Positions 1 to 64,000 of a stretch of DNA of 64,000 nucleotides are shown piece by piece (position 1 is the first letter of the stretch; each line of letters starts with the position of its first letter). The stretch is from Diplosphaera chodatii (Eukaryota > Chlorophyta > Trebouxiophyceae > Prasiolales > Stichococcaceae): positions 868,001 to 932,000 of the forward strand of contig JAALGY010000016.1 of NCBI GenBank assembly GCA_032358165.1, given 5' to 3'. The notes under the pieces were generated by a model. That model made no database searches and was not told the DNA's origin. It saw only the letters and a program-made list of their open reading frames with translations. The position numbers were made by a program, and so were the translations under genes.

Positions 1-460
1 AAAATCAGTCTGCAGATGCCCCAGGTCAGTAAAGCCGGGTACCCAACAAATGCGCCCGCAACAACGAGGCCAAGCAGCGTGCCGCTGCCGTCAACCCCCG
101 AGGTTTTCAGCACTTGGATGTCACAAGCTCAGGCTGGCGCTGACAATGCAAAACCCCTGTCAGGCAGCCAGCATGCATAGCAGCGGAGTGTCAGCAACAC
201 TCGTCAACGAAGCCCTTTGCAGCAGAGTCGGATTGGTGGCGCTGCTTGCTGAGAGGCAAGGTGGTGTGGGAACCAGTGCTGTACGGCAGCAAGGGTTTCA
301 ATTTCAAGGGGGAGGCAAGATTGGCTTGAGTTGCTGGCAGCCAATCCTGTCGTGGACCGTAGCAACAAGCAGCCATTGCCATTGGGGGCAGGCGGCATGC
401 TTGCCAATTATGCTCTATGCAATATGGTTCATCAGCGACTGCAGCCATGCTGACAGACGG
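1..460 (+). pseudogene. decayed exon 14 (basic motif and U-box) of an upstream family copy
   Basis: This is the remnant of the last exon of a copy whose other exons lie outside the window. After a TGCAG acceptor near position 15 the frame reads QVSKAG. A shifted frame from about 42 then reads ARNNEAKQRAAA, a decayed form of the family KRARKKAAKQRAAA motif. From about 230 the sequence reads DWWRCLLRGKVVWEPVLYGS, the start of the family U-box with CPLSG changed to CLLRG and MRDPV changed to VWEPV. Stop codons and frameshifts interrupt the rest (a stop falls near 340), and the C-terminal helix is only faintly visible to about 460. It cannot encode a working U-box. It shows that the array continues upstream. 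Confidence 0.75.
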
Positions 461-1022
461 CTGGATGCAGCTGCTGAATTAGCAGCGGCATTTCAGCTTT
501 TTGCAGTGAAGACAACAATGCAAGGCAGGGTGCAATAATAGCTGTGATGTCCAGTGGCTGCATGTATAGGTGCATCCTGTGTGCAGTGGCGATTGTGCAG
601 TTTGAGCAGTCCTGATGCAGAGTTACAAACGACCCAGGAAGATTCATGCTGATGTACTTGGAAACTACCTCTTCAGCCTTGGCGAAACTGGACATGACCA
701 AAAAGGTACTAGGTTGGTTGCATGGCTAGCTCATAGCAGGTGGGACCACCTGACTGCCGGCGGAAATTCTGGCGGGTGATGATCCAGTCCAAATGGGACT
801 GCAAGGGGTGCTTCCATAGAGATCTGCCCCTTGGTAGTTTACCCCAGCTACCTCATTCGGCAGTCTGAAAGTAGTGATGTCTGATGTAAGAATTGTCTGA
901 TCTTCCGGTCCAGTCTTACGTGCTATATGGAATCTGGGAGCAAGCAGCGTCCGATCGCCATGCATCGTCAAGCGATGCCACGACGTGGTCAGTGACCCAG
1001 CAAATCGACTTTGCCAGGCCAC
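461..1022. other. intergenic, 5' flank of U1
   Basis: No exon of either gene family is recognisable here. The stretch separates the decayed U-box tail from the U1 start codon and should hold the U1 promoter and leader, but I see no convincing TATA box or other element. Confidence 0.5.
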
Positions 1023-4000
1023 ATGGCGCGTTCGCTGCTGGTCTGGAGCCTGAACCAGGATAATTGGAGCAGAGAAAAGGATGCCCTGATCCGACATGGT
1101 GATGCCAGACTTACTGACATGGCTGTTGAAGGTCATGCACTTCAGGCACTGCCGCATGCCATCATTCTGTAGATGAGCACGGCCTGCACAACACGCAGGG
1201 TGCATAGGAGATACCAAAGTCCAGGAAGAGGGTGATGCGGCTTGGTGCACAGCAACCTTTTCGACTTTGACAGCTGCAGACGCCTGTGCGGCTGACTTGC
1301 AGCGTGCGCCTTCCTCCAAGTTGGCACTCCCTTATACCAACCTCAGAAGCACTGCAGCCATATGAGAGACGACGAGCTACAAATAAAGCGTGTGCAACAC
1401 CTCCGTTTGACGCCGGTGGTGTTGCCCCACACAGAGCGCTTTGAACATCTGTGGGTGTTTGTGGAGCCGGACTGGCGGGCATTTGGCAGCAGCAAGGCAG
1501 CTGCAACACGAGACCTGATCCAGCTGGCCGAGCGGCTGGGCTGCCGATGCAGGCCGTGCGTGCTGCCGCATGTTGAGGCGATATGCCTGGCGCGGGGCGC
1601 AGACGCAATACTAGCGGCAGTAGATACATTGGGCGGGCCGTTTGAGCTTGTGAAGGCGGACACAGCCGCCGGCACATGCCTGATCCTCAGCCTCACGCAT
1701 GCAGTCGCTGACGTCCGCCGCTGCTGGCTGCCCACCGCCACTTGCCGCCGCGTGGAGCGCGGCTTCGCGATGCTGGGCGCAGACATGCTGGGCATCGTGG
1801 CTGCACAGCTGCGCAAGGAAGTGCCGGGCTCCCCACAGCGCGCCTGTGCTGCCGCCAGGCTGGCACACACGTTCATGCAGACATTTGACACCACTGACGA
1901 CATGGATGAGGAGCGCAGGACTCGGCTAGCACACATGCTAGCATGTGTGAAACAGGTGATTCCACTGCGACTCGCTGTGCTCATGAGGTCGTGGACATGC
2001 TATACTGCACTGTGCTGCTTTTGCCGCATGTTCCTGATAGTCTCTGGCAAGAGCATCCGAGGAACCTTCGCAAGTCTGCATGTGAAAGCAGCCAAGTGGC
2101 AGCCGGTCATGTGTGCTGCCACCTGCTGCATAGCTCTAACATGGCCCTGCTTCTGCTCGCAGCATGTCGCAACAGAGGCCTTTGGCCTGCTGCGTGCAAT
2201 AGCAGATGCGGTGTCAGATTGGGCGGACACGTGTACCGGTATCAGCAAGGCGATCCAGCTGATAGGCAGCACGCAGCAGCAGGCTCAGCTGCGGGAAACA
2301 GTGTACGGGCTGCATGAGGCCAGCTACTGGCTGCTGCTGGCAGCAGGCAGCCTGCTGCTCTGCATGATGGAGCAACAGCTGTGGAGCGCGGTCAATGAGC
2401 GGCAGCTGCTGGACACCCTGGGGCAGCTCCTTCGGAGGGTGCGGACTGTGCTTCCTGCTGCACAGCAACTGTCAGCATGTGTTACATCGTGGCGTACTTT
2501 GACGCATGCATAGTAAGCATGACATCCAGCAGGATGGCATACACAGAGACAGGTGCAGCAGCTTCCTCACACGCTCAAATCTGCGTGACTACCGCTGACC
2601 TGCGCTGTTCGGCCTGCAGGTTGTCACCTGCGTGCAGCTGGACGAGCGTGCGGCTGCGGCTGGGATGTGGCCTGTGCAGTCCACCCTGCCAGCTGCAGTA
2701 TGTGTGTCGCAGCTATACGAACTCGTCACGGATGTGATTGCAAAGGGTACGCTCCGCCGCTGACCTGGCGCTAAACACACACACACACACACACATGTTC
2801 CTCCATGCATGCCTCAGCCAAGGCCGGAGTCAGCCAGTGTATGCTGCATGTGAGTTTTAGCGAACAACTGATGGTCGCAACCAGTATTCACATCGACCAT
2901 TGCCATCATCGACCACATGAGCAGTGTTGCACGAGATGCAACTATGCTAAATGTCATGCTGCAGGCCAGATGAGCCGCGCTGCAGCAGGAGTGCCAGCAT
3001 TGCACGCCGTCACCACGAAGACTTTGTCGTCTGTGCTCGACCACCTCACAGCGCCCCGGCACCTTGGGCTGCTGCTGTACCTGTCGCTGCTGGCGGATTT
3101 CACCCTGCAAAGTGCGCGCTAGCAATCGTTGACTCATGACCGCAGCAGCGGATCCTTCGAGAACAAAATCGCTGCTGGCTGAGACCTTGGGCAATTTGGA
3201 ATTTGACCATGTAGTATATCTGCACGGCAGTGACAGGCAAAGTGCTCAGAATGCAGCTACTGGCTGTGGTGCAGAGGGCGCCTGGAAGGATATCAGCAGC
3301 CTGATGACACAGCTGGGCCGTGTACAACAGCTGGCTGCGAGTTGGCTTAGCACTGACCCGCAGCAGCCGCTGCCCCGCATGAGGCTTGAAGACCCGCTGA
3401 GCGAAGTGGAGTTGCTCTCATTCGCTGATCAGGCATGCTGTGTGCCGCACGCAGTGATGTCTAGCTGTGACAGCACAAGACGTGCAAAGACGTCCTCGAT
3501 GCCGTGCTGAGGGCTTCTTTGCGGCCTATTCGTGCTGCTAATTGCAGTGAACCGTCAGCAGCACCGCACAGTTAGAGCCCATCTCCAAATCATACTATGA
3601 CGAAATTGTAGGAGGCTTGATTGCTGTGCTGCATGCAGATGGCGTTGCTCTTGGATGTCAACGCAACAATGCTGGCCACCCTCGTGACTGTGAGTGGCAT
3701 GGCATTCCGTGCCTGTGCACCCACTGTCGCATGAGTGCACTTGCAGCAGTTACGGTGGAACCCCAGACTAACACTCCAACTGCCCAGAACTTCATAGCAG
3801 TGATGTTTATGCTGCAGCACGTCCTTGACAGCGCTCCTGCAGAGTGCAAAAACAACTCCAACATGCACTTGGGAGTATTTGACGCAGCACTGCAGGTTGG
3901 TTCTCCTCATGCCAGACGCTCCTGCTCATGTCATATTGACACTGGCATAGCAGCAGATGCTGCTAGGGGCAAACAGCCGGGCTTGAACAGGCAGTACACA

Positions 4001-6008
4001 GCTTGCTCCAGCCATAGTAGCACATTTAAGGTGGTGGTATTGTGCAGGTCACGCCGTGCAGGAATGTACGTGGCTTGAGCGGCAACCTGGTGGGGGAAGA
4101 TCCCAGTAGCTGCCTGGCTCCGGGGTTGTTTGCCGCTGCAGATGCCCTGCTGAAGACCGCAGAGGTGAGATGGGCTTCCATTGGTGCTGACTTGTTGTTC
4201 GTGTGCCTGCGCTGTTTCGTGTTTTTAGCAGCTCTGCGTGTGCAGATATGTCAATGCTATGGCAGATGACGATGACATCAGCAGCTGATGCTGACACGAA
4301 GTTGTGCTCTGCAGTGCTTGCATGGCGACCTGCAGCATGCCAGCAGCAGGGCTGCGGCAGGGAGGCCGTGGTTAGGCGATGCTACTGCAGCGCTCGTGCA
4401 AGGCGCTCTTCGCAGCCTCCAGCTTGCGCATGCAGAGGCCGCAGCGCAGGAGGCCCTGCCCTCCACGAACCCTGGGGCTGCTCAGCTGGATCGCTCCAAA
4501 CCGCAGCTCACACGGCTTCATGCAGCTCTCGTCTTGATGTTGGAAGATCAGCATCTGACGCCGCCTATGCTGCGCGCCAAGCGAGGCCTGTTGGCTGCCC
4601 TGCTGCAGGTGGGCTCACATGCCAGCTTCTACTGACCTGAGTGCCCTTAGCTATCTGCTGTTCCGCAAGGCTGATGAACATGCCTCTAACAATTGAAGGT
4701 GTCTAGCAACATGCACACGACTTTCACACGCTTTGCCTTGGCAATGGCAGAAGCTTGGCTGTGTGAGGTGGTCTGCAGATCCCATGAATTCACCAATGTC
4801 GAAGGCGCTATCACCATCGTGGAGCTGATCAATATAACATCCGCATGCAGGCGCTGCCATGGCAGGCGACTTCATCAGAGAAGGCGGACGACTCGGCATC
4901 CTGGCAGATCACAGTGGTCGGAGTGACGGCCACCTGCAACATGCTTGCAACAGTTCTGGTTGCTGATGCGCCAGCGTGCACGGCAATTCAGGGTGATGGC
5001 AGCTGGAGTGCGGCAGTGCAGCGTGTTAGGTGGGTACACACAAGGGTCTTGCGCCAGTTCCAAAAAACCACGCATCCTGCATGTTAGTGCAACCCCGATG
5101 ATGTCAAGAACTGGATTCCTGCAGAGGATGTTCAGGCTTACAGAAGTCCCTCCTCACGACACAGGGGCCTTCGCCCGCCACACTCTCTGGCTTCCATTTG
5201 GGCTGAGCATCGGGAGACGCATCTGCACAAGGTCTCAGCAGCGCTAGGGGGTGAGAGAGACAGCGGCGGGACAGCGGACAGTGGCGCCGCGTCTGCAGAA
5301 GCAGATGCTGTCGCTGCAGCAGACCGCGCCATGCAGGAGCTGCTGGTGCGCTTTGGCTTATGCCGTGTATCTCAGGTCGAGGATACGGTTATGCAGACCA
5401 CGCCAGCACATCTGCTTCCCCAGGCAAGCTGTACAATGTAGGCAGCAGAAGAGCAGGCAGCTGAGGCCCCAAGCCAGCGCAGCAGGGCAAGCGCCAAGCG
5501 CGCCCGCAAGAAGGCGGCCAAGCAGCGTGCCGCTGCTACCCACCCCAATGAGCATCTCACCGACTCCACACCGCAGTCCGAGGCGGTCGCCTCCACTGCA
5601 TCAGGTCCGGCAACACTCGCCAGCAGCAACGGCAGCAGCAGCAGCATGGCAGCACCAGATGCTGCACAGTCAGGAGCAGCTCCAGTAGAGGCGCAGGCAC
5701 CAGTGAGTGAGGCAAATGCCGGTGTCGGTGCCAAGCAGAAGGCGCTGCTGCAGGAGTCGGCGGCAGCACCTGATCGCCCAGCAGCACAGTCAGACTGGTG
5801 GCGCTGCCCACTGAGCGGCAACGTCATGCGGGACCCGGTGCTGTATGGGGCCGAGGGTCACAGCTTTGACCGGAAGGCCCTGGAGCAGTGGCTGGCGGCC
5901 AATTCTGGGGTGGACCCGCTCAGCCGGCAGCCACTGCCGTTGGGGCCAGTCGGTGTGCTGCCCAATCATGCCCTGCGCAACTTGATCCAGCATCTGCAGC
6001 TGAGCTAG
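1023..6008 (+). CDS. U1: RRM-like / helical (ARM-like) / U-box protein, predicted E3 ubiquitin ligase
   Basis: Fourteen exons join in phase: 1023-1098, 1199-1303, 1435-1955, 2163-2438, 2620-2746, 2965-3111, 3275-3432, 3639-3689, 3818-3895, 4048-4164, 4315-4608, 4851-5029, 5165-5345, 5442-6008, giving 958 residues. Exons 1-2 (residues 1-60) give the pattern strand (SLLVWSL), helix, strand, strand (AAWCTATF), helix (TAADACAADLQ), as in an RRM with degenerate RNP2 and RNP1. Residues 61-770 are helical, and exons 9-12 have ARM-like turns. Exon 14 opens with AAEEQ, then KRARKKAAKQ (possible nuclear signal) and a Ser/Ala linker, and ends in a U-box at 888-958 (CPLSGNVMRDPVLYG, EQWL, LPNHALRNLI). 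U-boxes bind E2 enzymes without zinc. Substrate and RNA binding are unknown. Intron 7 has a GC donor (GATCAG/GCATGC) where the other copies have GT. This copy served as the template for the family. Confidence 0.85.
2774..2795. repeat. (AC)n microsatellite
   Basis: About eleven AC units lie in intron 5 of U1. It is a simple repeat with no sign of function, and probably length-variable between strains. Confidence 0.9.
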
Positions 6009-6452
6009 ACTCAAGTGGAAACGACGACTCACACTAACAACAGCGTCAAGACGAGTTGCACCGAAGCATGCATTCTGTCTGCTGCAACTGACATGGGTGC
6101 AAGCTTGATACTTCTGCGCTAGTTCAGTGAAGTCTGCCACCTTATGCACCATCCTGAAGACATTGGAAAGCGCTCTGACGGCAAGGTCGGAATGCAGACA
6201 TGTGCACGTGCGACCAGATGCAAGCTGTCGAAGGGTCAGTTTCAAGCTCTTCCAATCAGCAATCATAATGCAACGAGTGTCCCAGAGTATGCCCCTTGGC
6301 ATGCCGTCGCTCCTCTGACGAGCATCGGGCCACATGCATACATAAATTTGCAGGGTGTGGGGGTGCTGAACAGCAGCTGTCATCAAGTGGGCGTCCGTTA
6401 GCCACTACTGTCATAGAGTGAGGCTGGAAGCAGGCCAGCAAGGCTCAATCCA
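6009..6452. other. intergenic between U1 and U2
   Basis: These 444 bases hold the 3' flank of U1 and the 5' flank of U2. I see no gene, repeat or clear promoter element. Confidence 0.5.
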
Positions 6453-9400
6453 ATGGGTAGCCAAATTACAGATGGCCTGGGTCAGCGAGGCAGCCAACCA
6501 CCGTGGTTATGCGCGAAGTCACATCTTCTGCTCGTCTGGGGCCTTGACCCAACAAACTGCAGCCAAGAGCAGGATTCAATTAGTAGACATGGTGATCGCG
6601 AGGACGTCCGATGGGCAAGCATGACTCGCATGATGGTGTGCTTTGTATTGCACGTGTGCCATTGTGATGGTACGGACACTGATCAGTGTCATCATGATGC
6701 AAGTCTGCGATGGTTTGCAGGGGGCATGAGAGGCTTCCAGCTCGAAGTTGGCGGGGCGCCTGTGTACATTGTGTGCTTTGCAACCTACACGGCTGCTGAC
6801 ACCTGCGCAACCTGTTTGACGGGTGTGTTATTCCCCCGCAGCTACCACGTCGATCACCAACATGGACATAACGAGTCATCGCTGCACAGTGTTTGTAAGC
6901 ACATACCACAAATTCCGTGGCGTCCTATACAACATGATATGGTGCTTTCACTTGCGCAGAGCGCTCCAGCAATCTGCAGATAGCCATCGCGCCAGACTGG
7001 GCGGTCTTCTTCAGCGACAACGAGGTGGCCGTCAGGACAGACCTGGTCCAGCTGGCCGAGTTGCTGAGCTGCCGGCAAAAGTCCCACAGCCGCACTCTTC
7101 ACGAGCTGGCGAGCCTGGCGCGGGGTGCGGCTGACATTCTCTCCGCCATCGAAGGGACCGGCGGAGTGCGAGCGCTGGCGGCGGCGGACCCAGCGGCAGC
7201 CGCCTGCCTGGCCCACGGCCTGATGCAGGCGGTCGGTGACGGCCGCTGCAGCTGCTGGCTGCCCAGGGACATCGTCTGCCGTGTGGAGTGCGCATTTGCC
7301 GCGCTGGGGCCAAGCAACATGCGGGCTGCAGCTGCTGGGCTGCGGGACGGCACACCTGGCTCCCCGCAGCTCGCCAGCACTGCCGTCCGCCTCAGCCACG
7401 CCCTCCTGTGCCCGGAAGCATACAGCGACAGCTTGAATAGCAGAGCCAGGACCCAGAATGCACTGGCGGCCACAGCCCTGGGCCGGGTGGGTGTGAATGG
7501 TGTGAAGCCCCACTGCATAAATTGTCTCATGTTGATATTTGCCTGCTGATGCAATGGAGGTTGCCAAGCTCTGATGTTGCTGTTGGCTGTAGGAGGTTGC
7601 ACCAGACTGCATTCAGCTGCTGCGCGCAATTACAAATGCATTGTCAGACTGGTCAGCAGGCGTCAGCAGAGCAGTCCAGCAGCAGCAGCGGCTTGCAGAC
7701 AGAGCACAGCAGCCTGCCCAGCTGCTCAAGTCGGCGCATGAGCTGCATGACATCAGCGTCGGGTTGTCGACAGCAGCAGAGGGCCTGCTCATCTTCATCC
7801 AGCAACCAGAAGTATGCGGCGCAGTTGACAAGCAGGAGCTACTGGCCACCCTGGGGCAGCTGGTTCGCAGGGTACGGCCAATGCATGCTCGTTGCTCCTG
7901 CAGAGTGCTGCTTGCCTGGCAAGCGTCCTGATGGTAGCCCGATTGCATTGAATTTGAGACGGGCATGCAAGTTGAACATCATCACAGTCATATTGTCGCG
8001 ACATCGCTTGCAGCAGCGGGCCTGGGTCGCTTGTTTCGTGTCACAAGTGTTATCACACCTGCTTTCAGCACAATTTAAAGGAATTTGAACAAATAGTAGC
8101 TTTTCAAACTGACAGACCCCGCTGCTGTGCTTCCATCTCAACAGAGTTCAGCATGCACGCCTTCTGTCCACACCGCAGGCTGTTGCCTGCATGCACCTGA
8201 GCGAGCGCGGCGCCGCGGCTGGGCTGTGGCCCGAGGGCTTGACCACCATCGGCTGCGTGGGGCAGCTGCACCTCACCGTCGCGCATGTGCTGACGGTGAT
8301 GGGTGAGCTGTGGCGTTGCACTGGATACTGGCAGCGCATGTAAGGCAGCCACGTGGCATGCACTTTCTCACCCATGCATCATGTGCTTGAACACACACAG
8401 CACCGTGATGGGATGCCGGCTGCTGCTGCACTGAGCTCTGGGGTGCCACTGTGTATGTGCACCTACTAGTGGTGGGATGTGGCGACCAGTGACGCACTAA
8501 TGGCTGCAGCATGTCGAAGCCTGCTGTTTGGCGCCATGCAGACCCGGCAGGCCGCGTCGCCGCAGGGGTGCCGGCTCTGCACACCGCCGCCACGAGGGCC
8601 CTGGGCACTGCGCTGGACCATCTCGCGGCCCCGCGGCACATTGGGCTGCTGTACCACCTGCTGCTGCTCTCCTCTGCCACCCTGCAGGGTGCGCACTCGC
8701 ACCCAGCTCCTTGCTGGTACTTCCATGCATCAGCCCCCGGTGGCTGTACGTGTGTTGAACAGGCTGGCCGTCCAGAGCAGCAAACAGCAGACTGTGACCC
8801 CACCAATGCAGAAGCGCTACACCACTGCAACCATCGCCTGGGTGCCCTGCTGATGCAGACCCCCCCTGCTGGAAGGACATGTGCACCCAGATGACGCAGC
8901 TGGCTCGCACACAGCAGCTGGCCAATACCTGGCTCAGCATCCCGCCGCAAGACCTGCCATCTGGCGACGCAATAGAGCACCTGCCACCCCACGAGCCAAT
9001 GCGGCCTGCAGATCAGGTTGGTCGCATGGTGCAGCACTGTGCTGCCCTGCTGCATAAGCTCTGCTTGTGTACCTGGGCTATCGATGCTACATGCAGGTTT
9101 CACAGATGCTGGTGCCACTTTGGCATGCTGAGAAATCCTGAAGCCTCTGTGTCCCGTGTTTGTTGCATAGCACTGGCGTTGCTGTATATCTGGAATATTC
9201 TATCACAGCTATGTTGGGTGCAGTTGGCATTGCTGGTGGACGTCAATGCTGTGCAACTGGCGGCAGCTGTGAACGTGAGCGACACTGCATGTCTACCCAT
9301 CTGCAGCATTGTCTTCATGCAACCGGCAAATGCTGCTCTGAGAAAATCGCTAGCACAGAAGGGTCCATATCATGGCTGTGCCTGCTGCAGAGCGTGCTCA

Positions 9401-11676
9401 TGGGCTACGAATCAGATCGTACGATTGACCTCAGCTGCATCTTTGAGTCGGGGGCTGTTGCCGCCCTGGCAACAGCATTGCAGGTCGGTCAGCCCCCCTG
9501 CCCAGATCCGCGCACATTTCATGCGGATGCCAGCACGGGCGCCAGTATTGAAGACTATGCAGGTCCAGCTGTTGCCAGCATTACACAATCAGCAAGCTGC
9601 ATGACACTGCTGATTGCACGTTGCAGGCGCCGCCCTGCAGGAACATGCGGGGCCTGACTGGCGGCCTGGTGCAGGACGACCACAGCAGCTGCCTTGCTCC
9701 AGGGCTGTACGATGCTGTGGATGCAATCATGACAGCCACAGAGGTAAGAGTGACCGTTACAAAAGTGTTTACAGGCGGTGCCATTGATGACCTCGTACCA
9801 GAGCTGCAAGAGAGTTGCAGCTGATGTTTCTGAGGGTGCAGTGGTAGTTTGCTTACATCGTGTTGGTGGCAGGGTCAAAGTCCATATGATTTCGCATCTC
9901 ATGACCTGGGCTTGATGTACATGCACAGCCTGGGTACATGAGGGCCGTCACCAGGTTTGCGTCGGCAGGGAATGCCATTGCAGCGCTTGTGCGCGGTGGC
10001 CTCGGCAGCCTGCAGCTTGCGTATGCAGAGGCTGCGGCGCAGAAGGCTGTGCCATCCAACACACCTGGAGTTGCGCAGCCGGATCCCCGCAAAGCGCAAG
10101 TAACACGGCTGAATGCAACCACAATCATGTCAGCAGTCTGCTGCCCATGCATGACACCGCGGGTGTCGCGCTCTCTGGCCAAGCAAGGCCTGGTGGGCCC
10201 CCTGCTCCAGGTGGGCTCCCACCTACCAGCTTGCATCAGTTGCTGTCGCCTTCAGTAGGTTTGCCTGGGCAAGGCGATTGCAGGTTGCCATCATGCAATG
10301 CTGTTCACTCCTATAATGTGCTGGTCAGATGGGCCAGTCTGCAGATGACACTAAACGTACGTGCCTACTGGCACTTTTTTCGGGTCGTCTGGATATATTG
10401 TAATACTTTGCCACCAACTTAGGCACTGCCGTGGCAAGCAGCAACAGCAGAGGATGCAACAAGACCCGGATCTTGGCACATCGCTATGTCGGGAGTCGCG
10501 TGCGTCTGCGAGATATTGGCAGCAGTGCTGGCTGTAGACACACACGCACACAAGACCGTGCTGCGAGATGGCAGCTGGGATGCGGCGGTGCAGCGTGTCA
10601 GGTCAGCCTCAGCTGTACGGAAAACCGGCAAGTGTTGGCATAACCCAATCTGCACGTTATCACCGCCAACCTCTGCAGTCTGCCAAACAGCACGGTACCA
10701 ATGATGCCTTTAAACTTGCTAGACTTGCTTGCATGATGCAGGGGTTTGCAGCCACCAGCACGGGACGCTGCCCGGTGGGATGAGCAGCGGGAGCCGCTGC
10801 TGCACAGGGTGTCCGTGGTGCTTGGAGGCAGCAGTGGAGGCAGCTGCCGTACGATGAACGGCTGTGCTGCAGCAGCAGCTGCAGATGCTGGTGCCGTCGC
10901 TGCGGCTGAGCGCGCCATGCAGGACCTGCTGGTGTGCTCTGGGCGTGGTATCTGCACGCCTGCTGATTGGTACTGCCAGTTTGCCAGGGTGAGGCAGATG
11001 AACGCCAGGCGGTACATAGGACAGGCCAGGTAGGACATGGGTGTTTCATCTGCTGCAGCAGTGCAGGTAGGGGCTGCAAATACGAGAAGCTGCAGGTAGT
11101 CAATGTTGAGCAGCAAAATGCTGCATGCAGGCTGAAGAGCAGCCTGCTGGGACCTCCGGTCACGGCAGGAAGGCAGCATCGAAGCGCGCTCGCAAGAAGG
11201 CGGCCAAGCAGCAGGCAACTGCTGTCTCGCCAACAGACGACCCGTCCGCTGACATGGCAGCGGAGGCCGCCACAGCAGCGTCCTGCCCAGTGCAGATGGC
11301 AGACAGTAGCCCAAGCACCGCATCAGCAACAGGCAACCAGCAGCCAGCGGCAGCTCGAGTGGCACAGGCAACAGCAAGCGGCAGGCCTGGAACCTCACGC
11401 GCTGCAAGCTCACTGCTGCAAGAACCAGGGACAGCCGCCGATGGAGCAGCAGATGAGGCAGACTGGTGGCGCTGCCCGCTGAGCGGCAGGGTCATGCGGG
11501 ACCCGGTGCTGTACGGCGGCGAGGGCCACAGCTTTGAGCGGGAGGCCCTGGAGGAGTGGCTGGTGGTCAACCCTGGGGTGCACCCGCTCAGCAGGCAGCT
11601 GCTGCTGCCAGGGGCAGGCGGTGTGCTGCCCAACCATGCCCTCCGCAACATGATCCAGCAGCTGCGGCCAACTTGA
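6453..11676 (+). CDS. U2: RRM-like / helical / U-box protein, start codon shifted
   Basis: Exons: 6453-6591, 6721-6822, 6960-7486, 7593-7871, 8179-8302, 8542-8688, 8859-9016, 9224-9274, 9391-9483, 9627-9743, 9929-10210, 10423-10601, 10742-10931, 11131-11676. They give 977 residues, and every intron phase matches U1. Most copies start M-A-(R/C)-S; here that position reads C-A-K-S (Cys20), because ATGCGCGAAG has replaced an ATGGC-type start. The nearest in-frame Met is at 6453 and adds 19 residues before the RRM-like strand LLLVWGL. Either translation starts there or the copy lost its start. Exon 2 lacks the usual acidic EEG turn and reads GGAPVYIVCF. The U-box at 907-977 is intact (CPLSGRVMRDPVLYG, EEWL, LPNHALRNMI). 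The basic motif KRARKKAAKQQ lies near the start of exon 14. Confidence 0.8.
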
Positions 11677-12074
11677 ACAGCGGCTGAGTCATGACATGCA
11701 GTGCATTGGACATGCGTGGACAGCTGTTGGACATGGAGTGCCAGACTGCCAGTGCAGTCCTGTTATCTGCTGTTCTAGTTATATCTACTGAATGTTGCAA
11801 GGGTGCATTTCAGGTGTCAGGTGGATGCCAAGTAGCGGTTTAATCCGCGGGATCATGCATCCGATCGTCAGGTAGTCTGTGTGCGAGGTGTGTCACCAGC
11901 AGGATGCCCCTGAAATCTCTAAAGTGACACACACCTTGCAGCTTTACAGGCGAGCTGCAGATAGGCGTTCCGCTCCTGCCTGAGCTGCCTCGAACAAGTG
12001 CCAGCACCTAGAAGCAGGCCTGCAATTGCGATCATTGTCTGGCCAGTCAAGCAGCTAGTGCAGACGACGGCGCC
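11677..12074. other. intergenic between U2 and U3
   Basis: These 398 bases contain no recognisable exon. The sequence just before the U3 start (GGCGCC then ATGG) is the same as before the U4 start, a small shared leader feature. Confidence 0.5.
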
Positions 12075-15000
12075 ATGGCACGGTTCCTCATCGTATGGGG
12101 GCTCGACGTTAACGCTTGGAGCCGAGAAGAGGAGGTCATGGACAGTCACGGTGATCTTGGGGTTTGCTCTGTGGGAATGTCATTTCGGAGCACCCCGCTA
12201 CACATGCTATGTGCTGGTCGCTTGAGCTGGTCGCAGCCCCGCAGGATAGGCAGACCTGCAATCGATATTGAGCGCAGGCTGCTCACGGCCTATCCAGCTG
12301 CATGAGGAGGGCAACACGGCGTGGTGCGCAGCGTGCTTCCCAGACACGCTGGCTACGCTAGCCTGTGCAGACACTTTGCAGCGTGCGCTCTCTGTTCACC
12401 GCTCCATCAGTGTCCACATTGAAGTATGTGTGTCAGCCATTTGCCCTCATAGCAGAGCATGTGACCTGCAGAGCTCGCTCTGAGCAGCACTTGTAGCACG
12501 CACCTCATTCTTGACAGTGCTGCTGTCTCTGCAGATGAATTTGACGAGCTGCAGATGTGCATAGAGCCACACTGGTACGACCTGGGCGGCAACAGCGAGG
12601 CAATAGCTACAGCAGACCTGGTCGAGCTGGTCGAGTGGCTGGGCTGCCGGAAGCAGCGGCGCGAGCTGCCACAGCCCGAGGCAGTGTGCGTGGCGCGCGG
12701 CGCGGCTGCCATTCTGGCAGCAGTCACAACTGCTGGCGGGGCGCAGGCGATTGCGAAGGCAGACCCCGTAGCGGCCTTCTACCTGTGCCACAGCCTCATG
12801 CAGGCGGTTGGCGACATCCGCCGCCGCTGGCTGCCCAGCGGCATGCTGAGTCGTGTGGAAGACGCCTTTGCTGTGCTGGCGCCAAACTTTCTGATGTATG
12901 CGCTGGAGGACCTGTGCAAGGGCAGCGCTGGGTCCCCACAGCGCACCTGCAACGCCAGCCGGCTGATGCATGCTTTCCTGCAGCGATACGATTACAAGAC
13001 GCTCGATGGAAGGGCTGTGCCCGGGCTTGCTGAGGTGGGTCCAGGGCACACTCATTCGCTGTCAATGGTGCGCATGTTGGTGTTGGTCCATGGACATTAG
13101 CAAGTGCTGCCTCAGTGGGTTAGCATATTCATTGGATATGATGTGCTCAGCTCTCTCCGTGCACATGCCTCTGAGTGAGTTGGTGCAGTTGCACAAATAG
13201 AGCCAGGTGTCCAGAAGTTCAGCCGTTGCTGCAGCCGTGCTGACGTGCATCTCTGTTTGGTCGCAGCCACTGCCATCAGCAGCCCTCAAGCTGCTGCAAG
13301 CAGTCACACAGACGCTCCTGGAATTGGCAGCAAGCATCGACAGGGCAACCACGATGCGGGAGCAGCAAAGCACACGGCGCCCCGCTCAGCTGGTGCAGTC
13401 CCCGCTTGACGGGGCGCAAGAGTCCAGCATCTGGCTGCAGCTAGCAGCTGGCAGCCTGCTGCGCTGCATGAAGATGCCAGGGTGGTGCAGGACTGTTGAC
13501 GAGCAGCAGCTGTTGGACACCCTTGGACAGCTGGTTCAAAACGTAAGGGTCATGCCTGCTGCGGCTCAGTCAAGCGTGTCATGCGCTGGGCCCCATGTCA
13601 GACTGCCAGGCTCCACATGGAAACAGAAACAATGCTTGAGTAGCGGGCTGTCCTTCATGTACGTAATGCAACCAGCAACATACTACTTACGTTGCCTAGC
13701 TGGTCCATTCTGCAGGTGGTCGTCTTCATGCACCTGAACAACCGGGCCGTTGCTGCGGGGCTCTGGCCTTCTCAATCCAGCCTGCCAGCTGCTACTTGCG
13801 TGGGGCAACTGCTTCAGGCTGTCATGGCCATGTCGCCGACTGTGAACGTGTTCATGCTGCCGATCGCTGGTGCGCTCGGTGTACGTCGACCACAAGCAAC
13901 CCTTTGTGCTGAACCAATTTGACACTGCCTGTGCTAACATGTGCAATGCTCATCCAAAGTGATCAGCGGTCAAGGCTCGGCCCCCTGGCACCGCACGAGT
14001 GCAATTGTCAGCAGACCACCAAGTAACACACATGGCAGCTGGATGTAGACTACAGGGCTGCAATTGCAGGATGTCTGCTTTGCTTTCCTTTGCAGAACGG
14101 GCGGCGCGCGCTGCTGCGGGGTGGCCAGCCCTGCATGCTGCTGCCTTGAAGGGCTTGTGCAATGCTGTTGAACATCTGGCTTCCCCGCAGCATGCCAGCC
14201 TGCTGCTGTACCTGTCGCTCCTGGCAGTGTGCACCCGCCAAGGTTTGCACATGCATCAACGCATTGGTTCATACCTGCCCGATGCACCCAGCATTCAAGT
14301 TTGGCTCCTTGCTGCCAGGTGTTGCAGCTGGCGCGCTGCACATGTAACAGCAATACGCAGCCAATTTATCACAATTTGATCAGACTGAGTTGATCGCCAT
14401 GCAGATGATCCCTGCAAGAAGGACGTCTGCACCCTGCTGACGCAGCTGGCCCGCATCCAGCAGCTGGCCACACATTGGGTCAGCACTCCCCCGCAGGAGC
14501 TGCCTGCCAGCGAGGCAGCAGAGCGCCTGCCTGTGCTTGTGGAGCAGCTCCAGCCCGAGGATCAGGTGCGGAGCATGCTACGCTGCATCACCAGACAGGC
14601 TCTCTGCCAAAAGCGGATGCATCAGCCTGCGTGCTGTGGTGCCAAGCCTCGTCAGTGGCATGGTGGCTGTGCTGCTCGCAGTTGGTCCTGCTGATGGACC
14701 TGAACCTCTTCAGCTTGACCACAGTCATGAAGGTGGGTGGCTGTACAAGTCTGTGCATCGCTTGCTGCCTTCAGGACACTGGCCGTCTCTGTGGCAGGAT
14801 ATGCACCTTCTGTTAGCAGTCATTTACTAGTGAGGCACAGTTGACGTGCTTCAGAGTGTGCTCGACGGCTCCAGTGGCGGCTCAAGTGCGAGTGCACGCA
14901 GCACCGGCTGTATCTTTGATTCGGGAGCAGTAGATGCCCTTGCTGCGGCCCTGCAGGTTGCTCATCTGTCCTGCTGTCGAATATGCAGTTGCTGATACCG

Positions 15001-17240
15001 TCACATATCTATTTGCCACAGCCCCTAACTTGCCGAACATCCTCTGTGCTGGACGGCTGGCCAGCAGCAGCACAACGCAAAGCCTGAACGTAAAGCAATG
15101 AATCCCCTACCTAAGCAAGTCCCAAATAGTGGTGGCTTGCACTGTGCAGGTGCAGCCATGCAAGAACTTGCGCGGCCTTAACATTGATATGATGGTCGAC
15201 CTGAAGGAGAGCTGCCTTGCGCCTGGGCTGTTCAATGCTGTCAACACCTTGCTGCAAGCCTCAGATGTGCGGACATGCCCACAGCCTTTGCATTCTCAAC
15301 ATGTTCTCCTGCTTCTTTGCTTATCCAAATCGGAGCTCTAACGAATTTGCGTGGCTGCCAGACTGCACTGACGATGATTGGCATCATGATGTGCAAGCGG
15401 AGTGATGAATCCTTTTGTGCGTATTGCAGTGTGCCAAAACCGCAGCTGAGACAGGAAAGCCATGGCCAGGGGATGCCATTGCTGCAGTTGTAAGCGGCGC
15501 TCTTGGCGGCTATTGGCTCGCGCATGCAGAGGCTGCAGCGCGGCAGGCCCGTCCCGCCACAGCACCTGGGGACGGGCAGTCGAGCCTGTTTACGCCGCAC
15601 GAGACACGGCTTGATGCCGCCAACACCCTGGCAACAGTCGCGCACTGCATCACCCTGCCTGTGGCGTGCACTTTGGCCAAGCACAACCTGGTTGGGCCCC
15701 TGCTGCGGGTGAGCTGCATCTTTGTCCGCTGGCTTGATGCACGCCAGCCTCGTGTGCCATCACAGCTGATCAGTGCTGCTGTCTGTTATCAAGCAGTGCT
15801 CTCAGGCTGCCAACCTGTGCTAGGCTGAAAGCGCAGATGAGAACATGAGAACATGTTGTTGAGGGCAGCAGTCCGCAGATGGGTGCTGTTGTAGTGAAAG
15901 TACGACAGACCATAGTTCCAAATGTCAGGCCCTCGTCAATGCAGGCGCTGCCCTGGCATGCACCAGCGGCGGATGCTGCAGTAGACCCCATTCGGGCGTG
16001 GTGGACAAGCGTGCATGGGACCCTGGGTGTTACCCACATCCTGTCGGCGGTCCTGGAGGCTGATGCGGCTGCATACCATGCTGCACTGCTAGATGGCAGC
16101 TGGACGGCAGCAATTAAGCGCATCAGGTACGCTCCAGCTTTTGGCAACCATGCCATGCAATCTGTGTGCTGCTGTGCTCCTGCCTCGATCCGAGTCTTGC
16201 AAGTCTGGCATCGGAAGTTTTCTGGAAACGCATCAGCAAGCATGATTTTGTTGCTGCTGACATAGGGACGTGAAGCCGCCACCATCGCAGGCTGCAGCGT
16301 GGGCTGACAGTGTTCAGGAAATGATGAATCAGTGGCCGCCGGTGCCGCCAGTGACGAGAGCTACCAGAAGAGGCAGCCGCCGCACAGCAACTTGCGCTGC
16401 AGCGGCTCCAGACGCCGAGGCTGTGGCAGCAGCGGAGCGCGCCATGCAGGAGCTGCTGGTGCGAACGGCAGCGGCCAAACGTGTCCTGCAATGGCTTCTA
16501 TCGAGCTATCATGTCAGTGACGTCAGGCCGAATCAGGAATGGCTGGCATTGCTGTCTGTGTATGCATATTATCCGTGGCACATGCAGTCGGATTCTGCGT
16601 CATGAGTTCTCAGCCTCAGCAGCATTTGCCAGGCATCGATGTTTCGATGTTTTGGATGAGGCAGTGCATGTCGGTGACGATGCAGCAGATTATGCAGGCT
16701 GAAGAAAGTTCCAGTGGAGCCTCCACCCAGCCTGGCAAGGCGGCGAGTAAACGTGCCCGCAGGAAGGCAGCCAAGCAGCAAGCTGTGGTCGGCAGCAACC
16801 ATGCACATGTTGCAGAACGAGCGTCTGCCGCCGCTGCAGCATCACCCTCCAACCAAGCACAAACGAGTGAGCTGATGGAGAGCAAGCCTGCAGCAGGTGC
16901 TGCGCAGCCAGCTGTCGCTGATGGAGCACCGCAGGCAGCAGCAGTCATCGTGCATGACAACCCAGGCATTGAAGACCTGCCGACCCGGCAGGCAGCAGTT
17001 TCCACCACGGCAGCAACGGAAGCAGAATGGTGGCGCTGCCCGCTGAGCGGCAAGGTCATGCGGGACCCGGTGCTGTACGGCGATGGTGGTCACAGCTTCG
17101 AGCGGGAGGCCCTGGAGGAGTGGTTGGCGGCCAACCCTGGGGTGGACCCGCTCAGCAGGCAGCCGCTGGCGCCGAGGGCAGGCAGCGCCCTGCCCAATCA
17201 TGCGCTGCGTAACATCATTCAGCAGCTGCATTTGTTGTGA
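12075..17240 (+). CDS. U3: RRM-like / helical / U-box protein, predicted E3 ubiquitin ligase
   Basis: Exons: 12075-12150, 12278-12382, 12535-13034, 13267-13542, 13716-13869, 14096-14242, 14405-14565, 14682-14732, 14855-14956, 15150-15266, 15430-15708, 15945-16126, 16266-16458, 16698-17240. They give 961 residues and all phases match U1. The protein starts MARFLIVWGLDVNAWSREEE, and exon 2 carries LHEEGNTAWCAACF, among the clearest RRM-like strand pairs in the array. Exon 5 ends nine codons later than in most copies (VFMLPIAG), as in U10 (FSVLPTVG). Exon 9 reads GCIFDSGAVDALAAALQ, an ARM-like helix pair. Exon 14 carries KRARRKAAKQQ and a U-box at 891-961 (CPLSGKVMRDPVLYG, EEWL, LPNHALRNII). A TGTAA motif, a common green-algal polyadenylation signal, lies at 17380, about 140 bases past the stop. 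No defect is visible. Confidence 0.85.
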
Positions 17241-18811
17241 CAATAAGCAGGCATCAGTCATCAGCTCAGGTGACTCGACTGTCGCTGTTGAGCGAGGGGC
17301 ACTTGTGAGGGGCGAGCTTTCAATCGTTGGTGCTGATTGGGAATAGCGGAAGCTAGCTGGGCTATGCTCGCAAGCACTCTGTAATTGCAGTAGTTGCAAA
17401 ACATATGGTAACACCAACTCCACAAGAGGAGAAGCACCGTGCGTGGCTGCCCTGGCATCTAGAGTGCAGCCTTATTGGCCGAATTCATGTGCAGTCATGT
17501 CCCTTTAAAAACTTGCAAGCAGCTGCAGGTCAGACACACAATAACCTGCCATCAAGGTAGCAGCCGGAGGCGCCTCAGCCCATATCTGCTCGGCATATGC
17601 CTTGCCAGGATGGCGACAGATGGACATGTACGATATGATACCAGCATCATTGCACCGCCCCACCCACCATTGCTGACCATACACTCAAGTGGGCACTCCT
17701 TGCCATCGTCAAGGACCCTCATAGAAGTGGACCTTGGGACTTGATGGCGGTCACATTCTGAGTATTTTCATGTACCATCCAGCCTTGCCGCTCTTGCTTC
17801 TCCCCGTCCCGCAGCTACATGCAGGGGACAACAGCATTCCGTCGGCAATCCTGACAGTATGAAATTTCGACGTAGCTGTGTGTAGGACTCACTTGACACC
17901 CATCACAACCGACCAACCCATCTCATGCGCTATGCAGCAGTGTGATGATACGGCAGTGGCGTGAATGCGGCATCCATGTATGTCAACATGAAAGCCCACA
18001 GTTGGCACCTGGTGTGCATGCCGTGGCGCAAAGCGGCTGCTGCTGCCTGGTTGGACCTTCTGCTGTGGCTGTTTGGCGTGCTGCGTGGGGACCTGCAGCC
18101 CTGTGGTACAATACAGACCCAATGCACGTCCATATCGAAGCTACAGAATCTCTTGCCAAGCACAACACCTCGTCAAACTTGCATTGCCCCGCCATGGTCT
18201 ATCAGATCTAGTCCAGATTGTGATTGCATGAACGACACGCATGGTTGTGCAGCACCTTGGGTGTGGGCTGGCCACGTGAGTCTGTCGCCAGGTCGTCTTG
18301 GCTGTCCAGCAGCGCCTGCAGAGCAAAGCACGGGTACAACCCTGAGTCAATTGCCACAGCAAAACTGGCAAATGTCACACGAAGTGTGATGTGCTCCTGC
18401 ACGACATAGCAAAGCAGGTATTCAACGTGGCAGCATCGGTCCTCGCAGTGCATAGCTAGGGGAGTGCACAGACTTCAGCTGTTCTTGCAGCTCATCAAGA
18501 TGTGCGTCTCGCATGTCCTGCTCACCACACTGTCGCCTTCATTGGGCAGGGGCACAGGCGGCAATGGCGCCCTGTAGCTCATTGCTTTGCGCATGCTATT
18601 GAAGTGGTGTCGCACCTGCACTGCAGCAGAGCAGCATACATCAACACACTTCGAAGGAACGCACAAGCTGTGTCTGGCTGTGCAACAGTGCCGCCGGTCT
18701 TGCCTAGCTTCGTGTGTTCAAAGCAACAAGTGTGAAGTTCATGCAACACAAACTCAAGAGCGGTGTGCCTGGCAGCAAATCATGACTGCAATGCACCTGC
18801 AGCTTGCAAAT
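17241..18811. other. intergenic between U3 and the TIR-NB-LRR gene (tail to tail)
   Basis: These 1.57 kb lie between the stop codons of two convergent genes. They hold the U3 3' UTR (TGTAA at 17380) and presumably the 3' UTR of the receptor gene. Open frames here, the longest at 17961-18389, lack the CAG-rich codon bias and family motifs of the real exons. I see no third gene. Confidence 0.55.
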
Positions 18812-21196
18812 TTAGTGTTGGCGAGGGCCTGCTGGCCTCCAGCGGCACGGGTTGTTGTGTGGCCCACCCGCCGAGAGGCAAACTGCGTAGACAGCACATC
18901 CGATGGCAGCAGCCACACAGACTCCGCACAGCCACAGCGACATCAACCTGCACAGGCACATCAGATGCAGCATGAAGATAGTGTGACAGGCCGCACACTC
19001 AGGCTCCAACAACACCCCAATGCAGTTGCTGCATGGCATATCTGCATGTGAGATACATGACCTTGATGGGCATGTGGATTCTGGCGGCCACGGCTCAGCA
19101 GGCCAGCTGCTGTTAGTCCTGAGAGAGTCTTCCGCCGTGCTGCTGGACTCTGGCGGCCAAGGCTCCGAAGACCAGCTGCTGCTGGTCGGCAGACACTCTG
19201 CCGCCGGCTTGCTATGGCTCTCAGACCAGAAGCTGCAGGTAAATGGACACTCTTCTGCAGGGCTGTCCATCTGCACCACTAGGGTGGACAGCCTGCCAAC
19301 ACTGTCCGGCAGCTGTCGCAGTGCCCAGCACCCCCTGACGTCCAGCGCCGCCAAGCTGACAAGGTGGCCGATGCTATCTGGCAGCTGTAGCAACACCGGG
19401 CAATCGCTGCCAACCAGCGTCTGCAAGCTGGAAAGGCTGCCAATGCTGTCTGGCAACTGTCGCAGCGCCCAGCATCCGCTGACATCCAGCCGTTGCAACC
19501 TCGAAAGCCTGCCAATGCTGTTCGGCAGCTGCTGCAACATGCTGCAATACTTGATGTGCAACAGCTCCAAGCTGGGGAGGCTGCCAATGCCATCCGGCAG
19601 CTGTTGCAAGGCCTTGCACATGGTGATGTACAACTTCTGTAAGCTAGACAGGCTGGCAATGCTGTCTGGCAGCTGCTGCAGCGCCGTGCAGTGAGTGAGG
19701 CCCAGCATCTTCAAGCTAACAAGGCTGCTGATGCTGTCTGGCAGCCGCTCTAATGCTCCGCAACCGCTCAGGCACAGCCGCTCGAGATGGGAAAGGCCAC
19801 CAATGCTGTCTGGCAGCTGCTGCAATGCCTGGCACTCGCGGACGTGCAGCGTCTTCAGCATGACAAGGCTTCCAATGCTGTTTGGCAGCTGCTGCAACGC
19901 CTGGCAGTCGGTAAGGTACAACGTTTCCAAGCTGACAAGGCTGCCAATGCTGTCCGGCAGCTGCTGCAGCGCCTTGCAGCGGTGGAGATTTAGTGCTTTC
20001 AAGCTGGCAAGGCTGCCGATGCTGTCTGGCAGCTCCTGCAACGACCAACAATGCCAAACATCCAGTGTGCCGCAGCTGACAAGGCTGCCGATGCTGTCTG
20101 GCAGCTGCCGCAAAGCTGTGCATTCGGTGACCACGAGCCTTTGCAAGCTGGGAAGCTTGCGGATGCTGTTTGGCAGCTTTTGCAGCCCCTGGCACCCGTA
20201 GAAATCTATGTATGTCAACTTGACAAGGCTGCCAATGCTGTCTGGCAGCCGCTGCAGCACACGACACCCCCTGGCGACTAGCGTCACCAAGTTTGACAAG
20301 CTGCCTATGCTGTCTGGCAGCTGCTGCAGCAGCTTACAGGAACTGAGGTTCAGCGTCTTCAGTCTGACCAAGCTGCCAATGCTGTCTGGCAGCTGCTGCA
20401 GTGCATACAGCTCACTGCAGTCTAACACCTCCGCGCTGTCAGTGCTGCCAATGTTGGCGGGCAGCTGCTGCAACGCCCTGCAATTGCTGACCAGCAGCCT
20501 GTGTAAGCGGGGAAGGCTGTTGATGCCGGCTGGCAGCTGCTGCAGCGTGGAGCATTGGCTGATGTCAAGGATCCTCAGGCTTGAAAGGCTGCCGATGCTG
20601 TCTGGCAGCTGCTGCAGCGCCTCGCAGGAGCTGATGTCCAGCGTCTCCAATTTGAACAGGCTGCCGATGCTGCCTGGCAACTGCTGCAGCACCCAGCACT
20701 TGCTGACGTTCAGCATCACCAAGCTGGACAGGCTGCCAATGCTGTTGGGCAGCTGCCGCAGCGCCCAGCAACCGCAAACATCCAGCGTTGCCAAGCTTGA
20801 GAGCCTGCCAATGTTTTCCGGCAGCGACTGCAGATGCTGGATAGATAATCTCAGGTGGCGCAGCGCGGTGCAGGCCGCGATGCTGTCTGGCAGGGAACAT
20901 CCGACAACACCGTTGCCTGACACGTCCAGCACCCGCAGCTGCCCACCGAATGCCCATTGCTGCGGTGCAGCCATGAGTCGCAGGTACAGCAGCTGTCGCG
21001 GCAGGCAAACCTGCTGTGAGCTGCCGCCAGCAGAGCCGTCTGCAGCGCTGTGTTCCAACGAGTGCTGCAGGTCCACAGCCGCCAAACGGCAGTGCTGATG
21101 CCGGCTCATCAGCTGGCTCCATGTCCAGGCTGGTACGACTGAGGCAGCCGATGGCCAGCATCGCAGCCGCGATGCTTCGGCTTTCGGAGTGCCGGC
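18812..21196 (-). repeat. 72-bp LRR-coding tandem repeat plus C-terminal tail exon
   Basis: A single exon encodes about 23 leucine-rich repeats of 24 residues, roughly residues 620-1170, with consensus LxxLxxxxCxxLQQLPDSIGSL. This is the type seen in plant TNLs. The repeat shows at DNA level as a 72-bp tandem array between about 19290 and 20960. After the LRRs an imperfect repeat of about 20 residues occurs twice (SSSWSSEPWPPES and NSSWPAEPWPPES). The last 60 residues contain about 35 mostly hydrophobic residues (around LCGVCVAAAIGCAVYAV) that could form a membrane segment. The stop is at 18812. Confidence 0.88.
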
Positions 21197-24014
21197 CTGC
21201 CAACACAGAGCAGCGACAACCATTGGTGCCCGTTGCTGCAGTTACACATGCAGACAAACACACTGGCGCCACATGCCATACATCCTAGGATTGACTACAC
21301 GATGCTCTTTGGGCAGGCACCTGTGGCAGCGGTCTACTGACGAAAAGGCTGTTGAGTGACCAGCTGGCATGGCGCATTGGCTGCTTGTGAACTTTCTCCG
21401 CCATCTCCACGATGCAATGGTGAGCCTGGACCCTGCAGGGCATGGCGGCCGTTCCCTTGGCACCTCGAATGGTGTGCCGCATGGGAACGTCACACTTGCA
21501 AGCATGTCGCGCTGCAGCAGTAACAGCACGCTCGAAGCGGTCAGCCACCTGCTGTACAGCTCGTTCTCAGAGGTGCGGCAGCTGAGGAGCGTGGCGCCCA
21601 CGCAGGCGGACCACAGCGCCTCCGCGCTGCGCTGCAGCTGTACAGGCGTGGAGGGGTGCTGCACGCCGTCCTCCTCCTCATCCTGCTGCAGGATGCCCGC
21701 CCAGGCCTGCAGCAGGTGCTCCAGGGGCCGGTCGCGCATGAGCAGCGTCGCATCCAGGAAGAAGTGCCTGCAGGCAGCCAGGCATGGCACTAAGGAGGGA
21801 CCCTTTGCCTGGTCCCGGTGCTATGACTGCGGTCGCACCCCTCTCGATCGTAGGCATCGTCCTTCACAGTGCACACATGGCGCCTGTCACAGACGGTGCG
21901 TTTGAGATCCGAAGGTGTTCCGTGCTGTGCCGGTTGCTTGCCTGTGGTTGTCTGACGGCAGATGCTCAAAGCTCCATTGCAGCAGGTCTAGTACAGCCAG
22001 CTCCTTCCCAGTGGCATCGGTCCGTCCGCTGCTGATGTGAGGCGTCGCCAACAGACTCTCGACACCAGCCTGTATGCGATTGCCGCAGCAATGTTATGCA
22101 TGTGTTGCATGTCACGGAAACGACAAGGTTTGTGATCCGTGCAGACGCAGCAGCAAAGCCCATGAGGCACCCACCTCGGCTACGTCGGGCGGCTGGCTGC
22201 GCAGGCCGGCACCCACAACCTGCAGGGCGAGCGGCAGGCAGCCGCACACCGCCAAAGCCCGCTGCACTGCTGCTGCATACCCCGGAGGCGCCTGATCCGC
22301 AGCAAAGGCATGCCGGCACAGCAGCTGCTCTGCCTGCTGTGGCGCCAGGGCCTCGACTGGGCGCACCAGCCACCCAAGAGCGGCGATCTCGGGGTGCAGG
22401 TTGCTGGCATTGCGGCCGGTGAGGACGATGCGGCTGCCGTCTTGCAGGGCATCCAGGCACAGCAGCCCATCTCGCTGCCCCGCAGCCCAGACGTCGTCCA
22501 GCACCAACAGCAACGCACCACCTGCCCTCACACAGTCGCTGAGCTGCTGCTGCTGCTCGGCCGCGCTGTTGGCCCTTGGCATTGAGCTGCTTGCGAGCGC
22601 CTCCATCAGCTGCCGCTGCTTGTCCAGCAAGCGTGCGTCCTGCCCAACCTCGAGAAACACGCGGCTGCTGAAGCACAGGCTGCCACTGCTGAGGCTTTCG
22701 AACAGCTGCCTGGCCAGTGTCGTTTTCCCGATGCCCCCCATGCCGTGCAGGCTGAGCACACGCACGCCGCCGGGCCGGTCAGGCTGCAGCAGCGGGAGCA
22801 GCTTCTGCAGGCATAGGCAGTGAACAACATGAGCTTGCTGCCAAGTTTGGTGCGGTATTCACTGGCGCATAGTGCTGGGGACACGCGCATCTCATGTTTT
22901 ATGGTCATGCCGAGCCTCCACTTGCAAGACGGATCCATTGCAGCGTGGGTTGCATGGGCGCTGGTCATGTCAAATGTCACACCTGCACCCGCGCACCCAG
23001 GTCCACAGCGTATTTGGGCGACTCGCACCTCGTTCGAGCAAGGCGCCGCAGCACCTCCGCAACGATGGCATCGACATGCTCGGTATCCAGCCTGCATACA
23101 AGCCTCAGCCTGTGAATGACAGAGCACTGCTGCAGCACAGCATCCGGGCCGTTGACCACATACTTGCACACATGCTTCAGCAGCCAGCGCAACATGGCAA
23201 GGCTGGGTGGCTATCATGATGTTGGAACACGTCTTACTCACTTGCCGTGCGAGTCCAGCCGGTCGCCTGTGAACCTGCACATTGCGGCAAGATCCCTGCT
23301 GGCCTGCTGCAGCCGCTGCAGCTCTGCTGGCGGTGCACAGCCTTTGCCAGCTGCCTCAACCTGCTGGTGCATATCCTCCTGCAGCGCCGCAAGGTCGCTG
23401 GTGAGGTGGAACACCGGGAACAGCGTCGGTGCGCCCTTGCTGCGCTGCACTGAGACGGGTTCCGGCTGCAGCTGGGGTGCGCGGCCTGCTGCTGAGTCAG
23501 CCGGCCCGATGAAGCTCTGCAGCAGCGGCGGGTGCGGCTGGGCGGGGTGCAGCGCCCAGTGCAGTTCTGCCAGGCAGTAGGCGCTGCGCAGGTAGGCGGG
23601 CGTCAGCACAGCCACCACGATGCTGCAGCCGCGCAAAGCGGCCTCCATCTCCGCATCGGCCGCGTCGCCAAGGCGCAGGCTGGTCTCGTCCAGGAAGGCG
23701 CTGACGCCGTGGCGCCCCAGCTCGCGCTGCAGCCACACCGCGAAGCTGGCCTTCTGCACACCCGCATGGCTGATGAACACCATGTGGCTTGTGCCGCTGG
23801 CCTCCTCGCGACACCTGTGCAATAACGCTGTCAGCATGTCACATCTGATAGGGGGCCGGCTCACCAATGACGACACACTGACTGGACGCACCCAGCAACA
23901 CCCTTGTGGGGGCCTGCGGTGTTGGACTGACCTGCGTACTCCTGACATGCTTGCCAAGACGGCGCGGTGCTGCAGGGTCGCAGCTGACCCAAGCGAGTCC
24001 TTTGCACACCACAC
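18812..24014 (-). CDS. TIR-NB-ARC-LRR (TNL-type) immune receptor
   Basis: Exons on the minus strand that join in phase: 23837 (or an ATG at 24014)-23242 TIR; 23091-22983 linker; 22804-22116 NB-ARC; 22031-21957 and 21767-21549 ARC2; 21432-21393 MHD-like region; 21196-18812 LRRs and tail. From 23837 this gives 1,370 residues. TIR: VFISHAG, then CLAEL with Glu91 at the NADase catalytic position. NB-ARC: P-loop GMGGIGKTT (256-264, Lys262), kinase 2 LLLVLDDVW (Asp338-339), RNBS-B GSRIVLTGRN, GLPL as CLPLAL. The MHD position reads A-H-H followed by CIVEMAEKV. About 23 LRRs follow, then a Ser/Pro tail with a hydrophobic stretch. In land plants this class senses pathogen effectors, and the activated TIR cleaves NAD+. 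It lies antisense inside the U-box array. The start and the 21432-21393 exon are least certain; a further 5' exon is possible because a good acceptor precedes 23814. Confidence 0.88.
21549..22804 (-). other. NB-ARC nucleotide-binding switch (three exons)
   Basis: The large exon 22804-22116 carries the P-loop, RNBS-A (FSSRVFLEVGQD), kinase 2, RNBS-B, a stretch like RNBS-C (LVRPVEALAPQQAEQLL) and GLPL. Two short exons, 22031-21957 and 21767-21549, supply the winged-helix part, with LDLLQWSFEHLP joined in frame to HFFLDATLLM. All phases fit (2, 2, 2). The preceding linker exon 23091-22983 ends in VDLGARVQ and joins KLLPLL, matching the conserved start of NB-ARC domains in plant NLRs. Confidence 0.88.
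23242..23814 (-). other. TIR domain exon
   Basis: The exon encodes the whole TIR fold. Box 1 is SHMVFISHAG, the alphaA region holds FAVWLQRELGRHGVSAFLD, the central strand is GCSIVVAVLTPAYLRS, and the segment SAYCLAELHWAL carries the Glu needed for NAD+ cleavage in SARM1 and plant TIRs. The exon runs on through a Gln-rich helix (about residues 130-190) to the donor GGCAA/GTGAGT at 23242. The upstream acceptor GCACAG sits before 23814, so a short first exon may exist. Confidence 0.9.
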
Positions 24015-25310
24015 TCCTGTGCCTGCAAATGGCAGTCAACATGACGCGCGTCCATCAAGCATGCATGGCCCAGCAATTGGTGGCACATTTGGCTGCCGCG
24101 CGTTCAGATGGGACTTTGGCACCAGCAACGACGACAGCCGTACCTTGTGGTCGCGAACTCTCGTCAGGATGCCTGCCCGGTCTTATGTGCAATCACCTTG
24201 CACAGCTGGCGCTGTTGTGAACAGTGAGGACCATCACTTTGCCCCTGTATATGCTAACGAAGACCACTGGACAACACAGGATATGGCACATCACAACGGG
24301 AACAGATCAGCGTCTGCATGCGGGCGCAGCATGCTATGCACTCGCTCCGAGGGTGCAACATCACCAACCTGGCTCCCTCTGCCAGTACCCGAGTCTCCTG
24401 AACAGACAAACGGCACAAGACTGAACAAGAAGGCAGCTTGAGGCTTGCACGCTGCCACTCCTGAGCGTGGATGGCACGTTTCTCGCCTTGAAACGGGTCG
24501 GCAAGTTGCGTCATGGTCGAACTATTCAGCACGGTGCACATGCAAAGTATCGCCCTACCTCGCAAGCGTTTGCAGCGAACATGCACCGCAGAGCACTGCC
24601 AAGATGCACTACGATGCGAGTGGTCGGAGCAGAAATGCAGCTCTTCAGTTTGGGGCGCAGAAACAGTCCGGATGGCAATGGGTCCAACTGCTGCCGTCAG
24701 TTAGGGCAGCACGCAAGGCAGGCCAGACCGCGGCTTTCGGATATCAACAATCACGCATTTCCGTCGCCACAGTGGGATCACTGAAGATGCAACCTGGCTG
24801 CACCCTGACAACTACATCACTAGTCCGTCACGTGACGGGCCGTGCGAGCATCTACCCACCTGAGCAGGGGGCACACGCCACGGTGTCGTTATTCTCATAA
24901 CGTTTGACGCTGTTCAATCACTCGTCGATGGAACGCCAGGCCATGAGGCACGACAGACGAGCACAAGACGCAGGCGCAACCTGCCAGGTGCACTGGGTGA
25001 AGGCCTACCATGAAGATAGAGCATGCATGGAGCCAAGGTGGGGAGGCCTGCCGCGAGTGCGCGTCACGTACGACTTTATCAGACGCCTTTGTGTGGCGCA
25101 AGTCTGCATGGCTGGCGACGAGAGTCTGTTGGAGTTCTGGCACATACATCATGTGGGTGCGCACCACATGTACGCTGGCAGACATGGAATGCACGGTGCA
25201 ATGGTGGATGGAGTCGCACTGGCAGCATTATCGTTTCTAGCTGTCGTGGCCACACACATCCTGTCAATCGCAACGGACAGCATCTGCACTGGACACCACC
25301 CATGCATGCA
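24015..25310. other. intergenic, 5' flank of the TIR-NB-LRR gene
   Basis: About 1.3 kb upstream of the receptor gene. No family exon is convincing. An ATGGCACGTTTC at 24471 resembles the first codons of family exon 1, but a stop follows within seven codons. The receptor promoter, and any short first exon, should lie here. Confidence 0.45.
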
Positions 25311-25544
25311 CATCCAGACCAGAATGGCGCTGCCCGCTCAGCGGCGACCTCATGCGAGGTCTGGTGCTGTAGGGCAGTACTGGACAGAGCATCTGTCGAG
25401 CGGAAACCCCAGGAGGAGGGCCTGGCAGCAGACTCTGGGGTGGACGTGCTCCGCAGGCAGCCGCTGCCAGCGGAATACGGCACTGTCCTGGTCAATCACA
25501 CCCTGCGCATCATATTCCAGGAGCTGCACCTGAATGCTGTTTGA
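25311..25544 (+). pseudogene. isolated, frameshifted U-box fragment
   Basis: The first part reads RPEWRCPLSGDLMRGLVL and then a stop (TAG at about 25371). A shifted frame reads GVDVLRRQPLPAEYGTVLVN and then HTLRIIFQELHL before a TGA at 25544. Together they match the whole family U-box, with DPV changed to GLV, a frameshift in the middle and an internal stop. No other family exon is recognisable upstream, so this is the 3' end of a copy lost between U3 and U4. Confidence 0.85.
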
Positions 25545-26288
25545 CCAGCGAGGAGCTGTTTTGTCACCATGTCACCACGATGATGTTGCGGTGCCTGAAA
25601 ATTGCAGGCAGTCTATGTCAGCAGTCAATACCCATGGCTATGTTTTGACTGTTGGCGGAGGATATACCTGGTGAGTCTGCTGCAAGGCGCACTGCAGCAT
25701 GCGACGTTACGTGGTATGCGTATGTTGGCAGGCGGGTCCGGGTACAGGCTTACGTGTGTGAGGCTGCTGGGTCATTTACTCATGTAAGGTTCTGCACCGG
25801 CATGGTCCGCGTATGGTCTTGGCAGTCCGTCTGGGTAGCAGTCCGTGCTGAATCCTGTGGCCGGCGCCGCATCTGGGAGTCAGCAGCTGGCCGTTGTGTG
25901 TACGCCGCTGCTCGACATCTGTCCTGGGTTCTGAAGATGTGACTGTGGCGGTACAACATGTTGCAGCCCGTACCTGATTTGCGCCAGATGCCCTTACCAA
26001 TGACGGTGTTGCTGGGCCATCGCTTGCTCATCAAAATGCATCCACCACTTGAGAGTCGAGCGGAACGATCGCCATGACACACACAAGCTCCTGCATCAAG
26101 CTCGGCTGTCGTGAAGCTGGCATGAATGGCACAAGCCACTACGGGTGCAAATCGCTCAGGCATATCCCCATGTCTGCCGGCCGATCACTTTGCGGATCGT
26201 ACTTATGCGTCCGTCAGTCGATGAGAGGCGACACGGGCCCCTGCCAGAGTACTGCATAAAAAGCAGCACACCCTGGCAGCACGGCGCC
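25545..26288. other. intergenic, 5' flank of U4
   Basis: These 744 bases lie between the U-box fragment and U4. No exon, repeat or clear promoter element is visible. Confidence 0.5.
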
Positions 26289-29200
26289 ATGGCACGCACA
26301 CTGATCGTGTGCGGCTTTGACCTTGACAGCCCTGCCTTTCGCCAGCAGCTGCACGTCTTCACAGAGCATGGTGAGCTCTCGCGCGGCAGTGTGCCTTGTT
26401 TCAAGTAACTTTCGATCGGTCGTGAACCTCAACCTGCACCGCCGCAGCCTGTGGTGACAGTCCGGGAGCAGATGCGTGCACTCATTGCAGGCTGCCTGGA
26501 CACGGACGGCGTTGACTTCAATGAGCTGGGAAGGTACAGCTGGTGCGCAGTGGACTTCCCAGACATGGCAGCCGCTGAGGCCTGCGCAGCCGACCTGCAG
26601 AGTGCGCAGCCTTCCTGCGGTCTACTCTCAATGCACAGTTTGCCCTGCCGCAGCACCAGCGGCCCATATCAAAAGCAAGCAAGCCTGGTCGGGACCTGAC
26701 TCAACTACTTGTCGTCTGCAGAGCGCTACAGCCACCTGCTGGCGTGCGTCGAGCCAGACTGGCCGGCAATCGGCACGACCGAGGCGACTGCTGCGAGGGA
26801 CCTGATCTGGCTGGCCGAGCGGCTGGGCTAGCACGAGCTGCCGAAGCACGGGGCGATCTGCGTGGCGCGCGGCGCGACCGCCATCCTGTCGGCGATCGAG
26901 AACGCCGGCGGCGCTCTCAAGCTGGAGGAAGTGGACCCAGCAGCGGCGGCCTGCCTGTGCCACGCCCTCATGGAAGTCACCTACGTCATGCGGCGCGACC
27001 TGGTGCCCGAGGAGTTGCGCGCCCGCGTGATGCTCGTGTTCGCGCCGTCGGGCCCGGACATGCTGCCGGCGGTGGCGGCGGAGGTGCTGGATGGGGCGCC
27101 CGGCGCGGCGCAGCGCGCCCGCACGGCCGCCCGCCTGGCGCACGCCTGCCTGGCGCTGGTCGACCAGTCCGCCCAGCCGCAGGAGCTGATGCATCCTCGG
27201 CGGCAGGTGCGGGAGTTGTGGGTGTTGAGGCGTGCAGACGTTGACACACAGGCAGCGGCACATGCCTCACACTGTGACAGGCAGCAGCTCGCCCTCACTG
27301 GCTGTTGCATCTGGCCTCTTATCTACTTCACTATGGCATGCAGCACATCTGCGGCTGAGAGCGGATCCATTAGCTCCTTGTGACTTTGTGCTGCTGTGAT
27401 CGCTGCAGGTCCACTTCGCCACAGGCTGCCTTGACCTGCTGCGCTCTGTTTCGGTGGCGTTGATGCAGTGCTCGATGCTCCTGGGCATGATGGCGCAGCA
27501 GCTGAAGCTGCCAGATGGCGATGGACAGCAGCGCACGCCTCTGCATGAGATGGCCCACGAGATGGCGGGCCGCATGGTGTCCCTGCAGACGGCGGCTGTC
27601 AGCCTGCTGTGCTGCCTGAAACACCGCGCACTGCGCAGCAGCATCAACAAGCAGCAGCTGTTCGGCTACCTTCGGCAGTTGACCCGACAGGTGAACACTT
27701 GTGGCTGCCTCTGCTGAGCATTATTATATATTGCTGCAGCATTGGCCGTTTGCCCAGCCCATGCATCTACCAGACTCATCATGCTGCTGACATGCACACA
27801 AGCGGAAGATGCTTTCGTGCTCCTATGCTGTCTGTCCAGCTATTGACAGTTGCCTGGGAGGCTGCAGGGCTGCTGGCAACGCACTCCGTCATGGTCGAGG
27901 CCCTGCGCACTGCGCTCGACCGCCTGGCCACCCCGCGGCAGATTGCCGTGCTGCTGGGCCTGTCGCTGCTCGTGCATGACAGCCTTCCAGGTGTGTAGCG
28001 GACCTGTCCCTGTTGCAAAACTTGGAAAAGCCGATGAGGCCCTGTAACTATGTGGGTAGGGCTCACAGCCCTGGCATGTTTGTGAAGTCAAAGTGCAGCA
28101 GCTGCAACTTGACAGCGTACGATTGCAAGAGGCCGCCAAGTCCTAAGACAACTAGAAACACAGATACACTGACTAAACTGTATAAAATTTTCTGGAAACG
28201 TTCGTGGTTTTCCAAGGCCGCCGGCACAACTCCGCTGCCTGGCTGCGCTGCAGAGGAAGCCGACACGGAAACCACGTGCACCCTGCTGGCGCAGCTGGTC
28301 CGCGTGCAGGAGCTGGCCGACACCTGGCTCAGCGCCGACGAGCAGCAGCTGCTGCAGCGCTTCGACGCCGACGGGCCAGAGCCGGAACCTTTTGGATTTG
28401 GTGTGGACACCTTCAACGATCAGGTACGCGCCTCTGCTGGACACATTGCTCTTGTGTTCTTGCCCTTGAAGCGTCTGAGCTGCGCCACATGTCCCGCTGG
28501 CATGCTGTCACATGCCAGCTCTTGTCTGGCACTCACAGCGTCAGCACTGCCAATGCAAAGTAGGACTTGTGATATGATATGTGCCCCTGCCGGGATCTTG
28601 CCCTGTCATGCAGAGGAGTAGTGCACAACCTCATCGACTGTGTACTCTTGTGCAGTTATGCCTGCTAGCGGACGTCAATGCTGAGCTGCTGGCTGCGGAT
28701 ATCTCTGTAAGCAGCATCGTGCTTTTGCATCAATGTGTTGCAGGCACATGCTGCCGCAGTCTGGCTGACACCTTTTGGGTTGGAAACGCGACACAGTTCA
28801 AAAGTGCATACTGCAGATGCTGCTAGTCAGGTGCCAAGATGCAGCTGGTGCAATTGATGTTGACCGCATCCTACCTGTCGAAACCATTGGCGCACTTGCA
28901 ACAGCTCTGAAGGTGGCTTGCTCCTGCCCACACGCTTGACTTGACAGTGCTGACATGAGCCTCGTGATGCTGTTGCAGCTGCCGTGGCTGCTTACTGAGT
29001 ATCATTACTGCACAGTGATGATGTGGTAACATATCAGCAGCAGCAGCTTTTTCGCCCAGGTAACATCAGCAGTCAAATGCCGGAATGTGCGCGGGCAGTG
29101 TCGTGGCTTGGGGTTCCCAGACAGCATCGGGACGTGCCTTGCGTCAGGGCTGGTAGCAGCCGCCGGCGCCCTGTGCACCATCTGCAGTCGTCCTGCTGCA

Positions 29201-31255
29201 AGCTGGTGAGCTTTGCCTTGCATGTTGTGTTGTGTAAGCGTCTGCCTACAAGACGTCCTGTCACTCACCTCAATGCGGCTGGCGGTTTAGGTGCCAGGCG
29301 TGGCACATCCGGGAGGTGCAAGCCAAGCCTGCGTAGCTTTGATGAATTGCAGTAGAGCTAAGCTGGGTTTCTACTGGGTAGCAGGACGCTGCCGGGGCTG
29401 CCAGCAGGCGCCCCTGGGCCGCGGGCGTTCTCGTCATGCTGGTGAACGGCGGCATCGGCACCCTGACTGTCGCGCATGCGGAGGCCGCCGCACAGGCGGC
29501 GCTGCCCGACACGACGCCGAGCGCCATGCCGACGGCGCCCCTGATGCCGTCGTGGCTGCGGCGCCAGGGGGCGGACCTTCTGCAGGTACCAAACATTGAA
29601 GTTCCCTTCAATGGAGAGGAATGGACCAGGAAAGGCACGTACGTCCCTCAAGCCCTAGACCGTGCCCATTAGCGAGCTTCCTGAACCTGAGGGTGTGGTC
29701 ACGTCCCTCCCTGCAGGCTGCCACACGCAGCATGACGCCGCACGTAGCACACATGCTCGCCAGCTGTGACATAACCGGTCCCTTGATGATGGTGAGTTGC
29801 ACTTACACCCTCTGGCGGCTTGCATTGGCGCTGGCTTGGCTCGTCATGCTGCCTGCATGTGCTGGCTCTGCATGCGCATACCGGGAAGCTGCATGCCTGA
29901 CGCGTACAGGGTGTCACCTTGTTCCAAGTGCCGGTGGCAACCTGTAATTATGATATAGTCATCAAGCTATGGCGCCAAGGCAAGGTTGGCATCCTGAGTG
30001 ATGTGTGTAACCGCAGACGCTGCAGCTGACATCGTCAACACCTTCATCGGAGGTGGCAGTCGACACTGCATCCTGGGCAGCCCTTGTGCAAGGGATCAGT
30101 GCCATCTGCAAGCTTTTGGCAGCCATCCTGGACTCCCCAAGGGGCGCAGCAAAGGTGGCAGGCGGCACCTGGGATGCAGCAGTTCAGAGCGTCAGGTGGA
30201 AAATGACCTCGTGCAGTCCCGGCGTCTCATGTGACGCTGCACTGTTCCTGATCGCGTCACATGCCATCTTGTGACAAAAGGGTCCTATGAATGCGGGCAG
30301 GGGCCTGCAGCCGCCGGCACGACTTGCTCAGCAGTGGCGCAAGCAGCGGGAGGCGCTGCTGCACAAGGTCTCGGTCGCCCTACAGGGCACAGGCAGCAAC
30401 GATGCAACAGCCGGCGGCGCAGCGCCCACAGACGCTGATGCTGCCGCTGCAGCAGACCGCGCTATGCAGGAGCTGCTGGTACGCTCCACGACCCCAGTCG
30501 GATAGGCACTTACTTCGTCGCAGGTCTGGTTTAGACTTCGTCGCAGGTCTGGTCGCTAAACCAGACTAGTGGACATCACGAGAACTGGGCAGATATTGCT
30601 GATGCAACTGCAGCAATTCTCAAAGTCGGCGACTGCATGACTCGCAATGCTGCATGCCGTGTCCAGCAGTGTCAATCAAAGTGTAGAATGAAGCGCAGCA
30701 TAGTCATGCCTGTAGGCCGAAGAGGAGGCAGCTCCACCCCAGCCCAGCAAGGCGGCCACCAAGCGTGCCCGCAAGAAGGCAGCCAAGCAGCAGGCATCAG
30801 CAGCCGCCAGCAATGGGCATGCTGCTGATAGCGAAACAGCCCCCGCCGCAGCACCCGGCAGCAGTGCAGAGGTCGGGGCGGCGGTCACCAGCTGCAGCGC
30901 GCCAGCAGCAGAGCTCCCTCAGCCAACTCCAGCTGCTGCAGGGCCGCCTGCAGTGTTGACTGCAGCAGACGGCAGCCCAGGTGTGGACCCCCTGCTGCTG
31001 CAGCCGGGAGCAGCCGCCTCGTCGGCCACAGCGGGGTCAGAGTGGTGGCGCTGCCCGCTGAGCGGCGAGGCCATGCGGGACCCGGTGCTGTGGGGCGATG
31101 AGGGCCACAGCTTCGAGCGGGAGGCCCTGGAGCAGTGGCTGGTGTCCAATCCTGGAGTTCACCCGGTCAGCAGGCAACCGCTGCCGCCGGGGGCTGGTGC
31201 TGTGCTGCCTAACCACGCCCTACGCAATCTGCTTGAGCAGCTGCATATAAGTTGA
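26289..31255 (+). pseudogene. U4: family copy with a premature stop and a missing exon
   Basis: Exons found: 26289-26370, 26491-26601, 26722-27206, 27409-27690, 27850-27990 (exon 6), 28254-28423, 28656-28706, 28817-28912, 29060-about 29205, about 29405-29585 and 29717-29791 (exon 11 in two pieces), 30017-30195, 30301-30478, 30716-31255. Exon 3 has an in-frame TAG at 26829-26831, after 100 codons, where other copies read LGCR; a few codons are also missing there. Exon 5 is absent: 27691-27849 contains nothing like its MHLxERAAAAGLWP pattern, and exon 4 (phase 0) cannot join exon 6 (phase 1). Exon 14 and its U-box (CPLSGEAMRDPVLWG, EQWL, LPNHALRNLL) look intact, so the decay is recent, or a shorter U-box protein could arise from an internal start. 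A base-call or assembly error at the stop would not repair the exon loss. Confidence 0.85.
30512..30566. repeat. short direct duplication with an inverted repeat
   Basis: A 19-base unit (ACTTCGTCGCAGGTCTGGT) occurs at 30512-30530 and again at 30535-30553. An 11-base perfect inverted repeat (GTCTGGTTTAG at 30524-30534, CTAAACCAGAC at 30556-30566) overlaps it. It sits in intron 13 of U4, just after the donor, and may be the footprint of a small insertion or a replication slip. Confidence 0.8.
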
Positions 31256-31983
31256 CGCACAGAATCAAAATGTGATTGTAGGACGACTGGATAATGAAGC
31301 AGCATCGGACAATCTGCGCTCAGCAAATTGGTCTGGTTCAGTTGGCCACTTATTTGGAGGCACATTGCCATCATTGTAGCTGATGTCTGCAATCCAATTG
31401 GTCACATGGATGAGCTCATGTGTGCATGAGAACCCGCAGTACCGGTATTGCAGATAGACCACCGATGCTTGTGTCTAGATCCACGTACCACTATCATTCA
31501 CAATGCGAACACAACACCCATCATGTAACGGGTTTGCAAACCCTACCTAATGCTGAGGCTGGCCAGTGGTGGTGGAAACGCCTGCCTGTGTAGCTTCCTG
31601 CAGCCAACGACGTCCTAAGAACTGTAGATGCTCTACACAGCGCTGGCTAGCCCAAGAGTCGTCATCAGGCACACAAGTGCACACAAGCTGTTGCAAACAA
31701 AGCTGCACGTGTATCGAAACTGTGCGACTACTCTGCACACCTGTTGCCTTGAGACTCGGCTCCATCAACTGAGCGATGATGGAAGGATGCAAGGACCGGA
31801 CGAAGAGCTACATGCACAGTAACGTAGTCATATTAGCAGAGGAAAACTGTCTCTGCTGCAGCGGTACCTCATTGAAAGTTCAGTGAGTTGAAAATAGGCA
31901 GCATGAGCAGACATGTAACGTCGTTGGGTGCAATCAGACATCACTGAACAGCAGTGAGCCAGCCAATTTTGGCGCTCAGCGAC
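31256..31983. other. intergenic between U4 and U5
   Basis: These 728 bases contain no family exon. A TGTAA (about 31525) lies some 270 bases past the U4 stop and could serve its 3' end. Nothing else is recognisable. Confidence 0.5.
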
Positions 31984-34900
31984 ATGGCATGCTCCCTGCT
32001 CATTTGGGGCCTGAGAGCACACGACTGGAGCAAAGAAAAGAGTGTCATCATCAAGCATGGTAACCGTGGGGTTATTCCGGCGGTGGCAGTCGTATAGAAG
32101 GATGAGGCGTCAATGCTGCATGTGTTTGTACTGATTATTGCAAGAGAGTCTGCGATGGTGTGCAGGCTGCATAGGTGAGGTTGCTCTCGTGCGAGAAGGC
32201 AGCAGGGCATGGTCCGCAGTGTGCTTTCCAACTGCAGCGGCCGCTGCGGCCTGTGTGGACAATCTGAAGAGTGCGCCTCTATCTGTTCTATGTCGTCCAA
32301 TTAAATGCTGAGACATTGCCGGAATCTGGACGCGGTGCTGTACACCCTACAATGTGTAGCATTTGCAGACTGCAGAGATTGACAGCATTGCTGCTCATGC
32401 ATGCATGCATGCAGAGCGCTTCAGCCACCTGCTGATGTGCATGGAGCCGGTGTGGCAAGATTTCGGCAAGACCAAGGCAACAGCTACGGCGGATCTGATC
32501 GGGCTGGCTGAGCGGCTGGGCTGCCGGGACGTGCCACAAGGGCTGCCACAACCTGAGGCTGTGCGACTGGCGCGCGGCGCGGCCACACTACTCACGGCAG
32601 TGGAGGCAGCCGGCGGGGCCCAGGCGTTGATGCAGGTGGATCGTGAAGCGGCCGTCTGGCTGTGCCACGCCCTCATGCAGGCCGTCGCCGACGTGCGCCG
32701 CTGCTGGCTGCCCAGCGACATGCGAAGCCGTGTGGAGCAGGCCTTTGCAGCACTGGGGCCACACGTCTTGGTGGATGCTGCTGCTGAGCTCCAGCAGGGC
32801 GTGACTGGTGCCCCACAGCGCGCGTGCACGGCTGCCAGACTGATGTGCAGACTCCTGCACATGTACAATCGCGACCCAGGGGCCAAACTGCGGCTCAGCA
32901 GCCACATGCCAGCAATGACGGCAGCAGATGTGGAGCAGGTGGGCAGACCCTGATGTGCTTGTAGTATCATGAAGAGGAATACTTGTCTCGGCAGGTTGGC
33001 AGTTCAGGACTGATGGTATATATATGCCCGTCAATAATCCCTGCTGCATCTGCAAAGGGCTAGCGCATGCAAGCACAAGTCGATCGGGTGTTGTCAGAGC
33101 TGGTGACGCTGGTCATGACTGAGTCTCTGATTCTCTGCTGGCAGACACTGGCAGCAGAGTGCGTCAGGCTGCTGTCCGCGATCCTTGACACGCTGTCTGA
33201 GTGGACAGCAGTCGTCGGCAGAGGAGGCCAGCAGCTGGCAGAGCTCCTCAGCACCTCCTCTGAGCTGCACGAGGCCAGCATCTGGTTGCCCGCAGCAGCG
33301 GGCACCCTGCTGCGTTGCCTCCAGGCGCCTCCTTTGTGCAGCACAGTCGACAAGCGGCAGCTGCTGGGTACCCTGGGGCAGCTGGTTGGCAAGGTTGTGT
33401 ATGTTGCTACCTTCGTGTAGCATGTGGCGGATAGAAATGCAAGCGCATACCCACAGAGCATTCAGCGCTGCGCTTTTGGTGATCCATGCACTTTGTTGGC
33501 CCACAGTGACGCACTTGTTCACTCTGCAGGTGGTCACCTGCATGCACCTGCACGAGCGTGGGGTTGCCATGCGGCAGTGGCCTGCTGACTCATCCAGCAC
33601 GTCAGCTGCTGCTTGTGTTGGGCAGATCCACACCACCATCGTCAACCTGGTGATAAACATGGGTGGGCTGCAGCCCTGCACTGCTACGCATGCACATCAC
33701 CATTATCCTGTTGCTTGGAACGCTGCGTGAACAGGCGCGTCCTTGCCCTTGAGAAGGGTCAAAAGCAGTGTGGGTCCTCAGGCTACATGGAAATTGACAT
33801 CTGCTGTGTGGAGTGGTGCAGACCAGGCTACTCGCGCTGCTGTGAGGGCATCGGCACTGCACGCACCTCTGGCGGCAGCGCTCTGCAACGCGATCAACCA
33901 CCTCGCCGCCCCGCGGCATGCCTCCCTTCTGTACCACCTGTCGCAGCTTGCACATGTGACACTACGAGGTGCGAATCGCTTCATACCGGTGAACAGTGCC
34001 TGAACTGCCAGCATGCTAGCTGCCAAACTTGGATGCATCTGGCTATGCATGCAAAACTAGCGAATGCATAGAATGATGATGACGTGCGTGGTGCCTGCCT
34101 GCCGTGCAGACAGCCCGTGCTGGGAGAAACACGTCAGCAAGCTGATGCCGCAGCTGGCTCGAGTGCAGCGGCTGGCTCTCATTTGGCTCAGCATTCCTTC
34201 ACAGGAGCTGCCCTACAGCAGTCTGCGTGAAGGCCCAATGAATCGTGTGGAAAATCTCCTGTTTGCTGATCAGGTGTGCTGCCTGCTTGCACTCTTACAG
34301 GCGGCCTACTGCCCAGAAAGCCCTGCGGCGTATCCATGTGCTCTCCTGTGTAGCATTCTCGATGTATTGATTATGCTCCTGATGCTACTTTTACAATGAA
34401 GCTCCAAGTGGAAGGACACTTGGGTTGTGTTCTTTGTGGCCTGTAACACGGTTGTTCATTACAAGTGTTGACGTACTTGAAGGTTCTGACACTCTTTTTA
34501 TTTGCTATGGTATGTACAGTTGGCTTTGCTCGTGGACATGATCGCATCAGGATTGGCTGGGGCTGTGACAGTGAGTGGTACTGCAGATCAGTGCACCTTG
34601 CAGCTGATTGCAGTGCATTCCAGCCCGATAGAAAACCTTTCGCACTCTCATGTACAGGCTTGCTGTGCCTGCTGCAGTGCGTGCTGGATTGCTCACACAA
34701 CTACCCTGGCAAAATTGACGTCAACAGCATCTTCTTGTCAGGGGCGATCAGCCTCATGGCAGCTTCACTGCAGGTCAAGGTTTGCCATGCAATTCAATCT
34801 TGACATGGTTGTGCTCCTGGTCAACCCACACCACGCCTGCCCTGACTGAACACGTCCTGTCATGCATGTCATTCTGCTGATGTGACACACATGCAGGGCA

Positions 34901-36990
34901 CCGGCATGACGCAGGCGACTGTTGATGCAGGTTATGCCACCCAAGAATGTGCGAGACATGTGCAGCACTGCGCCCACGCAGGCAGACGAGAACAGCTGCT
35001 TTGCTCAGGGGCTGTTTCAAGCCGCATATGCTCTGCTGGAAGCTACGCCGGTGAGACTGGATCGACACGCATTGCCGCCACTGTCGCAAGTTTGTGCATG
35101 TGCAGTGTGGACTGCTTACACGTGCTTCCCTGGTGGGTAATGCAAGCGCGCTGTGTTTTACTGCTCAACAATGACGCTAGATGCTGCTACCATTCGTCCC
35201 TGACATGTGCAATGCTCACCTGCAACATGCAGGCTGCCGCTGCTGCAGCTGCTCAGGGCAAACCATGGGCAGTGGAGTCCGTCACGGCGCTTGTGAATGG
35301 CGGCCTCAGCAGCCTCCAGCTTGCGCATGCGGAGTCGGCTGCGCAGGAGGCAGTCCCCCTGACGACCCCTCCAGCTGCTCGTCCAAACGCTTGCAAGCCA
35401 CATAGTGCACGGCATGCCGGAGCGAGCATCATGGCAGACATTGCTCGGGACATGACACACCTTGTGGCGTGCGCCCTCGCCAAGCAGGGCCTGGTGCCCC
35501 GCCTGCTGGAGGTGCGCTGACAAGGACTGGCATAAAATCATGCGGTGTGTCCAGGTGCAAGCTGCCTTGGCAATGCCGGCGCACATGCTGCTGCCATCCC
35601 ACATAGGGTGGCAAGCTAGACTACTCATGGGTTAGGTACATATGCCACCATGTGCGCTGAGTACCTGGCCAGGCGATGCCGCTAGGACCCTTACGTGCAC
35701 ATGATAGCAACAAGCATCTGGCATGGTTGGTGCACTTAGGGTTAGTCGCTGCAGGCGATGCCATGGCGGCCTACTCAGTCAGAGGAGGCAGACGACGTCG
35801 CATCTTGGCAGACCACGGTGCTGGGAACGAGGGCCGTGGGCGAGGTGCTGGCAGCGGTCCTGGCTGTCAACACGTCAGCGTGCTTGGCTGTGCTGAAGGA
35901 TGGCAGCTGGGATGCAGCAGTGCAGCGTGTAAGGTGGGCTTTGACTTCCTGGACCCCTCGTCCATTTCTGTTATGACCTGAGGGTAGCTAGTGGCTGAAC
36001 AGGTCCTTCTGTAAGCGCCTGCCTTACTTTCAAACGTAGGGACCTGCAGCCGCCATTGAGTGTGGCTTCCGAATGGCCTGAGCAGCGGGAGGCGCTGCTG
36101 CACAAAGTGACAGATGTTCTGGACAGCAACAACGGCAGCGGTGGAGGCAGTCGTTGCACAGCAGGCAGTGGCAGCACAGAGAGTGCACACGCCGATGCTG
36201 TCGCTGCAGCAGAGCGCGCCATGCAGGAGCTGCTGGTAGGCTCTGCCAACGCTGCCCTTGCAGAGACCCTGCAACAGTCCGCTGAGCTGTGGCTAGCACA
36301 ACTTTTGTCTGTTGAAACCTGCAAGACAGAAGTCCATACACATGGAGAAACGAATTTGAAATGTCCATCACCTGCCAGTGCTGCAACACAGCATCAACCC
36401 TGCATCACCGGCTCCGCTGCTCGACAACATTGTCATGGTTGCAGGCAGAAGAGCAGGCAGCTGAGGCACCGAGCCAGCGCAGCAAGGCAGCCGCCAAGCG
36501 CGCCCGCAAGAAGCAGGGACGACAGCAGTCAGCGGCTGGCGATCACGGTGGTAAAGGTGCCAACAGCGCACCTGTCTCCATAGCAGCTCCCGCCAACTCG
36601 ACAGCGTGTCAGGCGGCGAAGGCCAGCAGCAGCAACGGTTCAGCAGAGGCTTTAATCCGGCAGAGAGCAGATTCCGCAGCGCCACTGGCCGCGACGACAC
36701 TGCCGTCTGACAGCTTGGGCGTCGGAAAGCCACCAGCTCAGCCAGCAGCCACCGGCACCGTGGCACAGGCGCCAGACTGGTCGCTCTGTCCGCTGAGCGG
36801 CGAGGTCATGCGCGACCCGGTGCTGTATGGCAGCGGGGGCCACAGCTTCGAGCGGAAGGCTCTGGAGGAGTGGCTGGCGGCCAACCCTGGAATCCACCCG
36901 CTCAGCAGGCAGCCGCTGCCGCCGGGGGCAGGTGCTGTGCTGTCCAACCACGCCCTGCGCAACCTGCTGCAGCAGCTGCATCTGGGCTGA
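31984..36990 (+). CDS. U5: RRM-like / helical / U-box protein with a variant U-box
   Basis: Exons: 31984-32059, 32166-32270, 32415-32938, 33145-33393, 33530-33662, 33822-33968, 34110-34273, 34520-34570, 34678-34773, 34931-35050, 35233-35511, 35755-35933, 36040-36235, 36445-36990. All phases match U1 and give 954 residues. The start is MACSLLIWGLRAHDWSKEKS, and exon 2 reads EVALVREGSRAWSAVCF, again RRM-like. The U-box (884-954) has two changes at otherwise conserved sites: WWRCPLSG is DWSLCPLSG here, and LPNHALRN is LSNHALRN. The DPVLYG core and the EEWL helix are kept, so E2 binding may survive. The basic motif reads KRARKKQGRQQ rather than KRARKKAAKQQ. No stop or frameshift is visible. Confidence 0.85.
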
Positions 36991-37686
36991 TGCAGGCCAA
37001 GGAAACCCCAGGGCTGAATTTATCAGGGCCTCGTATATATATCTGGCAATCCTACTCGACAGTTTGACTCTCAAACATATTATGACGGAGTGTGCGGCAG
37101 CCATGTATAAGCATGTGCATGCACACTGCGTGATGCAGTGTCGTGAAGGTGCACTACTGGCATGGGCATGGTGTGGCATCACATGTGGGTGATGGTAGAC
37201 TTGCCGCTGTGACGGCCTCCATGGTTCGCTACCGTGGCGACCTATCATCACGACTGTTCAGTCTACTATGACGTGCATGCAAGCGAGTGTGTAGAGCTGT
37301 GGGCTGCGGACACATCTTCCAAACAGGCCATCTTTCAGCATGCACATTGCGCAATGTGCATGCTGCGCAGCTTCCTGCAGCCACCCGGGAGTTTTGCTCA
37401 TGCCGAATCCACAGTAGTCCAAGGCAACACGCACCTGACATGTTGGAACTAGCTGTCCATCTATCTAGCATTGGCAGCCTTGCTTATTGACAAACTAGAT
37501 GATCAGCTTGGCCCCCAATAACGTCTGCCGGCGGTTGGCTAGGCGGCAACTGCACGGGCAATTGAATTATTCAGCGAGTCAGCAGGCAACTTGATGAAGA
37601 TCAGCAGATGCTATATATACTGTGATCTTGCATGCAAATGGTCCAATCAACCAGGCTTGAGGCTTAGGAACTAACCCATCTGCCGC
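36991..37686. other. intergenic between U5 and U6
   Basis: These 696 bases hold no recognisable exon. They are less GC-rich than the genes and contain TATATATA-like runs near 37034 and 37612. Confidence 0.5.
37611..37620 (+). promoter_or_regulatory. possible TATA box of U6
   Basis: CTATATATAC lies 67 bases before the first in-frame Met of U6 and about 180 before the ancestral start site. The match is good, but TATA-like runs also occur in introns here (about 33019), so this is only a candidate. Confidence 0.3.
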
Positions 37687-40600
37687 TTGGAGACGTTTGT
37701 GCCATACATGGCAGGCCAGACGTCAGGCAATGCTGCGCCTGAACACCAAGGCACCGAACCAGTGTCAAAACCAGCCCAGCGCCGCACAGGAGGCGATGTG
37801 GCACGCTTCCTGATAATTTGGGGCCTGAATGGAAAGGACTGGATCCAGGAGGAGGCTGTCATGCACGAGCATGGTGAATGTAACTTCTTGTACGCGGGAA
37901 CGTCATGCAAGAGCACCCAATATGCACACGGTGCCAAAGGCTGGGGTGCTGTAGAATGTAGACGTCCGCAGTGGCTACGTCGCAGGCTGCCTAGAGAACA
38001 TTGAAGTCCATGAGGAGGGCGACGTGGCGTGGTGCGCTGTATGCTGCCCATCCCTGGGGGCCGCTGAAGCCTGCGCAGCTTGTTTGCAGCGTACGCTGTT
38101 GTCATGTATACATAGGCGACCGTCCACAGCAGCCTCCGATGCTCATGTGACTGCTTCGACCTGTTCCTCTTAGGCAACAGGCACAGCAGATTGAAAGATA
38201 TAACTACATCGATGTGTGTGCAGGGCGCTTTGGTCACCTGAAGGTATGCATCGAGCCAGATTGGCAGGCACTGGGGGGCGGCAAGGAAAGCGCAGCAGGG
38301 CAGCTCATCAAGCTTGCAGAGTGGCTGGGCTGCAACGACGACCTGCAACCGCTGCCGCACCACCTAGCGATCTGCCTTGCACGCGGCGCATCTGCAGTGC
38401 TGACTGCACTCGACACAGTCGGCGGGGCACATACGCTTGCAGCGGCTGACGATGCCGCAGCCAGCTGCCTGGTCCACAGCCTCATGCAGGCCACCGGCGA
38501 TCGCCGCTGGTCCTGGTCACCTTTCAGCTTGCGCCTGCGGGTGGAGGAGGCCTTCGTGGCACTGGGGCCAAGCCTTGTCTCACATGCGATTGTGGACCTG
38601 CGGGAGGGCAGCCCTGGCTCCCCGCAGCGCACCGTCGCCGCTGGCAGACTGGCATTTGCCTTCCAGCTTGCTGCCAAACCCGATGCCAGGATGAGTGTGC
38701 AGCCTGGCAGCCAGCTGGCCGAGGGCGTGAGCGCTGCACGACAGGTGGGTTGTCAGGGCAGCTCTCGTTCGGATGGCTAGCAGCAGAGGTACCAGGCTGC
38801 ATGCACTTGTTTCTGCCTCCTGATCATTGCTGAGGTTCCTGCAAGTATCCAGCATCATGCAAACTTGACTGACAACGTGCTTCTGCTGTGCGGCATCAGA
38901 GGTGTCTCGACCTTGGCTGGCTGCAGGACATGGCATCGAACTGCATTGAGCTGCTGCGGGTGATCACAGACGTGCTGGCAGAATGGTCAGCGGCAGTTGG
39001 CACGGCAATCCAGCAGCACCAGCAGCAGCAGCAGAAGAAGAAGAAAAAGAGCAACACGCAGCAGCAGAGCAAGAGCACGAAGCAGCAGCTGCTGCATGAC
39101 ACAGCATCACAGTTGCATGAGTCCAGCATCTGGCTGCCGGCTGCCGCGGGCAGCCTGCTTGGCTGCACAGTGGAGATGAAAGAGAGCGGTCCAGTCGTCG
39201 ATGCCCCGGTGCTGCTGCCCACCCTGGGGCAGCTGCTGCGACAGGTGCTATCTAGGCTTGCCAGTGCACACAGCCGTCAACCGTGTGACTGCGCCATGAA
39301 GCACACACTGTACGCACCACATGGCAGCAGATACACCTGTGGACTATTGTGACTCGCTCCACAGTATGAGCTCAGTACTGCATTTTGGGCCTGCACAATT
39401 GGTGCAATCACTCATCTGGCTGATGCCGACCTAGCTCGCCCACTCCGCAGGTTGTCGCCTGCGTGCAGCAGGTTGAGCGCGGGGCTGCGGCTGGGCTGTG
39501 GCCCCCGGAGACGTCCGGCCACCCAGCCACAGCCTGTGTGGGGCAGCTGCATGTCGCCGTCCAGGATGTGCTGGCTATGTTCGGTGGGCGGGCTGCTGTT
39601 TCACGCAGGCGCTTGCATGCCGCTGTGCATGGCATGGTGCCATGTCGCTGCTGCCTGTCCATACTTCTTCAAGCTAAAAGGCCAGGGGTCAGCTGATGTT
39701 GCTGCACTGCCTACGGTGCCACCATTGATGGCTGGCCACATGTGGGCCTTTACTTGGCATGTTATTAGCCAAATATGTGCCATACCGTGCAGATGAGGCG
39801 GATCCTGCTTTGGAAGGGCAGCGGGCACTGCATGCGGCGGTGACCAGGGCACTGGATGTCGCCTTGGACTACCTCGCGTCCCCCAAGCACACAGCGCTGC
39901 TCTACCACCTGATCATGCTTGCACATGCCACTTTGCTAGGTAGGCAACTGCTTTGCCCGGCACTGTGCACACATATGCAGCACCCAACACATGGCACCTG
40001 TTGCACGGTCGGATGGGTGCTTGATGTTCGTGGCAGGCAGCTGGACATTGATGCCGGCGGACATGTGTTGGCTGCTTTACAGGCCCCTCCAGGAAGAATG
40101 GATACATCCTCATGTCGCAGTTGGCCCGTGTGCAGCAGCTGGCCATCACATGGTTCAGCATGCCTGCTCACGAAGTGCCAAGGGGCAGGATGCTCGAGTG
40201 CCCAACGACGAACTTTGAATGTCTTTCACTCACCGATCAGGTGCGTAGTGCTGCATCTCTGCATCCCTGTGACAACACTCGAAAAGCAGCCCTCTGAACA
40301 AACTTAGCAAAACAGGCACAGTGCATGCTGCTGTGTATTGATGAGTTTGCTGATGAACCCCAGATCTTTCTGTTTCGGTGGGGCATCATCGTCTTGCCTA
40401 TCTGGCAGCCATGCATTGGTGTTTTCGCAGGTAGCCTTGCTGATGGACGTCACCGCATCTCAGCTGGCCACGGCTATTGCGGTAAGTACCAATGCTGGCC
40501 TGTGTACCCTCAGGTCAATACCACCCACCTGAAGCTGCAGGAGTGGACAACGGTCTGTTTCCATGCTGACAGGACATGGCCCCCAGCTGTGGCAGCCTTT

Positions 40601-42854
40601 CCTGCGTGGCCGACATGGTCAATGCCGTCATTGACTCGGGGGCGGTCAATGCCTTGGCAGCCGCACTGCAGGTGCCCCCTCCATCCCTTGCTCAAACATA
40701 TGAAGCGGCACTCGCATTCGCAACTTGATGAATACGTTTGCTGCCGTGAGAGATGCTGCCAACGCGCTGCTCTGCGGAAACACTTGCCGCATTGCCAACT
40801 CCCGCAGATGTGCAGGTGGTTGCCCTGCGCAGGCTCCGGCTTGCAGGAATGTGCGGGACAGGACCCGAATGTCGCCGAAGGACACCAGCAGCTGCCTGGG
40901 TCCGGGGCTCTTTGGTGCTGCGGAGGCAATGCTGCAAGTATTGCAGGTTCGTTGATGCCTGCCCAGCCTTGCACCTGCTGCACATGTGTCAGCCTGCTAA
41001 CTTGCATGTGCAGTGTCTGCATCCGATGTGCAACATATCCAGTCGGCAGCATGGCAGCTGCATGGTAAGCTGCCATGACCTGCCAGTGTATATGCGACCT
41101 GAATATCTGTATTGCATCATGTGACTGGTACAACGATGGGCATCTGCACCCTGCAGTTGGCCAGTGACGCAGCTGCTGCCGGCACGCAACGGGGAGGCGA
41201 TGCCATGGCAGCCTTCGTGCGCGGCGGCCTCGGCTGCTTGAGGCTTGCAGATGCAGAAGCCAGAGCGCAGAAGGCCGCGCCGTGCACAGCGTCTCAGGCT
41301 ACGCTGCCAGATCGGGCCGTGCAGCCGGATCCCCGCAAGCCGCATGCAGCACGGCAGCTGGGCGCCAACATTCTGGCCGGCGTCGCGGGGGTCCTGACAC
41401 CGCCTGCGTCATGCACCCTGGCCAAGCGGGGCCTGCTGGAGCCCCTGCTGCAGGTGGGGTCAGAGTTGCTGGGTCCACTGACATCTTGCGCCTCCGACAG
41501 TGCCCTGATTAATGAAACATTGATGGTGGAACGCAGCGACGATGATCGCAGTGCAACTGAGGCAGAACGGGTGCATCAACAACCTGATAAGCGGGTGGAA
41601 ATTGGTTGTTGTATATACCCTGCCAGACTTTGGCCACTGCAAGGGGCTGCACACAAAGCTGTGTTGTCAGGCCTCAGGGTTTTGGGCGTTGTCACCGCAG
41701 GCGCTGCCTTGGCGGGCAACATCGTCAGAGCTGGCAACTGACACCGCATCATGGCGGACCACTGTGCACGGCACCAGGGCCATTGTCAAGATCCTGGCGG
41801 CCGTGCTGGCTGCTGATGCGCCGGCGCGTGCCGCTGTGCTGCGGGATGGCAGCTGGGACACAGCAATGCGGCGTATCAGGTGGGTTCGGTCGAACAGGTA
41901 CTGTAGCGGTGTCGCGCTCGACTAGGCGCTCGTGTATCATCAACCCTGTGCAGCTACAGCTCGTTCCTGTCTCACAAGCTTGTATCTTGATAATGCAGGG
42001 ACCTGAAGCCGCCGCCACCGCTGGCTGCAGAGTGGGCTGAGCAATGGGAGGAGTTGCTGCACGAGCTGTCTGCGGAGCGGGGAAGCAGCACAGGTGGCAT
42101 CCGCAGGACAGCAGAGGCTGAAGCGACAGCTGCAATTGCCGCTGCCGCCGCTGCAGCAGAGCGCGCCATGCAAGAGCTGCTGGTACATACGCTGTGTACA
42201 TGGTGAAAGTGGAGGCTTTGCTGCACTTGGGCTGGCAAGGTGCAGATGGTAAATCTGTAAATGGCAGCACCACTGCCACGGTCCTACGCTCTTCCAGCAG
42301 CTTTGCAGGCTGAGCTGGCTGAGATATTGTGGGGATTTACACAGGCAGAAGAGCAGCCCACAGTCAGCTCCAGCCAGCCCAGCAAGGCGGCCACCAAACG
42401 CGCCCGCAAGAAAGCAGCACGGCAGCAGGCGGCCGCAGCCACCAGTGCAGACGGGCCCACCGCAGCGCCTGCCAGCTCAACAGATCCTCAGGCGGCCAAC
42501 CCCACTAGCTGTACACCTGCAGCAGATGCACAACTGCCAGCTGCAACTGCTGCAGCGGATGCAGCGGCAAGCCAGGCAGTCCACAGCCTGGGTGTGGACA
42601 AACCATCAGCAACAATTGGCACTACGATGCCGAATGCAGAGTGGTGGCGCTGCCCGCTGAGCGGCAAGGTAATGCGAGACCCAGTGCTGTGCGGCAGCAG
42701 TGGTCACAGCTTCGAGCGGGAGGCTCTGCGGGAGTGGCTATCGGCCAACCCTGGAGTGCACCCGCTGAGCAGGCAGCCACTTCCGCTGGAAGCAGACAAC
42801 ATGCTGCCCAACCATGCCTTGCGCAACTTGATCCAGCAGCTGCAGCCAACTTGA
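37687..42854 (+). CDS. U6: RRM-like / helical / U-box protein with GTG at the family start site
   Basis: Exons: 37687-37873, 37986-38090, 38224-38744, 38927-39244, 39451-39583, 39793-39939, 40083-40240, 40431-40481, 40573-40671, 40833-40946, 41157-41453, 41701-41879, 41999-42182, 42345-42854, giving 1000 residues from the Met at 37687. The family start codon is GTG here (37798; V-A-R-F-L-I-I-W-G-L), so either the upstream ATG adds 37 residues or a non-AUG start is used. Exon 2 is textbook for the family (IEVHEEGDVAWCAVCC). Exon 4 is the second longest in the family: a Gln/Lys-rich insert (QQQQQQKKKKKS) lies where other copies have a short loop. The U-box fills the last 71 residues (CPLSGKVMRDPVLCG, REWL, LPNHALRNLI). 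No frameshift is visible. Confidence 0.8.
39018..39087. repeat. CAG/AAG triplet-rich tract in U6 exon 4
   Basis: Runs of CAG, then AAG, then CAG again encode a Gln/Lys/Ser stretch of about 22 residues between two helices of exon 4. The tract is in frame and probably variable in length. Confidence 0.8.
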
Positions 42855-43389
42855 TCAGCAGCTGGGATCTTTGCCCACAGTCTACCTACGTAGTCATGGA
42901 ATAGCAAAGCGATACCTAGTACTTGCTGACTCTACTGCATGTGAAAGGGAAAGCTCCATTGCAGCGAGCCGTGTGATTAAATCGGTATGGTATGTCTGCG
43001 TATGTAGGCCCACTCGCCTTGCCAATGCTTTTTCTGCAGCCGTTGGTGAGGTCCTGACGACAAGCATCAGACAAATTGGGGTCAATAATGTGAGCTCTTC
43101 TGATGCTGATGAGACTGCCAACTTTCATCAAGCTTTGGAACCTGGCCAGTTTGGTTGTACACCCTGGCGGATTATCTGGCGGCATGTGGCCTTGGACGGG
43201 GTTTCACCAAGTATGCCCCTTGAAGGCTTTCATGTCGGAGTCATGGGCGCCGCTTGCAGCACGCATGTGTCTGCTCCGCACTCAAATGCCAACCAGCCAG
43301 ACATAAGGAGTCGTTTTGAGCACAAGCACCGTCAAAGCGACTGGATCAGCAAACCTGCCAGTCGGCAGCTAGCCAGAGTGTACAGGCAA
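42855..43389. other. intergenic between U6 and U7
   Basis: These 535 bases carry no recognisable family exon. Open frames that run into U7 exon 1 from upstream lack the family signature before the Met at 43390. Confidence 0.5.
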
Positions 43390-46300
43390 ATGGCATGCTC
43401 ACTGTTGGTGTCGGGGCTCGACTTCAAGGGTTGGAGCCAGGCACAGGATGTGATGACCAGCCATGGTGACCGTGAAAACACTGTGCCTGTTACAGTTCAG
43501 GCAGAAGCTTCAGTGTGTGCGCTGCTGCCGTGTAGTCTTTGTGCTGGTCCACGTGGAACATGGTAGGCCCAAACGCAGGTTGCCAAGGTCGCATCGAGCT
43601 CCATTATACAAGGGATCAGACTTGGTGTGCGGTGTGCTTCCCATCTCTGGCAGCCGCTGAAGCTTGTGCGGCCAATTTGCGACGTGCGACTCCTGCTACT
43701 CTTCCTCACAACCTCACTTTTCTGACCTGAGCGACAAAGAAGCCATACCCATTATAACTGACTTGTTGTATCGGTGTCATGGGCAGTATGTCACTGTCAT
43801 GCCATTGTATGTTTGCGCAGGGCATTATTCTGATCAACTGCGGGTGGGCGTGGAGCCGGAGTGGCAGGCGTCTGGCAGGACTGAGGCAACTGCTGAGACG
43901 TACCTGATCCAGCTGGTCGAGCGGCTGGGCTGTCGGGCTAAGCTGGGTCCGCTGCCACAGTTTGCGGAGCTTTGCCTTGCGCACAGCGCGACTGCCATCC
44001 TGGAGGCCACCGAAGTGCTTGGCGGGGCCAAAGGGGTGCTTGCGCTCGCAGCGACAGACCAAGACGCAGCCGTCTGCCTGTGCCTGGGCCTCATGCAGGC
44101 CGTGCAGAATGGCGCCTACACCTGGGTGACTGACGACGTGCGCCGCCGCGTGGATCACACCTTTGCATGGCTGGCGCCGCAGCTGCTGCCACTGGCGGCT
44201 GCGGAGGTGGCCGAAAGGGGCCCCAACTGTGCCCAGCGCGCGTACTTTGCCAGTCGCCTGACAGAAGTCCTGCTGCAGACGTGTGAGGCAGAACAGCCCT
44301 TGGACGAGCGGCGAGGGCGCCTTGCGGCGGGGATGGTGGCATCTGTCAGAGAGGTGGGTCGTCGGTTTACGCAGTGCTCATCTAGGGACAATGCCACAAA
44401 AGCTTCTGCAGCGCAGCAATATTCGGCTGTTCGTTGTTGTCGCCTAGCTTCATGCCCTGTTATTTTTGCAAGGTGCTTGCCCAAGGTTGCATCCTGAGCA
44501 CCTGAATGTGCAGAGGTGGGTATTCCATTGTTGCGACTGGCAGACTTGCTTGTGCTGCTGGCCGCAGAAACTCGCACCCCACTGCATGATACTGCAGCGC
44601 GCAATCGTGGATGCGCTGTCAGACTGGTCAGCGGCAGTGGGCAGGGCACTCCAGCAGCAACGGCAGCTGCTTGACGGCCAGCAGCAGCCTGGTTCACTTA
44701 TCAGCTTGATTCATGAGCTACACTGCCTGGGCATGTGGCTGCCACGGGCATCAGCTAGCCTGCTGCATGCCATGCGGGAGCACCGCCTGTCCTGCAGAAT
44801 CGATCCACAGCTGCTGCTGGACACCCTGGGGCAGCTGGTCCGAAAGGTGCCGTTCGCGCCTGGTTTTGCATGGTGTCTTGCACGACTGCCTGCCATCTGC
44901 ATCAGGTCGCAAGGCCACTAAGCTGCATGCCCTTTGGGTCTAGAGTCAGCATGTCAGCACATGGGTGACAGATGACATTTTCTTGCATCGCACCACAGCA
45001 ACTCTTGCATGCACCCCGCAGGTCGTTGTCTTCATGCAGCTGAATGAGCGTGCGGCTGCGGGCGGACTGTGGGCGCTGGAAGAATCTGGCACGCCAGCAG
45101 TCACCTGGTTCGTGGAGCTGCACGTCACCATGATGGATGCGTCGGCAACGCAGGGTGGGCTGATGTGCTACGACTGCAGCACTCGCATACACTGCATACG
45201 GCTGCGCATGTTCACCGCGACATGCAGCGCGATACAGCCAGGGCACAAACGCATGTGCAAAGAGTCCGGCAGGGCAGCTTCATGCTCGTTTACAGCTTGA
45301 CGCTTGGCATCCTGCATGAACCACAGACTGCACCTGAGCAAATGCCTACCGGTTGACATTGCGCAGGCGGGGCACTGCATGCTCCTACGGGGGTGTCAGC
45401 GCTGCACCGCGCCATTTCAAGGGCTCTGGGCACCGCTCTGGACCACCTTACGGCCCCGCGGTACCTTGCGGTGCTGCTGCCCCTGTCGCAAGCTGCGTAT
45501 GCCACCCTGGGAGGTGAACATGGCGCCTGCCAAATGCATTCTAGCTGTGTGCAGCATAGTCTTGTGCCCTGCAGTGTTGTATGCCACGTGCCGCAGGCTG
45601 CGCGCTGGAAAGCAGTTCAACAATAAGGAGGCAGAGCACTGACGCACTCATTGCCTGGCTGCTCTCTCAGTGAGAGCACGTGGAGAAAGGATGCCAGCAC
45701 CTTCATGACGCAGCAGGCTCGCATGCAGCAGATGGCAGCCGCTTGCCTCAGCGTTCCGCCACAGGAGCTGCCATCGCGCAGCTCGCCAGAATCCATGTTG
45801 TTTCCCGCCGAGCTGTTCCCATTTGCTGACAAGGTGTGCCGCGTGCTTTCTTCGTGCAACGCCGTGGCATACCTGCACGACAGGCCATAGTATCCCTGGA
45901 CTTGCACCAAGCTGCTGTTGCTTGCCCCCTTCGTTCAGGCTGCTACAGATTGATGCATAAGCAGATACTTCATTGCACTTCGCTCTCCATCACATGCCAA
46001 TGTTTGGTCACGATACTCGAATACTGGTGACAACACTGTAGCTTTGGTCCCTGCAGGCGTTGTCCTTGCTGATGGACATTACAGCAATGCATCTGGCTGG
46101 GGCCATGGCCGTGAGTGGCGCTTTTGCGTCTGCTTCCAACGTTGTGCTTCCTGCATCTGGCAATGGCAATATCACCCAGGAGGCCACAGTGCTGCTGTTA
46201 ACGCTGCAGAAGTTCCTGCTCAGTCCCAAGTTTGTGTCCAAGATCGATACCGACTGCATCTTCGACTCGGGGGCGGCCAATGCACTGGTGGCCACACTGC

Positions 46301-48406
46301 AGGTATCTCTTCAGTGTACGTGTTGCAGCACATGTCTTGCATGTTCTGCATCTGTTGGCTGTGAGATGCTGGTGCCTCAGCTGCAGAAGCCAGCAGACAC
46401 TATGTGCAGCGGCATAACTGAAATGCTTGCACTGTGCAGATGACGCATTGCAGAAATGTGCGATCCCTGAGCGATGGCCTGACGAAAGAAGACGCCAGCA
46501 GCTGCCTGGCTCCGGGGCTGTTTGAAGCTGTGGGCGCTCTGCTGTCAGCTGCCAAGGTGTGTCTGGGACCTGCATAACCCTGTTGGTGCTCTGAGGTTCG
46601 TGTACAGTGCATTGTGACATTTTCTATCTACCAGTATTGTTGCAACCTACCCGGCAACTGTGGCCCTGTGCATTTGTGCCATGTTTGGACCGCTGGCTGC
46701 TGGGCGAGAACGTCAAAACGACAGTTGCCAGCGGCTCAACTGGTATGCAACTGCAGGCTGCAGAGGCAGCAGCTGCTGCGGGCCACCCGTGGGCAGGCGG
46801 CCGTGTTGCGGTGCTCGTGCGTGGCAGCCTCGGCGCCTTCAGGCTTGCGCATGCAGAGGCCGCAGCGCGGGAGGCTCTCACATCCCCAGCAGCTGATGCC
46901 ACACAGCTGGACCCCTGCACGCCGCACAAGGCGCGGTTTTGGGCAGCCGACATCCTGGGACGCATCACTGGAGGCCTGACTCCGTCTGTGGCGCACACCC
47001 TGGCCGAGCAAGGCCTGGTCACGCCCCTGCTGCAGGTGCGCTCACACGCCGGCATCACTCATATGTGATGGTGTCAGCTGGGCTCGTGATTGCAGGGAAG
47101 ATGGAAAGCCATAGGCGGCATGACAAGCTTTGTTGCAAACTTGGTATGACTTCCATATGGAAGAAGGATGCATACATGGCTGGGCGTTCATGTACAGCAG
47201 CGTGCGGACGCAGTCTTGTTACATGTGGCGGACAGATCACCTTCTCGTTATCGGTTGAATGCATAGTGTCGCCATATAGGCGCTCCCATGGCAAGCGACG
47301 TCATCAGAGCCGGCATGTGACGTGGCATCCTGGGTGACAACTGAGGACGGCATTGCGGCCAGCTGCAAGATCCTGGCGGCAGCGCTGGCTGCCGATGCCT
47401 CTGCACACACAGCGGTGCTGCAGGACGGCAGCTGGGATGCAGCCGTGCAGCGTGTCAGGTGGGCCAGCACCTTCAGCCCTCAAAAGCTGTATCTGATGAT
47501 TCTGCCAATGGGTTATAACGAGTAGACGGCCACATGCCATGCCTGCACAACTTGCACTTGCTCCTCGCTTCACAATGCAGGGACCTGCAGCCGCCGCCAC
47601 GCGTCTGTCAAGGATGGCAGGAGCAGCGGGAGGCGCTGCTATGCATGGTGACGACTGTGCTGGCAGGCAATGGAAAGGGCAGTCAGCGGACAACAGGCAA
47701 CGCCGCACCAGCTGACAATGCCGAGGCCATTGCTGCGGCGGAGCGCGCTATGCAGGAGCTGCTGGTATGCCCTGAAGCTGAGGCCAAAGATGGCCACTGC
47801 CGTTGCTTGCTGGTGTTGGGACACATCGATAGAGAGGCTGTACGCGCACTTCAGCTTGCTGGCATGCAGGCGGACGAGCAGCGGGCTGACTCCCCGGGCC
47901 AGCGCAGTAAGGCGGCCTCCAAGCGTGCCCGCAAGAAGGCGGCCAAGCAGCAGGCGGTCGCCATTGGAGATGTTGTGGCGCCGGCGCACACGGCAGCTCA
48001 GGCCCCAGCAACCTCGAGCTCGTTGCAGCCTGCAGACACCAGCTGCAGCAGCACGCCGGTAGCAGGTGCTCTCCAAACAGAGACACCACCAGCGATACAG
48101 GCACCAGCAAACAGCAACACCGACAGCCCAGGCGCTGCGGACATGTTGCAGCGCTCGGGGACGGCCACTGCCCACCCTGCAGAGGAATCAGACTGGTGGC
48201 GCTGCCCGCTGAGCGGCAGGGTGATGCGTGACCCGGTATTGTACGGCAGCCTCGGTCACAGCTTCGAGCGGGAGGCCCTGGAGCAGTGGCTGGCGGCCAA
48301 CCCTGGAGTGGACCCAATCACACAGGAGGTGCTGCTGCCGGGGGCAAGCGGTGTGCTGCCCAATCACGCCCTGCGCAACATGGTTCAGCAGTTGCGCCTG
48401 GGCTGA
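43390..48406 (+). CDS. U7: RRM-like / helical / U-box protein; exon 6-7 junction uncertain
   Basis: Exons: 43390-43465, 43579-43683, 43821-44353, 44568-44846, 45022-45154, 45367-45513, exon 7 to 45833, 46057-46110, 46210-46302, 46440-46556, 46757-47035, 47280-47458, 47581-47764, 47870-48406. Exon 7 does not fit. The acceptor matching other copies (CTCTCAG before TGAGAGC, near 45673) puts the conserved frame one base out. A weaker acceptor (AATAAG, exon from 45628) restores the phase, adds unrelated residues and gives 973 in total. The gene is therefore either slightly remodelled or carries one indel. The start MACSLLVSGLDFKGWSQAQD and exon 2 (ELHYTRDQTWCAVCF) are RRM-like. The U-box (last 71 residues) has CPLSGRVMRDPVLYG and EQWL but GVDPITQEVL instead of GVDPLSRQPL. 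U7 faces U8 tail to tail. Confidence 0.72.
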
Positions 48407-48732
48407 GGTTGTACAGCCAGGTGTGCAGTGTGTGTTAGTAGTAGTGCAACCAGTACAGATGTGTCCGCAGAACTATCGAAGTCCAGTGTTCATTATGCCT
48501 CTGATTTCAGCCAGACTCTGTATCAAGCATACAGACAAAGCACACGGATAGTTTGTATGGACTCAGACTCGAACATCATGCTGGTGGTGACCTGCAACTA
48601 TCTTATGGTCGAGCGGACACCCAATGTTGTAGCGACCTGGACCGACATCCTGTAGTCTGCAGATCAGCGGTAAACCCTAAGCACCATCTGCATCCACCCT
48701 GGTTTGCTGCATCCGGATGGTCTCATTGGCCC
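48407..48732. other. intergenic between convergent U7 and U8
   Basis: These 326 bases lie between the two stop codons and must hold both 3' UTRs. No inverted repeat is obvious at this inversion boundary by eye. Confidence 0.5.
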
Positions 48733-51700
48733 TCAACCGAGCTGCAGCTGCTGAAGCAGGTTGCGCAGGGCATGGTTGGCGATGGCACTGTCTCTCTGCG
48801 GCGGCAGCGGCTGCAGAGTGATGGGGTCCACTCCAGGGTCGGCCGCCAGCCACTGCTCCAGGGCCTGCCGCTCGAAGCTGTGGCCCTCGCTGCCAATCAG
48901 CACCGTGTCCCGCATGACCTTGTTGGTGAGCGGGCAGCGCCACCAGTCCGACTCGGCTGTAGGGCGAGCAGCGGCCGCTGCCATCTGCTGCTGCAGCTGA
49001 AGGTTTGCAGCGCGTGTGCTGTCACGTGTGGTGGTTGCTGACACCTGCGTCACTTGGCGATCCTCTGGCCGTGCAGCGCTTGCCGTCTGGCTGCTGCTAT
49101 GGCTGCTGCTTGCCGCCCGCCCAGCACGCGAGGATGCTGCGGCGGGCCGAGCTACAGTCTTGGAAGGTTGTTCATCTGGGGCTGCGCCAGCTGCACGGGC
49201 TCTCCTGCGGGCGCGCTTGGCGGCTTTCTTGCTGCTGCGTGGGCTTGGGGCGTGTTTAGGCTGCTCCACCTGATCGTTTTGCCAAATACCAAAATATTCC
49301 TCAGGTGCAGCCTCTGTCATGTTGCAGGCTCCCACAGCCTTTGCGTGCACTTGATGCAGGACTGCCGGTGCACTTGAGGGTTGGCCACTGGTGCATCACC
49401 AACATGCTCAGCTGGGCAGGGTACACCATGCTGCAGAGCGTACCAGCAGCGCCTGCGCAGTGGGCTCCACTGCTGCAACAGCGACGTCTGCAGCTGACGT
49501 GCTGCCGCCTGCTGTGGAGTGGCTCTCTCCACTGCGGCCGTCCAGCACGGTCGACACCTTGAGTAGCAGCGTCTCACGCTGCTCAGGCCACTCTGCAGCC
49601 AGCGAGGGTGGCGGCTGCAGGTCCCTATATAAACGCACTGCGAGAGCTTCTCTTTTCTGCTTTGTTGATGATGCGCTAAAATGCAGTCAGGACCAGAGTT
49701 GAAGTAAGCATCAAGCTCTCCGAGTGGGGTCACCTGACACGCCGCACTGCTGCATCCCAGCTGCCATCGCCCAGCACATCCGCGCTTATGGATGCCTCTG
49801 CAGCCAACACCGCCGCCAGTGCTTCGCTGACAGCCCTGGTTCCGAGCACAGTGGTCTGCCAAGCAGCGGTGTCTGCTGCGTCCTCCATCGAAGTTGGCCG
49901 CCAGGGCATGGCCTGCAGGGTTGCGAGTGGCAAGCTCACTGACACGATGAGCACACTGTGGCACCATACCAGCAGTGTTTATCCAACAAACCACAGGTTG
50001 CAATAGTAGTTTGAGCAGCATATTGAGCGCTGGCACTGAGCATCTATAACAGTCACTACTGGTGCCCATCAGCCTTGCAAAGACAGCCTGACAGCAACAT
50101 AATGTGTACCGTTCAGAACACCAGTGGCCAAGCCCACCTGCAAGAGACGATCCACTAGGTCTCGCTCGGCCAGGGTGCGTGCTACAGGGGGCGTCAGGTC
50201 CTGAGGGACGCCCGCCAGGATGCTGGCTGCACACCGCCGCATGTTCTGCGGTTTGGCTGGGTTTGGCTGCGCAGCTCCAGCTGCCGCGGGGCCCAGTGCC
50301 GCCTGTGCTGCAGCCTCTGCGCGCGCGAGCTGGAAGCCGCCCAGGCCGCCGCGAACAAGCGCTGCAACAGCATGTTGTGCCCACGGCCTGCCCTCAGCGG
50401 ATGCAGCCTTGGCGCACTGCACGTCGCATAGTTTCATCAGTACTTCGTCCCTGTGATGCCGCCCCTATCTGCGCGTAGCTGATGCGTGACTCAGTGATGC
50501 TAACAGATGCCAGCGTGCCTACAGGATGCCACTTGAACAGCCGTGCAGGGAGACATTACGGCGTCAGCAGAATTTGAAAGGCATGCCACTGTCACCTGCA
50601 TTGTTTTCAGCAGGGCGCCCGCAGCATGAAACAGCCCTGGAGCAAGGCAGCTGCTGGCGTCCTCTTGCGTCAGCTTGCCGCAGCAGCCTCTCACATTCTT
50701 GCTTGGCACCACCTGTGAGGTATGTTGACCTGCGTCATCACTTGCTGCACATTGGTGCACATGAGCTGCCAGTGTCAATCAGGTGCGGTGGCCATGATTG
50801 CATTGCCCATCATCAGGTGCGCAGATGGGGAAGAACGTTGAGCCACGAGTTTCAAGATCGCAGGGCCGTGACCTGGAGTATGGCTGCCAGTGAATCGACT
50901 GCCCCGGTCTCGAAGATGCAGTTGATGTTGATGGTGCGGCTGCTGAGGACACACTGCAGCATGCACGGCAGAGGTGTCGCTTCCTGTTCCATGCAGGCTG
51001 ATATGACCCCTGTCAGCTGAATCACATATATAGCTCCACTGCGCTATCATGATCAGCTCACGTTCACGGCTGTAGCCAGTTGGAAGGCGTTGATGTCGAT
51101 CAGCAGAGCCAGCTGCACACAGCACCGCAACTTTTTCGGACACCAGCTGATGTGCAGCAGTCGCACACACAGCATACAACCAGCAACTCTAGAATTCCAA
51201 GAAGCCATGCCACCTGCGACGTTGCCATTAAGCCACCCGGACGAGCTGCAGAGCCTTCAGGGTTTGGAATTTGCAGCTGCACTGCACGCAAGGTGGTCTG
51301 GAGCCAGGCAATGGGTCGCGCACCTGGTCGGTATACGAGGGCAGATCATCGAGGCCAGGCAGATACTCTGGCAATCGGTGGGGTGGGATCTCGTGCGGGG
51401 ATATCTCAAGCCACATGGCAGCCAGCTTCTGCAGCCGGACCAGCTGTGTCATCAGGTTGGAGACTGCTGCCTCCGAGGGGCTGTCTGCAAGGGCAGCCAG
51501 GGCAGCAGGTTGCACCATACACATGTTGCCGCTGCACTGTTGACAAGCTGCCGGCCGTCACATACAGAGCACTTAGCAGAGGACTTCAACTCCCACTTGC
51601 TGCAAACACACCAGGATTCATATGAAAAGCTCAAGCAGGCTGACAGCGCACACCCGATGAGGTCAGCTCTGCGGTCAGCGACAGATACAGCAGCAGTCCG

Positions 51701-53626
51701 AGGTGCCACGGGACTACCAGGCGGTCCAGGGCACTGCGCAGAGCCTCCACGATGGCGGCGTGCAGTCCAGGCACCCCCGCGGCAGCGCGGGCCGCCATGT
51801 CTGCGCAGCCATGCACATATACGGTCTGTGCCAAGAAGTGGACTTCATCCTGCCTATATATTTATGCAACGGCATGCTCCGCCATGTATGTGTTATTGTG
51901 CATTCAGCCTCGGCATGGTTTCTGCCCACCCATTGTCGACAGCGTAGCCTTGGCGGCAAGGTGCAGCTGGCCCACGCATGTGGGAGCCACCAGGCAGATG
52001 CCCTGAGGCCAAACTCCAAAAGCTGCCGCAGTGGCGCGCTCCTCCAGTGCCAAGCAGGTCACGACCTGGCAAGTGGGTACACAGGGTCACTGGGAGTCAT
52101 GCATGGGTAAGCACTTGCAACACCGCAGGAGCTGTTTGGAACGAATTAGCGTTGCCTCCCACCAAGCAAATTGTGCCCAAAGTGCTTCTATTACGGCAAA
52201 CCAGGGTTTGCTGGAACGATACCACGTCTGGCACATGCTGTGCAAGGGCAAGTGTGACCGACAGCACCTGACGGGCAAGCTGCCCCAGTGCGCCCAGCAG
52301 CTGCCGCTTGTTGACCGCGCTGCACAGCTGCTGCTCCTGCATGCACACCAGCATGCTGCATGCTGCCAGAGGCAGCCAGGTGCTGGTGAAGTGGGCCTCA
52401 GTGGACGCTCGGATCAACTCGCCAGGGTACTCCATCGTGTCTGGTCCGTTCTGCCGGCTGCGCTGCTCCTGTCGCTGGACTACTCCGCCGACAGACGCTG
52501 ACCATTCGGAGAGCCCATCCACAACAGCGCGCAGCAGCTGACAGCAGTGGGATGCCATGTCCTGCAGGCAGGGTGCACAGGGAGTTGTCATTGCCGGGGT
52601 GGCATCAAGATGCTTGCTTGGCAGGGGTTGCGTGTGCCATCCGTGCGACGTTGCCAACCCACCTGCCACAGAGCCCCTATTTTCGAGTCCACCAAGCGCC
52701 TGAGCTGCGCGTCACCTCCCTTTGTGAGATCCCATGTGCGCATGAAGACGGCCACCAGCCGGCCGGCAGCGATGACGCGCCTCAGAAACCCGAATGCATC
52801 GTCGCCTGCCTCTGCAGCCGCAGCCTGCAGGACCTTGGGTGCCAGCAGCGCGAACTCCACCTCCACACGCCGGTGCACGGCCTCTGCAGGGTCCTGCATG
52901 AGGCCGTGGCACAGAGAAAGGGCCGCGGCTGGATCTGCCAGCGCAATTGCAGGCGGCCCGCCGACAGAGTTGAAAGCCGCCAGTATGGCGGTTGCGCCCC
53001 GCTCCAGGCACACAGCCTCGGGAACCGGGAGCTCGCGCGGCTTGTCCCGGCAGCCCAGCCACTCAGCCAGCCAGATCAGGTCTGCTGCTGCAGTCGCTTT
53101 GCTCTTGCCGAATGTCTCCCAGTCTGGCTCCACACAGACCCACAGGTGATCAAATTGCTCTGCAGCCACAACATATGCTGTGTCGACACTTGCTGGGGCA
53201 GTGCACAGCAGCATCACGCAGATCGGCAGAGCGAGATCGAGTACGGAATCACAAATGCAGGAGTCGTATATAACCGAAATCGAAGCTGGCGGTGTAAGAG
53301 AGGGCGCACGCTGCAAGTCGGCCGCACAGGCTTCAGCAGCTTGCAGAGACGGGAAACATGCCGCAGACCACGGATACTCGACAGTATAGAACCTCTTGAC
53401 GCGGAGTTCAGAAAACTTTGTGCAACCTGAAACACGCCGTCGTTGACCAGTCAGCACAGGGTCATGCACACAGGACACTGCTGCGCCATGCATGGGCACG
53501 CATGTGCGGCATCCAAACATTGTTCCACCGCAAAGAAAAGCCACGGTCACCATATTTGGCCATGAAGTACTTCTCCTGGTTCCAGTCCCTCTTGTCGAGG
53601 CCACAGACTATTAACGAACGTGCCAT
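48733..53626 (-). CDS. U8: inverted family copy, RRM-like / helical / U-box protein
   Basis: This is the only complete copy on the minus strand. Exons: 53626-53551, 53426-53310, 53159-52663, 52561-52268, 52065-51930, 51800-51654, 51484-51324, 51112-51062, 50953-50873, 50712-50596, 50416-50138, 49912-49734, 49624-49444, 49311-48733, giving 964 residues with all 14 family phases. It starts MARSLIVCGLDKRDWNQEKY; exon 2 reads ELRVKRFYTVEYPWSAACF with a longer strand-strand hairpin than its sisters. It is the most divergent U-box of the array: CPLTNKVMRDTVLIG replaces CPLSGKVMRDPVLYG, so the DPV Pro is lost, and AIANHALRN replaces VLPNHALRN. The exon 13 end reads AQALL instead of MQELL. Exon 14 uses an acceptor (CAGAG) slightly different from the others. 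Confidence 0.85.
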
Positions 53627-54217
53627 GGCGTCCGATTTGCTCAAGCAACCTGACTGACTCACCAAGGTGTGGCCATATGCACGCTTGGCAGTGCAAAATG
53701 AGAGAGTGCTGCTTGCTTGCAGCGACTGGCAAAAGTCTGCTGGCGGGTCATGCTGCGGGAGCAGCCAATAGAAACGCCAGTTCAGCAACCTTGCAGGCTG
53801 CCGGCAGGAGGCTCTGGTACAGTCAATTGCACTTCAAGCATGATAGCAACGAGAATTAAGGATTGATTCGATCGAGACACATGCCCACCAACACCAGCGC
53901 AGCAAGGCCGCCGGTATTATTGTACACTCTGCCAGTTTCGTCCCACAGACGGAGTGTGACAGTGTGTAAAGTGTGCAGGGGCGGGTAGCTACAGGAGGCA
54001 GCACCTTTCCAGCTGCAGCTCTGGCACCCTGGTACATGCCGGTTTCACATCTCTGCAGACATGGCACGCACCAGCAAATGCAGTCGTGCACCTACCAAGC
54101 TTGTAGCTAGGTTCACAGACTGCGATCGGCTTTGCTGTATGCCTGCATCTCAACAGACCGCGTAGCAAGCCGGTTTGCACAGAGGTTAGGACCATCAGCC
54201 TTAGCTGTCAGGACGAC
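53627..54217. other. intergenic, 5' flank of U8
   Basis: These 591 bases lie upstream of U8 and of the orphan exon. No exon is recognisable. The region between the divergent U8 and U9 probably contains both promoters. Confidence 0.45.
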
Positions 54218-54283
54218 ATGGCACGTTCCCTGCTGAATTGGGGCCTTGGCACAAACAATTGGGGAGAGGCGAAAGACGTCTGA
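54218..54283 (+). pseudogene. orphan copy of family exon 1
   Basis: The frame reads MARSLLNWGLGTNNWGEAKD, then V and a stop. It matches the first 21 codons of family exon 1 (compare MARSLLVWSLNQDNWSREKD in U1). The TGA at 54281 replaces the final helix codons and the conserved CATG/GTGA donor. No exon 2 follows before the real U9 start 386 bases later, so it is a leftover of a duplication or of the U8/U9 inversion. Confidence 0.85.
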
Positions 54284-54668
54284 ACGGCTGAAGAAGGGTA
54301 TGCTTTACGGGCAGCCGCAGGCGCTCGGTAAGGCCTTCGAGATTATGTGGCAGCGGCCTCTAGCTAACTGTCTAGACACGGGATCGCATTTGCGGCGGCT
54401 AATTAAATAGCGGTTGCAGCAAATGCAGCTTCCTGCAGCCTCCAGGACTCTGGGAACGCACGCGCTAGGAGTTCAGGAGTCTTCACAGGTCACTTTATTA
54501 CATCCTTTAGCTTTCTGTCGTTGTTGCAACTGACATGGCCCGCCGAACGTGCGACGCTGGTGAGGTTGTTGCTGGCGGCAGCAGCGCTGAGCGCTTTCCC
54601 TAGAAGCGTTGTCATGCGCTGCTGCAGGTCGGGTCAAAGGCAGGCACGAGCACGACAAAGAAGGCGTC
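54284..54668. other. intergenic, 5' flank of U9
   Basis: These 385 bases lie between the orphan exon and the U9 start. No element is recognisable. Confidence 0.45.
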
Positions 54669-57600
54669 ATGGGGCATGCCCTCCTCGTCTGGGGTATCTT
54701 CGTTCGAGACTGGAGCGGCCCACAGGACGTGATGAGAAGTCATGGTGACTGTTCGTTGCGGCAAAGTCACATGGAAAGCACAGAGGATGCAACTGCACAA
54801 GCTGGCAGATGCTATAATCTGCGGCCTGACGACGATGGCTTGCGATGGTTGCAGGCTGCAAAGACCAGATTAAGATTCATGAGGAGGGAGAGGCACAGTG
54901 GTGCGAGGCGTGTTTCACGTCTCATGAGGCCGCTCAGAACTGCATGACTGCCTTGCAGCGTGCGCCTTTCCACACAGCTCAGACAGCATATGAAGTTCTA
55001 ACGAAGAACACCAAATGTTTCTGCATTGCCACTTCATCCTTGGCAGTAGATGCGGCACATTGGGCAGAGTGCCATCTTGCACGCAGAGCAATTTGGGGCC
55101 CTGCAAATCTGCATGGAGCCAGACTGGCGAGTGTTTGGCAGCAGCAAAGCAACTGCCACGGCAGACCTCATCCAGCTGGCCAGGCAGCTGCGCTGCTGGG
55201 GCTCAGCTGCAGCCGCTGCGAAATGATGAGTCGCTGTGCTGGGCGCGTGGTGCTGCTGCGATCCTGGCGGCTGTCGAAACGGCCGGCGGGGCGCGTGCAC
55301 TTGCGGCAGCAGAGCCAGCCGCGGCCGCCTGCATCGCCCACAGCCTCCTGGCGGCCGTGAACGCACACCGCAGCTGGTTGCCTCTGGACATGAACAGCCG
55401 TGTGGAGGAAGCCTTTGCAGCTCTGGAGCTCAGCAACCTGCAGGCGGCGGCGACGGGGCTTCGCGAGAACGCGCCTGGCTCTCTGGATCGCGCCTGCAAT
55501 GCCGTCCGGCTGACCCACGTTGCCCTGGGTACGGCTGAGTACATCAGAGATCTGGACGAAGCAGCCAAACGCAAACTCTCAGTCACGTCAGCGACTCTGG
55601 GTCAGGTGAGCTGGCACCCATTGCCCGGAATGCGGCACATGTTCAAACAATGCGAACCATGCACTGTTATGCGACTCCTCCTGTATGTCCTTTGCACACT
55701 TGTGCGCTTTGCAAAACTCTGACACGGAGCTGCCATACAAAGGAAAAACTGTTGCAACTGATTACCGCATCATCCTGCGCAACTACACGACATGTCGGCC
55801 ACAGGACATCGCACCAGACTGCATCGACCTGCTGCGCGCCATAGCAGACGCGCTAGCAGACTGGTCTGCAGAAGTCAGTAAGGCATGCCAGCAGCCGCAG
55901 GAGCAGCAGCAGCAGCAGGAGCAGCAGCAGCAGCAGCAGCAGCTCAGCACACAGCAGGCTGCTCAGCTGCTCCATCCACATCACGCGCTGTTTGAACCTG
56001 GACTCCTGCTGTCGGTGACAGCCTGCAGCCTGCTGCACTGCATGGGCTTGCACAAGCTATGTGACGTGGTCAATGGGCGGCAGCTGCTGGACACCTCGCG
56101 ACACACACTTCAAAAGGTGCTGTCTGCGTTCCCTCTGCACTGATGGGCTGACATGCCCGGTTACTTCTGTACGTCTGTTGCTCATGCCTGGCAAGCGTGA
56201 GTGCAACAGGCATGCATATGCATCAGGTCGCTTGTCTTGCATAGCATGTCTTGTGCATTGCATGGGACACAGCTGGTCAAGTAACCTGCCCTGCGTGCTC
56301 TGCAGATGATCGTCTGTACTCAAGCGCACGAGCTCGCAGCTGCGGCTGGGCTGTGGCCTGCTGAAGCCAGCATGCCAGCCGCCAACTGTGTGGGGCAGCT
56401 GCTCGCTGTTCTGCCCGTCTTCACGACAATGGGTTGGCTGATGTGTAGCACCACAATGCGCAAGTGAAACACTGCTGCGTATATGCTGCCACCCACTCCT
56501 ATGTTTGACATCGGCAAAGCCAGTCGTTTGGCGCCCGACTAGCCAAGCTGTGCACTTGGCCGTGCATGGAGCTCACTGCAGGCCAATGGCTGCATTGGAG
56601 GCGAGGCCTGCTGCTCGTGTACATGCAGATAAGGCGGCACGGGCCGCTGCAGGGTGGCCAGCGCTGCATGAGGCTGCCACAAGGGATTTGGGCACTGCTC
56701 TCGATCAGCTCACGGCTCCGCGGCATGTCGGGCTACTGCTGTACCTGTCACATTTTGCATTCTTGACGCTGCTAGGTACACTTTCCCCCGCTTCGCGTCT
56801 CCGTATCTGTGCATCTGAGCAGCTTGGTTGTCGGATGTGCTGTGCATCGTCTTGGACGTGGGTTGCCAGCCGCAGCCACGAGCCAGTGCTGTGCAGTCAA
56901 GGTATCTCTGTATGGTTTGCTGCCGTGCAGAACCTCTCAACACGCAGTGTGCCGGTATCCTGACCCTGTCACAGCTGGCCCGCACCCAGCAGCTGGCCAT
57001 CACCTGGCAGCGCAACGGTCCCCCGCAGGAGCACCTCCGCAGGCTGGAGGGCCTGCCACTCATCATCGAGGAACTCTCGTTTGCCGACAAGGTGCGCGTG
57101 CTGCGGCCGTTGCTGTGCAGTGCTTCGGTTGCACACGACAACCGCTGCAAACGCTCTCACGGTGGATGATTGGCTGCCTTTACCGAGTTTGGTGGCAGGC
57201 TGGTGGTGATGAGTCATGATGTCCCGGTGTTGAAAGTACCATGTGATCTCGGTGGCTCGTGCTCAGTGCAAGAAGCGTTGGCCTGTGGTGTTGTTGGTGT
57301 GTGATACACATGTTCTGTCTATGCGCAGTTGGCCTTGCTGGTGGACATCAACACACACTCGCTGGCGAGAATTGTAGCCGTGAGTGGCATCCAGTTCTGG
57401 CAACCTTCTGTCGTTGGCATTTCGATGCAACCTGCATACATAGCGACGCGCCCTTCACTTGCTCATGCACACTGTGAATGCTGCAGGCCGTGTGGTTCGG
57501 CTCTGACGCGAGCATGAGCGATAAGGACTGCGTCTTCGAGTCGGGGGCGCTTGACGCTCTGGCAGCAGCACTGCAGGTTAGCCCTGTCGGGTGCATCTTC

Positions 57601-59745
57601 TGGCCCTTGCGGCCTGCACATTCTGCAAATGGTGCCGCCACATGCACATGTGCTGTCATGCCTCTGGGGGTCTGTTGATGCTGTGACGTACCTGTAGGGA
57701 CTTTAGGTGATTGCACTGCACAGGCGCCGGCCGGCAAAAATGTGCGAGACCGGGCTGCCGGCCTGGGGCACCCAAGGCGCGAGGATAGCAGGACCTGCCT
57801 CGCTCCAGGGCTGTTTTATGCTGCGGGCGTGTTGCTGACAATTGGAGAGGTGTGCACACTGGCTATGTTCTGTGTGTATGAGTGATGTTGTTTGCATGGG
57901 GGTTAGTTATGTACGCTGTGTGGCCAGTCTATGCTACCATGTCACCTCCGAGCTGGACCCACCTGCACGTGACAACAAATGCACTGCTGCATGAGACACT
58001 GGCTTCAGCCTGCACACAACAGACACGAGGAGCTGACGCTCGTGTGCCACCTGCAGTTGGCTGCTGCCGCCGCTGCTGCGGGCAGGCCGTGGGCAGCCGG
58101 TGCGATTGCAGCGCTTGTGCGTGGCGGGCTTGGCTGCCTCCAGCTTGCGCATGCAGAGGCTGCAGCGCAGTCTGCGCTCTGTCTCGCACCTGGGGCAACA
58201 CAGCCAGATCCCGCGCAGCCACACACCACACGGCTGCGAGGGGCCATCATCTTGAAGGATGTCAGTCGCGACCTGATGCCATGTGTGGCACGCGCCCTTG
58301 CCAACGAAGGCCTGGTCCTACCCCTGCTGCAGGTGCAGCCCGACACCTCTCCTGGGTACTGCCATACCTACCCGTGCAGGGTACATTGCCAGACTGGTTG
58401 TTCCACCGGTCGTCCTTGGTGTACCTGTTGTTGCGGGCCAGCACAATGTGACAGTCAGATGCTGAGTTGGCAGCTGCAAAGCAAATGTTCATATCGTCAT
58501 GTAGCAGTTGGCGGCAACCATCAACCATGTAGCTGCCACCACAGGCGCTGCCATGGCGACAGACTTCATCAGAGCTGGCAGACGACATGAACGCCTGGCA
58601 TGGCACAGTGATGGGCACTGTAAGCGTCTGCAAGTTACTGGCAGCGGTCCTGGCCGCAGATGTGCGACACCCAGATGTGCCGTTGGGTGACAGCTGGGCT
58701 GCAGCAACGCAGCGCGTCAGGTGCGCTGCTTCACTTCTGCTTCACGAAGCTTTGACTACCCTGTAGCAATGCTGCATCCTCTGATTGCTGTGTCACCCGT
58801 CAGTCCGAGACACGCTGCTTGCGCATGCATTGCTGCTGCGTGGGACAGGGAGCTGCAGCCGCCAGCAGCGCTGCCCCACGTGTGGGCTGAGCAGCTGGAA
58901 TTGGTCCTGCGCACACTTGCATCCATGCAGCGAGACGTCGAAGCAGGCAGCAGCAGCAGCAGCAGGGGCAGCAGTGCAGCTGCGAACGCTGGTGCAGCTG
59001 CCGTTGCGGATTGCGCCATGCAGGAGCTGCTGGTATGACTGCGTGTGGTTGCGTCATGCTGCCATTGCTGGACCAGGGTGCCCCGAATGTTGGTCAGCAG
59101 AATCGGCATGAAGGCACTGTATATGATGCAATGGCAGTGATGCGTGCAGGCTGAAGAGCAGTCTGAGAGTGCCCCAAGCCAGCGCAGCAAGGCGGCCGCC
59201 AAACGCGCCCGCAGGAAGGCGGCCAAGCAGCGGGCGGCTGTGGCCTGTCCTTATGACCAGGCTGCCGACGCAGCTTTCTAGGGCGCTGTAATGCCAGATG
59301 GCATACCCAGATCGGGTGCCTGCCATCAGCTTTACAAGCATATGTGCTGCTGATCCCATGCAGGAGGATGCAGCTCCAGTGCGATGGCCAACAGCCCACA
59401 AGCATGCACGGCGGCAGTCTGAAGCAGGTTGAAGGTGCTCAGCCTTTCACCTGCATCCTGGTCCAGCAGTGAACAGTGGTCGCTGCCACAGCAGCAACAG
59501 ATAGAGACAGCGTGGTGGCGCTGCCCACTGAGTGGCAAGGTCATACGGGGCCCGGTGCTGTGTGGCGGCGGGCACCACAGCTTTGAGCAGGAGACCTTGG
59601 CAGAATAGATGGCGGCCAACCCTGGAGTGGACCAGGAGTCAGCATGCAGCCACTGACACTGGGCGCAGGCAGCATCATGACGAATCATGTCCTGTGCAAG
59701 ACCATCCAGCACGCAGCTGCAGCTCAGTTGAAGCACGCAATCATA
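54669..59745 (+). pseudogene. U9: family copy with a frameshift and a destroyed U-box
   Basis: Exons: 54669-54744, 54855-54959, 55087-55605, 55805-56116, 56306-56432, 56629-56775, 56931-57091, 57329-57379, 57487-57576, 57724-57849, 58057-58332, 58545-58720, 58849-59032, 59150 onward. Exon 3 changes frame near 55195: the first part ends LARQLRCWGS and runs into TGA TGA, while the frame that ends at the correct donor starts around PLRNDESLCWARGAAAIL. Its length is off by one base (mod 3). Exon 14 keeps KRARRKAAKQRAA, then stops at 59279-59281. The U-box remnant at about 59508-59745 reads WWRCPLSGKVIRGPVLCGG, then ETLAE with a stop, MAANPGVD, and several more stops. The start and exon 2 (IKIHEEGEAQWCEACF) remain good, so the decay is recent. 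Exon 4 has a Gln-rich insert. Confidence 0.88.
55906..55945. repeat. CAG tract in U9 exon 4
   Basis: CAG runs broken by GAG encode a Gln-rich stretch with isolated Glu. It sits in the same inter-helix loop of exon 4 that carries the Gln/Lys insert in U6. Confidence 0.85.
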
Positions 59746-60451
59746 TGAGGTCGATAACACCCTGAAAGGAGGTTGCAGTGGTTGTCATCTGCTATAGTGA
59801 TCCAGTCTGCAAGCAAGGGTGCAAGCTCTACTTCATCTATGCATCAGTACTGCGCCTTCTGTACTTTCTCCAGTCATCAAGGTTCTTGATGATGTGAGCC
59901 CTTCGGAGCTTCAGGCATGGCACTAATTCTCGGGCACTCACCGCATTACTGCGCATATGACTGGCGTAGTATGGGATGTACTATTAGGTGTTCATGGTTA
60001 CAAAAGTAAGAAGTCCTGTTCCAATCCATAACCAACGACCAAATGCACTACCATAGCATCTGTCTGACAATCAAGGAGGTACCTTTACCGTGCTTTCAGT
60101 ATTACTACCTATCAGCCAGCCACCCTGTACTGAGTCTAAGTCCCTTAGGTCTTCGTCCTGTTACAGGATCCAGATGACGATCGGCTGCCAGTGGATATTT
60201 CAGTTGAAAGTTGGAAGCAGGGTGCGACTGTCCGAGGGAGTGTTGTTTAGAGCCCCTGCTGGAACATATAGTTTCACCACGCACTGCCCTGCACTTCAGC
60301 AGCCTGCAACCCTGCGTATGTGCTAGGCCGCTGCTTGCTTGACTGCTGTATTTCCACCCAAGTCACAAGCGAGCATATATCATTCCATCACCATGAACAT
60401 TCGAACGTGGTTTCAGCTTGGTCATTGACAATAGCGGTGCCCAACAGCGGT
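59746..60451. other. intergenic between U9 and U10
   Basis: These 706 bases are less GC-rich than the genes. No exon or repeat is recognisable; the U10 promoter should be here. Confidence 0.5.
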
Positions 60452-63400
60452 ATGGCGCAAACCCTGCTCGTGTGTGGCCCCCACACAGAGGACTGGAGCC
60501 AAGAAAAGAATGTTATCGCCAAACACGGTGACCGTCATGCTTATCTGGCTCTGGATGTTCACGCATTTCTCATGCGCTGCCGCACAGTGTGCTCATGGGT
60601 GTCAGTGGGTTCTGGGCGTGGTTCGCAGGGTACACAGGGCATGTGGAACTCTGCAACGAGGGCCACTCAGCATGGTGTGCTGTCACCTTCCCATCTCTTG
60701 CAGCCGCTGACGCCTGCGGAGCAGACTTGCAGCGTGCGCCTCCCTCGTGCTTTCGCACACATGGTCAATGCCACATGATTTGAACGGTGTATGGCCGAGC
60801 GAGCTAGCAAAGTGCTGAGGGTACCACCCTCCCCGTCTGCAGTGCCATTCATCTGCGGTGCTGTCGTCCCTGCAGAGCGCTTTGGCCACTTGCGGGCATG
60901 CGTGGAACCAGACTGGCAGGCTTCTGGCAATAGCGAGGCAAGTGCCAATGCGGACCTCATCCAGCTGGCAGAGTGGCTGGGCTGCCGTGACGAGCCGCAT
61001 GCGCTGCCGCAGCACAAGGCGGTGTGCCTGGCGCGGGGCGCGGCTGCAGTTCTGGCAGCACTGAAACACGCCGGGGGCGCGGCCGCGCTCGCAGAGGCAG
61101 ACCCCGCGGCGGCCACCTGCCTGGGCCAGGGCCTCATGCAGGCGGCCGGCGACTTCTGCCGCCGCTGGCTGCCCAGCGGCACGCGCAGCCGTGTGGCGGA
61201 CGCCTTTGCGGCTCTGGGGCCGTTCGCCCTGGTGGCTGCAGCCGCCGACCTACGCCACGGCTTGCCTGGCTCCGCACAGCGCGCATGCACCGCCGGCTGG
61301 CTCACTCACAGCCTCCTGCAGAGCCACATCTCTGCTGCAGCAAGCGACGAGCAGCGTGAATGCCGAACCGCTATGGTGCCAGCAGGCTTCGGTCGGGTGA
61401 GTCCTCAGGAACATGCCGGTGCAGGTCTTGTTGCGGCAATGCTTGGCAGGGACTGTGGTGATGCCTGCCGAATTCAGGCAGCTTTCTGTCCTGTCCACAC
61501 GCTGTTGCTAGTCGTGTGTGGCTCACGTTTCAGTTGCGGAACTGATGCATGTGTCCACAGCTGAGTACTCGTACGTGTATGATTGCAGACGTGTCTGCTG
61601 CTTGCTGTTGACAATCGTCTGTACATGACCGCAGTCGGTGCCAGCAGCGTGCCTCGACTTGCTGCAAGCAGTGGCAGACGCACTCTCAGACTGGTCAGCG
61701 GCTCTTGGCAGGGTAGAGAAGCAACAGAAGCAGCTGGCTTGCACACAGCAGCCTGCACAGCTACACTTGGTCGATGAGCTGCGTGAGTCCAGCGTCTGGC
61801 TTCCGCTGGCAGTGGGGAGCCTGCTGCAGTGCCTGGAGGTGCTAAACGGAGTAGATGAGCGGCACCTGGTGGACACCCTGGGGCACCTGGTCACCAAGGT
61901 GTTGTCAGTGGCTGCTGGCTCCTACCTGCTGAGACTGACTTCCAATGCTTGTGAGCTGCTCAGCTGCATGCACAGCGGCAGCCGGAGGCAAATGTTCGCT
62001 GAGCCACAGTGCCATGCCTCTGCACAGCAGGAACCTCGGTTGCACCTTTACTAGCTGTCACACCAAGCTTATGTGAGGCAGTACATTGTCCATTTACAGG
62101 TTGTTTTGCTCATACACCTGAGCGAGCGCGCAGCTGCGGCTGCGATGTGGGCTCCAGAGTCCAACCTGCCAGCTGCTACCTGTGTGGGCCAGCTGCATCG
62201 AGTCGTCGTAGCCATTCTGCCCACCAAGGATTTTTCTGTGCTGCCGACAGTGGGTGAGTCGCTGGGGTGCCCGGGCAAAAATGCAGCACATGCATGATGC
62301 AAATGCTTGCAATAGGCAGTGTATGCTCCCGTCTTGTACAATGTCGGCCTGTTGGAGCTACATGAGGTACATGTGCCAGTGCGCAGGTACATGTTGCACG
62401 GGCATAACTTACATGACTTGGCTTGAAGCCATTCATAATGTCCACCTGCCGAGATCATAGTTTCGCACCGAGAAACGGCAGCTGTGTGGCATTGCGTAGA
62501 CCAGGCGGCTCCAGGCTTCAATGACTGACCTCCAAAGCATATGTTGCACTGCGCAGAGCAGGCGCGCCGTGCTGCTGCGGGGTGGCCGGCTTTGCATGCC
62601 GCCGTGCTGAGAGCCCTGGGCATTGCCCTCGATCATCTGGCAGATCCCCTGCACGTTGGGCTGCTGCTGTACCTGTCACTGCTGGCACATGCCACACGGC
62701 TAGGTACACAGCTGCGCCAGCCTCTCATTACCTTTGGTGCAGCACACATGCAGTCCTCGAGTTGGCCTAGTGTTGGCATATGTAGCAGCTTGACAAAAGG
62801 CGGCACTGATGCGGTGAGCGGGACATGCAGTTGTGACAACTTGGCTGCTCTGCAGACGGCCCCTGCCAGAAGGACATCGTCAGCTTCCTGGCGCAGCTGG
62901 CCCGAGTGCAGCAGCTGGCTGTCAGCTGGCTCAGCGACCCTGCGCCGGACGCTGAACCGCCGTGCAGCAGGGCGGCAGAGGTCTTGCCTGTGACTGTGGA
63001 GCGGCTCCCATCTAAAGATCGGGTGTGAAGCTTTACCTGCAGTTGCCGGCAAGATTTTTTGCATGAGACGCACTGGCAGCATGGCGGACTCTTTAATTGC
63101 TTCATACTAGCCAATAACTGCGCCAGGCCACCAGAGGCCCGTTGCACTCCCGCCCAGCAAATCGACAATGTATTTGACATGGCATGTGGGCAGGCACAAA
63201 CCTGATTTCATTGCTCAAACGGCAATGTGTGTCACAAGTAGATGCTGAAGATAATGCCTTCGTTCCTGTTGTGCAGTTGGCCTTGCTGATGGACCTCAAC
63301 ATCTTTCCTCTGAGCACAGCTGTTCAGGTGAGTGGCATTTGAGTCCGTACACCCACGCAGCTGTCGTTGTTGCATGTGCGAATGGTGTGACAGAGCCCTT

Positions 63401-64000
63401 CTGCTCGATAAGTCATTATGAGAACTCACAGCTACTGTGTATGTTGTAGAGTGTGTCCAAGGCCTGCGCCAACGGTTCCAGCAAGATCAGCACCGACTGC
63501 ATCTTCCACTCGGGGGCGGTTGATGCACTGGCTGCCGCAGTGCAGGTAGCTCCCATTCCTGATGCCCAATCAACGGGCAGTTTCAACAGCTGCCCTAGCC
63601 TCGATGCCTCCACATCTCAGATGCCAATGCAGTTCCTACCTGCCAATGGCCCAAAGGTTGACCAGGCAGCAAGCAGCATTGCAACCTATGCAATCCCAAT
63701 GCACAGGCGACACCATGCAAAAACGTGCAGCACCCGGACGTTGGCGTCATTATTGGCCGGTGTGACCGCTGCCATGCTTTGGGACTGTTCGAGGCTGCAG
63801 GCGTGCTGCTGCAAATCACGCCGGTGGGATGAGCTTTGCACCCTCTGGCATTGCTGCAACACGGTCTTGTATCTTGTAGCATGTAGCCTCTCTGTGAGCG
63901 ATCTCCTGTCATGCATGCCCTTGGGCTGAGTGACATGCTACAGCTGACAGCTGCCACGGGAGGCTTATGCCCCCATCTAACGCCCGTGTGCTGCCTGTAG
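60452..64000 (+). CDS. U10: RRM-like / helical / (U-box) protein, cut by the window end
   Basis: Exons 1-10 are present: 60452-60527, 60629-60733, 60876-61396, 61635-61898, 62100-62253, 62557-62703, 62856-63022, 63277-63327, 63450-63545, 63707-63823, all in family phases and without stops. It starts MAQTLLVCGPHTEDWSQEKN, and exon 2 reads HVELCNEGHSAWCAVTF. Exon 5 has the longer end (FSVLPTVG) shared with U3. Exon 10 is divergent: the usual SSCLAPGLFEAAGALL segment reads CHALGLFEAAGVLL. The window ends on TGCCTGTAG, which looks like the acceptor of exon 11, so exons 11-14 and the U-box should begin at the next base. Function is inferred from the sister copies because the U-box is not in view. 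Confidence 0.8.

Follow-up and report, generated by a model that had tools for sequence, protein, structure and literature searches.

We asked what kind of protein is encoded by a gene that recurs along a 64,000-nucleotide stretch of the Diplosphaera chodatii genome (the window, on contig C14), and what role a family of such genes might have in this alga.

A 14-exon gene repeated in tandem

Copy U1 was modelled by hand. Fourteen exons between the ATG at 1023 and the stop codon ending at 6008, separated by introns that are all GT–AG, gave an open frame of 1,000 amino acids, in which exons 7 and 8 are the least certain; the limits given for this gene in a preliminary description of the DNA were exact. 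The window holds eight copies with an intact model, including the copy at 6519, and three degenerate places (Table 1). Using exon 3 as the query against the whole genome (85.6 Mb, 55 contigs), we obtained 79 matches from 88 of 88 candidates scored, which became 73 places after fragments were merged: 45 on C14, 20 on C24, four on C26 and one each on C28, C21, C49 and C32. At 69 of the 73 places an exon-2 match was found 192–290 nucleotides upstream on the same strand, far beyond chance. This one genome contains about 70 copies of the 14-exon gene, mostly in tandem.

Table 1 Features of the window, numbered from its first nucleotide
Feature	Position	Strand	Remarks
Preceding copy, 3' end	1–447	+	degenerate; whole copy C14:863409–868447
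Copy U1	1023–6008	+	14 exons, 1,000 amino acids; hand model, stop-free, GT–AG introns
U1 exons 1–5	1023–1131, 1229–1303, 1435–1955, 2163–2438, 2620–2746	+	
U1 exons 6–10	2965–3111, 3275–3453, 3639–3689, 3767–3895, 4048–4164	+	
U1 exons 11–14	4315–4608, 4851–5029, 5144–5375, 5442–6008	+	
U1 N-terminal plait-like domain	1023–1475	+	residues 1–75; exons 1, 2 and start of 3
U1 body	1476–5375	+	residues 76–812; helices predicted at least in exon 3
U1 linker	5442–5792	+	basic stretch SAKRARKKAAKQ and low-complexity Ala/Ser segment (translation)
U1 U-box	5793–6005	+	last 71 codons before stop; PF04564, E 4.5e-10
Copy 2	6519–11676	+	full length; without in-frame ATG at the usual place
Copy 3	12075–17240	+	intact model
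LRR	18812–21241	-	LRR_14, 2.3e-79; long open frame
NB-ARC	22112–22858	-	PF00931, 5.5e-24; P-loop GMGGIGKTT
TIR	23238–24035	-	PF13676, 4.4e-18
U-box remnant	25281–25535	+	broken frame, body missing
Copy 4	26289–31255	+	degenerate: stops and one frameshift in models
Copy 5	31984–36990	+	intact model
Copy 6	37798–42854	+	one run gave an intact model, another a model with one frameshift
Copy 7	43390–48406	+	intact model
Copy 8	48733–53626	-	intact model; convergent with copy 7
Exon-1-like extra stretch near copy 9	54218		
Copy 9	54669–59712	+	degenerate: frameshifts and stops
Copy 10	60452–64000	+	continues past the window's end, as far as about C14:933752; one run gave an intact model, another a model with three stops

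The copies were compared more closely with a splice-aware profile aligner of our own, applied to 42 U-box places that lie in 260 kb of the genome, the window included. Thirty-five of these aligned over their full length. For 25, one or more models were uninterrupted by frameshifts or stops, and the other 17 had no intact model. Of the 34 copies tabulated, 32 have intron 2 at profile position 63, phase 1. Exon 1 is present in 32 copies; in 17 of them intron 1 lies at position 28, phase 1, and in most of the remainder it is only a few codons away. The earlier statement that all copies are split at the same codon thus holds for intron 2 and only roughly for intron 1. Three pairs, the only ones usable as free of frameshifts, gave dN/dS values over the whole protein of 0.46, 0.43 and 0.41 (in the 0.43 pair, the model of C24:437413 contains one stop); the values were 0.58, 0.26 and 0.16 for the U-box and 0.57, 0.19 and 0.21 for the N-terminal 75 residues. 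The places without an intact model could speak for an array that is decaying without function, a reading to which we give hardly any credence in view of the number of intact models, the whole-protein dN/dS values and the kept intron positions.

A C-terminal U-box

The last 71 residues of U1 match the Pfam U-box profile over its cut-off (40 bits against 21.4), which confirms the C-terminal U-box that had been claimed for this gene. No other segment of the family is as well conserved as the U-box, whose mean pairwise identity is 0.71 compared with 0.37–0.52 elsewhere. Its hallmark residues are also kept, the leucine of CPL in 33 of 33 copies and the proline of RQPL in 27 of 33; by comparison with CHIP and UFD2, we take these positions to be the hydrophobic residue that contacts the E2 and the proline of loop 2. 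Because it ends in a U-box, the product of this family is likely an E3 ubiquitin ligase.

The arrangement differs from those of UFD2, CHIP and plant PUB-ARM ligases. UFD2 (an E4) and CHIP, which are single-copy genes elsewhere, likewise end in a U-box, and its hallmark residues are those kept here. However, the full consensus matched only the U-box and, below threshold, zf-Nse in Pfam, and neither the UFD2 core region nor TPR repeats were found before the U-box in these consensus searches. Plant PUB-ARM ligases such as SAUL1/PUB44 also combine a U-box with a long, possibly solenoid, helical region; by contrast, the U-box here is C-terminal rather than N-terminal to ARM repeats, Pfam ARM has no match, and there is an additional plait-like domain at the N terminus. 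The Arm-PUB subfamily is reported to be absent from Chlamydomonas in the available text of a survey of its U-box genes (PMC4378952).

A predicted N-terminal plait and helical body

The N-terminal pattern L(L/I)(V/I)WGL, W..E, AWCA..F and AA..AC...L recurs in the paralogues, as the preliminary description had observed. On the basis of profile comparison and a low-confidence AlphaFold model, the order and spacing of elements in these approximately 75 residues fit beta-alpha-beta-beta-alpha-beta, a ferredoxin-like plait. The predicted elements of U1 are a strand LLVWSL, a helix WSREKDALIRHG, a strand, a strand AAWCTATF, a helix LTAADACAADLQ and a strand LWVFVEP; the AlphaFold model, made for the 6519 copy and compromised as well as of low confidence, has beta1-alpha1 followed further on by beta2-beta3-alpha2. 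When compared with RRM profiles, the N terminus was the best of 47 segments (P 0.0078, 58 columns in register), and 2 of 300 column shuffles reached its score. The sole match in a PDB profile search with the N terminus was an RRM (E 0.96), from a set in which RRMs make up 576 of 177,635 sequences. Pfam RRM_1, on the other hand, had no match at E 10 to the consensus or to any of the 19 N termini scanned, and the fold matches of the domain pointed to RRMs no more than to other plaits, ACT/Lrp for example. Of the RRM-like N terminus proposed earlier, the part supported is an order and spacing of elements that fit a ferredoxin-like plait; membership of the RRM family is not supported.

RNA sensing, which had also been proposed, fared less well. 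We take RNP2-2, RNP1-3 and RNP1-5 to be the canonical RNA-contacting aromatic positions of RRMs. Only RNP1-3 is kept, as tryptophan in 29 of 32 copies; RNP2-2 is aromatic in 0 of 32 copies and RNP1-5 in 0 of 33, and RNP1-1 is lysine or arginine in 5 of 32. Because two of the three aromatic positions are never aromatic, RNA sensing is unsupported; a plait that has lost most RNA-contacting aromatics more probably binds proteins or ligands than RNA. RNA-binding RING ligases such as CNOT4 exist, and the family is like them in a possible RRM-like domain on an E3, although it has a U-box instead of a RING and mostly lacks the RNA-contact residues. By analogy with these ligases, the N-terminal domain could be a true RRM that binds RNA, with the U-box marking the bound proteins. 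The match in order, spacing and register and the tryptophan at RNP1-3 agree with this reading, but we consider it improbable given the residues at the other three positions, the lack of a match to Pfam RRM_1 and fold matches that show no preference for RRMs over ACT/Lrp-type plaits. The combination of RRM and U-box is itself not wholly new, as the Chlamydomonas U-box ligases (CrPUB) include extra domains, with RRM named among them in the available part of the survey (PMC4378952).

For the body, an AlphaFold prediction of its longest exon, exon 3, made for the 31984 copy from eight window sequences, gave seven helices and no strand (pTM 0.61; pLDDT approximately 85 in the core). We found no Pfam match to ARM or HEAT in the consensus, and fold searches returned weak matches only. 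The body described earlier as helical and ARM-like is thus predicted to be helical at least in exon 3, and may or may not be of the ARM/HEAT kind. The basic stretch of the U1 linker, SAKRARKKAAKQ, is a possible nuclear localization signal; it had 68 matches genome-wide.

Two apparent chromosome sets and other U-box arrays

For six C14 copies the closest partner lies on C24, with 74–76% identity and in an order that is roughly inverted with local swaps. Unrelated genes are also paired at equal scores: a light-harvesting gene scored 160.8 bits on both C14 and C24 (light-harvesting chlorophyll a/b proteins, which mark the organism as photosynthetic, have 29 places in the genome), and kinases are paired likewise on C13/C22 and C46/C49. 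The genome looks to consist of two related chromosome sets, with C14 and C24 homoeologous, so that each set would account for roughly half of a family's size. C14 and C24 differ in their numbers of exon-3 places, which points to evolution of the family by fast birth and death. This strong difference between related contigs, together with the approximately 75% identity of partner copies, might also be expected of a self/non-self system in mating or allorecognition, in which many polymorphic ligases would each mark one partner protein, as S-locus ligases do. However, copies on the two contigs can still be matched as partners and dN/dS is purifying, and we regard such a system as very improbable.

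The U-box extends beyond this family. We found at least 150 U-box places in the genome (150 of 197 and 150 of 231 candidates scored), with further arrays on C1, C9, C10 and C33. In the two stretches examined, the products of the further arrays share the C-terminal module, without a recognisable N-terminal body in common. Published counts of U-box genes stand at 64 in Arabidopsis, 77 in rice and 30 in Chlamydomonas (PMC8875423); the count here is larger than that of Chlamydomonas, although the two related chromosome sets inflate it. The 30 Chlamydomonas genes are reported to include one tandem pair, whereas the places here lie in large arrays.

Outside this genome, the exon-3 profile identified at least 18 relatives among metagenomic proteins, at 41–60% identity (7,999 candidates scored). 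One of these, P0006, reads through the end of exon 2, an intron-2-like stretch and exon 3 in one frame, and the exon 2/exon 3 junction therefore exists elsewhere. P0006 and P0021 are both on contigs of 41,675 bases, which suggests two copies on one contig.

TIR-NB-LRR genes among the arrays

Inside the U-box array of the window, the minus strand from 24035 to 18812 carries TIR, NB-ARC and LRR open frames in that order, which are likely one spliced TIR-NB-LRR (TNL) gene. A broken U-box remnant adjoins them, indicating that the TNL occupies the slot of a lost U-box copy. Genome-wide, we found 25 NB-ARC places (35 of 35 candidates scored) and 26 TIR places (30 of 30); all but one of the TIR places have an NB-ARC place no more than 2.5 kb away. 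Relative to 181 U-box places pooled from two listings (150 of 197 and 150 of 231 candidates scored), 13 of the 25 NB-ARC places were within 20 kb of a U-box, 15 within 30 kb and 17 within 50 kb. Among the matches listed for control families, those within 30 kb of a U-box were 4 of 141 for RRM, 0 of 35 for ankyrin and 2 of 137 for kinase (6 of 313 in total), and those within 50 kb were 5, 0 and 9, respectively; none of these families has tandem arrays as dense as the U-box arrays. The NB-ARC places form 12 clusters, of which eight have a U-box nearby, whereas 4.6% of the genome is near one (binomial P 8e-9). Counting homoeologous clusters once, by an estimated merging, would put this between about 4 of 6 and 5 of 7 (P between 6e-5 and 4e-6). 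The other four clusters (C28, C30, C52 and C9) have no listed U-box nearby. The closeness of U-box arrays to TNL genes, much more frequent than their closeness to control genes, suggests an immune role.

Chlorophyte NLRs are already known: the available text on Chromochloris zofingiensis describes TIR, NB-ARC and LRR in a green alga, as well as NLR clusters (PMC7145615). Here, by contrast, NLRs are mixed with U-box arrays; the term 'U-box' does not occur in the main text of that paper, and we found no description of such mixing in the literature searched. A connection between a TNL and a U-box ligase does have a direct precedent in Arabidopsis, where, according to the part of the source available, the TNL SOC3, acting together with CHS1 or TN2, guards homeostasis of the PUB-ARM ligase SAUL1/PUB44 (PMC7562919).

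A possible role in algal immunity

As the arrays are physically mixed with TNL genes, the likeliest role of these approximately 70 mostly tandem likely E3 ligases, with their predicted plait and helical parts, is in algal immunity, an assignment we make with moderate confidence. The U-box would recruit an E2, as its kept contact residues suggest, and substrates would be bound, and presumably chosen, through the predicted ferredoxin-like N-terminal domain and the predicted helical body. Either the neighbouring TNLs may guard the ligases, as SOC3 guards SAUL1, or the ligases may control the stability of the neighbouring TNL receptors.

An ordinary expansion, particular to this lineage, of U-box ligases with stress or housekeeping roles, in which TNLs merely share fast-evolving, duplication-prone regions, is possible but rather unlikely. 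Such an expansion would agree with the wide growth of U-box families across Viridiplantae, to which the gene numbers above attest (PMC8875423, in the text available), and with group B U-box arrays that are partly away from TNLs (for example, on C10 and C33). Other families, ankyrin repeats included, nevertheless do not concentrate in these regions, a comparison to be read with the lower density of the controls' tandem arrays.

In our reading, this is a fast-multiplying family of likely E3 ligases that is probably tied to NLR immunity. More speculatively, and on balance doubtfully, TNLs and scores of plait–helical–U-box ligases might form an algal immune supercluster in which they co-evolve as guard and guardee; the pairing of NLRs with ligases would then predate land plants and be scaled here to chromosome-scale arrays. 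A functional linkage, if there is one, would mean that a unicellular alga keeps its U-box ligases together with its TIR-NB-LRR receptors in a single genomic compartment for immunity, and the origin of the guarding of ligases by NLRs would become directly testable.

A likely immune-receptor-type gene within the U-box array

Judging from its domain matches, one minus-strand stretch of the window is likely to be a single TIR–NB-ARC–LRR gene sited inside the U-box array. Beside it lies a U-box remnant, and further along the array an exon-1-like stretch (see table). On C14, the contig that carries the window, array copies between 916191 and 995964 form convergent pairs that are separated, U-box to U-box, by about 0.5–0.8 kb and recur with a period of about 11 kb across much of this region.

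Features of the U-box array in the window
Feature	Position	Strand	Remark
Candidate single gene, TIR + NB-ARC + LRR	18812-24035	minus	Domain matches
Broken U-box remnant without body	25281-25535		Near the likely TIR–NB-ARC–LRR gene, on its flank
Additional exon-1-like stretch, MARSLLNWGLGTNNWGEAKD	54218-54277		About 450 bases upstream of exon 1 of degenerate copy 9

U-box arrays and NB-ARC genes across the genome

Besides the U-box arrays of the window's family there is a further, larger group (on C1 and C9, examined as stretches L029 and L030) that has the basic linker and U-box in common with them but, in these stretches, no recognisable N-terminal body. The N-terminal frames of this group in L029 and L030 gave no credible Pfam match.

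Paired contigs (for example, C14/C24, C10/C37, C26/C27, C13/C22 and C46/C49) carry gene pairs of equal or near-equal score, and the assembly therefore looks like two related chromosome sets.

Genome-wide, among the matches listed, a U-box lay within 30 kb of 15 of the 25 NB-ARC places, compared with 6 of 313 control places (RRM, ankyrin and kinase). Contigs with NB-ARC/TIR genes close to U-box arrays include C14, C24, C1, C51 and others.
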